Below are positions 1 to 61,486 of a DNA stretch of 61,486 nucleotides, piece after piece. The notes below the pieces were generated by a model, which was not told the origin of the DNA, did not search any database, and saw only the letters and a program-made list of their open reading frames with translations. Each line of letters starts with the position of its first letter. Positions within the stretch are counted from its first letter, which is position 1. Where the stretch lies: NCBI GenBank assembly GCA_028101965.1, contig JAOHMI010000008.1, positions 1-61,486 of the forward strand, in the 5' to 3' direction. The stretch is from Bacteriovoracaceae bacterium. GTDB taxonomy: Bacteria; Bdellovibrionota; Bacteriovoracia; Bacteriovoracales; Bacteriovoracaceae. A program made the translations under genes and the position numbers.

Positions 1-261
1 CTTCCCAGCCATTTTTTTTAAGGCGTTATCGGCAGGAGCCGAATGACGACGAGAAACACAGAATCGACCAGCATGGGAGATTCAGGGTTCCCAGATCCAA
101 GGCCCATACCGTTCACAACACAATCATTTTCATATTAAATATCTTAAAAATTTGGTCTCGAAGTAAGCAATTTGGAAAGATAAAGCCTGCTAGCCCATTC
201 CCGGCATATTTTTTCAATTTATAGTAAATGTAAAATCCAGTTTAGATCATTTATCAATAAT
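1..261 (-). other. Gene-free window edge; possible 5' part of a minus-strand RNA
   Basis: No convincing protein gene is seen in these bases. Positions 1-134 are visibly richer in G and C than their surroundings. On the minus strand they follow a promoter-like pair, a -35 TTGCTT (170-165) and a -10 TAAGAT (146-141) with an 18-base spacer, which would start a transcript near 134 running off the window. The region can fold (ATGGG at 73-77 with CCCAT at 103-107), and all minus-strand frames close quickly. I could not match it to tmRNA, RNase P RNA, SRP RNA or 6S RNA. The 135-261 part is AT-rich spacer behind the rhodanese gene. Confidence 0.25.
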
Positions 262-846
262 CTAATAAACAGATTGATAAGTAGAGTGAAGAAGATTCCA
301 TTTCTTTCCATAAACATGGACTTGATTAGTTTCATCTCCATTAGAGTCAATGAACTTAAGAAGTTGATGACTCCATGATAAAACTCCGCCTATCAAATTA
401 TATGAATCATATCCTAGTTCTTTTAATTTTTTTGTATAAAGACCGCTCCGATAGCCTATCGTGCAGTAAACAATAATATGCTTTTCTTCATGCCGACCTA
501 TATCTTTTTCGAATGATTGTTTATCTATTGCATCTGGAATCATTGAAATTTTCATTTCGTCATCTTCTCTTACATCAACAAATATAACATCTTCAGCTTT
601 GAAGTTTTTATTTATATCTTTTACTGAAATATCATTAATTGCAGGAAAATCTTTTTTATAAGAAAAATACATAGAATTAATTTTATCTAACTTCTTATCA
701 TCTGATTCAAAAGAAGATCTTACTCCTTTCAAACTTTCATCCTTTTTGACACCTTCAATTTTCTCATCACTTCTAACTTGAAGAGGTTCACAAGACAAAT
801 TTAGCATGAAACTGAGAAGCACAAAAATTAAATTAAAATTCCTCAT
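262..846 (-). CDS. Rhodanese-domain lipoprotein
   Basis: A 194-residue exported protein. It starts with a hydrophobic signal and a lipobox (LNLSC, Cys19), so it should be lipid-anchored. Residues 75-165 form a single rhodanese domain, with the typical VFVDVR-like strand (residues 88-93), Cys128 in the active-site loop CTIGYRSG, and the closing NLIGG turn. Rhodanese domains carry persulfide sulfur on this cysteine, or serve as redox or phosphate-like anion handlers. The 50 residues between lipobox and domain are charged linker. The ATG is preceded by GGAATT on the minus strand. It is transcribed alone, divergent from the ABC-F gene. The physiological substrate cannot be told from sequence. Confidence 0.85.
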   Translation of the reverse strand: MRNFNLIFVLLSFMLNLSCEPLQVRSDEKIEGVKKDESLKGVRSSFESDDKKLDKINSMYFSYKKDFPAINDISVKDINKNFKAEDVIFVDVREDDEMKISMIPDAIDKQSFEKDIGRHEEKHIIVYCTIGYRSGLYTKKLKELGYDSYNLIGGVLSWSHQLLKFIDSNGDETNQVHVYGKKWNLLHSTYQSVY

Positions 847-884
847 AATTCCTTCAATCCCTCTTTAAACTCTTGCCTACCTGT

Positions 885-912
885 ATTATATTGATCCTAA
901 CAATCAGGTCAA
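885..912 (-). promoter_or_regulatory. Sigma70-like promoter of the rhodanese lipoprotein
   Basis: The minus strand reads TTGACC (912-907), a 16-base spacer, then TATAAT (890-885), about 40 bases before the ATG at 846. The -10 is a perfect consensus and the -35 misses one base. Confidence 0.6.
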
Positions 913-949
913 TTTAAAAAAAGATTAAAAAATTTAACAACTTACAACG

Positions 950-2749
950 ATGCTTCAAGTAAACCAACTCCATAAAGACTTCGGTTCAAGAATACTTCTT
1001 GAAGGTGTTACCTTCAATATGAGTAAAAGTGAAAAAATGGGTCTCGTGGGGAGAAACGGCCATGGTAAATCAACCCTATTAAAAATTATCGCCGGTATTG
1101 AAAACTCTAGCTCAGGAACAGTTAGCTTTCCCAAGGGTTACCGTCTCGGTTACTTATCTCAGCATTTATCTTTTTCCAAAGAAACTGTGTTAACCGAATG
1201 TTTAGAAGTACTCGATGGAGATGAGAATCAAGCCTATAAAGTCTATTCGTTTCTAGATGGTTTAGGGTTTCAACCTGAAGACTATGAAAAAAATCCAATG
1301 AGTTTTAGTGGAGGAATGCAGCTAAGAATACACTTAGCAAAAACTCTCTTATCTGATTCAGATATTTTACTTTTAGATGAGCCAACGAACTATTTAGATC
1401 TAAGCTCCATGATTTGGTTAGGTCAATATCTAAAGAGTTTAAAAAGTGAAATCATCATAATATCTCATAATAAACAATTTATGAATTCAGTCTGTGATTC
1501 CATTGGTGGTATTTACTTAAGGAAATTTAAAAAAGTTAAAGGTGATACCTATAAGTACTACGAACAATTGCAAATTGAACAAGAAGTTCAAGAAAAAGCA
1601 AAAGTAAATCAAGATAAAAAAATAAAGCACATGCAGAGCTTTGTAGATAAATATCGGGCTAAAGCCAGAGGGGCATCTCAGGCACAATCACGATTAAAAT
1701 CTTTACAAAAGATGGAAGATCTTTCCCTTGAAGAAGACCAGGGATTAATAAATTTTAGATTCCACTATGCTGCCTTTTCAGCAAAAATATTATGTGAAAT
1801 AAAAGATCTGGCTTTCGCTTATCCTGAAAAAGAATTGTTATTTAAAAACTTGAATATTCCCATAAGAGCAAATGATCGAATTGGTATTGTTGGACTAAAT
1901 GGCAAAGGAAAGTCCACCCTACTTAAATTACTTTCAAAAAAACTGCAACCATCTACGGGTGAACTAAGATTTCATAATAAATGTATTGATGGTTTCTTTG
2001 GCCAGACCAATATTGACCTCCTCAATCCCACAATAACAGTTCAAGATGAAATTGCTTCGGCTAATCCGGAACTAGAGACATCTTTAGTTCGTTCAATTTG
2101 TGGAAGCTTACTTTTTAGCGGAGATGACGCCTTAAAAAAAGTATCCGTTCTTAGTGGTGGAGAAAAATCGAGAGTTCTGTTAGGTAAAATTTTAGCTCAA
2201 AAATGTAATATGCTTCTACTCGATGAACCCAATAACCATTTAGATATGGAATCAATTGAAATTCTCATCGAAGAATTGAATAGCTTTCCAGGTGCCGTTG
2301 TAATTGTTTGCCACGACATGGATATTCTGCAACGTGTTTGCAAGAAGTTTATTGTTTTCCATGAAGATAATGCATTTGAGTTTCTTGGTGGTTTTGATGA
2401 TTACTACAATAAATTTCTAAAAAATAACTCTACTGGGGAAGTATCTACAGTAATTAAGAATACTTCTAATTCTAAGAATCAAAATAAGAGAATAATGAGC
2501 AAAGAATTTAAAACGACACTTAGAAAGCTTGAAAGAGATATTCAAAAAACAGAAGAATTGATTTATAAAATTGAAAGTGAAATTGAAGATAAGGAGAAAT
2601 TATTATCTGAACTTGATTCATCGAACCAAGAAGAGATAAATCGTGGATCTCAAGAATGGCAGGAATTAAAAAATCAACTTGAAAAAAATTTTAGTAAATT
2701 AGAAAAATATTACGAAGAAAAAGAACAACTAGAAAAGGAAAATATATGA
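950..2749 (+). CDS. ABC-F family ATPase (Uup/YheS/EttA-like)
   Basis: A soluble 599-residue protein with two ABC ATPase domains and no membrane segment, the hallmark of ABC-F translation factors that act on the ribosome. Domain 1 has Walker [10 protein letters not shown] (34-42), signature SFSGG (118-122) and Walker B ending DEPTNYLD (143-150). Domain 2 has GLNGKGKST (315-323), LSGGE (401-405) and DEPNNHLD (425-432). The linker between them (about 205-255) is charged and helical, as in the P-site-contacting linker of the family. The last 85 residues are a predicted coiled coil like the C-terminal domain of Uup or YheS. The exact subfamily is not decided. There is no clear ribosome binding site before the ATG. 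The next gene overlaps by 4 bases (ATGA), which suggests translational coupling. Confidence 0.92.
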
Positions 2750-3240
2750 GCTCTAACAACTGTCCTTGTGGACGAGAAAAAACTTATGAAGATTGCTGTG
2801 AACTAATCCATAATGATGTGTCTAACGCTAAAACAGCTGAAGACTTAATGAGATCTCGCTACAGTGCCTTTGTAAAAAATAAAGTTGATTTTATTGTTAA
2901 CACTCATTTAGATGAAGGCCAAGAAACTTCGCGAGAGTCCATAGAGCAGTGGTCGAAGAATTCAAAATGGCTTGGTCTTGAAGTGGTTAGTACTGAAAAA
3001 GGCCTCGAAAGTGATGAAACGGGAAAAGTTGAATTTATTGCAAATTATGAAAGTAATGAACAAGATGTTCAGCACCACGAACTAGCTGAATTTAAAAAAG
3101 TTGATGGTAAATGGATCTATGCTGACGGCCATGTTATCAATCAAGGACCTTACGTAAGGGAAACTCCAAAGGTAGGGCGAAATGAACCATGTCCTTGTGG
3201 ATCTGAGAAGAAATTTAAAAAGTGCTGCGGAAAAAATTAA
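2746..3240 (+). CDS. YchJ-like SEC-C motif protein
   Basis: 164 residues. The N-terminal part reads [17 protein letters not shown] and then the YchJ/UPF0225 middle domain ([15 protein letters not shown]-like segment). The C-terminus carries a SEC-C zinc motif ([15 protein letters not shown]). Both cysteine clusters have the CxC...CC spacing that binds one zinc each. The family has no settled function; SEC-C motifs are also found at the end of SecA. The start overlaps the stop of the ABC-F gene, so the two are made from one mRNA. Its stop overlaps the convergent aquaporin gene by 4 bases. Confidence 0.9.
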
Positions 3241-3896
3241 TTTTGATGAGTCCGTATATATTCATAAACCTTCGCTCCTAAGTAAGCTCCAATAATAGGG
3301 CCTATAAAGTAGAGCCATAGAGTACTTAATTCTCCAGAATACAAAGCAGGCGCTAAACTTCGTGCGGGATTCATGGAAGCTTTCGTAAGTGGACCTCCAA
3401 CGAATGCATCTAACGCTACTGTGGATCCAATGGCAATTCCTGCTAACTCCCCTATCGCGCGAGAATCTGTCGCAACACTAATAATCACAAACATTAAGGC
3501 AAAGCTAAGAATAACCTCAACTAGCATTCCAGATGATAGCGAAACACTTAACCCGGTTGCTCCGAAGGAATGCTCGCCTCCCCAAATGATTAGATGAACA
3601 GTTGAAGCCAAAAGAGCACCAAATATCTGAGCTAAGATGAAACCTGGTACACTTTTTCCTGGGAAACGTTTAACTCCCCAAAAGGCAATAGTAACTGCCG
3701 GATTAAAGTGAGCTCCAGAAATATGCCCAACAGCGTAAATCATAATTGAGACAGCTCCTCCCCAAATAATAGGAATAAATGAACCATTGAATTCCGGATT
3801 TAATTCGGCCAGAATCATTGAACCACATCCAAAAAAAACTAGAAAAAATGTTCCGATAAATTCTGCCATATACTGAGTCCAAGAATTTCGACTCAT
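3237..3896 (-). CDS. Aquaporin/aquaglyceroporin-family channel in arsenic operon
   Basis: A 219-residue MIP-family channel with six membrane helices and both half-helix motifs, NPA at 65-67 and NPARS at 176-180. It is the last gene of a four-gene minus-strand run after MerR-type regulator, ArsI-like and arsC genes, and its start overlaps the arsC stop by 4 bases. In Sinorhizobium meliloti an aquaglyceroporin (AqpS) replaces the arsenite pump. Arsenate is reduced by ArsC and arsenite leaves through the channel. The operon here lacks ArsB, Acr3 and ArsA, so the same logic is the likely role (inference). A general water or glycerol channel is the alternative. Confidence 0.85.
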
Positions 3897-4321
3897 AATG
3901 ATTCCAACTTTTCTTCAATTGTCTCCACCATTTGTTTAATCTCATCTCTTACTCGGCGATAAACTTTTAAAATTTCTTCCTCATTATTTAATTCTGAGGT
4001 TAACCTAGGAGGATCTTCAAATCCAGTGTGAATGATTTTACCTCCTGGGAAATATGGACAATTCTCATGAGCATCTGAGCATACAGTAAAAACATAATCC
4101 ATGGTTAAGTCTGGAAGCTCATCCGTTGTATTTGATTGATGATTTGAAATATCAACACCAACTTCATCCATAACCTGTATCGCTCGTGAATTTAGACCAT
4201 GTTTTTTAGTTCCAGCTGAATAAAAATTATATTCATTCCCTTTAAGAAAATTACCCCAGCCTTCAGCCATTTGGGATCGACAAGAATTTCCCGTGCATAA
4301 AAATAAAATATTTTTTTTCAT
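3893..4321 (-). CDS. arsC: Arsenate reductase, thioredoxin-coupled (LMW-PTP fold)
   Basis: 142 residues, the normal length for the Bacillus/Staphylococcus type ArsC. The P-loop CTGNSCRS (Cys9-x5-Arg15) binds arsenate. The two relay cysteines are present in TVCSDAHENCPYFPGG at Cys81 and Cys88, matching the Cys10/82/89 triad of the characterised enzymes. That triad separates it from a plain tyrosine phosphatase. It reduces arsenate to arsenite in the cytoplasm, with electrons from thioredoxin. It lies 6 bases after the ArsI-like gene and overlaps the aquaporin gene. Confidence 0.92.
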   Translation of the reverse strand: MKKNILFLCTGNSCRSQMAEGWGNFLKGNEYNFYSAGTKKHGLNSRAIQVMDEVGVDISNHQSNTTDELPDLTMDYVFTVCSDAHENCPYFPGGKIIHTGFEDPPRLTSELNNEEEILKVYRRVRDEIKQMVETIEEKLESL

Positions 4322-4327
4322 ATTTTC

Positions 4328-4747
4328 TCAGCAACAATTAGATTTTGGTTTACATGTAGTTTGAGTTGAATCTTTAGGAATGTCTAATTGCTTTTTAACA
4401 AAAAATACTTCCCATTCATTTCCATCGGGATCACTGAACCATATTTTATCTTGATGGGCATAACAACAGTCTACTGCCATCTCATCTCTAGTTAATACTC
4501 CAGCTTCCTCGAGCTTGTACTTCCATTCTCGAACTTCTTTTTCTGAGTCTACTTCTACTCCCAAATGGCTTACTCGGCTTAACTTAGCTTTAGGTGATGA
4601 CATGAAAGTAAAATTAAGGGCCGGTTTATTTAAATCAAATTTGGCGTAATCACTTGTTTGCTTTTGAGGGTTTTGTCCAAAAACTTTAGTATAAAAATCA
4701 GCAGTTTTTTCGACATTAGAAACATAAATTGATAAATGTGGTCTCAT
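4328..4747 (-). CDS. ArsI/CadI-family vicinal-oxygen-chelate protein (putative C-As lyase)
   Basis: A 139-residue glyoxalase-fold protein. His4, His61 and Glu113 sit where ArsI places its iron ligands, and the vicinal pair Cys94-Cys95 in VDCCYAHQDKIWFSDPDGN is the arsenic-binding signature of the ArsI/CadI family. The C-terminus adds Cys132, Cys138 and Cys139. ArsI cleaves the carbon-arsenic bond of trivalent methylarsenicals with oxygen. The ATG at 4747 is chosen over the upstream ATG at 4768 because the ribosome binding site (AAGGAG) lies between them. It starts 11 bases after the regulator gene. Confidence 0.85.
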   Translation of the reverse strand: MRPHLSIYVSNVEKTADFYTKVFGQNPQKQTSDYAKFDLNKPALNFTFMSSPKAKLSRVSHLGVEVDSEKEVREWKYKLEEAGVLTRDEMAVDCCYAHQDKIWFSDPDGNEWEVFFVKKQLDIPKDSTQTTCKPKSNCC

Positions 4748-4758
4748 AATTTTTCTCC

Positions 4759-5172
4759 TTATGAACAATTTGATTCAAAACAATCACTAACTCGGCAACA
4801 AGCTTTCATTTCAGGGCTCACGTCACATGCTTTAATTATATTCTCTAAGGATTTCTCCATCCTTTTTAAAGAATCAATTTTCTCTTGTACTTCATTTAAT
4901 TTTAGAGAAGCTTTTTTTGATACGTGAGAACAAGTGGCCGTTGAATTCTGGTCTAATAGAAGAAGGTCTTTAATCTCAATTAAAGTAAATCCTAGAATTT
5001 GAGCTTTTTTAATGAAGCCAATTCTAGTGATATAATCCAGTGGATAAACTCTAAATGCACCTCGTTTGCTTGTGGGTTTCTTTAACAAGCCTTTTTTTTC
5101 ATAGAACCGAATTGTTTCCACATTTACTTGAGAGGCGTCCGCTAATTTTCCAATAGTCAGTGATTCATTCAT
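4759..5172 (-). CDS. MerR-family metal(loid) regulator with a mercury-type cysteine triad
   Basis: 137 residues from the ATG at 5172. The N-terminal winged helix reads LTIGKLADASQVNVETIRFY and is followed by the long dimerisation helix. Three cysteines, at 81, 116 and 125 in this numbering, have spacings of 35 and 9 residues, the same as Cys82/117/126 of the mercury sensor MerR; an extra Cys126 and two C-terminal cysteines follow. The gene leads the ArsI-ArsC-aquaporin operon, so it probably senses arsenite or methylarsenite through three thiolates (inference). Upstream GTG (5187) and ATG (5178) codons lie within or before the promoter -10 region, so 5172 is preferred and the mRNA would be leaderless. 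A true Hg(II) sensor is the alternative. Confidence 0.85.
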   Translation of the reverse strand: MNESLTIGKLADASQVNVETIRFYEKKGLLKKPTSKRGAFRVYPLDYITRIGFIKKAQILGFTLIEIKDLLLLDQNSTATCSHVSKKASLKLNEVQEKIDSLKRMEKSLENIIKACDVSPEMKACCRVSDCFESNCS

Positions 5173-5178
5173 GCTCAT

Positions 5179-5210
5179 ACTATACACTCCGTACCATGGT
5201 ACAGAGTCAA
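5179..5210 (-). promoter_or_regulatory. MerR-type promoter/operator of the arsenic operon
   Basis: On the minus strand TTGACT (5210-5205) and TATAGT (5184-5179) flank a 20-base spacer, longer than the usual 17 and typical of MerR-activated promoters. The 20-base dyad centred in it (5187-5206, halves CTCTGTACCA and TGGTACGGAG, one mismatch) closely resembles the mer operator core CTCCGTAC...GTACGGAG as I remember it. The expected start site falls on the regulator's ATG. Confidence 0.8.
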
Positions 5211-5230
5211 GATATCATAAATTTTTCTAA

Positions 5231-5332
5231 CCGGGTGACAATCGTGGTGATAATCTCTAAATTATTAAAATTATTAAATAGAAAAATTGGTAAATTGTTG
5301 ATATTTCAATCTTCACCATTATAGTCACCCGG
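5231..5332. repeat. Inverted pair of 20-bp composite sites
   Basis: The 20-base block CCGGGTGAC-N6-GGTGA occurs at 5231-5250 and, inverted, at 5332-5313, with the same 6-base internal spacing; 62 AT-rich bases lie between. Outside both arms the sequence is similar AT-rich DNA (AATTTTTCTAA against AATTTATAAA). It may be a pair of operators, a large cruciform, or a short MITE-like element of about 125 bp. It lies between the MerR-type promoter and the end of the lipoprotein gene at 5408. Confidence 0.55.
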
Positions 5333-5407
5333 TTTATAAATTTTTAATCAGAAAAAGCTATAAGGTATTTAAATTCAATGTATTCTAATACTTGAGAGAG
5401 AAGGTTT

Positions 5408-6037
5408 TTAGAGACTTTTCTTGGTCTTGATATATTTAACTCTTGAAGTCACATTATACACATTATCAATGCTCTTGTTTAAACGTAATTCACAAAAGGG
5501 TCGTCTAAACACTTGAACCTTATCTTCATCGCGATCATTAAAACTAACTTCCAAATAGATGGTTGAATCAATATCCTTATTTAAGTTAGCATAAGCTCGA
5601 AAAATTTGATCCTCAGTAATATTTAAATCCCGGCTTAAGTAAAAAAGCATGAAAGCAGCAAAATTTTTAAAATAGTTTATTCCTTCAATTCGATCGTACT
5701 TAAAGTAATCTTTATCAATCAGTCTATCTAAGTCACTAGAGAGATCCGAAGGTAAAGTCTCAATCAAAGTTAAATAACTAGAACTTTGAATAGGGACTTT
5801 ATTTAGAATGACTTCTTTTAATTCTTCAAATTGGTCAAAGTCTAATTTAAGTTTAACCACCGAGGGTTTTCGAGGAGTACGAAAAACTGATGAATAAGGC
5901 CCCTTATCCAAGCCACAAAAACTGTAAGATTGAGTATAGACTTTAGTTTTCTTGGGCTTAGACACTTCTTCTTTTCTACTTCCACAAGAGAAAGTGAATA
6001 AAATAATCATAAAGAAATAGACTTTGCGTACTTGCAT
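5408..6037 (-). CDS. Lipoprotein of unknown function
   Basis: 209 residues with a short basic start, a hydrophobic stretch and the lipobox TFSCGS, so it is exported and lipid-anchored. The mature part is soluble and mixed alpha/beta, with three cysteines. I recognise no family. The ATG at 6037 has only a weak ribosome binding site; an internal ATG ten codons later (MIILFTFSC) would also leave a complete signal peptide. The next gene upstream is another small lipoprotein on the same strand, 52 bases away, so the two may be cotranscribed. Confidence 0.7.
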   Translation of the reverse strand: MQVRKVYFFMIILFTFSCGSRKEEVSKPKKTKVYTQSYSFCGLDKGPYSSVFRTPRKPSVVKLKLDFDQFEELKEVILNKVPIQSSSYLTLIETLPSDLSSDLDRLIDKDYFKYDRIEGINYFKNFAAFMLFYLSRDLNITEDQIFRAYANLNKDIDSTIYLEVSFNDRDEDKVQVFRRPFCELRLNKSIDNVYNVTSRVKYIKTKKSL

Positions 6038-6089
6038 CTTGAAACGCTATCAAAAAATGGTTTAGGAGTAAAATATTAGATTGATGCTC

Positions 6090-6590
6090 TTAGCGACGAT
6101 ACTTAAATGATTCAATCGAAATGGACAATTTCAAAGATTCACCTGGACGAAATTCAATAACTTTAATCATTAAATCGTACTCTGCGTCTTTAGTTTTTTT
6201 AGTAAGTAGCCAAGTTTGTTTCTCTGATAATAGATTTGCATTCACTTCTTTTTTTAATGGTTCGAGAATATCTCGATCAAAAGTTGATATATCAAAATTC
6301 TCATTTTGATCTTCTAAGTTATAGAAAAGAGCATGCTGACCAAAGTATAGCTCAGCAGTCATACTATCATCTGCGAGAAAAGCTAACACAGGGTCATTTA
6401 TTTCCTTTAAATGTTTTGTAAGATAAAAGAATTTTTCCTTAGGTTTATTTACATCCCAACGATCTATGGGAGAAAGCTCTACATTAAAAACCTTCTTCAT
6501 CTTAGGCATATCACGTTTTTTAAAGCTCTTGGCACATCCAAAAAGTAATTGAAACGTAAAAATAAATGTAATTATTTTAAATGAATTCAT
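6090..6590 (-). CDS. Lipoprotein of unknown function
   Basis: 166 residues starting with a signal peptide and lipobox LLFGCAK (Cys19). The start has a GGAAG ribosome binding site. After the anchor comes a basic stretch and then about 130 residues of soluble protein with alternating charged and hydrophobic segments. No family is recognised. Head-to-tail with the lipoprotein gene at 5408-6037 and probably in one transcript with it. About 230 bases of AT-rich spacer separate it from the divergent gene at 6819. Confidence 0.7.
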   Translation of the reverse strand: MNSFKIITFIFTFQLLFGCAKSFKKRDMPKMKKVFNVELSPIDRWDVNKPKEKFFYLTKHLKEINDPVLAFLADDSMTAELYFGQHALFYNLEDQNENFDISTFDRDILEPLKKEVNANLLSEKQTWLLTKKTKDAEYDLMIKVIEFRPGESLKLSISIESFKYRR

Positions 6591-6818
6591 CTTCTCTTCC
6601 TAGAGAAGAAAATAAACAATAATAAAGCTATTTGTAAAATTAGTTGAAAAGATTACAGCCAATAATATCAGACAGATAGACAATTTCCCTTAAAACTAAA
6701 AAAAAGGACAATGGAGTTTATATTTTAAATAAATAATCCTAGCTATCCTTTATTTTCAAAATAAAATAATCTTCAATATCAATAAATTAAGCTTAAAAAT
6801 TTCAATTGGCGGAACAAA

Positions 6819-7238
6819 ATGAGTATTATTAAAATTTTCTTTGTAATTCTACTTTCTCTTAATAGTGTACATTTATTTGCTCAAAGCAATGTACTTGTCC
6901 TCTATTTTGAGACAGGTGCGGAAAATTCAATCAGTAACGATAGACGTATCAATCCTCCCGGTTATGAAGCTGCTATTTTTTTTATAGATAATCCTGGTAT
7001 ATATGAATTCCCTTTTTGTGTTGAAGCAGAAGAAGGAAAAACACCGGTTAGAAGTCAAAAATATATTTACAATTACGGTGACTTAGAACTCGATTGGCCT
7101 CTCTATCAGTCTAAAAGTATTGAAATAGATTTCAAGTTGATTCAAAATCCAGATGATCTTAAAGCTAGCGCTAGATCAAATGGACAAGACGAAAACCAAT
7201 ATCAGATATGTTTTCAAGGCATAGTAAGAAAAAGATAA
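6819..7238 (+). CDS. Exported protein of unknown function
   Basis: 139 residues. A signal peptide of about 21 residues ends LFA before QSN, a good signal peptidase I site, so the mature protein of about 118 residues is periplasmic or secreted. The mature part is acidic and beta-rich, with cysteines at two places (FCVEA and QICFQG) that could form a disulfide. The start has a GGCGGA ribosome binding site. It converges with the ygiQ-type gene, 3 bases apart. No family is recognised. Confidence 0.65.
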   Translation: MSIIKIFFVILLSLNSVHLFAQSNVLVLYFETGAENSISNDRRINPPGYEAAIFFIDNPGIYEFPFCVEAEEGKTPVRSQKYIYNYGDLELDWPLYQSKSIEIDFKLIQNPDDLKASARSNGQDENQYQICFQGIVRKR

Positions 7239-7241
7239 TTA

Positions 7242-9083
7242 TTAACTTTGATAGATACGCTTATATAAATCTAAGCGATTAAACTTCTTAAGTCGCTCTA
7301 GCAATCTTTCTTTCATTCCCTTTTTATACCAAAAGAAAAAGTTACGTTGATGGTTTTTTGCATCCATCTTTGTGGCCGTATAAACTTTTTTAAGAGTATA
7401 GGGATGATAACCAGAATAATAAATTTCTGTGGCCAGAGTCATAGGAGTGGGAGTGAAGTCTTGTACTTGTTCCAGTTTATATCCATGCTCCTTAGTTTTG
7501 ATAGCAAGATTGGCCATATCAATTTCATCAGCACCAGGATGAGATGAAATAAAATAAGGAATTATTTCCTGTCTTAAACCTTTATTGCGGCAGATTTCTT
7601 CAAACTTAGTTTTAAAAATTTTAAAATATCTGAAACTTGGTTTTCGCATTAATTTTAAAACACTATCTTGTGTATGCTCAGGAGCAACTTTAAGCCTGCC
7701 TGAAACATGGTGAGTAACCAGGTCTTCACAATATTTTTCATCTTCTTTTTTATTTAGAGAGTGTGGATTAAACATCAAATCATATCTAAGACCACTACTA
7801 ACGAATGCTTTTTTTACTTCCGGATGCTTTCGTACTTTCTCATAAATATCACGCATAGCTTTTGGAGAAGTATCCAGATTTCGGCAAACAGTAGGAAAAA
7901 TACAAGATGAGGATGTGCATCGATCACAAATTTCCTGATCAATACCTTTCATTTGATACATATTAGCCGATGGCCCACCTAAGTCTGAAAGATAACCTTT
8001 GAAGTCGTCCATCTTACTTATCTCATCCACTTCCTTCATAATTGAATCTTCGGAACGAGAGGCAATAAATTTTCCTTGATGCGCACTAATGGTACAAAAA
8101 GAGCAGCCACCAAAGCAACCTCGATGCATATTCACACTAAACTTAATCATCTCATAAGCGCTTATGGTTTTGCCTCGATACTTTGGATGGGGATACCGAG
8201 TAAATGGTAGGGAGAAACTGTAGTCCATTTCTTTTTCCGTCATCACAGGATATGGTGGATTGATCACTAAAGTATCGGTTCCTATACTTTGTAATATTCG
8301 ATCTGCTTTTACTTTATTTGATTCAATTTCCACAATTTTAAAATTAGCGGCATATTTCTTTTTATCTTTCAGGCAAACTTCATGTGAGTTTAATTCAATA
8401 TCTTCCCAGTTTTTATTTTTTGGTAAATTCTCATATTGATTCACTAAAACCGCAGTTTGAGGAATGGTTCTCAACGAGGAAAAGGGCACCCCTTTTTGCA
8501 GTAGATGCAGAAGCTCGCGTAAAGGCTGCTCTCCCATTCCATAAATAAGAAGATCAGCACCAGATTCAGTTAAAATATTAGGAAGCAGTTTATCTTCCCA
8601 AAAATCAAAATGAGTTACTCTTCTTAAACTAGCTTCTATGCCTCCAATGACCACTGGAGTATCTGGGTAGAGCTCCTTAAGTATTTTTGTATAAGTTGTT
8701 GTGGCATAGTCTGGACGTAAATTATTTAATCCATTTGGAGAATAGGCATCCTTTTCTCTTTTTCTTTTTCCCGCCGTATATTTGTTAACCATGGAATCCA
8801 TATTTCCGGCCGTTACCCCAAAGAAATATTTTGGTTTGCCCAATTTTTTAAAGTCGCGCAAATCATCTTGCCAGTTAGGTTGAGGAATAATTGCCACTTT
8901 AAAACCATAGGATTCAATAATTCGTCCTATCACCGCGTTACCAAAAGCCGGATGATCCACATAAGCATCACCTGAAATAATGATCACATCGAGCTCATCC
9001 CAACCACGCTTAAGAACTTCCTTTCGAGAAACGGGAAGCCAATTGGTAATTGGAATATTTAAAGAATGCGATTTTTGGTTCAT
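7242..9083 (-). CDS. YgiQ-family radical SAM protein (UPF0313)
   Basis: 613 residues, the usual length for the YgiQ family. An N-terminal B12-binding-like half (VIPQPNW, DYATTTY region) is followed by the radical SAM cluster motif CFGGCSFC (CxxxCxxC) in the segment NMHRGCFGGCSFCTISAHQG, then a second cysteine group (CDRCTSSSCIFPTVC) and the long C-terminal part. The family is widespread, cytoplasmic, and of unresolved reaction. The ATG has no strong ribosome binding site. It stands alone between convergent and divergent neighbours. Confidence 0.93.
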   Translation of the reverse strand: MNQKSHSLNIPITNWLPVSRKEVLKRGWDELDVIIISGDAYVDHPAFGNAVIGRIIESYGFKVAIIPQPNWQDDLRDFKKLGKPKYFFGVTAGNMDSMVNKYTAGKRKREKDAYSPNGLNNLRPDYATTTYTKILKELYPDTPVVIGGIEASLRRVTHFDFWEDKLLPNILTESGADLLIYGMGEQPLRELLHLLQKGVPFSSLRTIPQTAVLVNQYENLPKNKNWEDIELNSHEVCLKDKKKYAANFKIVEIESNKVKADRILQSIGTDTLVINPPYPVMTEKEMDYSFSLPFTRYPHPKYRGKTISAYEMIKFSVNMHRGCFGGCSFCTISAHQGKFIASRSEDSIMKEVDEISKMDDFKGYLSDLGGPSANMYQMKGIDQEICDRCTSSSCIFPTVCRNLDTSPKAMRDIYEKVRKHPEVKKAFVSSGLRYDLMFNPHSLNKKEDEKYCEDLVTHHVSGRLKVAPEHTQDSVLKLMRKPSFRYFKIFKTKFEEICRNKGLRQEIIPYFISSHPGADEIDMANLAIKTKEHGYKLEQVQDFTPTPMTLATEIYYSGYHPYTLKKVYTATKMDAKNHQRNFFFWYKKGMKERLLERLKKFNRLDLYKRIYQS

Positions 9084-9173
9084 GACTAAGAAATCAATAA
9101 GTTAATTTTGAATTTTTGTAAAGAACCCTCAAAACTTCTACAGAGCGGTGCACTTTTATTAAACGATTCATTT

Positions 9174-9203
9174 TTGGCACAATACTGTGCTTAAGCCTAT
9201 GTA
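9174..9203 (+). promoter_or_regulatory. Promoter with operator-like dyad before the CapA-like gene
   Basis: TTGGCA (9174-9179), an 18-base spacer and TATGTA (9198-9203) lie just before an AAGGAGG ribosome binding site and the ATG at 9220. A perfect dyad GCACA-ATAC-TGTGC (9177-9190) overlaps the -35, a usual place for a repressor. Confidence 0.45.
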
Positions 9204-9219
9204 AACACAAGGAGGGAAG

Positions 9220-10458
9220 ATGTTTACAAGCACCCAAACAAAGAAGTTAATCACATTAATTATTTTAATTTTACAATCTGGGTGGACATCTCCCTACGAT
9301 TTGCCTCTTTCCGTTGAAGAGCAGATGGCATGGTATAAACCTATTCTTGAAACGAAAAAAATTACCAAAAAAGCAAATTTAAAATACCAAGAATCTAAAC
9401 TCATCGATATTCGCGGAGTCGGAGATTTTGCCTGGACAGCTCCTGCAAAGCCAAAGAATGGAAAAAAGATTGCCTTAAATACAGATGTCGCTGATAGCTT
9501 AAAAAAAATTAAATATTCTAAAACTCTTTTAAAGGGTGATCTATCGTTTATTAATTTTGAAGCAGTGGTGGGTGAATATTGTGATCAAATCCGCCCTACC
9601 GTCTCTTGGTATTTTTTATCTCATCCTAAAACAATCTCCTCTCTTTATAACTACGGATTTAATTTATTTTCTCTGGCCAATAATCATTCACAGGATTGTC
9701 AAAATGGACGTAGTTCAATTAAAGAATCTAAACCAAAGCATGGCCCACTCATGACTCTAGAATCTTTTGAAAATGATAAAAATTCACAAAATATTATATA
9801 CGCTGGTGTCGGCGATGAAACTGAAATTCAATTAAATCCTTTTTTAGTGAAAGAAAAATTCATCACTATCAAAGGAAAAGAAATTAAATTTGCCTTTGCT
9901 AGTTTGGGAATTTTTAGTTGGAATATTCCTAATGCGGCCACAGTAGCGAAAAAATCATTTAAACAAGATCAAGATCTCATGCAGGTTATGTTTCCTAGCT
10001 TTGATCAATCTAATGCAGAAATAAAAATCCTCTCCCTTCATACACAAGATAAAAGCGGACATAATAAAGCTGAAGACTGGGCATTTCTAAAGTTAAAAGC
10101 AATCGCCGAATATTTCATTAAGAATCATGGTGGCAATGTGGTCTTTGGGCATGGCCCGCATACATTTGCTGGAATCAAAGTATTGACCAATAGCCGTGGA
10201 CAAAAAAGCGTTATTTTTAGTAGTCTCGGAAATTTTATTCATCAAGGTCTATCCATGAGAGAGGATAATTATTTAGGCAGAGTTTTACTAAACCCTGAGA
10301 CAATGGATGTAGAGCAAATAATGGCAATGCCTCTCATTAATCGCAAAGAGACAGTTGAGTTTTTTAATAATTCTCTGAAAACTAAAATTAACTCAAATTT
10401 TAAATGGCAAAAGGTTCGGAATGACTATGACCTCCTAATCTATGGGGCTTCTCTATAA
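9220..10458 (+). CDS. CapA-family exported protein (PGA-capsule type metallophosphoesterase fold)
   Basis: 412 residues. A signal peptide (ITLIILILQSGWTS) precedes a CapA-type domain. Diagnostic parts are GVGDFAW, GDLSFINFEAVV, the metal-site motif LANNHSQD, VFGHGPHTF and SSLGNFIHQG. The family has a calcineurin-like metallophosphoesterase fold and was named from poly-gamma-glutamate capsule genes. Most members stand alone, as here, with an unknown periplasmic substrate. The ribosome binding site AAGGAGG is very strong. No capB/capC genes are near, so capsule synthesis is not implied. Confidence 0.88.
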   Translation: MFTSTQTKKLITLIILILQSGWTSPYDLPLSVEEQMAWYKPILETKKITKKANLKYQESKLIDIRGVGDFAWTAPAKPKNGKKIALNTDVADSLKKIKYSKTLLKGDLSFINFEAVVGEYCDQIRPTVSWYFLSHPKTISSLYNYGFNLFSLANNHSQDCQNGRSSIKESKPKHGPLMTLESFENDKNSQNIIYAGVGDETEIQLNPFLVKEKFITIKGKEIKFAFASLGIFSWNIPNAATVAKKSFKQDQDLMQVMFPSFDQSNAEIKILSLHTQDKSGHNKAEDWAFLKLKAIAEYFIKNHGGNVVFGHGPHTFAGIKVLTNSRGQKSVIFSSLGNFIHQGLSMREDNYLGRVLLNPETMDVEQIMAMPLINRKETVEFFNNSLKTKINSNFKWQKVRNDYDLLIYGASL

Positions 10459-10617
10459 ATATCTGAAGAAATTTCCAAAATCGTCAAAAGATTAAACGGT
10501 CAAAATATTTCGCACATATTTGTGGATGTAAAATCTTCCAAGTTTTTCATTAATTAACCTATGACAATTCTATTGGGTTTAAAATTTTAATTAAGAAGAA
10601 AAATTACCCCAGAGGAC

Positions 10618-11448
10618 ATGTTTGTGCAGACAAATATTTACGACTACCTTGATGCCGACAGCTATATATCTACTGCTTGGAAAGAAGCTAAATCAATTAA
10701 TAAAAACCTTTCCTACGAATATCTAGCTCGCAAGCTGGAGCTTGAAAGCAATTCTCTCATTTCAATGGTGGTACGGGGAAAGAGATTTCCCACTGATAAA
10801 ATCCTAACAGGGCTTATTGAAACATTTCAACTTGAGAATGAACAAAAAGATTATTTGAAACTTCTCATCGAATTAAAAAGAAATAAAAATGATATCGTTT
10901 TTTCTAGTCACTTAGTAGATCTATTAAAACGCCATAGCAAAGTTAATTACGAAAAGTTTCAAGAAACAACCTTTAAAACCATTGCCCATTGGGAATATTA
11001 TTTAATTCGTGAATTAGTAAAATGCAGAGATTTTAAAAATGATATTAATTGGATCCATGAAAAAGTTAAAGAATCCATCGAGAAAGAAGAAATTAAAAAC
11101 ATACTAAAAGATTTAATTCATTTAGGGCTTTTACATGAGGACGAAGATAATAATTTAACTGCAAGTCAAAGCCACTTTTGTGGGCCTCACGGGGAAAGTT
11201 CTGAAGCAAATAAACGTCTGCATAAAGATTTACTAGAGCAAGTTAAAAATAAAATCGATTATACATTTCCCGAAGAAAGATATATTTCGTCTATTTGCTT
11301 GAGTTTAGATAAATCACGTATGCCAGAGTTTATTAAAACAATCGAATCATTTGAAAATGAATTTATTAATAAATATGAAGAAGAAGGTGATGAAGTTTAC
11401 TTTTTTAATCTTCAACTATTTTCATTCACAGGAACAAAAAATGCTTAA
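10618..11448 (+). CDS. TIGR02147-family regulator-like protein
   Basis: 276 residues. It begins with the family-typical start (IYDYLDADSYISTAWKEAK), a Cro/CI-like helix-turn-helix segment (YEYLARKLELESNSLISMVV, then GKRFPTDK), followed by a helical winged second half. TIGR02147 proteins are abundant in Bdellovibrio, Bacteriovorax and Fibrobacter, and often sit directly before a gene for an exported protein. Here the next gene overlaps by 8 bases and encodes such a protein, so the pair is translationally coupled. The DNA target is unknown. Confidence 0.9.
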   Translation: MFVQTNIYDYLDADSYISTAWKEAKSINKNLSYEYLARKLELESNSLISMVVRGKRFPTDKILTGLIETFQLENEQKDYLKLLIELKRNKNDIVFSSHLVDLLKRHSKVNYEKFQETTFKTIAHWEYYLIRELVKCRDFKNDINWIHEKVKESIEKEEIKNILKDLIHLGLLHEDEDNNLTASQSHFCGPHGESSEANKRLHKDLLEQVKNKIDYTFPEERYISSICLSLDKSRMPEFIKTIESFENEFINKYEEEGDEVYFFNLQLFSFTGTKNA

Positions 11449-12316
11449 ACTATCTTTGAACGTATTCTTATTTACTTTATTTTTTATTTCGCAAAATCTT
11501 TTCTCAGCAGGAAAGGCCGGAAATGGTGGTGGGATTGTTGTCTGTGCGGAGGACGGTGCTCTCAACCAGTCTATTCCAAAAATGAAAACCAAACACTACT
11601 TTTTTTACGATCAATTACTTGCTGATCTTGAATTAGATGTAATTTTTGATCGCCAAGGTGAAGGTGAAACTCTTTTAGGAGATGAAACATTTGATGCAAA
11701 ATACACTAATAATCTAGATCAAATTTTAAGCCAAAAACAAAAAAAGAAGCTGAAAAGAAATAAAAAACTCTTAACTGATGAAGAGGCAATTGAAGCGGTT
11801 ATTAGTTTTTTTAGAGATCATAAAGATAATGATCGTTTAACTGGCAATCACCCCAATCAAATAGAAAATTATGTCAGAAATAATTTACCCATACTTAGAA
11901 AAGCACTTGAAAATAAGAGTTCTGTTGTTTTCAATGAAAATGAATATCAGCAAATAACTGAGATTAGAAATCGTTTTGTCGATGATTATATAAACAGTTA
12001 CTCTGAGCAGTATTCCTGCTGGTATTTTAGTGTCTTAGCAAATTACATAGATAAAAACCATCAAGTTGAATCAGCAGAGGCCGGGATGATTTCAGAGTCA
12101 AAGTTACCCAAAGAAATGCAGAAGCAGTTATGGATTCATGAGTTTGCCCAAATATTACATTTTAAGGGCATAAGCGATTCTATTAAATCTTACATTAAAA
12201 CCAATGGAATAAGAGATGATTCAAAAAAACCTAAAATGCAGGATCAAGCAACGAAAGAAGCTCTTTTTCAATCTTATATCGCTTCTTTTTTAAGACCCCA
12301 AATTAGACTTTACTAA
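11441..12316 (+). CDS. Exported GNGGG protein coupled to a TIGR02147 regulator
   Basis: 291 residues from ATG 11441. That codon has an AGGA ribosome binding site and a proper signal peptide (NVFLFTLFFISQNLFSA); in-frame upstream codons lie deep in the regulator gene and are not used. The mature protein opens with GKAGNGGGIVVC, a motif I associate with exported proteins next to TIGR02147 genes in this group of bacteria. Around residue 235 the sequence LWIHEFAQILHFKG looks like a degenerate HExxH-type zinc helix (HEFAQILH, spacing altered), so a lost or unusual metallopeptidase is possible. The 3' end overlaps the convergent yqeY-type gene by 27 bases. Confidence 0.75.
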   Translation: MLKLSLNVFLFTLFFISQNLFSAGKAGNGGGIVVCAEDGALNQSIPKMKTKHYFFYDQLLADLELDVIFDRQGEGETLLGDETFDAKYTNNLDQILSQKQKKKLKRNKKLLTDEEAIEAVISFFRDHKDNDRLTGNHPNQIENYVRNNLPILRKALENKSSVVFNENEYQQITEIRNRFVDDYINSYSEQYSCWYFSVLANYIDKNHQVESAEAGMISESKLPKEMQKQLWIHEFAQILHFKGISDSIKSYIKTNGIRDDSKKPKMQDQATKEALFQSYIASFLRPQIRLY

Positions 12317-12709
12317 GTCAGTAGCTTTTTTACCGTCAAACTTACCTTTGATCTTTCCGGAAAGCTCTTTCATTACTAAGCCGAATTGAGGATTATCCAA
12401 AGAAGATATAATTTCTTTAATCAATGATACCACTTCATCTTCTGTGAACGGTTTCGGCATATACTCTGAAATAAAAATGATTTCTTGCTCTATTTTTTTA
12501 GCGCTATCTGAGTCCGCGGGATAGTGCACTAAGCTATCTTTTAATTTCTTAACATGGCTAATCAAAACTGATTCTTCATCCTTTGGCGTTGCAGAAGTCT
12601 TATTAGTCATAAATAAACTCTTAAGATAACGAAGAGCCTCGAGCTTCTCTTTTTCTTTGCTTTTCATCGCTGCAATTACATCTTTATTAACTTGATCAAA
12701 TAGACTCAT
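12290..12709 (-). CDS. GatB/YqeY domain protein
   Basis: 139 residues, the family's normal size, all helical. It starts MSLFDQVNKDVIAAMKSK and contains the EALRYLKS helix and the C-terminal bundle FGLVMKELSGKIKGKFDGK that matches the tail domain of GatB. The ATG at 12709 is taken because a GGAAG ribosome binding site sits just before it; an in-frame codon nine triplets upstream has none. YqeY proteins are soluble and may bind tRNA or act as amidotransferase accessories; function is not established. Confidence 0.92.
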   Translation of the reverse strand: MSLFDQVNKDVIAAMKSKEKEKLEALRYLKSLFMTNKTSATPKDEESVLISHVKKLKDSLVHYPADSDSAKKIEQEIIFISEYMPKPFTEDEVVSLIKEIISSLDNPQFGLVMKELSGKIKGKFDGKKATDLVKSNLGS

Positions 12710-12768
12710 CGTTGTCTTCCTTTCCTTAATTTCCAAACCTAGGACTATATTAACAGTAAAAAATATTC

Positions 12769-12784
12769 TATAGTTGTCTGCAAA
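12769..12784 (+). promoter_or_regulatory. -10 hexamer directly before a start codon (near-leaderless gene)
   Basis: TATAGT at 12769-12774 ends 9 bases before the ATG at 12784. A start site about seven bases after it would leave a leader of 2-3 bases, and no ribosome binding site is present. The -35 is weak. Confidence 0.4.
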
Positions 12785-13680
12785 TGAATGCCAAAAAAAT
12801 ACAAATCTATCAACAACATTTTGAAAAGCATATTGACGCCCCAGAGCACGTGCGCAATCAAATTATTGCTAAATTTCAAGAAGACATGAAACAACATGTA
12901 GAATTTCGAAATGATCAGCAAATATTGCAAAAACTCCCGCCCCCTCATAAGTTAGCTCAATTCTATCTATATACACATGGACAGGATTTTCGCTTAGGAG
13001 AAAAACCGACTCATCCCGCTACTCTCTTCTTCCGTGGGTGCTTAACCGTCATTATCTTAAGCAGTTTATTTATATACTTCTTTTTTTCTCAAAAAGTTGT
13101 CCCATTCTTTGAGAATTGGGGTGATAGTGTGGTTAAGAAGTCATTTGATATTCAAATTGATTCTTCCATTGATGATGATTTAGATACGCCACAAATTAAA
13201 ACACCAAAACAGCTCATTCAAGGAGAAATCTCACTTTCGCCTGGAGTTAAAACCCTCCTTTTTAACGGAGGAGAAGCAAACTTAGCTTTAAAGCAAACTA
13301 ACAGCGATAGTATCAAATGGGATTGCAAGCATGTAAAAGAAGCAGATTTTTTAAAAAATGAAGATGATAAAATTAATTTCAATATTCGAGGTCGTAGTAA
13401 TGGCCTATCCAGTGAATCTTCCTGCCAAGTTCAATTTCCAAAGGATCTTAATCTTAAAATAGATTATTCCAATAGCAATATAGAGCTTGAAAAGTTGAAA
13501 AACAATATTGATCTATCAGTTAAAAATAGCAATATTATTTTCACCCCTCATCACTTGGGAAAATATCAATTAAATCTAGACTCGATCAACAGCAATTCAA
13601 CTTTAAGTGGTGCTCAGTTCAATCAAACTAATTATGAATATTTATTAAACTTTGACCTAGTCAATAGCAATTTAAAATAG
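12784..13680 (+). CDS. Single-pass membrane protein with toastrack-like C-terminal domain
   Basis: 298 residues. The first 75 are cytoplasmic and helical, resembling the N-terminal helical region of DUF1700/HAAS-type proteins (QHFEKHIDAPEHVRNQIIA). One membrane helix lies near 84-102 (LTVIILSSLFIYFFF). The periplasmic rest is beta-rich, with repeated S-N-S turns (YSNSNIELEKL, VKNSNIIF, SINSNSTLSG), as in DUF4097 (toastrack/beta-helix adhesin-like) domains. Such pairs often sense or organise the envelope; the function is unknown. It precedes the deacetylase gene by 8 bases and is probably cotranscribed. Confidence 0.6.
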   Translation: MNAKKIQIYQQHFEKHIDAPEHVRNQIIAKFQEDMKQHVEFRNDQQILQKLPPPHKLAQFYLYTHGQDFRLGEKPTHPATLFFRGCLTVIILSSLFIYFFFSQKVVPFFENWGDSVVKKSFDIQIDSSIDDDLDTPQIKTPKQLIQGEISLSPGVKTLLFNGGEANLALKQTNSDSIKWDCKHVKEADFLKNEDDKINFNIRGRSNGLSSESSCQVQFPKDLNLKIDYSNSNIELEKLKNNIDLSVKNSNIIFTPHHLGKYQLNLDSINSNSTLSGAQFNQTNYEYLLNFDLVNSNLK

Positions 13681-13688
13681 GATCTGCT

Positions 13689-14600
13689 ATGAAAACTTTT
13701 TTACTGTTCTTCATTTACACCAGTTTTAGTTTTGGTCAATGGCTTGATCCTAATAAAGGGTTCGACATTTTCGATCCAAAAAACATTTATAAATTTGAAT
13801 TGGAAAAGACTAAACAATTAGTTCTTACCATTGATGATGGACCAACAGCAAAAGTTACTAAAAACATATTAGACTCACTAAAACTCTACGCTAATGATAA
13901 CTTTAGAGTCAACGCAACGTTTTTTCTCATTGGGGAAAAGTTAGGAACAAACAATATTGAATTACTAGAAAGAATGATCGATGAAGATCATATTATTGCT
14001 AATCATACCTTAACTCATCCCAAACTCGCTCGACTTAGATCAAGTAGTGGAAAAATAGATAAAAAAACGGCCCTTAAGGAACTTATTATTACTCATGAAA
14101 AGATCATTCCCTTCCTACCTGAAGTGAATGACATAAATAAAAAATGGTACTTCCGGGCTCCTTTTGGCAACTGGGCGCCCTTCTTGGCTGGGATTTATAA
14201 TGAACACCCAGATTTAAAAAACTATATTGGACCATTATTTTGGAATATTGGCGGTCAAATTATATATCGAAGAGATACTCAAGGAAAAAAATATTTAGCA
14301 GATGCTGCTGATTGGGATTGCTGGCGAAAAAAACTAACTCCTTTAACTTGTGCCACAGGTTATCTCAATGCCATAAAAAGAAAGCAAGGTGGCGTTATTC
14401 TCCTTCATGATATTAAAATAAACTCCGCTGAACTCGTTCGTTATCTTCTGGTTGCAATTTCTGGAAGAAATTTATTCGAAGACAAGAAATATGATCGTAT
14501 TCTTGAGATGTACCCAAATCAATTTCCAGAATATTATTTTATATCCTTAGATGAAATAGAAGCCTTAAATAAATGGGATAAAAGATTTGAATTTCTTTAA
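13689..14600 (+). CDS. Exported polysaccharide deacetylase (NodB/CE4 fold)
   Basis: 303 residues with a short signal peptide ending near SFG. The CE4 motifs are complete: TIDDGP with Asp49-Asp50, NHTLTHP with the metal ligands His106 and His110, RAPFGNW, and ILLHDI near the C-terminus. The enzyme removes N-acetyl groups from a glycan, most likely peptidoglycan or chitin-like polymer, in the periplasm or outside. In Bdellovibrio, secreted enzymes of this fold deacetylate prey peptidoglycan, so a role in predation is plausible if the host is a relative (inference). It follows the membrane protein by 8 bases and overlaps the convergent transporter stop by 4 bases. Confidence 0.88.
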   Translation: MKTFLLFFIYTSFSFGQWLDPNKGFDIFDPKNIYKFELEKTKQLVLTIDDGPTAKVTKNILDSLKLYANDNFRVNATFFLIGEKLGTNNIELLERMIDEDHIIANHTLTHPKLARLRSSSGKIDKKTALKELIITHEKIIPFLPEVNDINKKWYFRAPFGNWAPFLAGIYNEHPDLKNYIGPLFWNIGGQIIYRRDTQGKKYLADAADWDCWRKKLTPLTCATGYLNAIKRKQGGVILLHDIKINSAELVRYLLVAISGRNLFEDKKYDRILEMYPNQFPEYYFISLDEIEALNKWDKRFEFL

Positions 14601-15478
14601 GCAGGCACCGGTTTATTAAATTTAGTTAATTTTGGAATTAGGATTATGGTTAAACATAATAAAGAGCAACCAATCAACGCCGTTTGGGTAAGGGTTTCAT
14701 TATATAATAGATAGCCTAGTCCTGCGGCAAAAAAGCTCTCTAACAAGAAAATTAAACCTACAATATGAGCTTTAATTTTTTTCTGTGAGTAGTTTTGTAA
14801 GCCAAATGCAATAATAGAACTAAAGATCGAAAGAATTAAAAACCCATTTACTGGACTCATTTGTGAAAAGTCTCCCCATCCACGAAATGGATCATTACTT
14901 GGAACTCCCTCAGTAAAAAGAGCATAAATTAATCCAATAATTCCAACGGTAAAACATTGACCCAAATTAAAAGTAAAGCTGTTATATTCATGGGCTAAAC
15001 GATCAACTGAAATTATATGAAGTGAGAAAAAGATCGCAGAGATTATTATAAGCACATCTCCAGCATTAAAATTTTCTAATGAAAAGTCACAGATCAAGGC
15101 TATTGCCAAAAGAGAAAGACCTAGTAGAAACCAAAAAGCAGCACGAATTTTTTGCTTAAAAAAGAGTAATAAAAATATTGGCGTAAAAACTGAGTACATA
15201 ACCGTAAAGAAACCACTTTTAGCAATTGTGGTATACGCAATTCCAAATGTCTGGAGCTGAAGACCCAAAAAGAGAAACAAAGAGCAAATCAAAACCTTAC
15301 GATTAAACAGAAGCTTTCGATCAAAAAGCAAAAGAATTGGAAAACTAATGGCTCCTGCAAAGAGGAAGCGAAAGCTATTAGACCAGGTAGGAGAAAAATC
15401 GACTAAAGTCCACCGCGTGGCCACAAAACCACTACCCCAAATAAAAGTAGCTAAAATAAGTGCTGAAATATTCTTCAT
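14597..15478 (-). CDS. DMT-superfamily transporter (EamA domains)
   Basis: 293 residues from ATG 15478, with ten membrane helices in two EamA repeats. The first repeat opens with LILATFIWGSGFVATRW, a typical drug/metabolite transporter start, and the second with GDVLIIISAIFFSLHII. Members export metabolites, amino acids or nucleoside-like compounds; the substrate cannot be told. A TTG 33 bases upstream is in frame, but it lies upstream of a TATAAT hexamer (15493-15488), which would place the transcript start just before the ATG. Confidence 0.88.
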   Translation of the reverse strand: MKNISALILATFIWGSGFVATRWTLVDFSPTWSNSFRFLFAGAISFPILLLFDRKLLFNRKVLICSLFLFLGLQLQTFGIAYTTIAKSGFFTVMYSVFTPIFLLLFFKQKIRAAFWFLLGLSLLAIALICDFSLENFNAGDVLIIISAIFFSLHIISVDRLAHEYNSFTFNLGQCFTVGIIGLIYALFTEGVPSNDPFRGWGDFSQMSPVNGFLILSIFSSIIAFGLQNYSQKKIKAHIVGLIFLLESFFAAGLGYLLYNETLTQTALIGCSLLCLTIILIPKLTKFNKPVPA

Positions 15479-15487
15479 TATCAAAGT

Positions 15488-15493
15488 ATTATA
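15488..15493 (-). promoter_or_regulatory. Consensus -10 close to the EamA start codon
   Basis: The minus strand reads TATAAT at 15493-15488, with 9 bases to the ATG at 15478. The expected leader is about 3 bases, with no ribosome binding site. The -35 region (T-rich) is poor. Confidence 0.4.
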
Positions 15494-15561
15494 GTCCAGT
15501 ATTCTAACCAAAAAATATTTATTTAAATAACTTGATAAGATTTTCCGACAAGCTAATTAGA

Positions 15562-15945
15562 ATGATAAGAAAGATAAGCTTTTTCCTTTTATTAATGATT
15601 ATTTCCTCTTGCGGGCCACAGAGGAAAGTACGCTATTTGGCCAAAGATGATGCAGAAACATCTGATCAGGGCTTAGCAAATAGTATGCAAATTGCCTATT
15701 CAGTACCTGATCAAAGTTTAGAGGGTAATAATTTTACAGGGTCTGCTGCAACCCCATACATCATGATCAGTGAAAAAAAGTATTATGTTAGTAATAATAC
15801 CAAGGCCAGTATAAAGAACTATCTAATCACTCTCCCACCAGGAAACCACCAATTAAATATTCGAGGACGTTTTTCTCAGGAGCAAGCAGTTGTTAATGGT
15901 ACCCAAACGATGGTTAACGTCGTCGAAGTTCTAGAGATTTATTAG
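15562..15945 (+). CDS. Small lipoprotein of unknown function
   Basis: 127 residues from the ATG at 15562. The signal ends in lipobox IISSCGP (Cys16), so it is lipid-anchored. The mature part is about 110 residues, polar, ending in a beta-rich segment (LPPGNHQLNIRGRFSQEQ). No family is recognised. A TTG ten codons earlier would only lengthen the n-region. There is no ribosome binding site; TTGATA and TAATTA hexamers 16 bases apart end just before the ATG, so the mRNA may be leaderless. The stop overlaps the convergent membrane protein gene by 15 bases. Confidence 0.65.
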   Translation: MIRKISFFLLLMIISSCGPQRKVRYLAKDDAETSDQGLANSMQIAYSVPDQSLEGNNFTGSAATPYIMISEKKYYVSNNTKASIKNYLITLPPGNHQLNIRGRFSQEQAVVNGTQTMVNVVEVLEIY

Positions 15946-16626
15946 CCATTTTACACCATAGAGAAGTGGATAAAGTATGGCTTGATGAACAAGATAGATG
16001 ACAAACGAATGTCTTCCCAAAATAATAAGGCGTTTTTTTAAAAATTTAATCGGTATTGAGTAAGTATGTATTTTGAAATGATACAGAACAACACCAAATA
16101 ATATCCACGCAGCAAATGGATAGATTGGAATATGATCCATTGAAACAGATCCTTTTATAATCGGAAAATAATAAGCTTCATTTTCTAGATAAAAAACAAA
16201 AAAAGTGACGAGTAAACAAATGATAAAGCATAACTTCGGACGATGAATTAAGGGTAAAACCAACAAAGATCCGGCCAAAATGCAGTGGAGGGTTCCAAAA
16301 TAAACAAATGAAAAGGGAAAGGCAATATAAGTAACACCCGTAATTATAAGTGATGAAATCCCCAATTTAATAGAAAGTTTTTTAACTTTGTTCCACTTTA
16401 CTCCCGAAGTGTGAAGCACACATAGACTCAGTCCAACCACAGAATAAAAAAGCGCTACAATAGATATGTTATAAATACGAAACGGAAGGAAAGGAATTTT
16501 ATGATGATAAATATCCAAAACTTTTAAATCATAAATAAAATGAAACACCACCATCATAATGATAGCAATTCCTCTTAGCCAATCAATAATTTCATAGCGC
16601 GGATTACTTTTATCCATTTTTACCAT
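15931..16626 (-). CDS. DUF1624 / HGSNAT-like membrane protein (putative acyltransferase)
   Basis: About 231 residues with seven membrane helices. The start reads RYEIIDWLRGIAIIMMVVFHFIYD, the diagnostic first helix of the heparan-glucosaminide acetyltransferase catalytic-like (DUF1624) family, with the conserved D-x-LRG and a histidine in the helix. These proteins are thought to move acyl groups across the membrane onto sugars. The start is uncertain: ATG codons at 16626 and 16617 both fit, and both overlap the end of the App1-like gene, so translational coupling is likely. Confidence 0.78.
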   Translation of the reverse strand: MVKMDKSNPRYEIIDWLRGIAIIMMVVFHFIYDLKVLDIYHHKIPFLPFRIYNISIVALFYSVVGLSLCVLHTSGVKWNKVKKLSIKLGISSLIITGVTYIAFPFSFVYFGTLHCILAGSLLVLPLIHRPKLCFIICLLVTFFVFYLENEAYYFPIIKGSVSMDHIPIYPFAAWILFGVVLYHFKIHTYSIPIKFLKKRLIILGRHSFVIYLVHQAILYPLLYGVKWLINL

Positions 16627-17383
16627 TTCGTTCTTCACACTTTCGAGTAATCCAAAATTCGATTGAAGATAAATCATGCCCTCGGCTATTACTAATCTTA
16701 TAAGGAGAAGGACACACACTGTATTTTGGAAAAACTCTCTTAAGTTTAATATTCCTCAAAGATTGCCGGAAAATTCTCACTAATTTGCTGAACAAACTCT
16801 CTTCTGCGATATAGCTCGCTAACCCTAAGGAAGAATAATAATAATTAAAATCTCCGGGATATTTCTCTTCAGGTTTTACTTTATGGATATAAATACTGAT
16901 ATCAACATTCGGTAAACTTTTTTTAACCCGATTATAAACAAATGGATCTTTTCCCACATTATCACCCACAAAAATATAGCGAACTCCATTTCGACCATTC
17001 TTTGTAATAATCTTGCGAATATTTTTTTCTTTATACTTTGCTGTATTTTTTTCTTTAATTAAATGACGGGTTATTAGATCTTTCTTTGATTTTAATTTAA
17101 TTTTATACTTTTTTAACAATTTAAATATTCTTTTTCGCACAATATTTGGTGAACCCGTAATTATGTATAAACGATCATCTTCGTTCTTGATCATATTTTT
17201 ATAAAGAGTAGGCATCCCCCAAAAGACTCTTTTAGTCATGGTTGAGTTAAAAATCATGGGAACAATTGAACCAGCATTTGTTCTTTTAATCGTATCATCA
17301 AAGTCAGAAATAATTATTGTCTTAGTAAAAGACAAATTTAAAAAACCAAACAATAAAAAGCATACAATTCTCTTATTAATCAC
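16610..17383 (-). CDS. Exported App1-like phosphatase (DUF2183, HAD fold)
   Basis: 257 residues. A signal peptide (FLLFGFLNLSFT) precedes a HAD-type phosphatase domain with motif I SDFDDTIKRTN (Asp27, Asp29), motif II IITGSP and motif IV VGDNVGKDP. This arrangement is that of the App1/DUF2183 catalytic domain, known in yeast as a phosphatidate phosphatase. A periplasmic enzyme acting on lipids or phosphosugars is likely. The start is a GTG at 17383 with AAGGAG eight bases before it, which decides the start. The C-terminal 40 residues are basic. The DUF1624 gene follows with overlap. Confidence 0.8.
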   Translation of the reverse strand: MINKRIVCFLLFGFLNLSFTKTIIISDFDDTIKRTNAGSIVPMIFNSTMTKRVFWGMPTLYKNMIKNEDDRLYIITGSPNIVRKRIFKLLKKYKIKLKSKKDLITRHLIKEKNTAKYKEKNIRKIITKNGRNGVRYIFVGDNVGKDPFVYNRVKKSLPNVDISIYIHKVKPEEKYPGDFNYYYSSLGLASYIAEESLFSKLVRIFRQSLRNIKLKRVFPKYSVCPSPYKISNSRGHDLSSIEFWITRKCEERNGKNG

Positions 17384-17524
17384 AGTGAGCTCCTTAAAAT
17401 ACTTTACTTAATAAAATGTTAACGAAATTCGGAAATATGACAACTAAAGGACAACTTGGTTAAAATAAAATTAATAATTTAAGTTTAACCAATTAATTCA
17501 GTCAGGATTAAGGAAGATTAATTT

Positions 17525-18163
17525 ATGAAGTTATCCCCAATTTATTGTTTCCTCATTTTAATATTCTCATCATGCTCTAGTGTCAGTGAAAAAGATTGCA
17601 AAAATATCAATTGGGCAAATCAAGGTAAAGAAGATGCAAGTAATGGGGATGGAAGATCATTAATCGAAAAATATAAAAGTGACTGTAAAGAGCATGGGGT
17701 AACAGTCGAAGAAGATAAATATAATGAAGCTCATAAACAAGCTCTAACTCAAACATGCACTTTCAAGAAAAATTTCGACTTGGGGTTAAAAGGCGCCCCT
17801 GAAAACAAAGCTTGTAGTGAACTCGACCCTAACTTTAAAGACGCCTATGAAACAGGCTTTAGGGAGTTTAATCTGCATAATAAACGAGTTGATAGGGCAA
17901 AAGAAAAAGAAAAAAAAATGGCGCTCGAAAGAGATGTTTTACGGGCCAAAATTCTCAAAACTTACTCAAAGTCTAAGAAGTGTGAAAAAGACAGCGAATG
18001 CATGAGAACATATCAATGCCTTAAAAATAATTGTGAAATCACTAATAAGTACTGCCGTTTTGATTCAGATTGTGACATTCAAGGAAAGTGTAGAACCATA
18101 ACCTACAAAACACCTACCTATCGAGAATTTGTTTCTGAGAAACTTTGCCAATTTAAACAATAA
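17525..18163 (+). CDS. DUF2799-type lipoprotein with cysteine-rich tail
   Basis: 212 residues. The lipobox IFSSCSS gives a lipid anchor. Residues 22-115 show DUF2799 repeats (NWANQGKEDASNGDG, then C and Y-N-EAH, NFDLGLKG, YETGFREF). After a lysine-rich coiled stretch (DRAKEKEKKMALERD), the last 55 residues hold nine cysteines in paired C-x-x-D-S-D/E-C motifs (CEKDSEC, CRFDSDC), which look like a small disulfide-rich module. The combination suggests an envelope-anchored stalk with a binding head; function unknown. Confidence 0.75.
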   Translation: MKLSPIYCFLILIFSSCSSVSEKDCKNINWANQGKEDASNGDGRSLIEKYKSDCKEHGVTVEEDKYNEAHKQALTQTCTFKKNFDLGLKGAPENKACSELDPNFKDAYETGFREFNLHNKRVDRAKEKEKKMALERDVLRAKILKTYSKSKKCEKDSECMRTYQCLKNNCEITNKYCRFDSDCDIQGKCRTITYKTPTYREFVSEKLCQFKQ

Positions 18164-18174
18164 GATTTTAGGAC

Positions 18175-18909
18175 TTATTCAGTCTGAACCTTCAACCAAT
18201 TCCCGTGCACAGTAAATCCATAATAAAATTGATTTTGCATGACACCGGCTTGAACTCCTGCTCTAAATCGATCATCAAGGATCTTAATTTCTGAACTTAC
18301 AACGAAGTCATGGAAATGGTTTCCTGTTGCAGGATTCAGAAAGCTATTAAATTTAGCACCACTAATAAATTTACCCCAATCGCGAACTAACCTAGCATTA
18401 AACTGGTGAGCATTTTTTCCTTTAAGAAAGATATGCCCGTAACGAAAATCAACTCTGTTTTGTCGGTTAAAGAAGACAATTCGAGGAGAAATGGTTGGTC
18501 TAAAAGTTTCAATATCATCAGGGTTATTTAAAAGGGATTCCATGTATGAGTAATCGATTCCTTGATCCATCACCATACCACCGGTAATAAAGAGTCCTAC
18601 GATTTCTGTTCTATCTTCATTAGCGTAAACTGGCATTCCCACTCCAAGGATATACTTATTATTTCCTACAGCTGGTGTATCAAATGCTTTTTTGGTGTAA
18701 AAATTAAACCTTGCATCCGCATCAAGCCAAATTTTATTATTTTCAGTTACTGACCAAGTAGCATAAACATCAGCTACATCAACGGAAGAAGTCCCATCAC
18801 CGAATGCTCCATTATATCCAAAGGTAACATCTTGCTGTGTAATTGGCACTTGAGCCCATAGTTCTAAAGAAAAGAGGAAGCTAAATAAAAAAACCATTGG
18901 AAAGTTCAT
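18175..18909 (-). CDS. Outer-membrane beta-barrel-like protein
   Basis: 244 residues with a signal peptide ending WAQ. The mature part is made of alternating amphipathic strands with aromatic girdle residues (KIWLDADARFNFYTK, NRVDFRYGHIFLKG, FYYGFTVHGNW), glycine-rich turns and no hydrophobic helix, as expected for a small barrel of perhaps 10-12 strands. It ends in a polar KVQTE rather than the usual aromatic residue, so assembly as a true outer-membrane protein is not certain. AGGATT precedes the ATG. Function unknown. Confidence 0.55.
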   Translation of the reverse strand: MNFPMVFLFSFLFSLELWAQVPITQQDVTFGYNGAFGDGTSSVDVADVYATWSVTENNKIWLDADARFNFYTKKAFDTPAVGNNKYILGVGMPVYANEDRTEIVGLFITGGMVMDQGIDYSYMESLLNNPDDIETFRPTISPRIVFFNRQNRVDFRYGHIFLKGKNAHQFNARLVRDWGKFISGAKFNSFLNPATGNHFHDFVVSSEIKILDDRFRAGVQAGVMQNQFYYGFTVHGNWLKVQTE

Positions 18910-18973
18910 GAATTAATCCTTGTTTAAAGATAATTTTTAACAAAGCTTTCTTATCTCTTACTAAAGTTTTTCC

Positions 18974-19037
18974 AAGCGATTTCAAAGAAATTCACACTTA
19001 TCCGAAAGCGATTTCAGAGAGTTTCACCCTAATCCTG
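18974..19037. repeat. Two imperfect 32-bp tandem repeats
   Basis: AAGCGATTTCAAAGAAATTCAC (first 20 bases at 18974) recurs at 19006 as AAGCGATTTCAGAGAGTTTC, a period of 32 bases. It lies between two divergent start regions and could be a double binding site or chance duplication. Confidence 0.4.
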
Positions 19038-19114
19038 AAATTGTTACATTTACTCTGTCTAATACTCAAAACTTAATTAAGCTATTGAAAACACCTAGTT
19101 TAAAAAGAGCAATT

Positions 19115-19708
19115 ATGAAAACCTTCATTAATTTTATCGCCCTAATCCTTTCTTTTGGAGCATACTCTTATACCAATATCCAATGTTCAAATAATTTTGG
19201 AGAATCATTTTCTTTCTATGAAAACTCAATTAGAAACTTTCAAGACTATTCATTTTCACATTCAATTGAAGATATAACTTCCTTTCGAATGAGCACTCAT
19301 TCTGAAGAAGATGCTGAGAAGTTAACAAGCCTAGAATACGAGAATGATATTTCAAAAGATCAATCGTTCAATAAATTTGAAAGTAATGTTGAAATGTTCA
19401 ATAAAGAAGAAAGCCTTATGCAAAGAAACTTCCATAAAGGAAAGCATATCTCATCAATAGAAATAGTTCATCTGATCTTAAAAGATGGGCAAACAGAAAC
19501 AGCTGATTACAGAAAAGATTTTAGATTAAAAATATTTAGAAAAAGTTATTTAAAAAAAGAAAACAGTGACAAGCGAAAATCCTATTGGAACTTAAAGTTC
19601 ACAAATATTAATGGTGAAGAAGAATTGAGCATTGAGTTTGAAAAACAATTTAATTTAAATGATTGTAAAATTCGATATTCTGCGAAAGAAGTGACTAATC
19701 GCTGGTAA
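19115..19708 (+). CDS. Exported protein of unknown function
   Basis: 197 residues from ATG 19115, with a signal peptide (FINFIALILSFGAYSY). A TTG start 30 bases upstream is possible but leaves a less typical signal. The mature protein is rich in charged and aromatic residues, contains two cysteines (IQCSNN near the start, DCKIRY near the end) that could pair, and has beta-strand-like repeats. No family is recognised. It faces the YceI gene tail to tail. Confidence 0.55.
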   Translation: MKTFINFIALILSFGAYSYTNIQCSNNFGESFSFYENSIRNFQDYSFSHSIEDITSFRMSTHSEEDAEKLTSLEYENDISKDQSFNKFESNVEMFNKEESLMQRNFHKGKHISSIEIVHLILKDGQTETADYRKDFRLKIFRKSYLKKENSDKRKSYWNLKFTNINGEEELSIEFEKQFNLNDCKIRYSAKEVTNRW

Positions 19709-19744
19709 GGCGAAGAACTTCTCTACGCCCAAACCAATAAACCA

Positions 19745-20332
19745 CTAAGGAACTCTAGCAACAAACTTTACCTTTATAGTAACTGTTTCATCTAAAACTG
19801 TTTTACCCAATATTCCTAAAACTTTTTTCCAATCGGATTTTTCTAGAGCACTATTCCAACTTACACCATAATCTAACCGATTAATTTTACCTTCACCTTC
19901 AAGCTCAACCATTTTATCATTTCTCTTATTTACCTTCATGTTTAATGTAAGAGATTTAGTAACTCCTCTCATGGTAAAATCACCTTTTAACTTCACTTCG
20001 CCATCTAACTTAGTCTCTCCCTTATTTTCAAACTTAATCATCGGAGTATTCAAGACATCGAAGAAGTCAGAGTTTCTTAGGTGGCGATCTCTCTTTGCCT
20101 GGCTTGTGTTAACTGAAGGAGCAAAGACGATCCCAGTTACATTGCTAATAGTTCCTTTCTCAGAGTCATATGTAGCCTCTCCATAAATATTTTCAAAGTT
20201 TCCTTCGACTGGAGCACCAATTTTAAACTTAATAATACTAAAACCAATCTTAGATTCCTGAGTATCTAAATAAATCATTTCTCCTGCTGAAAAAGCACTA
20301 AAACTAAATAAAACCAATAATAACCATTTCAT
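19745..20332 (-). CDS. YceI-family periplasmic lipocalin-like protein
   Basis: 195 residues with a signal peptide ending FSA. YceI landmarks are all present: DTQESKIGFSIIKF, the strand with VEGNFENIYG, NTSQAKRDRHLRNSDFFD, KGDFTMRGVTK and a final RLDYGVSWN. The fold is a long beta-barrel that binds isoprenoid-like lipids. The start is ATG 20332 because AGGAG is eight bases before it. It begins 11 bases after the DUF2063 gene, so it closes the RiPP operon. A YceI in that place may help carry or protect the modified peptide or its lipid partner (inference). Confidence 0.92.
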   Translation of the reverse strand: MKWLLLVLFSFSAFSAGEMIYLDTQESKIGFSIIKFKIGAPVEGNFENIYGEATYDSEKGTISNVTGIVFAPSVNTSQAKRDRHLRNSDFFDVLNTPMIKFENKGETKLDGEVKLKGDFTMRGVTKSLTLNMKVNKRNDKMVELEGEGKINRLDYGVSWNSALEKSDWKKVLGILGKTVLDETVTIKVKFVARVP

Positions 20333-20343
20333 ATTCACATCTC

Positions 20344-21075
20344 CTATAAAATAATTTTCTGTAATTTTAAAAAATCGATTCTTTGTTTTAACAAATTTTG
20401 ATCAAATTGTTTAAGATTATCATCTATGGAATAAAATTCTTCTATTAATTCATCGACCTTCAGGACGCTTCTTCTTAAAAGTTCAACTAAAATTACATCT
20501 ATCTCGTTCAAAGAACTCATAACACATAAAAAACTATTATTATCACGAGTTATTGCCAATATGTTCGATACTTTTTCAGGCTTACTCTCTCTTGCCATTA
20601 AACTCTCATCCATTGCCTTAACCCATTCTCCTATTCGATATTGAAACTCAAATATTTTTGATGCTTTATTAATCCAGAGAGATTCTTCATTTGTTATTTC
20701 TTGGTAATAATTTTCCGGTGAAGTATAAATAAAAAACTCGCCTAATTCATATTCTGCTAATTCAATGATATATTCTGGCAAATCTCCCTTATCAACAAGA
20801 CCTTTAATAAAGTTGCTGAAGTTTAGAGTAAGTGAATTTAATTCAAAATGGAGAGGGGGATACATTTCATAATACTGCTTGCTCCATTCGACCCAATTCG
20901 GTGATAAGACTTCCTCAATGCGTGGGAACATTTTTTCTAAAGCACCAATATAGTGATTCCTCACAAAGTCTTGGTAAAGATTTAAGCGATCAGAGGGAAT
21001 TCCTAGCTTTTTAGAATTATCAATATTTTGATTAAGTGATTCAAACCAAAGTTTTTCATAATCAGCTAATTTCAT
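20344..21075 (-). CDS. DUF2063 (HvfC-like) RiPP partner protein
   Basis: 243 residues. The start of the domain (YEKLWFESLNQN, then YQDFVRNHYIGALEKMFPRIEEVLS) is the DUF2063 N-terminal domain, and the second half is the helical C-terminal part. In MNIO systems this protein forms a complex with the DUF692 enzyme and holds the precursor leader. The start at 21075 is set by GGAAG five bases before it; a TTG four codons earlier contains that site. It overlaps the MNIO gene by 14 bases, so both proteins should be made in equal amounts. Confidence 0.88.
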   Translation of the reverse strand: MKLADYEKLWFESLNQNIDNSKKLGIPSDRLNLYQDFVRNHYIGALEKMFPRIEEVLSPNWVEWSKQYYEMYPPLHFELNSLTLNFSNFIKGLVDKGDLPEYIIELAEYELGEFFIYTSPENYYQEITNEESLWINKASKIFEFQYRIGEWVKAMDESLMARESKPEKVSNILAITRDNNSFLCVMSSLNEIDVILVELLRRSVLKVDELIEEFYSIDDNLKQFDQNLLKQRIDFLKLQKIIL

Positions 21076-21904
21076 GAATACTTCCAAATAATTTTTGAAC
21101 TATTTTTCGAGCTATCTCTGCTTCTTCTTTTAAAGCATTGTAACTTGGTAATGAATGATCCCATTCAATTAATGTTGAAATGGGCCGATTAACTTTCTTA
21201 AGATACCATTCATATAAACTCCACACCTCTTCACAAACTTTTTCTCCATGTGTATCGATAACAATATCTTCTCTTTGGAAATGTCCAGCAAGATGAAACT
21301 GAACCACACGATCAGCATTAACTCGAGAAAGATAATCTTTAGCATCAAGGTTATGATTTAAATAATTCACGTAAACATTATTTATATCCAATAATATTAA
21401 GGAGTCGGTCTCTTCTGCCAATCGATTTATATAATCAACTTCATCAATCGTATTGTGAGTTGATTCAGCATAATGACTAATGTTCTCGATAGCAAAAGGT
21501 TTTTGAATATAATTTTTTATATAATTAATTTTCTGAATATTTTTTTCTAACGACTCTTCTGTTCTCAACGGCGGAATTAAATCATAATAATTTGCAGAAT
21601 GTGCTCCAGAAATACACAAATGGTCCGAAAACCAAGGACAATCTAAATCGTGAACAAGCTTTTTGAGCAGATCTAAATAATTCTTATCAGGGTCTTTGGC
21701 AGAAGCAAGAGATAAAGACAAACCATGCGCAACAATTGGTCTATTTTTCGCCAAGGTATCAATTACGTAACGAGACTTTCCACCTATGGTTAAGTAGTTT
21801 TCGCTCACAATTTCAAACCAGTCGGATAAACTTTTATCAGCTAGCAGATCCTCAAAATGAGCTCGGCGAACGCCAATGCCAATACCTAAATATTTTTGTT
21901 TCAT
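21062..21904 (-). CDS. MNIO enzyme (DUF692, HvfB-like)
   Basis: 280 residues, a TIM-barrel multinuclear iron oxidase. The metal-binding motifs are all seen in order: VAHGLSLSL, WFSDHLC, IENIS, LLDINNVYVN, VVQFHLAGH, IDTHGEKV and IEWDHSLPSY. Related enzymes convert cysteine in EGKCG motifs to an oxazolone-thioamide, which binds copper, or make thiooxazole in bufferins. The neighbour with EG[KS]CG motifs is the obvious substrate. The start is ATG 21904, with a GGGGAT ribosome binding site that lies inside a hairpin. Confidence 0.93.
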   Translation of the reverse strand: MKQKYLGIGIGVRRAHFEDLLADKSLSDWFEIVSENYLTIGGKSRYVIDTLAKNRPIVAHGLSLSLASAKDPDKNYLDLLKKLVHDLDCPWFSDHLCISGAHSANYYDLIPPLRTEESLEKNIQKINYIKNYIQKPFAIENISHYAESTHNTIDEVDYINRLAEETDSLILLDINNVYVNYLNHNLDAKDYLSRVNADRVVQFHLAGHFQREDIVIDTHGEKVCEEVWSLYEWYLKKVNRPISTLIEWDHSLPSYNALKEEAEIARKIVQKLFGSIHEIS

Positions 21905-21912
21905 AATTAAAA

Positions 21913-21944
21913 TCCCCATTATTAATTATTATTAATCATGGGGA
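21913..21944 (-). promoter_or_regulatory. Hairpin between precursor and MNIO genes covering the ribosome binding site
   Basis: TCCCCAT (21913-21919) pairs with ATGGGGA (21938-21944), and ATTAAT (21921-21926) with ATTAAT (21931-21936), leaving one mismatch and a 4-base loop. On the mRNA the 3' arm holds GGGG, the likely ribosome binding site of the MNIO gene. A short T-rich stretch follows. It could act as a weak terminator or translation brake. Confidence 0.6.
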
Positions 21945-21969
21945 TACTAAATCTGTTTGTTTATATTAT

Positions 21970-22248
21970 TTACTTCGCTTCTTTCTTTTTATCTCCGCAA
22001 CTTCCTTCACCGCAAGAGCCTTCAGAACCTTTATCTTTCTTGTTGCCACATTTACCTTCTCCACAAGCATGAGCTTCACCTTTACTTTCAGCTTTTTTCA
22101 TTTCACCATCAGCTGCTTTTTCAGTATTTTCCTCATGATGATCAGCATGGGCTTGCCAGCTTCCAGGAGTTAAATCTCCGGCTGTAATAGTAAGGGCTCC
22201 AACCAAAAGTGTTTTCTGAACTAGACTTTTTAAATTTTCATTTTTCAT
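21970..22248 (-). CDS. HvfA/bufferin-like RiPP precursor peptide with EG[KS]CG motifs
   Basis: 92 residues. The N-terminus is a Sec-type signal (KTLLVGALTITAG, cut after QAHA), as in bufferin-class precursors. The middle is acidic and lysine-rich. The C-terminus carries three core motifs, EGKCG once and EGSCG twice, in ACGEGKCG and SEGSCGEGSCG, plus two flanking cysteine residues. Such cysteines are the targets of MNIO enzymes. AAGGAGA precedes the ATG. It is the first gene of the operon precursor-MNIO-DUF2063-YceI. The mature product is expected in the periplasm and to bind copper or another soft metal (inference from family). Confidence 0.88.
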   Translation of the reverse strand: MKNENLKSLVQKTLLVGALTITAGDLTPGSWQAHADHHEENTEKAADGEMKKAESKGEAHACGEGKCGNKKDKGSEGSCGEGSCGDKKKEAK

Positions 22249-22383
22249 GACTAATGTCTCCTTGTTAATAATTAGTGCATAAGATCAAAAATTATTACAA
22301 GTATGCGCTGAAAAATTTTGATATTCAATAAATTGGAGGTAAAGAAAAACTTAACCATTTGAAATTACATATTTTTTTTGAAG

Positions 22384-22740
22384 TTAGAGAGTCTCAAGTA
22401 CTTTTAATAATTTGTCATAATCAACGGGCTTAACAAAAAGATAGTCTGCTCCCACTTCCTTCACTGACTTTTCTTCTAAGTCTAAGTTTCCTGTGGCCAC
22501 AATAATTTTTGAATCGCTACTATTCTTCTTACAACTGTTAATAATAGATTCAGCGCCACCAAAAGCCATTTTATAGTCAGTGATTACGACATGATAACTT
22601 TCATTATCATTTATTCGTTTAATACCTTCTTCCACAGAATAGCTTGTAAAACAATTGTAACCTGCTTCTCTCAATTCATCGGCCATTAAATCAGCCAACT
22701 CAACTTCATCATCAATTAAGAGAATAGACTTCATGCTCAT
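22384..22740 (-). CDS. Single-domain response regulator (CheY-like receiver)
   Basis: 118 residues, a bare receiver domain. Asp10, Asp11 and the phosphorylation site Asp55 (VVITDYKM) are present, as is the lysine in FVKPVD. No output domain follows. The ATG at 22740 has AAAGG in front; a TTG five codons upstream overlaps the kinase stop. It begins 11 bases after the kinase gene and is its likely partner. Output would be by protein contact or by phosphotransfer to another protein. Confidence 0.9.
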   Translation of the reverse strand: MSMKSILLIDDEVELADLMADELREAGYNCFTSYSVEEGIKRINDNESYHVVITDYKMAFGGAESIINSCKKNSSDSKIIVATGNLDLEEKSVKEVGADYLFVKPVDYDKLLKVLETL

Positions 22741-22751
22741 TTTTAACCTTT

Positions 22752-24194
22752 TCAAGCAGCCGAAGCAGCCTGGTTCAGGGGAAGAGTTATTATAAAGCTA
22801 GTATGTCCATCATGAAGGGAATAATCAAGCTTGCCGCCATGCTGTTCAACCATACTTCGACTAATACTTAAGCCAAGCCCGGTTCCCTGACCTATTTCTT
22901 TTGTTGTAAAAAAAGGGTTAAAAATTTTATTCAAAATCTGCTCTGGAATACCAATTCCTGGGTCAACGATGCGAAAACTAACTTTATCAGAAGATTGCTC
23001 TACTACAAAATTAACCCACATATCACCTTTTTCTTCACTTACATAAATGGCATTCTGAACTAGGTTCACCAAAGCTTGGACAATTTGATATTGACGACAT
23101 TCAACCACTGTTTCTTGATGTTCATTATAATCAAACGTTATTTCCACTCCAGTAATTTTACTTTTTGTTGCAGTTAAGTTTTTAACCTCTTCTACAATTT
23201 CAGCGATTGATTTATTTTCAAAGGGATCATTGCTAGCATCGCGGGAAAGTTTTTTCATCCCATTTATTACAGAAGAAATTCTTTTAACGTTTTCTTCAAT
23301 TTTCTCTGTAATCTTTATAGTATTTTCATCTTCTTGCTTTTCTGCATTTTTTTGTATTTTTCGATTAAAGCCTTGAATAATTGCCAATGGATTATTCACT
23401 TCATGGGCAATACCCACACAAGTTTCAGTTATACTCGCTAATCGAGAGGCATTAAAAGCTCGAGCTTTTTCTTTTTCAAGATTACCCTCTAGTTTTACTT
23501 TTTCAGTAATATCGTGAGAGACACCTAATAAATATTTTCTTTCACCAACGATTAAGGGGACCTTCCAAGTCTTAACTAACCTTTCTCCTAAAGTTGGTGA
23601 AGTAACTTGCTCTTGCTCAATAAAGATTTCTTTTTCATCTCTAATTGTTTTAAGATCAGCATCTTGAAAAAGTTTTGCTTCATTATCTGGAAAGAAGTCA
23701 AAATCTGACATTCCAATAACTTCATCTTTTTTTAATCCCCAAAGCACTTCTGCAGATTTATTCCAGTAAACAAATCTTCCTGGGCTCGTACTATATTCTT
23801 TACAAAAAACACCGCCTGGTAATGAATCTAAAATTGACTCCACCAATTTAATAGAATCCTCAGAACTTTTTATTTCTGTTCTTGTCGCGATTAAAAAACT
23901 TTCATTATCGATATTGGTTTTAAATAGAGAAAACTTATAGTTTTTATATTCAAAAGAGAACTTAGAAAGTGGAGTTTCAGAGTTTTGACTTTCTTTTGAA
24001 TTCAATTGCTCAAGTTCACTTTTCTTCTCTTCCGAAAGAAAATCTAATAAACTAGAGAAACTCTTTTCTTGAGAAAAAGTTTCAAGAAAATTATCATTTC
24101 GATATACTACGCTGTAGTCACTTGAGTTTATTGCTAAAACTTCTGTATCAAAAGAAGCAAAAATTTTCGCAATTAAAACCTCAACCCTCGGCAT
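22752..24194 (-). CDS. PAS-domain sensor histidine kinase
   Basis: 480 residues, soluble, with no membrane helix. A first PAS-like segment (about 5-110) precedes a clear PAS/PAC domain (ILDSLPGGVFCKEYS ... LLGVSHDITE, about 115-230). The H-box GIAHEVNNPLAII has His264, followed by the ATPase domain with N-box LVNLVQNAIYVSE, G1 DPGIGIP, F-box NPFFTTK and G2 GTGLGLSIS. It is likely a cytoplasmic redox or small-molecule sensor. ATG 24194 is chosen because GGAG precedes it. It forms an operon with the receiver gene. Confidence 0.92.
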   Translation of the reverse strand: MPRVEVLIAKIFASFDTEVLAINSSDYSVVYRNDNFLETFSQEKSFSSLLDFLSEEKKSELEQLNSKESQNSETPLSKFSFEYKNYKFSLFKTNIDNESFLIATRTEIKSSEDSIKLVESILDSLPGGVFCKEYSTSPGRFVYWNKSAEVLWGLKKDEVIGMSDFDFFPDNEAKLFQDADLKTIRDEKEIFIEQEQVTSPTLGERLVKTWKVPLIVGERKYLLGVSHDITEKVKLEGNLEKEKARAFNASRLASITETCVGIAHEVNNPLAIIQGFNRKIQKNAEKQEDENTIKITEKIEENVKRISSVINGMKKLSRDASNDPFENKSIAEIVEEVKNLTATKSKITGVEITFDYNEHQETVVECRQYQIVQALVNLVQNAIYVSEEKGDMWVNFVVEQSSDKVSFRIVDPGIGIPEQILNKIFNPFFTTKEIGQGTGLGLSISRSMVEQHGGKLDYSLHDGHTSFIITLPLNQAASAA

Positions 24195-24238
24195 ATATAT
24201 TTTCTCCAAAAAATAACTAATCTAGGATATTAATCGGC

Positions 24239-24309
24239 GATCCAATAAAGGATCTTCAGCAAATTTTCAGATAAATTGCACAAATCTAAAAATTGACATA
24301 GTCAGTTAT
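24239..24309. promoter_or_regulatory. Dyads in the intergenic region upstream of the kinase
   Basis: GATCC-AATAAA-GGATC (24239-24254) and TGAC-ATA-GTCA (around 24295-24305, within a TTGACA-like -35 on the plus strand) are small dyads between the divergent kinase and barrel genes. They are operator-like but weak. Confidence 0.25.
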
Positions 24310-24445
24310 TACATATTTAAGTCAAAAACCTCTTGAAATAACTAATTTAAAATTTACGTGGGAAAACCTTGGATCTTTTTTCTTTCCATACCCTTTTTAT
24401 CAAGTCTAGAATAAAATTTTTATTCATTCCTCAAAAGGCTACTTT

Positions 24446-24943
24446 ATGAAAACAATATTATTTTCACTATTTATCCTTACAAATATTCTATATGCAAATA
24501 ATAAAAATGAAATCATCACAGATACTTTAAAGTTAGAGCAATCTCAACCTTGGCGGTTTGAAGCCAGTATAACAGCTCAGGCCATAGAGAATGCCAATTC
24601 TCCTTCTGCGGGTGCAAGTTCACTTTACCACTTATCTGATCGCTGGGACTTAGGCTTAAGGGCCACTACCACATTAAGCGGAAACGAATTTGAGGTTGGG
24701 CATACTCTCCAACTTCTCCAAAGATATACTTTTTATAAAAGTAAAACGGACTTATTTGTTGAATTCAACCAAGGGTATGCTGAAGATAAGTTTGATAACT
24801 ATTCCCTTTTTGGATCTTCCATTGGATTAACTCATCAATTCACCAAGCTCATCTCATTTGGTGGTTTAGCTGGACTTGATAAAGTACAAAACATTGGCGG
24901 TTTCAGTCCTAAAATCTCAGCTTTTATCGCAGTAGATTTATAA
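24446..24943 (+). CDS. Small outer-membrane barrel-like protein
   Basis: 165 residues with a signal peptide ending YAN. The mature part shows about eight amphipathic strands (WRFEASITAQA, RWDLGLRATTTLSG, KTDLFVEFNQGY, FGGLAGLDKV) and ends in AFIAVDL, where a C-terminal strand would lie. This is the pattern of an eight-stranded outer-membrane barrel. The ATG has AAAGG in front. The stop is 2 bases from the convergent lipoprotein gene. Function unknown. Confidence 0.55.
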   Translation: MKTILFSLFILTNILYANNKNEIITDTLKLEQSQPWRFEASITAQAIENANSPSAGASSLYHLSDRWDLGLRATTTLSGNEFEVGHTLQLLQRYTFYKSKTDLFVEFNQGYAEDKFDNYSLFGSSIGLTHQFTKLISFGGLAGLDKVQNIGGFSPKISAFIAVDL

Positions 24944-24945
24944 AT

Positions 24946-25794
24946 TTAAGATATACCTACCATTCTTTTTGCTTTTTCTCGATTAGAAGCGAATGAAAAA
25001 GAATTATTTATAACTTGTTCTAGATTTCTCTGATCCAAGACATATGAATATAGCTCTATCAAAGCACTGTATTTAAAATCATCCGTAAAGGTAAATTTCT
25101 TTAATATTTTTTCCAATTGAAAAGAAGATAAGGACAAAGATCTATCTGTTTGCCGATAACTCGAAATATATTCTTCAATGGCTTCAAACTTATCTTGATT
25201 AAAACCAGAGTTTAATCGCTCCATCAATTGATCAAACCCCATTGGTGAATATCTTTTTGAAAAAATCCTTCCTGAACTGTAAATCTCTATTTGAGATGAA
25301 GCAGGAAGGGTTATTCTGATAAACAAATTACAAGCGCCTTGAAGTTCAATTAGTTGACGCTGATAAACTCTACTAGAACATTGATAGGCAGTATTTCCAG
25401 TATAATTCATTACATCTAAATTATTATAATTCTCACGAAAACGAATGGTACCAAACGATCCCTCACCATTCCTTGCCCGATAAAACTCAATGACTCCTCT
25501 ATCGACAAGATGATTAGAGAAGGTGACTTGAATTGCATTTTCAATTCCTATGATCATTAAATTAAGTCTCGTTAATCCTCTAGAGTCGAATTCTTCTTTA
25601 TGCACATGAGGATCAAATTGAGCAGGAACATTTCCCCAATCAAAATGCATACCTTGAACATTTTGTTGGTTCACATTAGTTCCATCGTTAGAAATATCAT
25701 CATCATCTTTGCTAGAGGTACCTGATTCATTATTTTTTCCACATGAAACCAAACCAAATAGACAAAGGAATATTAAGAATAAATAATTACGCAT
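24946..25794 (-). CDS. Lipoprotein of unknown function
   Basis: 282 residues with a signal and lipobox GLVSCGK (Cys19), followed by an Asp/Ser/Asn-rich linker (SSKDDDDISNDG). The middle part is beta-rich and has two cysteines (YQCSS, GACNLF) that could pair. The C-terminal 90 residues are helical (ERLNSGFNQDKFEAIEEYI), and may mediate contacts. GAGGA precedes the ATG. No family recognised. Confidence 0.65.
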   Translation of the reverse strand: MRNYLFLIFLCLFGLVSCGKNNESGTSSKDDDDISNDGTNVNQQNVQGMHFDWGNVPAQFDPHVHKEEFDSRGLTRLNLMIIGIENAIQVTFSNHLVDRGVIEFYRARNGEGSFGTIRFRENYNNLDVMNYTGNTAYQCSSRVYQRQLIELQGACNLFIRITLPASSQIEIYSSGRIFSKRYSPMGFDQLMERLNSGFNQDKFEAIEEYISSYRQTDRSLSLSSFQLEKILKKFTFTDDFKYSALIELYSYVLDQRNLEQVINNSFSFASNREKAKRMVGIS

Positions 25795-25920
25795 AGAGTC
25801 CTCTTTTCTGAAAAATGGGTGCTATAGAAGAACTAGAATAAAACGGAAAACCTTGTCAATTATGTCTCAATCTTGAGGTTGTAAGTTATTATTTTTATTT
25901 TAGAGAAGTGAGGGCAACTC

Positions 25921-26180
25921 ATTTATAAATAATTTTGAGAAAATTATAGGAGTCAAATACCGAACGAGCGAGGTGTACGAAGGTACTCCGCAGAGAGTGA
26001 GTGTATGTAGGCGACGAAAAGTTTTCCAAAATAATTATTCCATTCTCTAAAAAATCCATCATTCTCTAGGAATAACAAGTGAAGGAGAGGGATCGTACAT
26101 TTGTACGTGACCGATCCTGAATCGCAGTTATGACGCCGAAGATGATGAATTTTTTTGGGAATGGCGGAGACGGAGAGATT
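25921..26180. repeat. Direct repeat copy 1 (260 bp), includes the 3' end of a tRNA-Ser gene
   Basis: Identical to 26311-26570 except for one base near the start (T/C at position 4). The right end (26162-26180) is the 3' terminal 19 bases of the tRNA-Ser(GCT) gene including the encoded CCA, but here the tRNA is not continued. Inside are a stem-loop (GGATCG...CGATCC around CGTAC-ATTT-GTACG, near 26090-26120) and a GAACGAGCGAG...GGCGACG block. No open reading frame is convincing. Confidence 0.9.
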
Positions 26181-26310
26181 CTCCTACTTTACTCAGTCGC
26201 CTCTAGCTCCTTCATGGCGTAGGCTCTCCTCCGTTCACTTTCACTCGCATCCAGCTCGTTCAGCATGCTTTGGCATGCCGTTCACTACGATTCGAATCTC
26301 AATTGCTACC
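26181..26310. other. 130-bp unique segment between the repeats
   Basis: Contains a hairpin GCATGC-TTTG-GCATGC (26263-26278) and, read on the minus strand, a block (GAACGAGCTGG ... GGCGACTGAG) that resembles part of the flanking repeat in inverted orientation. Near its right end, GATTCGAATC is like the T-loop of a tRNA, but no T-stem can be formed, so no complete tRNA is present. Confidence 0.45.
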
Positions 26311-26570
26311 ATTCATAAATAATTTTGAGAAAATTATAGGAGTCAAATACCGAACGAGCGAGGTGTACGAAGGTACTCCGCAGAGAGTGAGTGTATGTAG
26401 GCGACGAAAAGTTTTCCAAAATAATTATTCCATTCTCTAAAAAATCCATCATTCTCTAGGAATAACAAGTGAAGGAGAGGGATCGTACATTTGTACGTGA
26501 CCGATCCTGAATCGCAGTTATGACGCCGAAGATGATGAATTTTTTTGGGAATGGCGGAGACGGAGAGATT
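26311..26570. repeat. Direct repeat copy 2 (260 bp), fused to the intact tRNA-Ser gene
   Basis: Second copy, 390 bases after the first. Its right-hand 19 bases are the true 3' end of tRNA-Ser(GCT). A repeat that begins exactly in a tRNA 3' end is the usual footprint of site-specific integration and later loss of an element, or of recombination between att-like copies. Confidence 0.9.
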
Positions 26571-26641
26571 CGAACTCTCGGAACGGTTGCCCGTTCGACG
26601 CCTTAGCAAGGCGTTGGTTTAAGCCACTCACCCACGTCTCC
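26552..26641 (-). tRNA. tRNA-Ser (anticodon GCT)
   Basis: A 90-base tRNA with a long variable arm. The acceptor stem is GGAGACG/CGTCTCC with encoded CCA. The anticodon stem-loop is ACGCC-TTGCTAA-GGCGT, giving anticodon GCT. The T-loop is GTTCGAATC. It is 21 bases after tRNA-Ser(TGA) and its 3' end is shared with the 260-bp repeat. Confidence 0.96.
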
Positions 26642-26662
26642 AAGATTGAAATGCAGAAAAAA

Positions 26663-26752
26663 TGGCGGAAGATGAGGGATTCGAACCCCCGGTACGCGTG
26701 AACGTACGGCAGTTTTCAAAACTGCTGCCTTCAACCACTCGGCCAATCTTCC
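26663..26752 (-). tRNA. tRNA-Ser (anticodon TGA)
   Basis: A 90-base tRNA with a long variable arm. The acceptor stem is GGAAGAT/ATCTTCC with encoded CCA. The anticodon stem-loop is GCAGT-TTTGAAA-ACTGC, giving anticodon TGA. It starts 93 bases after the stop of serS on the same strand. Confidence 0.96.
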
Positions 26753-26845
26753 AACAGTTAATCGCGAATGATGATTAAAGCATAATTGGCTAGTTTTGTC
26801 TATGAAAGTCAATAGTTGGGTGCTTTTTATAGATCCAATCGAAAA

Positions 26846-28132
26846 TTATTTATTTTTAGCTATAACTTCTTTGTTTCTCATATAAGGACGCAGGACCTCT
26901 GGAATTATTACAGATCCATCCTCTTGCTGATAATTCTCTAAAATTGCCACTAAAGTACGACCAACGGCCAAGCCAGATCCATTTAATGTATGAGCAAATT
27001 GAGGTTTTTGCTTTGGATTTTTCTGGTCTTTATAGCGAATACCTGCTCTACGAGCTTGAAAGTCTTTACAATTACTTATTGAGGAGATTTCTCTATAACA
27101 GCTTTGACCAGGCAGCCAAACTTCTAAATCAAAGGTCGATGTGGAAGCAAAGCTCATATCTGTAGAGCATAAATGCATGTTTCGGTGAGGCAGTTTTAAG
27201 TCTTTTAATATATCCATCGCATTTTGCACCATGTCTCGATGAGCTTGTTCTGATTCATCTGGATGGACAATATTTACCATTTCCACTTTATTAAACTGAT
27301 GCATACGAATCAATCCTTTCGTATCCCGGCCATGACTACCGGCCTCAGATCGAAAACAAGGTGTAAAAGCGCAGTACTTCATTGGAAACTCATCAATATT
27401 AAAAACTTGTTCCCTTTTCATATTGGTCACTGGAACTTCTGCGGTGGGAATCAAGTACCAATCAAAATTATCTATTTTAAAAGCATCTTCTGTAAACTTT
27501 GGAAAATTACCCGTACCAAACATAGATCGTTCGTGGACAATTAACGGTGGAATGATTTCCTCATAACCACGCTTAGCATGGTGATCAAGCATATAATTTG
27601 CTAAAGCTCTCTCCATTAATGCAAGATCACTTTTATAAACAACAAATCTTGCGCCAGTTATTTTTGTTGCAGCTTCAAAGTCTAACATTCCTAAGCCTAC
27701 CCCAATATCATGATGATCTTTAGGAGCAAAAGAAAACTTTGGGATATCTCCCCAAACTTCAACCTGAACATTATCTTCTTCAGTCTTCCCAATCGGAACA
27801 TTTGCCTGAGGCATATTTGGAATGACACTTAATTCATAATTTAAATTTTTTTCAGTCTCTCCTAAAAGAGCTTCTTTATCCACGATAGTGTTTTTAATAT
27901 CTGCAACTTTCTGCATAATTTCATCTGCATTACCACCAGATTTTTTAATTTGACCAACTTCTTTTGAAAGAGATTTTATTTCTGCTTTAGAGTTTTCTAC
28001 TACCGCAATTAAATCCTTTCTTTGATTATTTAAATCAATGATCCCATCAATTTTAGAAGGATCATCATTTCGATTTGTCATCAAAGTTTTAAAATCATTG
28101 GGGTTGGTTTCAATATCTTTTAAATTATGCAT
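26846..28132 (-). CDS. serS: Seryl-tRNA synthetase
   Basis: 428 residues, the normal length. The N-terminal tRNA-binding coiled-coil arm occupies about 25-105 (LIAVVENSKAEIKSLSKEV). The class II core has motif 2 FRSEAGSHGRDTKGLIRMHQ and motif 3 SGLAVGRTLVAILEN. It charges the serine tRNAs in the cytoplasm. AAAGGT precedes the ATG. It follows the TPR gene by 38 bases and leads directly into two tRNA-Ser genes, so the enzyme and its substrates are probably made from one transcript. Confidence 0.97.
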   Translation of the reverse strand: MHNLKDIETNPNDFKTLMTNRNDDPSKIDGIIDLNNQRKDLIAVVENSKAEIKSLSKEVGQIKKSGGNADEIMQKVADIKNTIVDKEALLGETEKNLNYELSVIPNMPQANVPIGKTEEDNVQVEVWGDIPKFSFAPKDHHDIGVGLGMLDFEAATKITGARFVVYKSDLALMERALANYMLDHHAKRGYEEIIPPLIVHERSMFGTGNFPKFTEDAFKIDNFDWYLIPTAEVPVTNMKREQVFNIDEFPMKYCAFTPCFRSEAGSHGRDTKGLIRMHQFNKVEMVNIVHPDESEQAHRDMVQNAMDILKDLKLPHRNMHLCSTDMSFASTSTFDLEVWLPGQSCYREISSISNCKDFQARRAGIRYKDQKNPKQKPQFAHTLNGSGLAVGRTLVAILENYQQEDGSVIIPEVLRPYMRNKEVIAKNK

Positions 28133-28170
28133 GCTAGACCTTTAAATACTTGAAATTATAAATCTATATC

Positions 28171-31100
28171 CTATTGACTCATTTTTATAAAGTCATTTAT
28201 ACCACTATTGTACTTACTATCAGGTTCAATTTCTTGAAACAACCTGTAACTTTCAATAGCTAACTTACTTTGTCCTAGTTGTCGATAGACATCACCCTGA
28301 AGCTTATAGATTTCTGCTTTTTTAGAAACTGTTTTTACTATTCTTAAAGCCTTTTGATACAAACTTAAGGCAATATCAAACTGACCTCTCTTGAAATTAA
28401 TATTTGCAATTCCCATAATTGCATCAATTGAGTTTTGATTATATCTTTGAGCTAATTTAAAAGAATTTTCGGCTTCATTGTAATTTTCTTTTTTAATAAA
28501 CACTTCTGCTTTTAATAAATAACCAAGGTCATTCATTGGATTAAAAGAAATTTCTTTATTAGCATACTCAAGGGCTGACTCTAAATTCCCTAATAGAAAA
28601 TAACCCCTTCCAATGTAATATTGAACATTGGGATAAGTCTCAAGTGAATCTTCTAATTCTTTAAACATTTTAAGAGACTTATCTTCCTCTCCTGCTTCAA
28701 AATACGTTTTAGCCAATAGTGCTTTAATTTCAATATCAAGAGGATCAATTTCTAAAACTTTTTTTGCTGACTCAATTAACTTTCTATTGTTATTATCAAT
28801 TTGATAAACTTTCACTAAGTACAAATGTAAATTCTTCGGCTGATTAATTTCTTTTTCCAATTCTTTCTTAATATCTCGAAAATATTTTAATTGACCGTTT
28901 CTCAAATAATACATCCCTATTTCCCCCTTGATGGTGGGGTCGTTGGGAAACTTAGTTTCTCGTAAATTTAATAAATATCCTATGGCCGTATCGATTGAGT
29001 CGTACTCCATTAATATATTTGCATATTGCAGGTAATATTCCATTTTAGTTGGATTAAGTTCAATAGCTTTATTTAAAAACTCTTTTGATTTGTCGAATTT
29101 TTTCCCAATAAGAAACAAATCAGATTTCTTAGCTAAAGATATATCATCCAATGGATTGTTGGCTAAAGCTTGATTTAACCAATAAAGAGAATTATCTAAA
29201 TCACCAATCTTCCTATAAAACATTGCAAATAGAGGATAAAAAAGAGAATTATCCTTAAATGCGCTAGAGGTGATGGTCGAAATTAACTTTTTTGCATTTT
29301 TTATCTGATAAGATTTGATATAAGCTTCTAATAATGCTGCATTAATTTCCACAGACTTCGGAGTCGCCTTGTACGCTTTTTGTAAATTAATCAATGTCTG
29401 TTTATACAGGTTTCTAGATAATAAAAGTTTATTCATATAGACATTAGCATCAATATTAAACTGATCAATTAATAACGCTTCAGAAGTTAATTTAAAAGCC
29501 CTATTCCAATCTCCAGATTTATTCATCATTTTTGATCTATTCAAAATATCTTTTATCTTATTATCTTTATATAAAGATTCCTTTTTAAAGCCAGATTCAT
29601 TCAAATTACTAAGCTTACTTCTAAGCCAAGGTGAATCTTGAAAACGTAAAGATTGTTGAAAATACTTTTGCGCAGGGGCTACACCTTCATTTTGTAGCTT
29701 AACGATACCTTTATACATGAAGTATTTTGCGGTATCACTTACAAAAAGATCTTGAATATTATTTTTTATATAATCCAGAGACTCTGAAATATTTTTAATA
29801 TCATTCTCAAGCAAATAAAGATTAATTTTCTCAAAAACAAATTTTGATTCATAAGGGTAACTGTTTAAAGCTTTCGTTAAAGTTTGGAATGATTCTTCGT
29901 TCAAGGAGTTAAATTTTTGATATAATATCTTCGCATAATAAGATTCAAGATTACTTGCTTCATCCTCATGTAGTTTATCATAGACATCTTTTGCGAATTC
30001 TAACTCACCTTCTTTCAAAAGTAATTTTAAGTAAAGAGCAAATAACTCTCGACTAGGATTAGATTTTTTAACTTTTAAAAAATTTTTTATCAAAAAGATG
30101 GCAGCAGTATTTTTCCCCATTGAATGATAGTAATGCGATAAGGCTAAGGCATTAACTGACTCATATTTATTAATTTTTAATGTTTCTGCCATTTTATGAA
30201 GAATATTATAGTTACCTTTAATATCCTTAAATTCATCATGATGTTTAGTGTAAATTATTAAGAGATAAGCTAAAGATGGATTATTTTGATAATTCTCTTC
30301 TAGAGATCTATGAAAAAACTTCCTTGAAGCAATCTCATTCAACTTCCCTTGTTGCTTGAAAAATTCTTTACCCTGAAGAAATAATTCATCTGAGAGTTTT
30401 GAATTTAATACAGATTTTTCAATGGGAAAACTAAAAGTTAACTTGAGAGGCTTTAAATCAAAATCAGTTTTTTTGTCTTCTGTGGGAAAAAATAAGATTA
30501 TGACGAAAACAACTACTAAGATTAGCCCTAAAGAAGCTTTTTTACCTTTCTTCCTAACTTTGCTTAATTCTGGCTTTGCAGCTTTTTCTTCAATCTCATT
30601 TAGTAGTTTTTGATCATTTTCGTCAATTAAACTTTCATTAGACTTAAGTTTATTAGAGTCAAGTGCTTCTTTTACTCGACTCGAAGAGATAACCTCAGTT
30701 TGATCCGGGTCTAATACTTTCTCTTCTTTCTCTTCCTTTTTAAAAGCATACTTAGCTTTAACAACCTTAGTTTTATCAATATTTAATATTTTTCTTTTAG
30801 AAATTATTTTTGTTTTGTCGATACTCACTGGACTTGAATCAGACTCATCCAAAATCAACTCATTTGAATTGTTAAGTTCGACAGATTTATTAGAAGCATC
30901 TAATTCTAAATCGGTTACTATCGCATCTTTCGGTTCCTCAATATTTTCATCAATTTCTTCAATAGTTGTCTTATCATTTATGTAAGTTATTTTTGTTTTT
31001 ATATCTTCAACAAGGTCCGATTCTTTAAAAACCTTGGTACTTAAATTCCCTAAGGGATTTAAGTCATCTTCTAGAACGTTCTTAGAGATATCCTCATCGA

Positions 31101-31467
31101 CCACGAAATTATCTTCTAACGAAACATCATCTTTCAACTCTGCGATATCGGATAACTCATTAGATTCCCCGCTTTGTTCAATAAAAAAGGTATCATCTTC
31201 TTTCAAAATATTTCTTTTGAGGAAACCTTTTTTTAATTGATCCAACTTTTCAAATAACGGATCTTCATCATAATTCGTTTTATTGATTATCTGCTGGAAC
31301 TCTTTAGAGAATACCTTTTTCAAAAGATTCCAATCTCCAGAAGGAAAGGACTGTATATATTCTTCACCCTTAAGGAGTTCTTCTTCAATCAGTTTATAAA
31401 TTTGATTGTAGTCTATTGGCCCAACGATGCGGCCATTAGTTAATTTAACTTTATACATGTCTGCCAT
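28171..31467 (-). CDS. Large TPR protein with GYF-like N-domain and one membrane helix
   Basis: 1098 residues. Residues 1-55 look like a GYF_2-type domain (TNGRIVGPIDYNQIYKLIEE ... GDWNLLKKV). Residues 60-305 are acidic and disordered, with four threonine motifs of one pattern (DKTTI near 167, DKTKII at 219, DKTKVV at 233, DQTEVI at 257). One membrane helix lies at 312-328. The remaining 770 residues are tandem tetratricopeptide repeats, expected in the periplasm. The start overlaps the last membrane gene by 17 bases, so it belongs to the nuo transcript. It may scaffold or assemble a membrane complex (inference). Confidence 0.85.
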   Translation of the reverse strand: MADMYKVKLTNGRIVGPIDYNQIYKLIEEELLKGEEYIQSFPSGDWNLLKKVFSKEFQQIINKTNYDEDPLFEKLDQLKKGFLKRNILKEDDTFFIEQSGESNELSDIAELKDDVSLEDNFVVDEDISKNVLEDDLNPLGNLSTKVFKESDLVEDIKTKITYINDKTTIEEIDENIEEPKDAIVTDLELDASNKSVELNNSNELILDESDSSPVSIDKTKIISKRKILNIDKTKVVKAKYAFKKEEKEEKVLDPDQTEVISSSRVKEALDSNKLKSNESLIDENDQKLLNEIEEKAAKPELSKVRKKGKKASLGLILVVVFVIILFFPTEDKKTDFDLKPLKLTFSFPIEKSVLNSKLSDELFLQGKEFFKQQGKLNEIASRKFFHRSLEENYQNNPSLAYLLIIYTKHHDEFKDIKGNYNILHKMAETLKINKYESVNALALSHYYHSMGKNTAAIFLIKNFLKVKKSNPSRELFALYLKLLLKEGELEFAKDVYDKLHEDEASNLESYYAKILYQKFNSLNEESFQTLTKALNSYPYESKFVFEKINLYLLENDIKNISESLDYIKNNIQDLFVSDTAKYFMYKGIVKLQNEGVAPAQKYFQQSLRFQDSPWLRSKLSNLNESGFKKESLYKDNKIKDILNRSKMMNKSGDWNRAFKLTSEALLIDQFNIDANVYMNKLLLSRNLYKQTLINLQKAYKATPKSVEINAALLEAYIKSYQIKNAKKLISTITSSAFKDNSLFYPLFAMFYRKIGDLDNSLYWLNQALANNPLDDISLAKKSDLFLIGKKFDKSKEFLNKAIELNPTKMEYYLQYANILMEYDSIDTAIGYLLNLRETKFPNDPTIKGEIGMYYLRNGQLKYFRDIKKELEKEINQPKNLHLYLVKVYQIDNNNRKLIESAKKVLEIDPLDIEIKALLAKTYFEAGEEDKSLKMFKELEDSLETYPNVQYYIGRGYFLLGNLESALEYANKEISFNPMNDLGYLLKAEVFIKKENYNEAENSFKLAQRYNQNSIDAIMGIANINFKRGQFDIALSLYQKALRIVKTVSKKAEIYKLQGDVYRQLGQSKLAIESYRLFQEIEPDSKYNSGINDFIKMSQ

Positions 31468-32512
31468 ACTTTCCTACTGATCTAAAATTACTAAAAAACA
31501 CTAAAGAATGAAAAACAGCACTAAAGAAATAAAACAGATTAAAGACATCTGAACTAGATGAAACACTCTCTATATTCACATGATAATAAAAAAACATGGT
31601 GAAAACAAACAGCATAATAATTACTGTACCATAAAACTCATATAAAACAGTTTTATGAGCTCGAATAAGATAATAAATCCAAGATGACAAAAGAACTAAA
31701 AGGCTAGCAAGAAAAAAGTAATTCTCTGTTCCATAGACGATATAGAGAAAAATTAAGCTATTCGAAAGAATTAAGTTTAAAGAACCAAAGCCCAATCTGG
31801 ATGATGTAAAAAACAAAGACGAAACAAAGGAAACAAAAATCATTACTGATGATAAAATTAAAAAGAGATCCAAATCAATAGAGCCACGCTCCCTTAAAAA
31901 ATATGTTATTTTCAAAAGAATTATAATCTTTAATAGAGAACTTCCTATTTCCTTAAATGCCCCACTAAAAGGATTATTAAAAAGAAAAAACACTGTACCT
32001 AAATAATAACCAAATAAAAGATAAGTTAAAAATTGAGAATTAAATAAATTCGATCCCAACGAGAATGTAACACTGAATTGAACAATAAATAGAAAAATGA
32101 AAAATAGAAATTCTATACTATAAATGAGCCTCTCAATCATTGTTAATTTTATGCTAAATAAAAACCCAATGTAGAAAACGACAAGCAGAGAAAAAAGTAA
32201 ATACGAATTTTCAATTGAAGATAAGATATAAAACTCTAGTAAAAACAGACTCTTGTCAAAAAAATCGCCTTCTTTTCCCTTCATTACAAAAAAAAGCAAA
32301 AGAACAAATAGTACAAAGTTTTTATAAATTACTAAATTTGAAATATTTAAAGTATCTAATCCACTTGAAAACAAGCTTAAAGATAAATCAATATTAAAAA
32401 CAGAGAACAAGCCAATGAAAATTACAAAATATTTATAAAAATTCAACTTTGAGTGTGAAAAAGTATTAATTATAAAAAAAGGAATTAAGACTTTTAACAG
32501 TACTAAAGTCAT
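31451..32512 (-). CDS. NuoN-like degenerate membrane protein (second set, N')
   Basis: 353 residues, about ten to eleven membrane helices, Phe/Leu/Ile-rich. By eye it aligns with NuoN of this window: the segment FKEIGSSLLKIIILLKITYF matches SVTTFFSIVPKIAGLSALIR, with Lys195 at the place of NuoN Lys254, and GSLNLILSNSLIFLYIVYG matches the RMLAFSSIGHVGFMLLG helix. It is 135 residues shorter than NuoN. It is seventh of seven overlapping genes, in the position of nuoN. It overlaps M' by 4 bases and the TPR gene by 17. Identity is low, so homology needs a profile comparison. Confidence 0.6.
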   Translation of the reverse strand: MTLVLLKVLIPFFIINTFSHSKLNFYKYFVIFIGLFSVFNIDLSLSLFSSGLDTLNISNLVIYKNFVLFVLLLFFVMKGKEGDFFDKSLFLLEFYILSSIENSYLLFSLLVVFYIGFLFSIKLTMIERLIYSIEFLFFIFLFIVQFSVTFSLGSNLFNSQFLTYLLFGYYLGTVFFLFNNPFSGAFKEIGSSLLKIIILLKITYFLRERGSIDLDLFLILSSVMIFVSFVSSLFFTSSRLGFGSLNLILSNSLIFLYIVYGTENYFFLASLLVLLSSWIYYLIRAHKTVLYEFYGTVIIMLFVFTMFFYYHVNIESVSSSSDVFNLFYFFSAVFHSLVFFSNFRSVGKYGRHV

Positions 32513-33570
32513 AGGTATTTTACCTTTTTCTGATTTAGGCTATAGCAAGTAAAGAATATCGTAAAAGAAATGATATATATAGAAAATGAAGCTTCATAAT
32601 AAATCGCCAATAATGGAATAACTAGAAATAGCAATTGAGTTAACATAAAAGATTCTGTTTCTTTAAAAGGTATAAAGCTAAACCGTTTAACCAAAAAAAC
32701 TAATACATAAAACTTTAGAACTAATGAAAAATAGTCAAAACTAACATCTGTAACCAATGCAAATAATATCATTCCCGGAAAAACAAAAAAATCAGTTACA
32801 TTTTTAGTTAAAACCCTTACAAAATATAATACTGAAATTATAATTAAATCATATCTGTTATAAGTCAGGCCATTAAACAACAACTGATAACGTTTTTCGA
32901 AATAGTACACCGTAAATACAAATAACGAAATCAAAACTGTTAAAATAATGTGATCCGATTTGTTGCTGTCTTTGAAGTTTAAGAAAAATAGAGGAAGAAG
33001 TGCAAGAAAATATTTCAGCAAACTTAAGTAAATTTCTTTATTTATAAGCGAAGAAGAAAAACTTATTGATAGGTCTGACAGCATAATTGGGCAAACCAAA
33101 AGAGAAAATACAAAATAAAACATTTTAACTTGCAACTGAGGCATCGGACGTGAATTTAGTTTTATAAAACCTTCAAATAAAACCATCAGAACTAGCAAGG
33201 AGAATGAGAAGCTTTGAAAAACTATATAGTACTCACTAAAAAGTAAAAGTATAGAAGTCCACTTCAGGCTACTTATTCGAAAAGCCCCTGTGACAAAAAA
33301 ACAAAAATATAAAAATAAAAATGCGGTGAAGTAAACCTGGTTAACTGAAAATAACACTGGATAAAAATTTTGCACCTGAATTGAAACTAGTTCACTCATT
33401 TCAACTTTAAAAAATGAAAACATCATTAATACTAGAAAAAAAAGATGCCTGACAAAAAAAAGTGCATGATAAAGCCGATTTTTAGAAAATCGGTTAAATA
33501 AAAGTAATATTAAAGAGAGTGACGTTAAGATAAGTACTAAAACATTGTCGCTAAAAAGATATCTATTCAT
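32509..33570 (-). CDS. NuoM-like degenerate membrane protein (second set, M')
   Basis: 353 residues with about eleven membrane helices. Residues 56-170 follow NuoM residues 58-178 almost without gaps: VSIQVQNFYPVLFSVNQV against FSIKYQWIKFFNIHYSLGVD, and LMVLFEGFIKL against FYVYWEVMLLP, which puts Glu133 on the essential NuoM Glu141. The later signature segments of NuoM (PFHTWLPHAHVQAPTAVS) are missing or unrecognisable. It overlaps L' by 8 bases and N' by 4. It is probably a diverged, shortened NuoM copy. Confidence 0.62.
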   Translation of the reverse strand: MNRYLFSDNVLVLILTSLSLILLLFNRFSKNRLYHALFFVRHLFFLVLMMFSFFKVEMSELVSIQVQNFYPVLFSVNQVYFTAFLFLYFCFFVTGAFRISSLKWTSILLLFSEYYIVFQSFSFSLLVLMVLFEGFIKLNSRPMPQLQVKMFYFVFSLLVCPIMLSDLSISFSSSLINKEIYLSLLKYFLALLPLFFLNFKDSNKSDHIILTVLISLFVFTVYYFEKRYQLLFNGLTYNRYDLIIISVLYFVRVLTKNVTDFFVFPGMILFALVTDVSFDYFSLVLKFYVLVFLVKRFSFIPFKETESFMLTQLLFLVIPLLAIYYEASFSIYIISFTIFFTCYSLNQKKVKYL

Positions 33571-34426
33571 AACTCACCAAAAAGCAAACTGTAAGTATCA
33601 GCAAAGTGAACAAATAAGCATAATCTAGATTAAAGCTTAATTTTCTCAAACTACTATCTTTTGATTGTACTAATGCAGATTGCATCCTTTCTTGAGCGTT
33701 ATCCTGGATTACTAAATTGATCAGCTTATTGGGGTTTAAAAAGTAAAACTGAGGGACAAACGCTTGGAAATGTTGATTAAACAAAAGGATAAAAAAAGTA
33801 CCAACAGACAAAAGGCTAAAATAAAATGAAATATATAGATCTTTAATCGATAAAAATTCAATAACCCCCACTATAACTAACAAGAAGTGAATTACAGGAA
33901 GCAAATATGTGCTTTTCCTCAAAGATAGTAAGGAGTTAATAACAAGTATTAACATACTAATACTTGTCACTATTGAGTATCCACTAACTCCAACAAAAAG
34001 AAATAAAACAATATTACTCAAAATCAAATTAAAATAATTCCTGCATGTTAAGTTAAGAAGAAGCATTAAGAAAATAATTTTAAAATAAAAACTATCAATA
34101 CAAGAAAAAATAAGAATTGCGAGTCCAACATAAGTAACCAAATTAAAACTTCGCTTAATCGAGAAAAATAAACCAAGAAATATTGTATTTAGTAGATATA
34201 TACCTATAAAAAAGGAAGTTTTAAAAATAAAGGGCTTAAAGGGTTGCTCATCAATCTTTAAGAAATAAAGTAAAAAAGCATAAAAAACCATTGTAACAAT
34301 ATGAGAACCAACAGCAACTTGATTACAATACTTCTCATCTAACTTTAAGTTTTCAAATCGATTAATATTAGCGGCTATAATTAATATCAATATTGGTAAA
34401 AAATATAATATATATGTATTAACCAT
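33563..34426 (-). CDS. NuoL-like degenerate membrane protein (second set, L')
   Basis: 287 residues from ATG 34426, against 719 for NuoL. Most of the antiporter core cannot be aligned, but the ends fit. The N-terminus (TYILYFLPILILIIAANINR) resembles the NuoL start. The C-terminus has a polar stretch with SSLRKLSFNLDYAYLFTLLI, which resembles the LRxxQTGxxQ-helix at the end of NuoL. It sits in the fifth place of the set, as nuoL does. The start overlaps the K' stop by 8 bases. A TTG six codons earlier is an alternative start. Confidence 0.5.
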   Translation of the reverse strand: MVNTYILYFLPILILIIAANINRFENLKLDEKYCNQVAVGSHIVTMVFYAFLLYFLKIDEQPFKPFIFKTSFFIGIYLLNTIFLGLFFSIKRSFNLVTYVGLAILIFSCIDSFYFKIIFLMLLLNLTCRNYFNLILSNIVLFLFVGVSGYSIVTSISMLILVINSLLSLRKSTYLLPVIHFLLVIVGVIEFLSIKDLYISFYFSLLSVGTFFILLFNQHFQAFVPQFYFLNPNKLINLVIQDNAQERMQSALVQSKDSSLRKLSFNLDYAYLFTLLILTVCFLVSYE

Positions 34427-34637
34427 GATGATTCTTCTTCGCAAGAGTATAGACGATGAGAAGCATACAAGAGCAAATAATTATAAAAAAACTTTGTCCC
34501 TGTATTGAAATCGTGTTCAAAATATTTATTAATAAAATTAAAAACAAATTAAGTGTGATTACAAATTTACCCGGTTTGAAAATCAAAAAAAGTAAAAAGA
34601 AAAAAATATTTAAAAAAAGCAAGCCAAACTCAATCAT
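34419..34637 (-). CDS. NuoK-like degenerate membrane protein (second set, K')
   Basis: 72 residues from ATG 34637, with three membrane helices as in NuoK (about 100 residues). LNLFLILLINILN stands at the place of LLGIELILNAAALN, and QGQSFFIIICSCMLLIVYTLA at that of GHIMTLFIIVVAAAEAAVG. Both buried glutamates that NuoK needs for proton transfer are absent. It overlaps J' by 8 bases and L' by 8. A longer TTG-initiated form (34664) is possible but has no better ribosome binding site. Confidence 0.5.
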   Translation of the reverse strand: MIEFGLLFLNIFFFLLFLIFKPGKFVITLNLFLILLINILNTISIQGQSFFIIICSCMLLIVYTLAKKNHHG

Positions 34638-35049
34638 GAACAGGCTTCTTTTTTTTAAGTGCAATCATATAAAGAACAAAAATAATTAATATAAACTCAA
34701 TTGATGAAACCATATCAACAGCGCTAAGATTAATTAGATTTGAATTGATTTTTATTTTAGACAAAGCTAAAGCTAAGAGAGATGAAAGAATTACCAAGAC
34801 AATGATAATTAGGGATTGCTGACCCTTACTTGTTTTCTTATAACTTTTTGTATCATATTTTAATTCTTTAAAAATAAAACAAGATATAAATGTTATCAAT
34901 CCTGCAAGAAAAGAAAAAAATGGAATAAATTCATTTGTAGAGTTTTGAAAAATACTTATGCTTACCAAAGCACCAAGACTGATGCTATTAAGTAATTTAT
35001 TACTATTAATAAGAATGAATAATAATAATACAATGTTAATAATTACCAT
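34630..35049 (-). CDS. NuoJ-like degenerate membrane protein (second set, J')
   Basis: 139 residues with four to five membrane helices; NuoJ here has 190. The last helix begins DMVSSIEFILIIF against DHVLAFEISSVLLLG of NuoJ, keeping the D-x-V-x-x-x-E pattern. The first helices (LINSNKLLNSISLGALVSISI) follow LLNKNIMHACIALLGSLIG. The start overlaps the H' stop by one base (TAATG), the same junction as between nuoJ and nuoK upstream. A diverged NuoJ copy is likely. Confidence 0.55.
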   Translation of the reverse strand: MVIINIVLLLFILINSNKLLNSISLGALVSISIFQNSTNEFIPFFSFLAGLITFISCFIFKELKYDTKSYKKTSKGQQSLIIIVLVILSSLLALALSKIKINSNLINLSAVDMVSSIEFILIIFVLYMIALKKKKPVHD

Positions 35050-35747
35050 TATAATTCCAATTTACTTACCAAGAATGCAAGTAAAAGAGCCGATCCAAAC
35101 ACCCTTTGCCATGTATATTGATAAAATTTTAAATCTTTTTTACTCAATACGTCTAAAGAAAAAATGAGTCCCAGGAGCACTACTATTTTTATTAGAAAAA
35201 TATAAACTCCAACTGCCGGGACAATTATACTAATGACTGGGAAAAGTGTTATAAAAAAAAAGAAATAAAAGTCTACTTTCTCAACTGCTTCAATTTGATG
35301 ATTAATAATTTGCAATGATAAATAGACTAACAAAATTAAAAATATACACTGCTCTAAGATATTTAATTTGAATACCAAATAAATCGAATAAGTAATTAAG
35401 AAACTTATGGAAAGCATTACTAAATTCATATTAATCTGGAGTCCTTTTTCATTTGAAATAAAGCTATATGAAAAAAGAAAAAATCCGATAGTAGAAACCA
35501 AAACTAATGGATTCATATCGTCACCGCTCAATATTAAAAAGAGAAGAAAAGGAAGAATCAAGAATTGAATATCCTTAATCAAACGTGGATTTAATAGAAC
35601 TGGTCGTGAATATGATTTTGCCTTGTGTAACTTAGTGAAAACTTCAAAGTCACTCGTCCGCTTTACATATGCGTAAAGAGCAACTTTATAAAAAAGATGA
35701 AATCCAATCAAGAATAATACAATTAATATTGTTTCGTTAACCAGCAT
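35049..35747 (-). CDS. NuoH-like degenerate membrane protein (second set, H')
   Basis: 232 residues with about seven membrane helices; NuoH here has 375. The start of the first cytoplasmic loop reads YAYVKRTSD against YAERKISAD. The end matches NuoH over 40 residues without gaps (IKIVVLLGLIFSLDVLSKKD against TKTLLLYYVVIWVRWTLPRL), with the tryptophan of YTWQR on that of ICWKY. The acidic quinone loop of NuoH (ETNRAPFDLPEAESE) is gone, leaving only QIEAVEKVD. This is the clearest member of the set. It overlaps A' by 11 bases. Confidence 0.65.
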   Translation of the reverse strand: MLVNETILIVLFLIGFHLFYKVALYAYVKRTSDFEVFTKLHKAKSYSRPVLLNPRLIKDIQFLILPFLLFLILSGDDMNPLVLVSTIGFFLFSYSFISNEKGLQINMNLVMLSISFLITYSIYLVFKLNILEQCIFLILLVYLSLQIINHQIEAVEKVDFYFFFFITLFPVISIIVPAVGVYIFLIKIVVLLGLIFSLDVLSKKDLKFYQYTWQRVFGSALLLAFLVSKLEL

Positions 35748-36063
35748 GCCTTATTAAAAAAAATGGGAATATAAATAAATAATAAGTACTTTTATCTAAA
35801 AAGCTAATTACTTCACCTTTATTTTGCACTGACCATAAGAATGTTAATCCAATCATCAAAAAGGTTAGATAAAATACTTCACTTGTTTTTACTTTAAATG
35901 AGAAGTAATTAATCATATCTAACTTTAGTAAAGAACCAATTCTATTTTGCTTATTAAGAAGAATAAACTTAACTAAAGAATAAATGATAAAATAAATTAA
36001 TATAATAGAAACAAAGAGTTCAATATTTATACTAATAAATTTATGGTAAAAAGATTGTTGCAT
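35737..36063 (-). CDS. NuoA-like degenerate membrane protein (second set, A')
   Basis: 108 residues with three membrane helices in the NuoA layout. SEVFYLTFLMIGLTFLWSVQ stands where NuoA has VRFYVVGLIFIIFDVES, keeping the FY pair but not the Asp/Glu pair. The PYECG loop is replaced by LDMINYFSF. It begins inside the 3' end of nuoN (23-base overlap), so the second set is translationally joined to the first. On its own the similarity is weak; its place as first of seven makes the assignment reasonable. Confidence 0.5.
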   Translation of the reverse strand: MQQSFYHKFISINIELFVSIILIYFIIYSLVKFILLNKQNRIGSLLKLDMINYFSFKVKTSEVFYLTFLMIGLTFLWSVQNKGEVISFLDKSTYYLFIFPFFLIRHAG

Positions 36064-37507
36064 TTTGGGCCAGTGTATAAACCTTTTCCCAAAAGATCCC
36101 TAAAAATACGATTGGAAAAAAGAGGAAAGATATAATTAACTGATTGTTAAAGTTAACAGTCTTAGCTTTTTCTGAAAACTCAACATCTCCAAGGATCATA
36201 TATTTCGTAACCATAACGTAGTAGTAGAGAGCAATAACAGAGTTGATTGCAGCAATAAAAGCTAATGAAAAGTAACCTTTGTCTATGATTGCGCTTAATA
36301 AGTTAAACTTAGCCACGAATCCAGAAAATGGAGGCATCCCAGCTAAGGAAAATAAAGTACAACTCATTATGATGGCCAGCCAGGGATGTTTTTTTACTAA
36401 ACCCTTAAAAGAGGCCATTGTATCAGTCCCATAGTAATCTTCCAAAATTGCAGTAATATAGAATGCCACTAAAGTCATAAATACATAGGTTAATAAATAA
36501 AATAAAATCGCTCCATATCCAACAGTATCAATTACAACTATTCCCAATAACATAAAACCAACATGTCCTATGGAAGAAAAAGCGAGCATTCGTTTCATAG
36601 ATACTTGTTTTATTGCGGATACATTCCCGACAGTCATAGTTGCTACTGCGATAAGATGAATAAAAAGCACCCAGAATTCACTCAATTCATTATTAGAAGC
36701 AAAAAATATGCTAGTAATTCTTATTAACGCAGACAAACCTGCAATTTTTGGAACGATGGAAAAGAAGGTAGTCACTGAAATTGGACTTCCTTCGTAAACA
36801 TCTGGAGTCCACATGTGAAAAGGAAAACAAGAAATTTTATATCCTATCCCAACAAAGAAAAGTAAAAATCCTGCTAAGACAGAAGCAAGCTTGGTTCCCT
36901 CAACGGTTTTTAAAACTGTAAAAACTTCTGTAAATTGAATTGACCCAATAACGCCGTAAAGGTGACTCAATCCAAACAACATAATTCCCGCTGTTACTCC
37001 TCCATAAAGAAGATATTTGATTCCCGCTTCAGATGATCTAGAATCAGATCTCTTAAAACTGGCCATAACATAAGAAAGTATTGAAAGCGTTTCGATACCT
37101 AAATAAAGCGTAAGAAAGTTATTTGCAGATACCAGCAACATTCCACCAATAAGAACACCTACTCCCATAATAAGGAATTCAGGTTTAAGCTCTCTTTCAA
37201 AATCAGTTACCATTAAGGAAATAATAAAAGTGGCAGCTGTTCCGACGACCATTATAAGTTTTGCTAAAGTTCCAAATTTATCGATCACAATAGCATTAGA
37301 GAATAAGTACATTGAATCATGGCCAAAGTTCAAGCAAAGCATAATTGCGGTTAGAAACAAACCAGCAAAGGCGGCATAGTAAACCATGACTCTACCTTTT
37401 TCTCTGCTACCATACCCAGCTTCAATAAAGAGAAGCGAACACATCAAGATGATAAGTAAGACTTCTGGAATGTAAAAACCTAAATGTGATAGTAATTGCT
37501 CTAACAT
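36041..37507 (-). CDS. nuoN: NADH-quinone oxidoreductase subunit N
   Basis: 488 residues, 14 membrane helices, full length. Antiporter-like core residues are present: Glu139 in LGIETLSILSYVMASF, the lysine in GIGYKISCFPFHMWTPDVYEG, Lys254 in SIVPKIAGLSALIR and the FSSIGHVGF helix. It pumps protons as part of the complex I membrane arm. It follows nuoM by 25 bases and overlaps the next gene (A'). Confidence 0.95.
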   Translation of the reverse strand: MLEQLLSHLGFYIPEVLLIILMCSLLFIEAGYGSREKGRVMVYYAAFAGLFLTAIMLCLNFGHDSMYLFSNAIVIDKFGTLAKLIMVVGTAATFIISLMVTDFERELKPEFLIMGVGVLIGGMLLVSANNFLTLYLGIETLSILSYVMASFKRSDSRSSEAGIKYLLYGGVTAGIMLFGLSHLYGVIGSIQFTEVFTVLKTVEGTKLASVLAGFLLFFVGIGYKISCFPFHMWTPDVYEGSPISVTTFFSIVPKIAGLSALIRITSIFFASNNELSEFWVLFIHLIAVATMTVGNVSAIKQVSMKRMLAFSSIGHVGFMLLGIVVIDTVGYGAILFYLLTYVFMTLVAFYITAILEDYYGTDTMASFKGLVKKHPWLAIIMSCTLFSLAGMPPFSGFVAKFNLLSAIIDKGYFSLAFIAAINSVIALYYYVMVTKYMILGDVEFSEKAKTVNFNNQLIISFLFFPIVFLGIFWEKVYTLAQNATIFLP

Positions 37508-37532
37508 TTCTTTAACCTATTTCTCTACTCTC

Positions 37533-39059
37533 TTATTGGAAAGATCCTAAAAGACTCACAAGTGAACCAACAGATTCTTTCATCATATTTAATAATGGAG
37601 ATGGATATATCCCAAAAACGATAACCGCTACACAGAGAGGAATCATATAAAAAATCTCTCTTGCATTCATATCAGTATAAGACTTAACTTCTTCCACAGC
37701 TTCTCCAAAGAACATTCTTTTAAACATCCACAACAAGTAAGCTGCTCCGATCAATAGACCAAGGACAGCAATAACTGTAATTGTGGTGAATTTCTTAAAA
37801 ATACCAAGGAAAATTAGGGCCTCAGAAATAAAGCCTGAAAGACCTGGAAGACCGAGAGAAGCAAACATCCCGATTATAAAAATTGTTGTGTACTTTGGCA
37901 TGTGAGCATAGAGTCCTCCATAACCTTTAGTTCCATCGGGACGAACAATCCATCGGTGATGCGATCTTTCATAAAGTACACCAATCATAAGAAACATCAT
38001 TGCAGTAGATGTTCCGTGATTAAACATTTGTAAAACTGCACCGTTCATACCAGCTGTTGTCATTGAAGCCAATCCCAGCATAACAAAGCCCATATGGGAG
38101 ACAGATGAATAAGCTACAAGTTTTTTAACATCGGCTTGTGCCATAGCACAGAATGCACCATAAAGAACTGATACAACGCCAAGAATTGCAATAACCGTTG
38201 AGTACTCAACTGCTGCACTTGGAAATATTGGGAACGCTATTCTTAAAAATCCATAAGTTCCCATTTTCAAGAGAACACCTGCTAAAATAACGGATACCGC
38301 AGTGGGTGCTTGTACGTGAGCATGGGGAAGCCAAGTGTGAAAAGGAAATGAAGGAACTTTAATCGCAAAACCTAAGAACATAGCCCAGAAAAAGATTCTT
38401 TCAAAACTAAAGGTAGATCCAAAAACTGAAATTGTATTTTCAACAAAGTGACCACCTTGAAGAGCAAGGATGTTAAATGAATCAACACCTTTTCCGGTCG
38501 CATAATAGAGAGCAATAATTCCCACTAGCATTACAATTGAACCAAAAAATGTGTAGAGAAAAAATTTGATGGCCGCGTATTCTCGGTTTTCTCCGCCCCA
38601 AATTCCAATGAGGAAAAACATTGGTAACAGCATTACTTCCCAATAAACATAAAAAAGAAAGAAATCCAGAGCCATAAATACACCGAATACACTAGATTCG
38701 AGCATTAAAAGCAGGGCAAAGTAAGCCTTCACATATTTTGTAATTGTCCAAGAAGATAAAATACAAATAAAGAACAATAAACCTGTCAGGATAATCATTG
38801 GAAGAGAAATCCCATCAACTCCTAGACTATAGTGGATATTAAAAAATTTAATCCATTGATACTTAATACTAAACTGTTCTTGCATTCCAGGGATTGTAGT
38901 ATCAAAGTTCATATACAGAACTAAGGTCAGCAAAAAAGTCAAAAGAGTTGTCACCAGAGCAGTCACTCGAACAGCTTGATCTTTACCCTTTGGCAAACAT
39001 AAAAGAACCACCATTCCTATGATCGGTAACCAAAGAATCCAATTTAATAAACCATGCAC
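37533..39059 (-). CDS. nuoM: NADH-quinone oxidoreductase subunit M
   Basis: 508 residues, 14 membrane helices. Key parts are Glu141 in FYVYWEVMLLP, KVPSFPFHTWLPHAHVQAP, the lysine in GVLLKMGTYGF and VAYSSVSHMGFVMLG. All proton-channel residues expected of NuoM seem present. It is a central antiporter-like subunit of the complex I membrane arm. It lies 11 bases after nuoL. Confidence 0.96.
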   Translation of the reverse strand: MHGLLNWILWLPIIGMVVLLCLPKGKDQAVRVTALVTTLLTFLLTLVLYMNFDTTIPGMQEQFSIKYQWIKFFNIHYSLGVDGISLPMIILTGLLFFICILSSWTITKYVKAYFALLLMLESSVFGVFMALDFFLFYVYWEVMLLPMFFLIGIWGGENREYAAIKFFLYTFFGSIVMLVGIIALYYATGKGVDSFNILALQGGHFVENTISVFGSTFSFERIFFWAMFLGFAIKVPSFPFHTWLPHAHVQAPTAVSVILAGVLLKMGTYGFLRIAFPIFPSAAVEYSTVIAILGVVSVLYGAFCAMAQADVKKLVAYSSVSHMGFVMLGLASMTTAGMNGAVLQMFNHGTSTAMMFLMIGVLYERSHHRWIVRPDGTKGYGGLYAHMPKYTTIFIIGMFASLGLPGLSGFISEALIFLGIFKKFTTITVIAVLGLLIGAAYLLWMFKRMFFGEAVEEVKSYTDMNAREIFYMIPLCVAVIVFGIYPSPLLNMMKESVGSLVSLLGSFQ

Positions 39060-39070
39060 AATTTAACCCC

Positions 39071-41230
39071 TTATAATAGGAAATAATAATTTATAAATAC
39101 TAATGAAAAAAACATTACAACTAAATACCACTGGATTCGCCCAGTTTGAAGTTTACGAAAGATTACATTGAAAATTTTGACAATGATTCCGTTTAAATCA
39201 ACAAGGCTATCGATGACTTTGTCATCAAACCAACCTGCTAAACGAACAAAGAAAAAATTTACCTTTGCCCAGCCATCTATAAAAATTCGGTCATAGACAC
39301 CCATATCAAACCAGCTTAAAAATTTATTGAATCCAAGTAATCCTTTTTGAATAACCACACCTAGGTAGAAATCATCAAAATAGTACTTGTTAACTAAAGT
39401 TCGATAGACAGGTGCAAATGTATTAGCCCATTTATTTGGATCAGTGATTCCTCTTACATAAACTAGGTAAGAGGCAATAATAGAACCTATTGCCAAAAAT
39501 ATTGAAAGTATAGCTCCAATAAAGTGCGCTTGATGGACTCCATGCTCATCTGGATTTGGACCAAAGTAACCTAATTGATGAGTATAAGTAGCTTTAGTTA
39601 CGCTCATACTTGAAGTAACCGAATCTGAGAAACCAAAAGATGACTTTATAGTATCGACAAAATTATTAACATTCGGAGCTTCTATTAAAACCTTAAACCA
39701 CTCTTGTTTTGCTCCAAAAACTGGAACCCATTCACCAATGAGAGCTCCACTAAAAAACACACCTAAAGTAAAAATGGAAAGTATTACTAAAGGCAGATGT
39801 TGAGTTAAGCTAAAGTGTTCTTGATGACAATGATCGTAAACGTGTTGATCACGTGGTTTACCTAAGAAAATTAAACACATCATACGAGTCATATAAAACG
39901 GAGTTAAAATCGCTCCTAAAAATCCCAAAATCGGAACGATTGCAAAAGCTTTATTCTGTCCTGCCATCATTCCCCAATAAATCGCATCTCCAAGAATTCG
40001 ATCTTTAGATACAAAACCAGTAAAGAATGGCACTCCGGAAATGGCAAGCGTACAAGCCACCATACAGAGAAAAGTTATGGGTAACTTTTTAGACAAACCT
40101 CCAAGCTTTGGCATCATTTGCTCGTGAACTGAATGTATTATCGAACCTGCGCTCATAAAGAGACATGCTTTAAAGATTGCATGAGTTATAACATGCATAA
40201 ATGCTGCATTATAGGATCCCACTCCAATCCCTAATACCATATAACCAAGTTGAGAGATTGTTGAATAAGCAAGTACAGCTTTTAAATCTTTTTGGACTAA
40301 AGCAATAGTTGCTGCACCAAAAGCTGTTATGGCCCCAATAAAAGCAATGAATGGAGTTAATCCTCCCGCTTCCATTAATGGATACATTCTTAAAGATAAA
40401 TAACAACCTGCTGCAACCATAGTAGCCGCGTGAATGAGGGCTGAACCTGGAGTTGGTCCCATCATCGCATCTGGCAACCATACCTGAAGAGGAAATTGAG
40501 CTGATTTACCAATATTTCCACAGAAAATAGTAAATGCAGCAAATGTAGTCATTCCGATTCCCATAACAGTTACGGATTCGAAAGTTCCCTCTGCAATGGC
40601 TTTATAAATATCTACATAATCAACTGAACCAATTACTGCCCAAATGGCTAAAATACCTAAAAGAAAAAGGACATCTCCCACTCGAGTTGTCATGAAGGCT
40701 TTAAGCGAGGCATCCCCTGCTTTATCTTTTTCATAATAAATACCAATCAGTGAATACGAACAAAAGCCCATAATCTCCCAAAAGATAAAAAGAAGAAGTA
40801 AATTATTGGCTAAAACTAAGCCGATCATCGCAGATGTAAATAAAGATAAGAATACAAAGAATCGGCCATGACGACGATCCCCACTCATATACCAAATAGA
40901 GAATATATGAATCAATGAAGCAACACCTGTTACCATTAACAGCATAACCACTGCCATATTATCTAAGTAAATTCCTAAATCAATTTTGAAGACACTATCG
41001 CCAACACTTAAATCAAACCAATTAAAGACTTTATGCACATAAAAATTTGTGTCGTATTTACCCATGAAGTCAAAAAAGACACGAAGAGAAAAAACAAAGG
41101 AAAGCAAAATACCAATTAAGCTAACCCAATTCCCATCTTTAGGTAATTTCCTTCCCAAAAAAGCGTTGATGACAAAGGCAAAAAAGGGAAACAAAAATAT
41201 AGGTGCTATGGTGCTAACAGTATAGTCCAT
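39071..41230 (-). CDS. nuoL: NADH-quinone oxidoreductase subunit L
   Basis: 719 residues. The antiporter core includes FIFWEIMGFCSYSLIG, FPLQVWLPDAMMGPTPGSA, the HAATMVAAG helix and LAYSTISQLGYMVLG. The last 180 residues contain the long lateral helix and end with RKLQTGRIQWYLVVMFF. It is the distal pump of complex I. It follows nuoK by 4 bases. Length somewhat above the E. coli protein because of the loop at about 520-560. Confidence 0.96.
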   Translation of the reverse strand: MDYTVSTIAPIFLFPFFAFVINAFLGRKLPKDGNWVSLIGILLSFVFSLRVFFDFMGKYDTNFYVHKVFNWFDLSVGDSVFKIDLGIYLDNMAVVMLLMVTGVASLIHIFSIWYMSGDRRHGRFFVFLSLFTSAMIGLVLANNLLLLFIFWEIMGFCSYSLIGIYYEKDKAGDASLKAFMTTRVGDVLFLLGILAIWAVIGSVDYVDIYKAIAEGTFESVTVMGIGMTTFAAFTIFCGNIGKSAQFPLQVWLPDAMMGPTPGSALIHAATMVAAGCYLSLRMYPLMEAGGLTPFIAFIGAITAFGAATIALVQKDLKAVLAYSTISQLGYMVLGIGVGSYNAAFMHVITHAIFKACLFMSAGSIIHSVHEQMMPKLGGLSKKLPITFLCMVACTLAISGVPFFTGFVSKDRILGDAIYWGMMAGQNKAFAIVPILGFLGAILTPFYMTRMMCLIFLGKPRDQHVYDHCHQEHFSLTQHLPLVILSIFTLGVFFSGALIGEWVPVFGAKQEWFKVLIEAPNVNNFVDTIKSSFGFSDSVTSSMSVTKATYTHQLGYFGPNPDEHGVHQAHFIGAILSIFLAIGSIIASYLVYVRGITDPNKWANTFAPVYRTLVNKYYFDDFYLGVVIQKGLLGFNKFLSWFDMGVYDRIFIDGWAKVNFFFVRLAGWFDDKVIDSLVDLNGIIVKIFNVIFRKLQTGRIQWYLVVMFFSLVFINYYFLL

Positions 41231-41234
41231 GCAA

Positions 41235-41543
41235 TTATTCCTTTAGTTGCGAAACTTCATCTATGTGAATGGTTTCTTTTAGTTGAAAGTGTCTAATAAC
41301 AATGGCCAGTCCAACAGCTGCTTCTGCAGCCGCAACCACAATAATAAATAATGTCATTATATGACCGTCGAGATCTTGAGATCCAAATCTCGAATATGTC
41401 ACAAAATTTAAAGCCGCTGCATTCAAAATCAATTCAATACCTAACAATATGGCAATAAGTGATTTTCGTGAAAGGATTACAGCAATACCTATCAAGAATA
41501 AAAAGGCACTTATAACTAAATAACTCGCAAGGGACATCATCAT
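41235..41543 (-). CDS. nuoK: NADH-quinone oxidoreductase subunit K
   Basis: 102 residues, three membrane helices. Both glutamates of the proton path are present, in LLGIELILNAAALN and VVAAAEAAVGLAIVI, and the end has the usual IDEVSQLK. Three consecutive ATG codons could serve as the start; the first overlaps the nuoJ stop by one base. Membrane-arm subunit of complex I. Confidence 0.96.
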   Translation of the reverse strand: MMMSLASYLVISAFLFLIGIAVILSRKSLIAILLGIELILNAAALNFVTYSRFGSQDLDGHIMTLFIIVVAAAEAAVGLAIVIRHFQLKETIHIDEVSQLKE

Positions 41544-42115
41544 TACTGTTCCTCCGATGTGTTTGCCGAAGAGCTTGTGGACCGATCAGGACGGGCAATA
41601 ATCGCTGCACCCACAAGAGCTCCTAATAAAAGAACTGAAGATATTTCAAAGGCCAAAACGTGATCCGTTAAAAGCAATTCTCCCAAACGCTCGAGAGTAG
41701 AGGCTTCAATCAAATTTGGATCTATATCTTTTTTTGGTATTGAGGAAAGAGAGCTTTCAGTTAAACCATATATGATCATGCCAAATAAAGCAGCTGATAC
41801 GATTCCGACTGAGTAACTAGTAGCATTTCCCATGTTTGGTGTTAAATCGAATAACTTTTGGGTTTTAGAAACAAAATCCTGTCCACCTGTAAGCATAACA
41901 GCGAACAACATTAAAATAACAACTCCGCCCACATAAACCATTAATTGAGTTGCTGCCACAAAATCAGCCCCCAAAGTTAAATATAATCCCGCAATACCTA
42001 TCAAGCTTCCTAAGAGGGCTATACAGGCATGCATAATATTTTTATTAAGCAATACGACCAAGGCAGAAGCTACTGTTAGCACTGTGGACATGATAAAAAG
42101 CAATTTATGAAACAT
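41543..42115 (-). CDS. nuoJ: NADH-quinone oxidoreductase subunit J
   Basis: 190 residues with five membrane helices. GADFVAATQLMVYVGGVVILMLF contains the third helix with its pi-bulge tyrosine-glycine-glycine, and DHVLAFEISSVLLLGALVG is the last helix. It takes part in coupling quinone reduction to the pumps. 25 bases after nuoH. Confidence 0.95.
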   Translation of the reverse strand: MFHKLLFIMSTVLTVASALVVLLNKNIMHACIALLGSLIGIAGLYLTLGADFVAATQLMVYVGGVVILMLFAVMLTGGQDFVSKTQKLFDLTPNMGNATSYSVGIVSAALFGMIIYGLTESSLSSIPKKDIDPNLIEASTLERLGELLLTDHVLAFEISSVLLLGALVGAAIIARPDRSTSSSANTSEEQ

Positions 42116-42140
42116 CTTTTATAACCTTATGTCTTAAAAA

Positions 42141-43268
42141 TTAGTTCATTATTAAATTAAACATGGATCTGCCATCAAACTTAACTAGCCAAAAAGCACA
42201 TCCGACTAAATTAAAAATCGCGATAGGTGTTAAATATTTCCAGCAAATCATCATAAGCTGATCAACTCGTAATCGAGGTAATGTCCATCGAACCCATATG
42301 ACTACATAATAAAGAAGGAGTGTTTTTGTTACAAAACTGCCAATTTGAAGAAATTGTCCTATAAGTGTATCTCCACCCAAATCAAAAGGAACCCTGTATC
42401 CACCAAGAAATAGTGCTGCAGCGACTCCACAAACAACAAAAATTTCCACATACTCTGCTAAAGCAAAAAAACCAAACCTCATCCCTGTGTACTCTGTGTT
42501 GTACCCAGAAACTAATTCTGATTCAGCTTCAGGTAAATCAAATGGAGCTCGGTTAGTTTCAGCTAATGCACCTGTAAAAAAGACAAAAAACCCAACGAAG
42601 GTAAATGGATTATGAAAAACGAACCACTCGTGAGGAAATCCGCCTTGAGCACCAATAAGCTTATCAAAGCTTATCCCACCGGATAATACAGCTATGGCCA
42701 ATATGGAAATAGTCACAGGTATTTCATAAGAAATGATTTGCGAAGCTCCTCTCATTCCACCTAGTAAAGACCATTTTGAATTGGCGGCGTAGCCACCAAG
42801 AAAAACGGCGATACCAACCAAAGAAGAAACCGCTAATAAATAGAAGACACCAATGTTTAGATTAGTTAATGCTAAGCCAGACGAAAAAGGTAGAACTGCA
42901 AGAGTGGCAAAAACACCTAATAGAGCGAGCATTGGAGCAAAATAAAACAAAAATTTATCTGCACCACGAGGAATAATATCCTCTTTTAAGATCATTTTTA
43001 CACCATCGGCTAAAAACTGAAGTATCCCGTAAGGTCCAACTCTATTTGGTCCAATTCGTGCTTGCAAGTCTGCAGAAATTTTTCTTTCAGCATATGTTCC
43101 TAGACCACCAACAGCAGAGAGAATATTCACGACAATGAAGGCAGCAATAAAATAGACGGTAAAGGCAAAAACCATCTGTCCATTTTCTCCAAACAGGGAA
43201 TTGAAAAAACCAATAATGTGGTTATAAAAAGGCAAAGTCGAAAAATAAGAAACGATGGTCGAGTTCAT
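42141..43268 (-). CDS. nuoH: NADH-quinone oxidoreductase subunit H
   Basis: 375 residues. Family motifs are complete: YAERKISADLQARIGPNRVG, the LADGVKMILKEDIIP loop, ETNRAPFDLPEAESE (quinone-chamber acidic loop) and the C-terminal LPRLRVDQLMMICWKYL. It forms the base of the quinone channel. AAAGGG precedes the ATG. A 33-codon open frame ends in its start codon (ATGA). Confidence 0.96.
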   Translation of the reverse strand: MNSTIVSYFSTLPFYNHIIGFFNSLFGENGQMVFAFTVYFIAAFIVVNILSAVGGLGTYAERKISADLQARIGPNRVGPYGILQFLADGVKMILKEDIIPRGADKFLFYFAPMLALLGVFATLAVLPFSSGLALTNLNIGVFYLLAVSSLVGIAVFLGGYAANSKWSLLGGMRGASQIISYEIPVTISILAIAVLSGGISFDKLIGAQGGFPHEWFVFHNPFTFVGFFVFFTGALAETNRAPFDLPEAESELVSGYNTEYTGMRFGFFALAEYVEIFVVCGVAAALFLGGYRVPFDLGGDTLIGQFLQIGSFVTKTLLLYYVVIWVRWTLPRLRVDQLMMICWKYLTPIAIFNLVGCAFWLVKFDGRSMFNLIMN

Positions 43269-43366
43269 TTTTTCCCTTTAATTAACTCCTCGGCAATACG
43301 GTCGCCGCTAACAATAGACAAAATTTTTGGATGACTTTTCCTAGGCAGATTTGTTCTCTGTAACAT
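43265..43366 (-). CDS. Possible 33-residue peptide between nuoA and nuoH
   Basis: An ATG-started frame begins inside the 3' end of nuoA (out of frame) and ends TGA overlapping the nuoH ATG. It reads as a basic soluble peptide ending SGDRIAEELIKGKK. It has no obvious ribosome binding site beyond AAAGAG. Its job may only be to carry ribosomes to nuoH, or it may be a chance frame. Confidence 0.25.
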   Translation of the reverse strand: MLQRTNLPRKSHPKILSIVSGDRIAEELIKGKK

Positions 43367-43754
43367 AACTCTTTACCCAGTCAAGATCACCTTTTTTCCA
43401 GCAGTAGGCAATCCCTTCTAAGAGAACAGAAATAAAACTGACAAACACGACGAATACATACCAACCATGTCCTAACTCGTGCATCTTCTTGAAGACAGAA
43501 GCAACGGGAAACATTAATACGGATTCAACGTCAAAGATTATAAAAATTAAACCTACTACATAAAATCGAACATTAAATTGCGACCATGCCGTTCCAGTAG
43601 GCTCTTCTCCACACTCATAAGGAGTATCCTTAAGTTCTGTGGGATTTTTTGGTGCAATTAATGAAGAAGCAAAAAGAGCTATGCCATAAATCAAAACAGC
43701 TAAAACCATTAAAATGATCACTGGCACATAAACACTAATGTCTATGGTAGACAT
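43341..43754 (-). CDS. nuoA: NADH-quinone oxidoreductase subunit A
   Basis: 137 residues, three membrane helices. PYECGEEPTGTAWSQFNVRF is the conserved loop, and IFIIFDVESVLMFP carries the Asp/Glu pair. First gene of the membrane-arm operon. GGAG lies eight bases before the ATG. nuoB, C, D, E, F, G and I, which normally follow nuoA, are not here. Confidence 0.95.
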   Translation of the reverse strand: MSTIDISVYVPVIILMVLAVLIYGIALFASSLIAPKNPTELKDTPYECGEEPTGTAWSQFNVRFYVVGLIFIIFDVESVLMFPVASVFKKMHELGHGWYVFVVFVSFISVLLEGIAYCWKKGDLDWVKSYVTENKSA

Positions 43755-43805
43755 AAAAGAATCTCCATAATTTAAATTGTTTTTGACAGGTTACACGATT
43801 GATTC

Positions 43806-43885
43806 AAGGTTGCAAACCTTAAAAATTTATCTCAGAAATTTTTGGATAGCCTTGTTAGATTGCCTTGATAGAGGAGGTCTATCAA
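43806..43885. promoter_or_regulatory. Two dyads in the divergent nuoA-mfd intergenic region
   Basis: AAGGTT-GCA-AACCTT (43806-43820) lies about 50 bases before nuoA. TTGATAGA-GGAGG-TCTATCAA (43865-43885), a perfect 8-base inverted repeat, lies about 105 bases before mfd. Both are operator-like. No strong -35/-10 pair could be picked with confidence for either gene. Confidence 0.4.
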
Positions 43886-43988
43886 ATCTACTCACGGTCA
43901 TTAAACTTGAAGACGATGACATTTATTAATGCTAAAAGCTAAGCTATTTTTTGATAAAAAACCATGACTAACTTTGAGAAATAAATTC

Positions 43989-46900
43989 ATGATAGAGCCA
44001 TCGATTAAACAAAACATCTTTAGTGCCTATTCTTCCAAACTTAAGGATATTTGTAAAAAAGATCTCGCCCCACACTTAGAGCAGATCCCTCAAGGCTTAT
44101 CCGGCTATTTCCTCCCCCCGTTAGTGGAACAAAGTTATTCTGCTTCAAACTCAATTTATTTATTTCCAGATGAAAATGAACTTAAAAACTTTTCGCATTA
44201 TATCAAAGACCAACCCAGAACTTATTTTCTCGATGATCAAGAAATGACCATCCAATCTGGTGACTATTTAGAGGATGATTTATTTAGAAAAAACTTGAGA
44301 ATTCTAAGCAAAATTTTACAAAATTATAATTCAGGTGAGCCCTATACAATACTTTCAACCTACAATACCTTTCTCCGTAAACTGATTCCTCAATCTTATT
44401 TAAATCAAGAAGATCTCAAGCTTGAGCTTGAAGAAATTATTTCTCCCATTGAATTAAAAGAAAAATTAACCGACTTAGGTTATCAAGCATCTATAACGAT
44501 TGAAGAACCTGGACAGTTTAGTCATCGTGGAGAAGTCTTTGATATTTTCTCCTTTGATGGTCAAGCTTATCGTTTGAATTATTTTGATGATTTAATTGAA
44601 TTTATCTACCCGATTGATCTTTCAACTGGACGTTCTGATAAAGATAAAACCCTTGAAAAAGTTAGTATTACTAGCGGACTTTCTACCTTTTTTAAAAAGG
44701 AAAATATTTATCACCTCTCTGACAAGCTCCCCAACTACGGCCCATCTCAGAGAGAAAAATTTAATCGAAAACGAGAGATAATAGAAAAGCTAAAAAATGG
44801 CATCGAGTTTACTGGTTTCACCAATTTTCTTCCTTTGATGTTTGAAAATTGTGATAGCTTCATGAGTATATGTCAGAGGCATAAAGTTAACATCATAATG
44901 AATGATTGTGAGGAGGCCAAAAAAGAATTTGAACTCCAAAAAGAATCATACCTAGAACACAGAGATGATGTGGCAAGCGATGATGATTCAGATCAAATAC
45001 TGGGCGAGTTTTCAGATTATTGGTTTGACTTCAAAGAGATCGAACTAAGATTCAAAAATAAATTATTTGTAGAATTATATGGAAGTAATCACTTTCATAA
45101 CCCTGAAACAATCTTAAACATTAGTCCTCTTTTAATCCGAGATGAAATTAATCGATTTAAATTAGAAAATATAAATCCTGACATAGACCATGCACAGAAT
45201 TCAAAGCAAAATAAAATTAATCTATTTTACCAATGGCTCAGTACATATCTAAATCAAAATTATCAGGTCATTTGCTATTACGAAAAGAGTGTCGACTATC
45301 TAAAACACTTAAGTGAAATATCATTAGAAAATAAATTTCAATCAAAAATAGTTTATGAGAAAGGCTATCTGGCTCAAGGATTTGTGCATAAGAATGCAAA
45401 AACCATCCTTGTTAGTGAGTCTGATTTGCTAGGTGAAAAACTAAAAAAAGTTAAAAAGAGTAAACAATCACTCAAGCACCTAACCCAAGATTATTTTGCC
45501 GATGAATTAATGAATTTAAAACAAAATGACTTGGTTGTTCATAAACAATATGGTGTTGGGAGATATTTAGGTTTAGAAAACTTAAACTTCGGAAATAAAG
45601 ATCAAGATTTCTTAATTCTAGAATATGCTGATCAAGATAAGGTGTATGTTCCAGTTTACCGATTAAATTTATTACAAAAATATTCAAATGAAAGTGAAAC
45701 ATTAAAGTTAGCTTCACTTAAAACTAGTAAGTTTCAAAAACAAAAAGAAAAAATTACGGCCAGTATTAAAAAATTGGCTTTTGATTTGTTAGAAATACAC
45801 GCAAAACGAAAACTATTTCAGGGTCATGCTTTTCAGCCACCTCTAGAAAGCTACCTAGAGTTCGAACATAGCTTCCCCTATAAGATGACGCCAGACCAAG
45901 AATCATCAACTCAAGATGTACTAGATGATCTACAAAAAAAGACTCCAATGGATCGTCTCATTTGCGGAGATGTAGGTTTTGGTAAAACAGAAGTTGCTAT
46001 GCGAGCAGCTTTTAAAGTCGTGGAAGATGGAAAACAAGTTGCTATACTTGTTCCAACAACAATTCTTGCTTTTCAGCATAATAACTCTTTTATTGAACGT
46101 TTTAAAAACTTTCCTATCCAAATTGATTTTCTCAGCCGCTTTAAAAGTGCAAAAGAATCCAAAGCTACCAAAGAGAAAGTTAAACAAGGAAAAGTTGATA
46201 TTATTATTGGAACTCATATGCTGCTTTCCAAAGATATTGAGTTTAAAGATCTCGGGCTCGTTATCATTGATGAAGAGCATAGATTCGGTGTTGGTCATAA
46301 AGAAAAATTTAAAACATTGAGACAAAACGTTGATTTTCTCACTTTAACTGCCACACCCATTCCACGAACAATGCAATTATCTTTTTTAGGAATCAAAGAT
46401 ATTTCGATTATTCGGACCGCTCCCCCTTCCCGGCAGGCAATAAAAACCTATATTCTCAGAGATGACCGGCAAGTTGTAAAAAAGGCTCTCGAAAAAGAAT
46501 TAAAAAGAGATGGGCAAGCTTTTATTGTGCATAATCGAGTTCATGATATGGACCAATATGCGGCAAAAATTCAAGAATTAGCTCCTGAAGCTAAAATAAC
46601 TATTGCTCACGGGCAGATGGGAGAAAGAGAACTAGAGAAAAAAATATTAGAATTTTATCGCGGTGATACAGATATTCTTCTTTCAACAACTATTATTGAA
46701 TCAGGAATTGATATTCCCAATGCCAATACGATGATTATCGACAAAGCAAATAACTTCGGCTTAGCTCAACTACATCAACTTAGAGGCCGAATTGGACGAG
46801 GGCACCGCAAGGCCTATGCTTATTTTTTAATTCCCGATGAAAATAAAATAAATTCCACTGCCAAAAAGAGACTTAAGGCCCTGGCCGATTACTCGGAAGT

Positions 46901-47522
46901 TGGCTCTGGCTTTAATTTAGCTAATTCAGACCTAGAAATTCGAGGAAGCGGAGACATCTTAGGTCCTGAGCAATCAGGTCACATCGGCGAAATTGGTATG
47001 GAACTCTATATGCAACTATTAGAAGATGCAGTTAATGACCTTAAAGGCGAAAAAGCGGCTAAAAAAGAAGATATTGAAATTAATTTTTATCTTAAAGCAA
47101 ATATTCCTAAAAAATACATTGATGATCCTGGCCAGAGACTTCGTTATTACAAAAAACTATCTAATTCTTATAAAAACGAAAAACTATTGGATTTAAAAGA
47201 TGAGCTAACTGAATTATTTGGACCTATTCCTGAAAATCTTAATCGGTTATTAATTTTGTTACAAACCCGTAATAATCTGCAAAATTTATTTGTGCTAAAG
47301 ATTAATTTAAATGAAAAATCAATTCAGCTTTTCTTCGATAAAGCCGCTCTAGAAAAGGATGAAGAGAACAAAAATAAAATCATCAACTACTTCTTATCTC
47401 ATCCAAAAAAATATAAATTAGAACCAAATTTCTCTGTAATCTATAGATCTAAAATAGGCTTAACACTTGAGGATTATCTTCAATTATCAGAAAATATTGC
47501 GCAGCAAATTTTGTTATGCTAG
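43989..47522 (+). CDS. mfd: Transcription-repair coupling factor
   Basis: 1177 residues, full length. In order: UvrB-like module (about 1-350), the RNA-polymerase-interacting CarD-like domain (NDLVVHKQYGVGRYLGLE), the RecG-like translocase with Walker A CGDVGFGKTEVAMRAAF, DEEH box IIDEEHRFGV, TATPIPRTMQ, HGQMGERELE and QLRGRIGRG, and the C-terminal TRCF domain (NFYLKANIPKKYIDDPGQRL). It removes stalled RNA polymerase and recruits UvrA. The ATG at 43989 is preferred to a TTG five codons upstream. Confidence 0.97.
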   Translation: MIEPSIKQNIFSAYSSKLKDICKKDLAPHLEQIPQGLSGYFLPPLVEQSYSASNSIYLFPDENELKNFSHYIKDQPRTYFLDDQEMTIQSGDYLEDDLFRKNLRILSKILQNYNSGEPYTILSTYNTFLRKLIPQSYLNQEDLKLELEEIISPIELKEKLTDLGYQASITIEEPGQFSHRGEVFDIFSFDGQAYRLNYFDDLIEFIYPIDLSTGRSDKDKTLEKVSITSGLSTFFKKENIYHLSDKLPNYGPSQREKFNRKREIIEKLKNGIEFTGFTNFLPLMFENCDSFMSICQRHKVNIIMNDCEEAKKEFELQKESYLEHRDDVASDDDSDQILGEFSDYWFDFKEIELRFKNKLFVELYGSNHFHNPETILNISPLLIRDEINRFKLENINPDIDHAQNSKQNKINLFYQWLSTYLNQNYQVICYYEKSVDYLKHLSEISLENKFQSKIVYEKGYLAQGFVHKNAKTILVSESDLLGEKLKKVKKSKQSLKHLTQDYFADELMNLKQNDLVVHKQYGVGRYLGLENLNFGNKDQDFLILEYADQDKVYVPVYRLNLLQKYSNESETLKLASLKTSKFQKQKEKITASIKKLAFDLLEIHAKRKLFQGHAFQPPLESYLEFEHSFPYKMTPDQESSTQDVLDDLQKKTPMDRLICGDVGFGKTEVAMRAAFKVVEDGKQVAILVPTTILAFQHNNSFIERFKNFPIQIDFLSRFKSAKESKATKEKVKQGKVDIIIGTHMLLSKDIEFKDLGLVIIDEEHRFGVGHKEKFKTLRQNVDFLTLTATPIPRTMQLSFLGIKDISIIRTAPPSRQAIKTYILRDDRQVVKKALEKELKRDGQAFIVHNRVHDMDQYAAKIQELAPEAKITIAHGQMGERELEKKILEFYRGDTDILLSTTIIESGIDIPNANTMIIDKANNFGLAQLHQLRGRIGRGHRKAYAYFLIPDENKINSTAKKRLKALADYSEVGSGFNLANSDLEIRGSGDILGPEQSGHIGEIGMELYMQLLEDAVNDLKGEKAAKKEDIEINFYLKANIPKKYIDDPGQRLRYYKKLSNSYKNEKLLDLKDELTELFGPIPENLNRLLILLQTRNNLQNLFVLKINLNEKSIQLFFDKAALEKDEENKNKIINYFLSHPKKYKLEPNFSVIYRSKIGLTLEDYLQLSENIAQQILLC

Positions 47523-47591
47523 CGTAAGAGTATAATATTACTATCCTCCACGAGTTTTAGGATTAATTTTTTCAAGGATTGAAAAAGACTT

Positions 47592-48431
47592 ATGAAACTC
47601 ACATTTAAAATTTTTATTTTTAGTGCTTTGTTAATTGTAACTGCGACTAGTTTATTTTCGCAGTCTTCTGGCGATCCAAACGATGAAATCGTCGCTGAAA
47701 TTAATGGAGTAAAGATAAGCCGTGCAAGATTAAATCAGTATTACAGTGAAAATTTAAAGTTTGTTTATAATAAACAAGTTACTTTGAAATCTTCTCTCAA
47801 TGAAATTGCCAATAGGATTATAGGAATAGATAAAGCGAAAAAAGGTGGCTTGCCAAATAACCCCATCGTTCAAGAAAGATTTGATGATATTTTATTTCAT
47901 GCCCAAATTTCAAAAGATTTAGAGAAAAAGATTGCGTCAATTTCTGTCACAGACAAAGAAGTTGAAAAATACTACTCCAAGAATAAAGAATATCGTGTAC
48001 AACAAATTCTTCTTAGATTAAGAGCGCAGCCTTCACCAGAAGAAGTTGAAAAACAACTTAAAGCTGCTTTCGATATTCACCAAGAAGTTAAAAAGCAACC
48101 TCAAAGTTTTGCTGCATATGCTCGGAAATTTTCTCAATCCACTACATATGTTGCTGGAGGTGAAATGGGCTTCCAACCAGCAGTTAGACTTGGTCCTGCC
48201 ATATCAAATGAAATTCAGGGTAAAGTTAACGGAACCATTACTAAGCCTCTCAGGACGCCCTATGGGATTCATATTGTAAAAGTCCTTGGAGTCAAAGATT
48301 TCCGAGATATCAATAAGAATCTCTATAAAAAAATCCTTTTTGATGTGAAGCGAGATAATATCATGAAGGACTATTTTACTCGTGAAAGAAAATCAGCTAA
48401 AATCAAGATACTTGATTCAACCCTTAAGTAA
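47592..48431 (+). CDS. Exported PpiC-type peptidyl-prolyl isomerase (parvulin)
   Basis: 279 residues with a signal peptide ending LFSQ. A SurA/PrsA-like helical part is followed by one parvulin domain with RVQQILLRL, FAAYARKFSQSTTYVAGGEMGF, and TKPLRTPYGIHIVKVLG near 225-245. A periplasmic folding factor for outer-membrane proteins is the likely role. It is 69 bases after mfd and 12 before the SurA-like gene, so the two folding factors should be one unit. Confidence 0.9.
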   Translation: MKLTFKIFIFSALLIVTATSLFSQSSGDPNDEIVAEINGVKISRARLNQYYSENLKFVYNKQVTLKSSLNEIANRIIGIDKAKKGGLPNNPIVQERFDDILFHAQISKDLEKKIASISVTDKEVEKYYSKNKEYRVQQILLRLRAQPSPEEVEKQLKAAFDIHQEVKKQPQSFAAYARKFSQSTTYVAGGEMGFQPAVRLGPAISNEIQGKVNGTITKPLRTPYGIHIVKVLGVKDFRDINKNLYKKILFDVKRDNIMKDYFTRERKSAKIKILDSTLK

Positions 48432-48443
48432 GATCAAAAACTT

Positions 48444-49364
48444 ATGATTAAATATTTTTTGTACTTGAGCTTCATGTTTAGCTCTTCTTTTGCAAATGAG
48501 ATCGTTCTAGATAAGATCGTTGGTGTCTTTAATGAAAAGATCTTTTCCCTATCAGAAATAAAACGAATTAAAAATACTATTGCTCCTCGAGTTGAAATGA
48601 GTCCTATTGTTTATCGAGGGGATAAATTAAATGAATACAAAATTATCGAGCTTCTTTTCGATAGTTATATTATTCGCGATAAACTAGGTAATTTAGGTAT
48701 CATTGTCACTGATGACCGTGTTGAGGCACAAATTCAAGAAAGTGAAAAAAGAAATAATTTTCGTCGCGAAGATTTGATTAACTTTTTAGAAAGTAAGGGA
48801 TTCGAATTCGAAGAATACTTTGAGGTTATTAGACAATCAATAGAATATAATTTATTTAACACAAAAATTATTGCACCTTTAATTTCGATTACTGAACAAG
48901 AAGTTAAAAACTATTTTTATCGATCTAATATCTCAAAAGTTAAAACTTTAAATTTTAAATATAAGTTAACAGATTTTGTTATTCCAAGAGATAAAGTTTT
49001 AGAAAAGGATGTCCCCGACTTAACCCGCGTCTTTGAAGAATATCGAAGAAGTGGGCATATTCCAGAAATATATAAATCTTTTGAAACTATCGATATTGGA
49101 GAAGTTAATGAAGAAGATTTATCTGGGAAAGTTAGAACGGTCCTAAAAGTAACTGAAGAGGGAAAATTTTCTAAACCAATCGTTAGCGGAAATTACGTTC
49201 ACGTTTATTTTATAGAATTAAAAAACCTAGTCGAATCAAAAATATATCTACAAGCGAAAAGAAGTATCTACAATCGACTCTATATGGAAAAATCCGAAAA
49301 CATCATCCGCACATGGCTCAATAAAGAGCGTGATGGTTATTATACTGTCAATCTCTTAAAGTGA
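48444..49364 (+). CDS. SurA N-domain-type periplasmic chaperone
   Basis: 306 residues with a signal peptide (YLSFMFSSSFA). VLDKIVGVFNEKIFSLSEIKR is the typical SurA beginning, followed by the helical chaperone core (LFDSYIIRDKLGNLGIIVTDD). The C-terminal part has only a degenerate parvulin domain (KFSKPIVSGNYVHVYFIELK), so isomerase activity is unlikely. It follows the PpiC gene and precedes the PdxA-like gene, echoing the surA-pdxA order of enterobacteria. Confidence 0.82.
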   Translation: MIKYFLYLSFMFSSSFANEIVLDKIVGVFNEKIFSLSEIKRIKNTIAPRVEMSPIVYRGDKLNEYKIIELLFDSYIIRDKLGNLGIIVTDDRVEAQIQESEKRNNFRREDLINFLESKGFEFEEYFEVIRQSIEYNLFNTKIIAPLISITEQEVKNYFYRSNISKVKTLNFKYKLTDFVIPRDKVLEKDVPDLTRVFEEYRRSGHIPEIYKSFETIDIGEVNEEDLSGKVRTVLKVTEEGKFSKPIVSGNYVHVYFIELKNLVESKIYLQAKRSIYNRLYMEKSENIIRTWLNKERDGYYTVNLLK

Positions 49365-49371
49365 TCCATTC

Positions 49372-50244
49372 ATGATCTACATCACCCAAGGATCAGATAA
49401 AAGCATAGGAATCGAAATCTTATTGCGTTCTTTGATCACATTTCCTCAAAACAAAATTAATAAATTATGCCTCATTATTAATAAAGAATGTTTAAAAATA
49501 AATCTTACTAATCTAAATTTGAATTATGACTTAAATAAAAATGAATTAAAAATATATAATCGAAAATTAAAATTAATCCTTTTTGATAAACCTAAAGATC
49601 AGTCAAACGCTCTCCATGCACTCCTCATCTCATTTAATCATCTAAAAAAAACTGATACATTAATTACTCAACCTGCCAGTAAAAATGACTTCAAATATAA
49701 AAATAAAAATTTCTTAGGACATACTGAGTTTTTCCGCTATTGGTTTAAAACTGATGTGGCCATGTTGTTTACCTCTGATCGAGTTAATCTTCTCCTCTTA
49801 ACCGATCATATCCCCCTAAAACAAGTACACAAAAACCTTGATCCAAGAATGATTAAAAGAAAGATTTCCCTAAGCAAGAATTTCTTGCAAGCAAAAAATA
49901 ATTTAAGAAAAATATACTTTCTAGGTGTCAACCCTCATGCTGGAGAAGCAGGCCTTCTAGGAAAAGAAGAACTAAAGCTAAAAAAATTCTTCAAGAATTA
50001 TCCCATTATTCCTGGTGATTCAGTTGCAATCCAAAAGCTGAATGAAAAAGATTTAATAGTCTCACCCTTCCACGATCAAGGATTAACCTACTTTAAAACA
50101 ATTAATGATCTATATGGAATAAATATCTCCCTTGGTCTCCCTTTTCTTAGAGTCTCAGTGGATCACGGTACGGCACCAACACTTTTTGGTAAAAATAGTG
50201 CCGATATAAGCTCCATGATCTATCTCTTGAATACTGTCTTATAG
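49372..50244 (+). CDS. pdxA: PdxA-like 4-hydroxythreonine-4-phosphate dehydrogenase
   Basis: 290 residues, about 40 fewer than the usual PdxA. The metal histidines are kept, in TDHIPLKQV, NPHAGEAG and PFHDQGL. GHTEF and SLGLPFLRVSVDHGTAPTLF are also present. The N-terminal GDPxGIGPE motif is changed to GSDKSIGIE. It oxidises 4-phosphohydroxy-threonine in pyridoxal phosphate synthesis, with NAD. The protein is diverged, so activity is not assured. It lies 7 bases after the SurA-like gene. Confidence 0.8.
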   Translation: MIYITQGSDKSIGIEILLRSLITFPQNKINKLCLIINKECLKINLTNLNLNYDLNKNELKIYNRKLKLILFDKPKDQSNALHALLISFNHLKKTDTLITQPASKNDFKYKNKNFLGHTEFFRYWFKTDVAMLFTSDRVNLLLLTDHIPLKQVHKNLDPRMIKRKISLSKNFLQAKNNLRKIYFLGVNPHAGEAGLLGKEELKLKKFFKNYPIIPGDSVAIQKLNEKDLIVSPFHDQGLTYFKTINDLYGINISLGLPFLRVSVDHGTAPTLFGKNSADISSMIYLLNTVL

Positions 50245-50312
50245 ATTAATCAGAGTTCCTATTTTTCGATAGATCGCTAATTCTTATGACTTTCTTTACC
50301 AATTATTAAGGT

Positions 50313-50359
50313 GGATCATTTTTGTCACACTCTGTTTAGGAAATATTTTCAAATGATCC
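50313..50359. repeat. 9-bp inverted repeat with 29-base loop
   Basis: GGATCATTT (50313-50321) and AAATGATCC (50351-50359) are perfect inverted arms between pdxA and the next gene. No T-run follows, so a terminator is doubtful. A pair of operators or an mRNA stem is possible. Confidence 0.35.
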
Positions 50360-50421
50360 TATTCAAATTTTTATAGATGATACGAGGCTGTCAGCGTTAA
50401 TCATTTTAAAAAGGGCAAATT

Positions 50422-51183
50422 ATGAAAAGACTATTATCACTATTTCTAATTTTCAGTTTAGTATCAACTCAATTAATTGCGTATTCGCCTTCTGGCTTTC
50501 AAGCAGAAGTTGATCAAGGAATACAAATTTTTGAGAGTAATGAAATTTCTATCAATAATTTAAAAAATGAAAAAATTAGTCTTGAAAAATTCAAAAAAGT
50601 TAAAGCTAAAATGATAAGCACATATACTAAGGAATATAAAAAGGCCTCTCGAAAATCTGAATCGAAGCAACTTAAAAGAGCTCTTCGAAAACTAAAAAAT
50701 CGTTTTAAATTAATGAGAAGAAAGAGCAAGAATATATCAAAAAAGCAGATTGCCAGAATTGCTCGGATAAAAAAATCAACACCCCAAGAGGTTAAAGAGA
50801 GCCTAACCAATACATTCTCAAAAGAAAGTGAAATTAGAACAAAGGAACAACTTGAACAAAAAATAGAGGAACATGGTTCTTATGCAAACTTTCTTAAAGC
50901 TTCCATCGATGAAATTTCACAATTAACACACGCTGATGTGGCAACATTTAGCACTAAGAAAGATGCTAATAGAAAACCTGCTAGTATGTTCTTCGATGAA
51001 CTTGGTTTTGCTTTATTTTTCTTTTTAATTATTATTCCGGTAGCCTTAGTGGCTTTAGTGATTATTGGATTAATCATGATCTTTGCTGGCGGAGCTGGGA
51101 TCGTTGTTATGATTCTGACAGGTGCGGTAACCGTTGCTGCTGTAATTTACATAATAGCAGTATCTGAATTTACACTTTGGTAA
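50422..51183 (+). CDS. Exported helical protein with C-terminal membrane hairpin
   Basis: 253 residues. A signal peptide (LSLFLIFSLVSTQLIA) is followed by a long basic helical region (about 35-135, Lys/Arg-rich, for example KKASRKSESKQLKRALRKL) and a polar part. Two strong membrane helices follow at about 194-250 (FALFFFLIIIPVALVALVII and VVMILTGAVTVAAVIYII), the second after a GGAG turn. The basic helical part facing the periplasm is unusual. No family recognised. A hairpin terminator follows 15 bases after the stop. Confidence 0.6.
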   Translation: MKRLLSLFLIFSLVSTQLIAYSPSGFQAEVDQGIQIFESNEISINNLKNEKISLEKFKKVKAKMISTYTKEYKKASRKSESKQLKRALRKLKNRFKLMRRKSKNISKKQIARIARIKKSTPQEVKESLTNTFSKESEIRTKEQLEQKIEEHGSYANFLKASIDEISQLTHADVATFSTKKDANRKPASMFFDELGFALFFFLIIIPVALVALVIIGLIMIFAGGAGIVVMILTGAVTVAAVIYIIAVSEFTLW

Positions 51184-51197
51184 AAAAAATTATCTCA

Positions 51198-51228
51198 ATC
51201 CCTCTTTATTAGTTGAATGGAGAGGGAT
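51198..51228 (+). terminator. Hairpin terminator after 51183
   Basis: ATCCCTCT (51198-51205) pairs perfectly with AGAGGGAT (51221-51228) across a 15-base loop, followed by CTTTAT. It lies between two converging genes. The A-run on the other side (51182-51189) would give U-residues to the opposite strand, so it may work in both directions. Confidence 0.6.
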
Positions 51229-51266
51229 CTTTATAAAGAAACTATAAATGAACCAGCTTTTAAAGC

Positions 51267-52010
51267 TTACTTAATTCCGCTATCTAGAATCTTATAACTT
51301 ATTGTAACCGTATCATCTTTCGTAAATTTACTTTTTAACTTAGAATCAAACCCCTTATCTAAGCGAATTATATAAGTATGAGTATAAAAGGATTTTTTAT
51401 TTTTCAAGGGAATCTTTTTTTCCACGAGCCACATAGTACCATTAACCGTTTCATCTGCATCTAATGCTGATAATGACTTGATAGCATTTTCAGAACTCTT
51501 CATTTCTCTTATTTTACGATAACTATAAGAAAGTGAGCTTGTACCTGTTGAAATGTCTTTTGATGCCTGTGAAATCTCTTTATCAAAACTTAACTTTTCT
51601 ACAGGGATGGCCAACTTATAAGTCTTAATCATATCAAGAGTAATAAACTCTAAGCGAAAGGTATTTTCTAACTTAGAGACCTTAACATCTGCTCCTCTAT
51701 GAACATAGGATGTTCCATCTACAGTTCTAGCACGTGAAAAAAAAACTTCCGGATTCACCTTTGTTGTCATCTCTTCAACCGGAGTTTTCTCCACGGCCAT
51801 ATAGGCGGCCGGAAAATCCTCTTCCCTATCATAGTCATTTAAATAAAAACTTGATTGCTTTATATTATCAGTAGAAGCACCATAGACTGGAAGAGTTTTT
51901 GTTCTAGTTTTCTTAAGATTTACATCTCGAGAAGGTCCTTCATCTTTCTTTTTGCTACAGGCTACGATAAACATAGACAAGATTAAAATATATTTTAAAT
52001 TACTTTCCAT
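51267..52010 (-). CDS. Lipoprotein, paralogue of its upstream neighbour
   Basis: 247 residues with lipobox FIVACSKK (Cys18). It shares with the next gene a common plan: a short basic linker, VYGASTDNIKQSSFYLNDYD (VYGVSTDKVSDASIYLTDFD in the partner), a later MWLVEKKIPLKNK (FWVSKTIPLKNK) and a C-terminal TVTISYKIL (LVRVSYKVL). The two probably arose by tandem duplication. The start overlaps the partner by 11 bases. Function unknown. Confidence 0.7.
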   Translation of the reverse strand: MESNLKYILILSMFIVACSKKKDEGPSRDVNLKKTRTKTLPVYGASTDNIKQSSFYLNDYDREEDFPAAYMAVEKTPVEEMTTKVNPEVFFSRARTVDGTSYVHRGADVKVSKLENTFRLEFITLDMIKTYKLAIPVEKLSFDKEISQASKDISTGTSSLSYSYRKIREMKSSENAIKSLSALDADETVNGTMWLVEKKIPLKNKKSFYTHTYIIRLDKGFDSKLKSKFTKDDTVTISYKILDSGIK

Positions 52011-52806
52011 TGACTAGCTCACTTTTTAAAACTTTATAAGATACCCTTACTAAATGATTTTCTTTTAACTTGCCTTTATCCATTTCATTGAATCCCTGCT
52101 CTAATTTAACCACATAGCTTAAAACTCTTTTTTCATTTTTATTTTTGAGAGGTATTGTTTTTGATACCCAGAAAATAGAACCATCTGAGTTCTCCTCATC
52201 TCTCATGTTTTCAATTAAATTAGCGATGGAAGTATCATCCATATTCTCTGTAGATGAAGCGCTTATCTCTCTTTTTCTTCTATGATCAAATTCTATGTGC
52301 TTTTCTTTTAAAGAAGCATTTACATATTCTTTATTAAATTCATCATCAAAGTTTATTTGAGAAACTAAAACCGCAGGATTATAGTTTTTTAAAAAATCTA
52401 TTGTTATTGAATCAAAATCTGTTTGCGGGTCTAACTTAACTATTTTTACATTTAAGTTCATATCCTTATTAATAAAATAGACTTGCTTATCACTAATAAT
52501 AGTTTTCTTTTTAGATATTTTTCTTGAGGTTAAGTTTATACTAACTTTGTCTGTACCTTTTTCGACTCGTTCTCCAGCATTATTTTCTTTTTGGACGAAT
52601 AGCGCTTGGAATTTTTTAGCCTTATCAAAGTCCGTTAAATAAATCGATGCATCACTTACTTTGTCTGTCGAAACACCATAAACTCTTAATTCAACGGTTT
52701 TTACTTTTCCTTTGCCTGCACTCGTTGATAGTTTCCTATCTTTGCTTGCTTTAGAGCATGCAATAATCATCATAAAGCAGAGACTTAAAAGAGCTATTTT
52801 GAACAT
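52000..52806 (-). CDS. Lipoprotein, paralogue of its downstream neighbour
   Basis: 268 residues with lipobox MIIACSKA (Cys17). It has the same layout as the protein at 51267-52010 (see the paired motifs there), with an extra 20 residues in the middle. Both would be lipid-anchored with a soluble beta-rich domain. The pair is cotranscribed, this gene first. No known family. Confidence 0.7.
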   Translation of the reverse strand: MFKIALLSLCFMMIIACSKASKDRKLSTSAGKGKVKTVELRVYGVSTDKVSDASIYLTDFDKAKKFQALFVQKENNAGERVEKGTDKVSINLTSRKISKKKTIISDKQVYFINKDMNLNVKIVKLDPQTDFDSITIDFLKNYNPAVLVSQINFDDEFNKEYVNASLKEKHIEFDHRRKREISASSTENMDDTSIANLIENMRDEENSDGSIFWVSKTIPLKNKNEKRVLSYVVKLEQGFNEMDKGKLKENHLVRVSYKVLKSELVNGK

Positions 52807-53368
52807 GAGTTATCCTTGTTATCGAAATGAGCAGATGTTCTGATAATATCAACTGATTAAGTTTCAGATAGTTAGATTGAAAAATATTCAAATGTGTCTA
52901 ACTCGCATACAAGAAATTAAAACTTGAGACAATAATATGTATTGCCTAAATTTTAATCACCAGTTTTTAAAAACCTTAAATAAACAACTTAATCCAGAAC
53001 TAAGCTATTAAATTCATATTATCTATAAATTATTTGTCATTTCAGATACCTTGGTATTATTTTTGCTTTTTATGCCCAATTGAGGACTTGATGAGTATTA
53101 ATTTTAAAAAATTGTAAATTCTATTTTGTATGATTTCACTTAAGATATACACACAAGTATTAATAAATAGAGTTGCCGAATCAGGAAGAATTTTTTACGT
53201 AAAGAGTGATAATCATAATAGATTAAATAGAGATTTTATTATTTAGTTCTCAAGATAGCCATCTGGTAAAAAAGAAATAATAAGAATCCTAAATGAAGAT
53301 ATAAAAAATTGAAAGAGTCCATCACTGATAAATATAAAATTAATTAATTCTCGAATTAATAATTTCTC
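52807..53368. other. 562-bp intergenic region, AT-rich
   Basis: No RNA or convincing gene is seen. One short plus-strand frame, ATG 53130 to TAG 53246 (38 residues, MISLKIYTQVLINRVAESGR at the start), stands out by somewhat higher GC but has no ribosome binding site. The left end must hold the promoter of the lipoprotein pair. Confidence 0.4.
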
Positions 53369-56300
53369 TTACTTTCCTGCACCTTTAATAGCTTCACCAA
53401 TGCCTACACCTGCCTCTTTAAGAGTAGCCATACACTTTTTAATAGATCTTGAAAGATTTTCTATCCGATAACCAACATTTCGTTTCATACTTTCCACCTC
53501 TAATGTGGCATCATCAATTTTATCATTAACTTTTTCTTTTACTCTTTTAAATTTTGACTTTGCCAATTCCCAGCCAAATGCTAATTTCTTTTTTGAAAGG
53601 TCAATGCCAAGAAAATCCCCATAAAGATTTAAAAAGTCATCTGGCTTTATAAACTCCCTAAAAGTATTTAACCTAAGTAAGCTGCCAAAAAATGCCTTGT
53701 GATGGCCAGCAAGATCGAAAACCACAGTAACACCTTGATTACTTGCATAATACTTACCTAGCTCATCAGCAATGAATAATAATCTTTCTCCGGGATTCAA
53801 AAAACTTGGTAAATCTCCTTTAGAGAGAACATAGGTCAAAGCATCATCTAGATTTTCTAAGTCATCAGTAAGTGAAAAAATAGACTTAGCATTTTCTTTT
53901 AAAAATCTTTTCAGATCTTGCCGTTCATTTTTATTTGTGGCCATTAGTTTAGCTGCTAGGTTTTTAAATTCATCTACTTCTTGCTGCTTATAAGGAACTT
54001 GGTTAAATTGATCATAATCCACTCTTATAATTTCTTTATTTTCCACATCTATAATCCAATTACCAATATGTCCTTCAGGATCTAATTGTCCTTTTTCAAT
54101 AGCGCTAAGTTCTGTACGATAAATGTCTAGGGCAATTTTATTTTGCAATTCCGGATCATTTAATTTTCGTAAATTTGTCCCACGAACAAATTGATAGGTA
54201 GACATCGAATCCTGAAACTCTGGAAGAATTAAAGATTGTAAATCTACAGTTCCATTTTTACCATCCAAAGGTGGAGCTGCTCTGATTGTCCAACCTTCAG
54301 CATACTTTCCATCACCTTTATAGATTTCCTTAACTCCAGAGTACAGATTTCTCTGCGCCACCATATCTAGCTCAATCCCATCTGGGCCCAAGTGACCCGC
54401 TGCTTGCTCCAGCATTATTTCTATATTTGCTCTTAAGCGATCAATTTCCGGGTCATTTATTTCTTCTAAATCGGCTAAAACCCCAAGCCAAACTTTTTTC
54501 TCACCACTAACTTTCCCCTCAAGTGCATATTTTTGAACCCTAAGGGCTACGTCATGAATAATTCCTGTTTTTGCATCTGTTATTTTTACTTCGACTACAT
54601 AATTTATAGAACCAACACCAGGGATATCGCTGACTTTCTCAATATGAACATAATTTTCCCCAAATCCATTTTTAATTCTCTCAAAAAGGCGATCTCTTTC
54701 AGGCTTAGGTAAACCATCAAATGAACCCTCTAAATCTTTTTTCATTTCACCACGAACGATACCAGAAGAATAAAGAAGTTGTTTTCCTCTATCACCTAGT
54801 GGCCCACCCACAGTAAGAAGCTTATTCAATGAAATGGGGTTTTTTCCTCTTTTATAATCCGCCAGCATCCCAGAAATTAAACGGACTTTTTCTTCCTCAA
54901 CATTATCTAGATATTTATCAAATAAAATACTGACTGATTTTTGGTTAATATTTTTCCCCAATAAAAGATTTTTTATTTTTTGATAATATTTATCTTCAGA
55001 TAATAAATAGTATTTATCTTCAAGAAAAGCACCTAAAACATAACTTCTAAAGATTGGACCATTTGCTCTGTAGTCTTTTTTAAAATCCGTTAGTTGTTTA
55101 ATTAATTCTCTTCTTGCTTTGCCGTCCGGGTCATCATATTTATCTTCAAATATACCCGCCAATATTTCATCAACTACATCATCTGGTAATATCCGATCAT
55201 CTTCAATGAGATACTCCAAAAACTTCCATCTAGTTTCATTTGTTTCAAAGTATCCAGCAGCAATATAGGCCGAATCGGCAAAGGGAAGTTTTTCAATTTC
55301 AATCCAATTGTATTCATTGATCTTCAGCTCTTTAGCAATTAATTCTGACTCTACATCATTAGTTAATAATTTCTCTTGTATATAATTAGCTGCATAATGC
55401 TTCATCTCTTTTGATTCATATTTATTTATATCTTCTATCAATGTAGGTATAACATCTCTGATCTTACCCTTTGCCTCAACTTGCTCAACTAATCCGTCTA
55501 ATCGTTTTGCTACGGTTAGCTCCAAAAGCTTTCTTTTATTTTCAGCATAATTTAAATGTTGAACCATATCTGGACGAATTAAGAAATCACGAACATCTGT
55601 TAAGGATGGGTCTGCCTTATATTTATCATAAAGAAATTGAAAAAGATGATCTAGTTCTTCCCTATATGGTTTATCTAAATCAAAGATTATTATTAAATTT
55701 TCCATTAATTCTTTTATAGGTGCTTTCATATAGTATTTAGGATCAAAAACAATTTTTTTCATTGCTCCCCAGTCTTGACGATATCTCCAAAAGTCATCAT
55801 TTGCAGTTTCATAATGGTGGCACAACATTCGACCTGAATATTCACCTCTTATCTCTTCATTTTTCTTTCTTTTATTAAATTCTTCATAAACATCACCTAG
55901 TCCAAATTGAAAGCCTAAAATATACTTTGGAAGTTTATCCCCCATATTTAAGGATTTTATTTTTTCATTAATAAGATTAAATTTTTTTATATTTTCTAAA
56001 TTTTTCTTTGCATATTTACTGAAAAAGTGGCCTCTTACTCCCTTATCTTTTGGCCATATATTACGCCATGACATCTCCTCATCCAACCCTGCTTCGTAGA
56101 ACTCAATCATAAATCTTTCATAGCCCTTAAAGGGGTCTCCCTCTATTTCTATAATATAATCTAATCTTGCGAGAATATTTTTTGAATATTCATCATAATT
56201 GCCTGTCATTAATTGGCTAAAGGGAGCAATAATTTTAAAAAAATCTGGATCTTTATAATCAATCATTTCAAAAAGTTTTGGAAGATGCTTTCCATCATAA

Positions 56301-56764
56301 CCGCTATAACGAATACCTCCTCTTCTACCACCCTCATGACCCAATTGAGATAAATGAAGAAATTGATGATTTCGACCGCTACTATTTTGTTCATCTGCAA
56401 TATATTTTAGTCCTAATAAAGCCGTATTACTTGTATCTACTTGATTGGAATTTTTTAAATAAAACTCAAAAAAAGCCGTTTCCCTTTGAGTTTGCAATTC
56501 AGAAATTCTACTTTGAATTTGATCGTACTCTTTTCCATGTTTTATCCTCCATTCAGTAAATTCTTTACCTTTACTTGACCAAGGTTTATTTAATTTCTTT
56601 TTTCTTTCTTGCAACTCCTTCATTTCTTCACTGACATAATTACTATCAAGCCATTGATCACAAATTCCCTTAATCTCCACAACTTTCCCATCATGATGAG
56701 AAAATGGAGGCTTATCAATTTCTGTAAGTAGTAAATCAGTTTTATCTTCAAAAAAAATCTGCAA
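53369..56764 (-). CDS. Downstream ORF of a split giant protein: helical repeats plus ABC1/UbiB-like kinase domain
   Basis: 1131 codons from a TTG at 56764; the first ATG is codon 48. No ribosome binding site precedes the TTG. Residues 1-640 are helical and of no known family. Residues 655-925 resemble the ABC1/UbiB atypical kinase: LGDRGKQLLYSSGIVRGEM for the KxGQ helix, VGSINYVVEVKI for the glycine/alanine loop, DVALRVQKY for VAVKVQ (the lysine is Arg742), LDPEGHIGNWIIDV for DPHPGN (Asp895, Asn902) and VDYDQ for DFG (Asp917). The C-terminus is helical and basic. It overlaps the preceding ORF by 17 bases at a T8 run, and is best read as the C-terminal part of one protein. The lost lysine may mean a pseudokinase. 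Confidence 0.65.
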   Translation of the reverse strand: MQIFFEDKTDLLLTEIDKPPFSHHDGKVVEIKGICDQWLDSNYVSEEMKELQERKKKLNKPWSSKGKEFTEWRIKHGKEYDQIQSRISELQTQRETAFFEFYLKNSNQVDTSNTALLGLKYIADEQNSSGRNHQFLHLSQLGHEGGRRGGIRYSGYDGKHLPKLFEMIDYKDPDFFKIIAPFSQLMTGNYDEYSKNILARLDYIIEIEGDPFKGYERFMIEFYEAGLDEEMSWRNIWPKDKGVRGHFFSKYAKKNLENIKKFNLINEKIKSLNMGDKLPKYILGFQFGLGDVYEEFNKRKKNEEIRGEYSGRMLCHHYETANDDFWRYRQDWGAMKKIVFDPKYYMKAPIKELMENLIIIFDLDKPYREELDHLFQFLYDKYKADPSLTDVRDFLIRPDMVQHLNYAENKRKLLELTVAKRLDGLVEQVEAKGKIRDVIPTLIEDINKYESKEMKHYAANYIQEKLLTNDVESELIAKELKINEYNWIEIEKLPFADSAYIAAGYFETNETRWKFLEYLIEDDRILPDDVVDEILAGIFEDKYDDPDGKARRELIKQLTDFKKDYRANGPIFRSYVLGAFLEDKYYLLSEDKYYQKIKNLLLGKNINQKSVSILFDKYLDNVEEEKVRLISGMLADYKRGKNPISLNKLLTVGGPLGDRGKQLLYSSGIVRGEMKKDLEGSFDGLPKPERDRLFERIKNGFGENYVHIEKVSDIPGVGSINYVVEVKITDAKTGIIHDVALRVQKYALEGKVSGEKKVWLGVLADLEEINDPEIDRLRANIEIMLEQAAGHLGPDGIELDMVAQRNLYSGVKEIYKGDGKYAEGWTIRAAPPLDGKNGTVDLQSLILPEFQDSMSTYQFVRGTNLRKLNDPELQNKIALDIYRTELSAIEKGQLDPEGHIGNWIIDVENKEIIRVDYDQFNQVPYKQQEVDEFKNLAAKLMATNKNERQDLKRFLKENAKSIFSLTDDLENLDDALTYVLSKGDLPSFLNPGERLLFIADELGKYYASNQGVTVVFDLAGHHKAFFGSLLRLNTFREFIKPDDFLNLYGDFLGIDLSKKKLAFGWELAKSKFKRVKEKVNDKIDDATLEVESMKRNVGYRIENLSRSIKKCMATLKEAGVGIGEAIKGAGK

Positions 56765-59591
56765 TTAAACTTAAATCATAATTATCATTAATCATGTTAT
56801 ACTTTTTATAATCAGCTAATGTCTCCACAACTTTGCTAACAGCATCTGTTCTTGCAGCAGGACTAAAATAACCTTTTATTTTATTCTTAAAAAAAGTATT
56901 ATCCATAAGTTCTTCAAGGTTTTTTAGATGTCTCTCTTGCTCTGCGAATACAAAATTATCATTAATCCTATTATGGCTCATAAAATATGATACCCACCAT
57001 TCTTTCTTCAATGATTTATGACTTCTCCATTTTCTCATCAACCCACTAGATAATTCATCGATAAACTGAGCATTTATAATCTTTCCATTTTTAGAACCAT
57101 TCCTACCACTTTCAAGTAAGTTGATCATTCGGGACATCTCATGATTCATTAGTCTTGGGTTTTCCATCTTTAAGATTCGACTCATAATAGATTGTTTAAT
57201 ATCCGCCACAGCTCTATTTTTATATTTTTTATATTCCGCCTCACCAATAATTGCTTTATTGTTATCAAGAAATTCAAGAAGTTTAACTTTTCCTTCAACG
57301 CTTAGTTTTTGCTTATCCAACTTTTCTATTATATCAAGGATAGGAGCCTTATCCTCTACCGATACTAAATCAGGAACAATGGCTAATACTTCTTTTTGAT
57401 CTAACTTTTCAAAAGATTCTATTATTTTCTTTACATGTTCGTTTTCGCCCTCTTTAGTAAACCGACTTATAATAGATTTCTTAAAATTTTCAAACTCAAT
57501 ATTATCTAGTAATTTATCCTTTTCAAAGTTTTCATACTCAAGCATTTTACGCAATTCCTCAGCTAAGTCAGATTTATCCTTTGAAGGGATATCGATAAGT
57601 TCAATTAATTTTTCAGCAAATCCTGCATTTATTTTTGATTTTAAAAACGACCTATAATCTCCAAAGTGCTTATCGAGGTTTAGAAGTATTCCATGATTTT
57701 TTAATTGATTAATCACGATAGGGTCTTTAGCTTTTAATCTTTTCAATGTATCAACAGATAAATAATACGGTTGATTAGTTATAAGTTCCTGATATCCATC
57801 CAAGAAGTATTGATTATAGTGACCACCACTTTTAAGAGAACTTCCACTAATTGACTCTTCAATATCCACAAGATGTTTTTTTATTTCTTTATCGATTTGC
57901 TCATGGAGGTCAAAATTATATTTTTTTAAATTTTGATCTCCTAATTGCTTGAAAAAATCCTTCAAATTTCTAGTAGTAAAATCTAACTTATAAGTAAATC
58001 TTTCTTTGAATTCATCTAGACTATTCTGTAATAGTAATTTTGAAGAACTAAAATGTTTTTCAACAATCTCATCATCCATAATATCTGAAATACTATAATC
58101 TCCATGTTTATAAGTTCCATCCATGATCTTTTCATAGATTTCCTTAGTCTTCCCTTTTAATTCATAATAATCAGTCCACGGCCAAGTCTTTTCCAATCCT
58201 TCTTGGATATTTTTAATATAATAATCGCTTGTTGATTCTTCTCCTTCTCGTAGTAAATTATATAAATCATATTTGAAGCCAGAAACTCTTTTTAATTCAT
58301 CTCCCTTTTCAATAAAATCCCTTATCCTGCCTTTTCTTTTTTTATCTCTTAATTTATCAAGTTCAATTTTATATTCGTCTGTATACTTGGGTTTATAAAA
58401 AGGTTCCACCTTATTATATGGATCGAGCATGCTCGAGATAATATCTAATTTAGCTGGAGAAATGATTTCAGCGTCCTGTTGCCTGTATTTTGTTAAGTAT
58501 CTTTGAATTCTTTGATTTAGGATTTCTGACATATTTTTGTGAAGCTCTTCTTGAGTTTTGAGAAAAGTTTCGTTGTCCACAAACTTTTCTGGATAATAGT
58601 GCTCTAATTCCATTATTTGCTCAGTAAATACTTTTTCATAAAGGTCATGAGAAGAATAGCTTCGGGCATATGGATCATCCGGATCAGTGCTATAATAACC
58701 CTTTTCAGAATCCAAAATTCCGTCAATTATCTCATTTAGCTTTTTTTCTGGACGAAAAAACTTTTTTTCAATACTTATATTTAGTCGGTTTTTCGTATTT
58801 TCAAATTTACTATTCCAGATCTCGGTAACTTCAGTTCTTAATTTTTTTGGCTGAGTTCTGTATTGATTATCTCGCCCCTCTCCTCGATAAGCTCCCATTA
58901 TTCGATCTTTCTGAGCTTGTATCCTCGCAGTACTCATACCATGTGTATGTGATAAAACTAACCCATATTTATCTATAAGCCTTTCATGAAAATGAGTACC
59001 GGCATATGGATTAAAAGATCCACCTTCAAGAACATCATCAACAGCAAGAACATCTACTTCTAATTCTAAAATTCTACGCCAAAAATCTTTTTTACCAAGT
59101 CCTCTTGGCTGGATGGCTTTGTGCTTATCAACAACATTCTGTAAAAGAGCATGATGGTGATTAATTTCATGTCTTGTCACATTTACAAATTCATCATCAC
59201 TTTTAATGAAATCAAGAAACCCTCGATAAAAATAGACTCGTAATGTATCTGACGTCGCACGTTTTTGATAAGTAAAAGCATTAACCTCGTTAGAATCCAC
59301 CAGAATTATTTCAATTTTCTTCCCAGATTTAGCAATTTCATCTGAATTAGGATCAAATTCATCTTTTTTTACTAATGATTCTTCCACCAATTTTCTAAGT
59401 TTTTCAAAATACTCTTTAGCGTTCTCTTGTTCCTCAGGTTCAAAGTCATCAACTGTTAAGGTCATTTTTCCATCAATTGCTTCAAATTTTCTATTATTAA
59501 TTGTTACTTCAGGCTTAACTTGCGCATAGAGGATAGAACTACAAAAAATAAGAATTACATAGAGTAATGAAACAATATTTAATTTAATCAT
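56748..59591 (-). CDS. Upstream ORF of a split giant protein: exported M48-like metallopeptidase
   Basis: 947 residues with a signal peptide (VSLLYVILIFCSSILYAQ). Residues 95-190 match the M48 (HtpX/Ste24-like) gluzincin core: VNAFTYQ (NAF motif, 104-106), YRGFLDF, zinc motif HEINH (141-145) and ELEVDVLAV with Glu178, as in ExEAD of the family. The remaining 750 residues are mostly helical, of no known family. The protein ends LIADFF-stop within a run of eight T; with seven T the frame enters the next ORF as ADFFEDKTDLL. It is exported and probably a cell-surface or secreted peptidase. Confidence 0.7.
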   Translation of the reverse strand: MIKLNIVSLLYVILIFCSSILYAQVKPEVTINNRKFEAIDGKMTLTVDDFEPEEQENAKEYFEKLRKLVEESLVKKDEFDPNSDEIAKSGKKIEIILVDSNEVNAFTYQKRATSDTLRVYFYRGFLDFIKSDDEFVNVTRHEINHHHALLQNVVDKHKAIQPRGLGKKDFWRRILELEVDVLAVDDVLEGGSFNPYAGTHFHERLIDKYGLVLSHTHGMSTARIQAQKDRIMGAYRGEGRDNQYRTQPKKLRTEVTEIWNSKFENTKNRLNISIEKKFFRPEKKLNEIIDGILDSEKGYYSTDPDDPYARSYSSHDLYEKVFTEQIMELEHYYPEKFVDNETFLKTQEELHKNMSEILNQRIQRYLTKYRQQDAEIISPAKLDIISSMLDPYNKVEPFYKPKYTDEYKIELDKLRDKKRKGRIRDFIEKGDELKRVSGFKYDLYNLLREGEESTSDYYIKNIQEGLEKTWPWTDYYELKGKTKEIYEKIMDGTYKHGDYSISDIMDDEIVEKHFSSSKLLLQNSLDEFKERFTYKLDFTTRNLKDFFKQLGDQNLKKYNFDLHEQIDKEIKKHLVDIEESISGSSLKSGGHYNQYFLDGYQELITNQPYYLSVDTLKRLKAKDPIVINQLKNHGILLNLDKHFGDYRSFLKSKINAGFAEKLIELIDIPSKDKSDLAEELRKMLEYENFEKDKLLDNIEFENFKKSIISRFTKEGENEHVKKIIESFEKLDQKEVLAIVPDLVSVEDKAPILDIIEKLDKQKLSVEGKVKLLEFLDNNKAIIGEAEYKKYKNRAVADIKQSIMSRILKMENPRLMNHEMSRMINLLESGRNGSKNGKIINAQFIDELSSGLMRKWRSHKSLKKEWWVSYFMSHNRINDNFVFAEQERHLKNLEELMDNTFFKNKIKGYFSPAARTDAVSKVVETLADYKKYNMINDNYDLSLIADFF
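56750..56757 (-). other. T8 homopolymer at the ORF junction (possible slippage or phase-variation site)
   Basis: Eight consecutive T on the coding strand. Loss of one T joins the two ORFs into one frame of 2074 codons (59591 to 53369). It may be a contingency locus, a site of RNA polymerase slippage, or a sequencing or natural frameshift. A classical -1 ribosomal slip would not reach the downstream frame. Confidence 0.7.
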
Positions 59592-59688
59592 TACAGATCT
59601 TATCGGATCTTTGTTTTCTAAGATTTATTAAAAATATTGCCTATATAGGAAATAAATCAATACCAAAACAAAATAGTTTACTCGGAAT

Positions 59689-59714
59689 AAAAAAACCCCA
59701 GCATAAGCCAGGGT
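59689..59714 (-). terminator. Intrinsic terminator of the atp (F0) operon
   Basis: On the minus strand ACCCTGGC (59714-59707) pairs with GCTGGGGT (59702-59695) across the loop TTAT, with two wobble pairs, followed by seven T (59695-59689). It lies 38 bases after the atpE stop. Confidence 0.88.
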
Positions 59715-59751
59715 CTTTTATCAAAATAATTTTCTAAGTTTTAAACAATAA

Positions 59752-60018
59752 TTAGAAAGAAATTTTTGATTGAAGGATAAACGCAATAACAAGTGCGTAA
59801 ATAACAAGAGATTCGATAAGAGCAAGAGCAATAATCATTGGAGTAAAAAGTTTTTTATCCGCAGATGGATTTCTTGCAATTCCTTCAAGAGCAACAGAAG
59901 CTGCCTTTCCTTGAGCATATGCTCCACCAAATACAGCAACACCTAAAACTAGGGCTGAAGATAGTGCTAAGTAAACGTTAACTGAATAAGAATTCATTGC
60001 TGAGTAAGCTTGTTCCAT
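59752..60018 (-). CDS. atpE: F0F1 ATP synthase subunit c
   Basis: 88 residues, two membrane helices joined by the polar loop IARNPSADKK. The ion-binding carboxylate is the glutamate in ALALIESLVIYALVI. Residues at the sodium-ligand places are partly kept: Gln in AYAQGKAA, Glu-Ser, and the tyrosine; the threonine after Ser is Leu. Coupling ion is therefore open. AGGAG precedes the ATG. 47 bases after atpB. Confidence 0.96.
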   Translation of the reverse strand: MEQAYSAMNSYSVNVYLALSSALVLGVAVFGGAYAQGKAASVALEGIARNPSADKKLFTPMIIALALIESLVIYALVIAFILQSKISF

Positions 60019-60065
60019 TTTTGTTCTCCTAAAATAATTAGTTATTAAAAATATTTATCATTTAA

Positions 60066-60833
60066 TTAGTGAGCATGATCCTCATGATCGTGAGTTTCAG
60101 TCGCCATACTAATATAAACCATTGTTAAAATTGTAAATACGAATGCTTGCATAAAACAAACAAATAATCCCACCACATAAAATGGAATTGGAATAATCAA
60201 AGGAACTAAATCACTAAAGATTGAAAGAACCAAGTGATCACCTTGCATATTTCCTTGAAGTCTCAATCCAAGTGATACTGGACGAACTCCATGAGAGATT
60301 AATTCTAAAATAAAGATAAGCGGAGCTAGATACCAAACAGGGCCTGCAAAGTGCTTAAGATGTCCAACCAAACCTTGGACTCGAATTCCTTGCCAGTTAT
60401 AATAAAGAAATACAAATAAACCAAATGCCAAAGATGTATTAAAGTTTTCTGTAGGAGGAAGGAAACCAGGAACCAAGCCAATGACATTGTTCATAAAAAT
60501 AAAACAAAAACAAACGATTACCATTCCATAATAATTCTTTGTATTCTTTTCACCCATAATAGAAACACAAAGGTTATAAATAAACTCACCAATCGTTTCA
60601 AATATATTTCGAAAAGAAATTCCTCGATCTGGGATGATTGCGGAGCTAACACTTGCAAGTTTTGAACGATAAATAAACCCAACAAGTAGAAATAAAATTC
60701 CTACTGCTGCCATTGTAACCGTGTGTTCAGGTAAATGAGTTGCGTGAGCGAGATGTGACATCCAAGTAAATCCACCAGAAGCGAGAACTGATGATGAGGC
60801 AAGCATTGCCAATACAGAAAGTATTAATTTCAT
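60066..60833 (-). CDS. atpB: F0F1 ATP synthase subunit a
   Basis: 255 residues. GVRPVSLGLRLQGNMQGDH holds the essential arginine of the half-channel, followed by the usual IPFYVVGLFVCFMQAFVFTIL helix. Membrane helices number five to six. The start looks like a signal peptide (LSVLAMLASSSVLASGG). The C-terminus is His/Asp-rich (THDHEDHAH). Stator part of the ion channel. Confidence 0.96.
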   Translation of the reverse strand: MKLILSVLAMLASSSVLASGGFTWMSHLAHATHLPEHTVTMAAVGILFLLVGFIYRSKLASVSSAIIPDRGISFRNIFETIGEFIYNLCVSIMGEKNTKNYYGMVIVCFCFIFMNNVIGLVPGFLPPTENFNTSLAFGLFVFLYYNWQGIRVQGLVGHLKHFAGPVWYLAPLIFILELISHGVRPVSLGLRLQGNMQGDHLVLSIFSDLVPLIIPIPFYVVGLFVCFMQAFVFTILTMVYISMATETHDHEDHAH

Positions 60834-60870
60834 AGGAATTCAACCTTATTTATTCAATGAATTTTAGAAC

Positions 60871-61221
60871 CTATCTTTTAATACTTATGACGAGAATTAG
60901 CAATTGAAAAATATAAATTACAATAGCATAGAGTACGTAATGTGGTAACTTTGACGCTACGATGTAAAATCCAGCACCTACCACAACGGCTTTTAAAATG
61001 AACATTGCTATGGCTTTTAAGTTACCGGCAGAAACTTCAACTAATTTTAAAATTATTGCCACAGAGTAAATCAACATTAATTGATTTAGAATGATAGAGG
61101 CTAATAAAATCAAGAAGATAGAGGCTGCGTCGAGAGGCGTTATGAACATGAAAATAACGATGACATTGGCCAAAGTAAAGAACAGATAATTTCGAATATT
61201 AATCTTTTTTAGTATATACAC
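60871..61221 (-). CDS. AtpI-like small membrane protein
   Basis: 116 residues with four membrane helices, in the AtpI place just before atpB. GTG at 61221 is the likely start (GGTGA before it), overlapping the AtpZ-like gene by 23 bases. AtpI proteins help assemble the c-ring. Sequence is diverged, so placement is by context and topology. Confidence 0.7.
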   Translation of the reverse strand: MYILKKINIRNYLFFTLANVIVIFMFITPLDAASIFLILLASIILNQLMLIYSVAIILKLVEVSAGNLKAIAMFILKAVVVGAGFYIVASKLPHYVLYAIVIYIFQLLILVISIKR

Positions 61222-61396
61222 TTTTCACCATAAGAATGAGTGGATACGCCACAACGATCACAAGTATTATTATAACATAATGCTGTGGTAAGTTAAAATA
61301 TTCCGCTAACTTATAAATAAGTGCGAAAACTCCAATGATGAAGCTCGGATAACCAAGGGCAAGGGCCATAGTTTTAAGTTGAGATTTATCAAACAA
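61199..61396 (-). CDS. AtpZ-like small membrane protein
   Basis: 65 residues with two membrane helices (YPSFIIGVFALIYKLAEYF and HYVIIILVIVVAYPLILMV), the size and topology of AtpZ. A TTG start at 61396 is supported by AAGG eight bases before it; the first ATG, nine codons later, has none. First gene of the F0 operon in this window. Confidence 0.65.
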   Translation of the reverse strand: MFDKSQLKTMALALGYPSFIIGVFALIYKLAEYFNLPQHYVIIILVIVVAYPLILMVKSVYTKKD

Positions 61397-61486
61397 TTAT
61401 AAGACCTTCATTGGTTTGGAAAAAAGTAATTAAATGGGTATCAATTATTTACACATTATCTGTCAAATTTTTAGACGTGGAAGAAG
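61397..61486 (-). other. Window edge upstream of the F0 operon
   Basis: AT-rich spacer. A minus-strand TTGACA (61466-61461) may be the -35 of the atp operon, but no good -10 follows at the right distance. One minus-strand frame enters from outside and ends SKNLTDNV-stop near 61449, which may be the tail of a gene or chance. Confidence 0.25.

What the first reader, a model, noticed from the sequence alone, without database searches (positions are those of the whole stretch)
31451..36063. A second, strongly degenerate complex I membrane arm (A-H-J-K-L-M-N) in tandem with the normal one
Seven small, very hydrophobic genes follow nuoN with overlaps of 1-23 bases. Each resembles by eye the nuo gene of the same rank: A' (FY pair in the second helix), H' (YAxxK-x-x-[AS]-D loop and a gap-free C-terminal 40 residues), J' (DxVxxxE last helix), K' (three helices), L' (N- and C-terminal ends), M' (115 nearly gap-free residues including Glu133 on Glu141), N' (Lys195 on Lys254). 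The order is exactly that of the upstream operon, and the H'/J' junction even copies the TAATG overlap of nuoJ/nuoK. All are shortened by 20-60 percent. K' has lost both proton-path glutamates and H' the quinone loop, yet every frame is intact. An ancient tandem duplication of the whole arm, kept under selection as a non-pumping scaffold, a partner ring, or a separate complex with the downstream TPR protein, would explain this. I know of no described equivalent.
Basis: partly seen in the sequence, partly recalled or inferred. Interest (0 to 1): 0.93.

Follow-up and report, generated by a model that had tools for sequence, protein, structure and literature searches.

The report
Hollowed-out second complex I membrane arm
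Next to its normal respiratory complex I genes, this relative of predatory bacteria carries the eroded membrane half of a second, ancient complex I, which across its bacterial family has lost pump, quinone and NADH parts step by step while staying intact as genes and, in most relatives, keeping its iron-sulfur wiring.

Summary
In 50 of 101 nuoN loci (window included) exactly seven membrane genes sit between nuoN and the same TPR gene, grading from a canonical A-H-J-K-L-M-N arm (genus g14) to forms as eroded as the window's. Two corrections. It is not a copy of the first arm: a genome of another family has both arms full length in tandem, and the tree puts the second arm in another complex I lineage. 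And it is half of a complex: relatives carry its peripheral half elsewhere, lipoprotein-B'-CD'-(E-F-G)-I'. Canonical genera keep E/F/G; elsewhere these are usually gone, the quinone histidine is lost in 53 of 54, and most pump residues checked are gone. Yet B' keeps all four cluster cysteines in 30 of 52 and I' all eight in 35 of 50. In relatives dN is 3-12 times that of arm 1, but dN/dS stays below 1. Best reading: a non-pumping, NADH- and quinone-independent redox or scaffold complex derived from complex I. The window genome is incomplete and its peripheral half was not found; electron acceptor and lipoprotein role are unknown.

The parts
35737..36063 (-). A' (108 aa), slot of NuoA in arm 2
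   Evidence: Position and order shared by 58 family loci (window included) that hold at least A'-K'; acidic pair of NuoA not found
35049..35747 (-). H' (232 aa), slot of NuoH in arm 2
   Evidence: Position; the slot profile recovers 42 of 58 family H' but not the window's; no Pfam hit; AF2 single-sequence model pLDDT 54, inconclusive
34630..35049 (-). J' (139 aa), slot of NuoJ in arm 2
   Evidence: Position; best profile score in its own slot, 15.8 bits, but other slots come close
34419..34664 (-). K' (81 aa from TTG, about 72 aa from the inner ATG), slot of NuoK in arm 2
   Evidence: Position; no charged residue in helix cores, both NuoK glutamates lost
33563..34444 (-). L' (293 aa), slot of NuoL in arm 2; shortest among the 50 complete seven-gene arms
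   Evidence: Position and length series
32509..33570 (-). M' (353 aa), slot of NuoM in arm 2
   Evidence: Position; single-sequence search of 59 genomes (own included) found only itself; no Pfam hit
31451..32512 (-). N' (353 aa), slot of NuoN in arm 2
   Evidence: Position; no Pfam hit; AF2 single-sequence model pLDDT 49, inconclusive
28171..31467 (-). TPR protein (1098 aa, one predicted TM helix), constant downstream neighbour, present with or without arm 2
   Evidence: Pfam TPR hits; synteny
36041..37507 (-). nuoN of arm 1 (normal)
   Evidence: Family search and tree
37533..43754 (-). nuoM, L, K, J, H, A of arm 1 (normal): nuoM 37533-39059, nuoL 39071-41230, nuoK 41235-41543, nuoJ 41543-42115, nuoH 42141-43268, nuoA 43341-43754
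   Evidence: ORFs and synteny in relatives; key residues intact in all 17 arm-1 sets checked

Best explanation
The seven genes are the eroded membrane arm of a second, ancestral respiratory complex I. Shown by comparison: in this family the second complex is encoded in two unlinked places, A'-H'-J'-K'-L'-M'-N' behind nuoN and lipoprotein-B'-CD'-(E-F-G)-I', usually before aat; three genera keep a working-looking set as far as their contigs could be read, and most others have lost NADH module, quinone site and pump residues. Inferred: after those losses the complex works as a non-pumping, NADH- and quinone-independent membrane complex. In most relatives it would still pass electrons from a soluble low-potential donor (ferredoxin type) along N6a-N6b-N2 in I' and B' to a new acceptor bound in the altered CD'/B' cavity, and the membrane subunits are now mainly a hydrophobic anchor or scaffold, which explains their very fast but not free evolution. 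In the window's own clade the nearest relatives with data have lost N2 or the whole second complex, so the window's arm is probably a late stage. Identity of the seven genes: about 0.93; the redox/scaffold mechanism: about 0.5.
For: Synteny: 101 nuoN loci of the family examined: 50 with exactly seven membrane genes between nuoN and the TPR gene (window included), 3 with five (the three g5 loci), 7 partial at contig ends, 40 with none, 1 undecidable. Profile-profile matches of full-length arm 2 (17 loci) against arm 1 lie on the diagonal (H, L, M, N 99.9-100%; A, J, K 97.8-98.8%), and degenerate H still matches NuoH (97%, 5.7e-11). Second peripheral locus in 58 fetched loci; 44 read lipo-B-CD-I without E/F/G (in one of them B' was not recognised by profile). 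Quinone His: 53 of 54 degenerate CD' lost it, the least kept of 81 reference-invariant columns; Tyr kept in 10 of 54, both in 0 of 54; 20 columns (one the start Met) kept in 54 of 54. Cluster ligands: B' four Cys in 30 of 52, I' eight Cys in 35 of 50; a full N2 set with an incomplete I' set occurs in 0 of 49. B' of G097 (g13), whose CD' the family search saw at best weakly, shows CC, CSTSGG and PGCPP motifs by eye. Pump residues of K, A, H, L, M intact in 17 of 17 arm-1 sets and, but for one Asp/Glu swap in A, in the canonical genera sampled; mostly lost elsewhere, first signs in G019. Selection: in 16 of 16 degenerate congeneric pairs pN < pS; dN/dS 0.13-0.46 in the 10 not saturated. Identity falls from lipo/B'/CD'/I' over A'/H'/J'/K' to L'/M' in most pairs. 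Co-loss: G006 lacks arm 2 and its lipo gene abuts aat with no B/CD/I between; in G031 (99% complete) no arm 2, lipo or CD' was recognised.
Against: Sequence similarity does not reach the window's own seven proteins, and the two models are of too low confidence to test the fold. The window genome (66.6% complete) shows no lipo and no CD', and in its sister genera g64 and g32 none was recognised either (CD' in five genomes; lipo in two), so its arm may be an orphan. Genus g24 keeps lipo-B'-CD'-I' with no arm 2 behind nuoN, so the two halves are separable. B' has lost one or more N2 ligands in every member sampled of 9 of 24 genera, and some I' keep no proper cluster although all seven membrane genes are there (g21, g35, g16), so electron transfer cannot be the function everywhere. 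In B' the cysteines are kept only somewhat better than other invariant columns (0.69 against 0.52). dS is near saturation in all degenerate pairs. No acceptor, donor or phenotype is known.
Confidence: 0.6

Rival explanations
1. Plain decay: the second complex I became useless after loss of its NADH module and is being lost; the intact frames are only a snapshot.
For: Fast evolution, shrinking, loss in many genera (40 of 101 loci without arm 2); function-bearing residues go early.
Against: Every locus read from nuoN to the TPR gene and holding an arm had seven open frames (50) or, in g5, five (2); pN < pS in 16 of 16 pairs; 20 CD' columns kept in 54 of 54 while the quinone His is lost in 53 of 54, and cluster cysteines kept far above other invariant columns in I' (0.84 against 0.39): selective keeping, not uniform decay; 6 to 11 separate transitions on the arm-1 tree if loss is irreversible.
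Confidence: 0.25
2. The complex still couples electron transfer to ion movement, with new residues in place of the old ones.
For: All seven membrane genes kept in 50 loci; charged residues per helix core in L', M', N' are not reduced; some N' keep aligned Glu and Lys.
Against: The conserved Glu/Lys sites of L, M, K and A are mostly gone in aligned transitional forms; L' and M' are the fastest-changing parts in most pairs; g5 has lost M' and N' and most of L'.
Confidence: 0.1
3. The window's seven ORFs are unrelated membrane proteins that happen to lie in this place.
For: No significant sequence match to any Nuo protein.
Against: Same slot, same number, same order and similar sizes as in 49 other complete loci; only 16 of 5040 orders of the seven lengths fit the degenerate family medians as well.
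Confidence: 0.04
4. A lineage-specific tandem copy of the upstream arm.
For: Tandem position and same order.
Against: The concatenated tree separates arm 1 + G038 arm 1 (1.0) from arm 2 + third operon + G038 arm 2 (0.997); both arms are full length, as far as read, in G038 of another family.
Confidence: 0.03

Closest known systems
Respiratory complex I (NDH-1), 14-subunit form of E. coli
   Same: Gene order of the membrane arm; fused NuoCD; B, CD, I with N2/N6a/N6b ligands; genera g14 and g31 keep the set including E, F, G, g28 as far as its contigs reach
   Different: Membrane and peripheral halves unlinked; NADH module, quinone His/Tyr and most pump residues lost in most genera; a lipoprotein gene in front of B' in 56 of 58 loci; very fast membrane subunits
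11-subunit complex I-like enzymes without NuoEFG (cyanobacterial, archaeal Fpo and others; recalled)
   Same: No NADH module; electrons would enter at NuoI (recalled)
   Different: Those keep the quinone-type site and pump residues (recalled); here they are lost
Ehr, energy-converting-hydrogenase-related complexes that lack metal ligands (recalled; one paper search found nothing)
   Same: A member of the complex I superfamily that lost its canonical catalytic site but stays a complex (recalled)
   Different: Ehr is of the group 4 hydrogenase line (recalled); here a genuine NuoCD-type complex I is dismantled within one family
Mrp antiporters (recalled)
   Same: Homologues of NuoL/M/N and NuoK
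   Different: No NuoH, A, J slots there (recalled); the order here is that of nuo

Membership tests
Complex I (NDH-1), window arm 2 | Membrane gene order A-H-J-K-L-M-N | tested here: met
   seven slots, same order and neighbours as the canonical arms; slot identity rests on position
Complex I (NDH-1), window arm 2 | Recognisable sequence similarity to Nuo subunits | tested here: not met
   no significant match for the window's seven; slot profiles reach relatives only (H 42 of 58, A 22, J 21, K 21 of 58, N 21, L and M 15 of 50)
Complex I (NDH-1), window arm 2 | Proton-path residues (K Glu36/72, A Asp79/Glu81, L/M/N Glu and Lys) | tested here: not met
   (alignment of window L', M', N' unreliable)
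Complex I (NDH-1), window arm 2 | NuoH and antiporter folds | tested here: inconclusive
   pLDDT 54 and 49 from single sequences; no fold search run
Complex I (NDH-1), second complex of relatives | Peripheral B-CD-I core with N2, N6a, N6b ligands | tested here: met
   met in B' of 30 of 52 and I' of 35 of 50 degenerate sequences; not met in the rest
Complex I (NDH-1), second complex of relatives | NADH module E-F-G | tested here: not met
   44 of 58 loci read lipo-B-CD-I with no E, F or G; in g6 and g27 F' lacks the Gly-rich motif; met only in g14, g31 and, as far as read, g28
Complex I (NDH-1), second complex of relatives | Quinone-binding His and Tyr of NuoD | tested here: not met
   His in 1 of 54, Tyr in 10 of 54, both in 0 of 54 degenerate CD'; both present in the four canonical CD
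Complex I (NDH-1), second complex | Assembly into one particle | not testable with these tools
   Needs biochemistry
Ehr complexes | Phylogenetic place in the group 4 hydrogenase line | not tested
   The one CD' scanned carries both NuoC and NuoD domains, which speaks for complex I proper
Mrp antiporter | mrpA-G gene set instead of NuoH/A/J-type slots | tested here: not met
   Full-length forms of the slots match NuoA-N profiles, NuoH included; no Mrp profile was run

The most novel reading that the evidence does not exclude
Within one bacterial family a whole second complex I has been turned, apparently several times over, into a new kind of membrane complex: no NADH site, no quinone site, no proton pumping, but a kept three-cluster electron wire, a kept NuoD core and a constant lipoprotein partner, with the seven pump subunits reduced to fast-evolving hydrophobic scaffolds that are pared away from the far end inward until only lipoprotein, B', CD' and I' (in the extreme, apparently only lipoprotein and a D' remnant) are left.
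Probability: 0.45. Interest if true: 0.92.

Novelty: new variant of a known kind. Interest (0 to 1): 0.82.

Why it matters
Complex I is among the best-studied redox pumps, and how its parts depend on each other is tested mostly by mutants. Here nature supplies a graded series of complete, intermediate and almost empty complexes in one family, in which a rough order of giving up parts can be read: NADH module, quinone site and E-channel/pump residues early, N2 before the clusters of I', distal membrane subunits faster than proximal ones. The order is not strict (g6 keeps degenerate E/F/G; g21 and g35 lost the clusters but keep seven membrane genes). It makes directly testable whether the fold can be kept without pumping, what else its cavity and clusters can do, and whether a proton pump can become a structural or redox module. 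It would also give a meaning to genes in many genomes that no family model recognises.

Tried and rejected
Single-sequence search of M' in 59 genomes (own included) found only itself. The search for related loci with nuoN gave one short contig. Mixed profiles of the degenerate arms failed against arm 1 for A, J, K, L, M and N and worked only for H. Iterated profiles stop early for L and M. IQ-TREE failed and timed out, so FastTree was used. Single-sequence models of window H' and N' were of low confidence, so no fold search was run. A degenerate H' alignment (A3) had no usable signal, so I did not search with it; whether arm-2 genes lie elsewhere in g24 was therefore not tested. The four-helix gene after I' in several g24 loci and g59 was checked as a possible membrane anchor and is a DesA-type desaturase (one example). 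The lipoprotein matched nothing in Pfam (one protein), NCBIfam (three) or PDB sequences (one). A lineage-specific tandem duplication was rejected by the tree. Number of independent decays: 11 on the arm-1 tree, 8 after collapsing weak nodes, 7 or 6 with only tips that carry arm 2; the lipoprotein tree also separates canonical g14 and g31, but the CD and H trees put the canonical genera together, which may be long-branch attraction or transfer, so this number is uncertain. The column labels were partly wrong (motif not found in E. coli as I wrote it); in the 596-residue E. coli protein the quinone His and Tyr are 224 and 273, identified from the recalled motifs, and one search uses these.
Full report
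WHAT IS THERE. Behind nuoN of a normal nuoA-H-J-K-L-M-N set (43754 down to 36041, minus strand) lie seven intact hydrophobic ORFs and then a TPR protein. GC falls from about 35-37% in the normal set to 25-27% in most of the second. Base composition alone does not give such frames.

THE FAMILY SERIES. The window genome (66.6% complete) is one of 129 genomes of its family that were searched; nuoN was found in 100 of them at E <= 1e-60. One genome, G126 in genus g24, has a contig of the same length, with the nuoN match at the same place, as a Bacteriovorax stolpii MAG contig, so the family is very probably that of Bacteriovorax. I read the DNA behind nuoN in 101 loci, the window among them. In 50, exactly seven membrane genes stand between nuoN and the TPR gene. 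In the three loci of genus g5 there are five (A', H', J', K' and a 212-214 aa L'). Seven are cut by contig ends, 40 have no such genes, and one cannot be judged. Of the 50, 13 belong to genus g14 and look canonical; G019, G110, G102 and G075 are long but changed; 33, with the window, are clearly shortened. Median lengths drop, for example H 384 in arm 1, 349 in g14 and 287 in the eroded forms; L 726, 657, 455; M 509, 494, 310.

IS IT HOMOLOGY? Long second arms (17 loci) match the first arms on the diagonal with profile-profile probabilities of 97.8-100%. The eroded group (32 loci, window left out) still matches at H (97%, E 5.7e-11) against arm 1, and at H, N, K and J (99.5, 97.5, 81 and 75%) against the long arm 2, but not at A, L or M. 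Iterated profiles seeded with g14 and G019 reach 42 of 58 H', 22 of 58 A', 21 of 58 J', 21 of 58 K', 21 of 50 N' and 15 of 50 L' and M'; the window's seven are not among them. For the window the case therefore rests on position, number, order, size (16 of 5040 orders of its lengths fit as well) and the unbroken series, not on its own sequence. Single-sequence models did not settle the fold.

ORIGIN. A genome of another family of the phylum, G038, has J-K-L-M-N of one arm (its A and H lie outside the stretch read) followed by a whole A-H-J-K-L-M-N, all full length. In the concatenated H-L-M-N tree, arm 1 with the first arm of G038 forms one clade (1.0), and arm 2 with the second arm of G038 and with a third, 14-gene operon of some family members forms another (0.997). 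Both arms and their tandem order thus look older than the family, and arm 2 is not a copy of its neighbour; only one genome outside the family was read in full over this stretch. Terminal branches of eroded or transitional arm 2 are 1.35-3.2 against 0.15-0.5 in arm 1 and 0.05-0.11 within g14.

THE OTHER HALF. NuoD-type searches led to a second locus in most genera: a lipoprotein gene of about 500 aa, then B, fused CD, optionally E-F-G, then I, usually followed by aat. I fetched 58 such loci (layout). G013 and G030 have E, F and G; G027 and G067 have E and F up to the contig end; the two g6 loci have degenerate E, F and G; G028 has only G; three g61 loci have an unrecognised gene and G; G026 has F and G but no recognised I; 44 read lipo-B-CD-I (in G076 the B' ORF was in place but not recognised); G111, G025 and G144 could not be read fully. 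The lipoprotein is found in 48 of 59 family genomes and, weakly, in 1 of 38 genomes of other families. By my count it occurs in 26 of 30 genomes with arm 2 or part of it (G000, G025, G027 and G101 lack it) and in 4 of 9 without. In G006, which lacks arm 2, the lipoprotein gene abuts aat with nothing between. In G014, with no nuoN found, it is followed by a 402-aa ORF that looks to my eye like a D' remnant. In g24 the arm is gone from behind nuoN but lipo-B'-CD'-I' stays in all eight g24 loci read; whether arm-2 genes lie elsewhere there was not tested.

WHAT IS LOST AND WHAT IS KEPT. In the reference columns, arm 1 (17 sets), G038, the third operon and arm 2 of the canonical genera sampled (five g14 genomes over all subunits; G030, G027 and the partial g14 locus of G068 for proximal ones) carry Glu36/Glu72 in K, the A pair (Asp-Glu; Asp-Asp in G068), the H acidic/basic set and, where readable, Glu/Lys in L and M, with Asp for Glu in L of G038 arm 2. 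Not every site is kept in g14: arm-2 NuoN has Ile for Lys247 and NuoJ has Asn for Tyr59. G019, which has lost E/F/G, already shows K Glu-His, A Gln-Gln, L Glu-Asn-Trp and M with its last Glu changed; in the further eroded forms most of these sites are gone, though N' keeps some. In CD', 54 eroded sequences from 26 genera were compared with seven references: 20 of 81 reference-invariant columns (one of them the start Met) are kept in all 54, but the quinone His is kept in one, the least of all columns; Tyr in 10, Asp325 in 12. In B' the four N2 cysteines are complete in 30 of 52 (15 of 24 genera); in I' all eight in 35 of 50 (18 of 24 genera). Mean keeping by genus in I' is 0.84 for Cys and 0.39 for other invariant columns; in B' it is 0.69 against 0.52, so the contrast there is smaller. 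The losses are nested in the 49 loci with both proteins: both sets full in 30, N2 incomplete with I' full in 5, both reduced in 14, and full N2 with reduced I' in none. Twelve I' sequences, from g24, g5 and g59, keep the four cysteines 70, 99, 102 and 105 while 60, 63 and 109 are lost; by the ferredoxin rule (recalled) these four make one whole cluster. G097 of g13, fetched later and not in these counts, has a B' with the CC, C and C motifs beside a CD' that the family search saw at best weakly.

SELECTION. In 20 congeneric pairs arm 1 gives dN/dS of 0.02-0.12 where computable, and arm 2 in g14 (4 pairs) 0.04-0.08. In the 16 eroded pairs (the two g5 pairs over A', H', J', K' only) arm-2 dN is about 3 to 12 times that of arm 1, pN is below pS in all, and dN/dS is 0.13-0.46 in the ten pairs not saturated; dS is high everywhere, so the figures are rough. 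Identity in congeners falls from lipoprotein, B', CD' and I' to A', H', J', K' and then to L' and M' in most pairs, with exceptions such as g5, where A'-K' are as conserved as CD'. Under irreversible loss the arm-1 tree asks for 11 separate decays, 8 after collapsing weak nodes, or 6-7 when only genomes with arm 2 are used; other trees disagree in part.

HOW IT MAY WORK. Shown: loss of the NADH module, quinone site and pump residues; keeping of the CD' core, of the gene set and, in most sequences, of the cluster ligands. Inferred: a membrane-bound B'-CD'-I' that takes electrons from a soluble donor and hands them to something other than quinone, with the old pump as anchor. In genera that lost N2 the remaining use must be structural or involve I' alone. 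The window's nearest sampled relatives on the arm-1 tree (g64 and g32, support 0.758; then g35, g21, g5, g24) have no recognised second complex or one without N2, and the window genome shows no second peripheral half, so for the window itself a scaffold or last-stage arm is as likely as a redox complex.

WHAT IS KNOWN. Eight full-text searches of the held open-access library (listings only, no paper read) gave nothing on a degenerate second complex I or on nuo genes of this family. Subscription papers and preprints were not searched. Residue roles, motifs and comparisons with 11-subunit enzymes, Ehr and Mrp rest on recall.

Noticed in passing
L056:6476-7933, L184:6009-7499, and 54 other loci: Family-specific lipoprotein of about 500 aa with a lipobox-like Cys and eight further Cys invariant in 13 aligned sequences, in front of nuoB' in 56 of 58 loci; no Pfam, NCBIfam or PDB match for those scanned.
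   Followed up: partly
L075, L181, L182, L185: A third complex I, a canonical nuo operon, in G004 and in g24 genomes; it groups with arm 2 in the tree.
   Followed up: partly
L184:9912-10994, L183:7080-8156, L185:16835-17911, L187:4469-5545: A DesA-type fatty acid desaturase gene directly behind I' in several g24 loci and in g59; not in all (absent in L186 and L190). Family hit checked for L184 only.
   Followed up: partly
window 28171-31467: Large TPR protein with a conserved N-terminal stretch (Y-R-V-K-L..G-R-x-V-G-P-F type) that follows nuoN or arm 2 in nearly every locus; role unknown.
   Followed up: no
window 20344-22248: A pair that looks like DUF692 (MNIO) enzyme plus partner, next to a small Cys-rich protein with GEGKCG/GEGSCG motifs: resembles a bufferin-type peptide locus (recalled, not tested).
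   Followed up: no
L148 (G026:C40): G026 shows a second nuoN contig whose nuoN is followed directly by the TPR gene, beside a first locus with arm 2 (L044): two organisms in one bin or two copies.
   Followed up: no
L198:252-1460: In G014, a genome with no nuoN found, the lipoprotein is followed by a 402-aa ORF that resembles a NuoD remnant by eye.
   Followed up: partly
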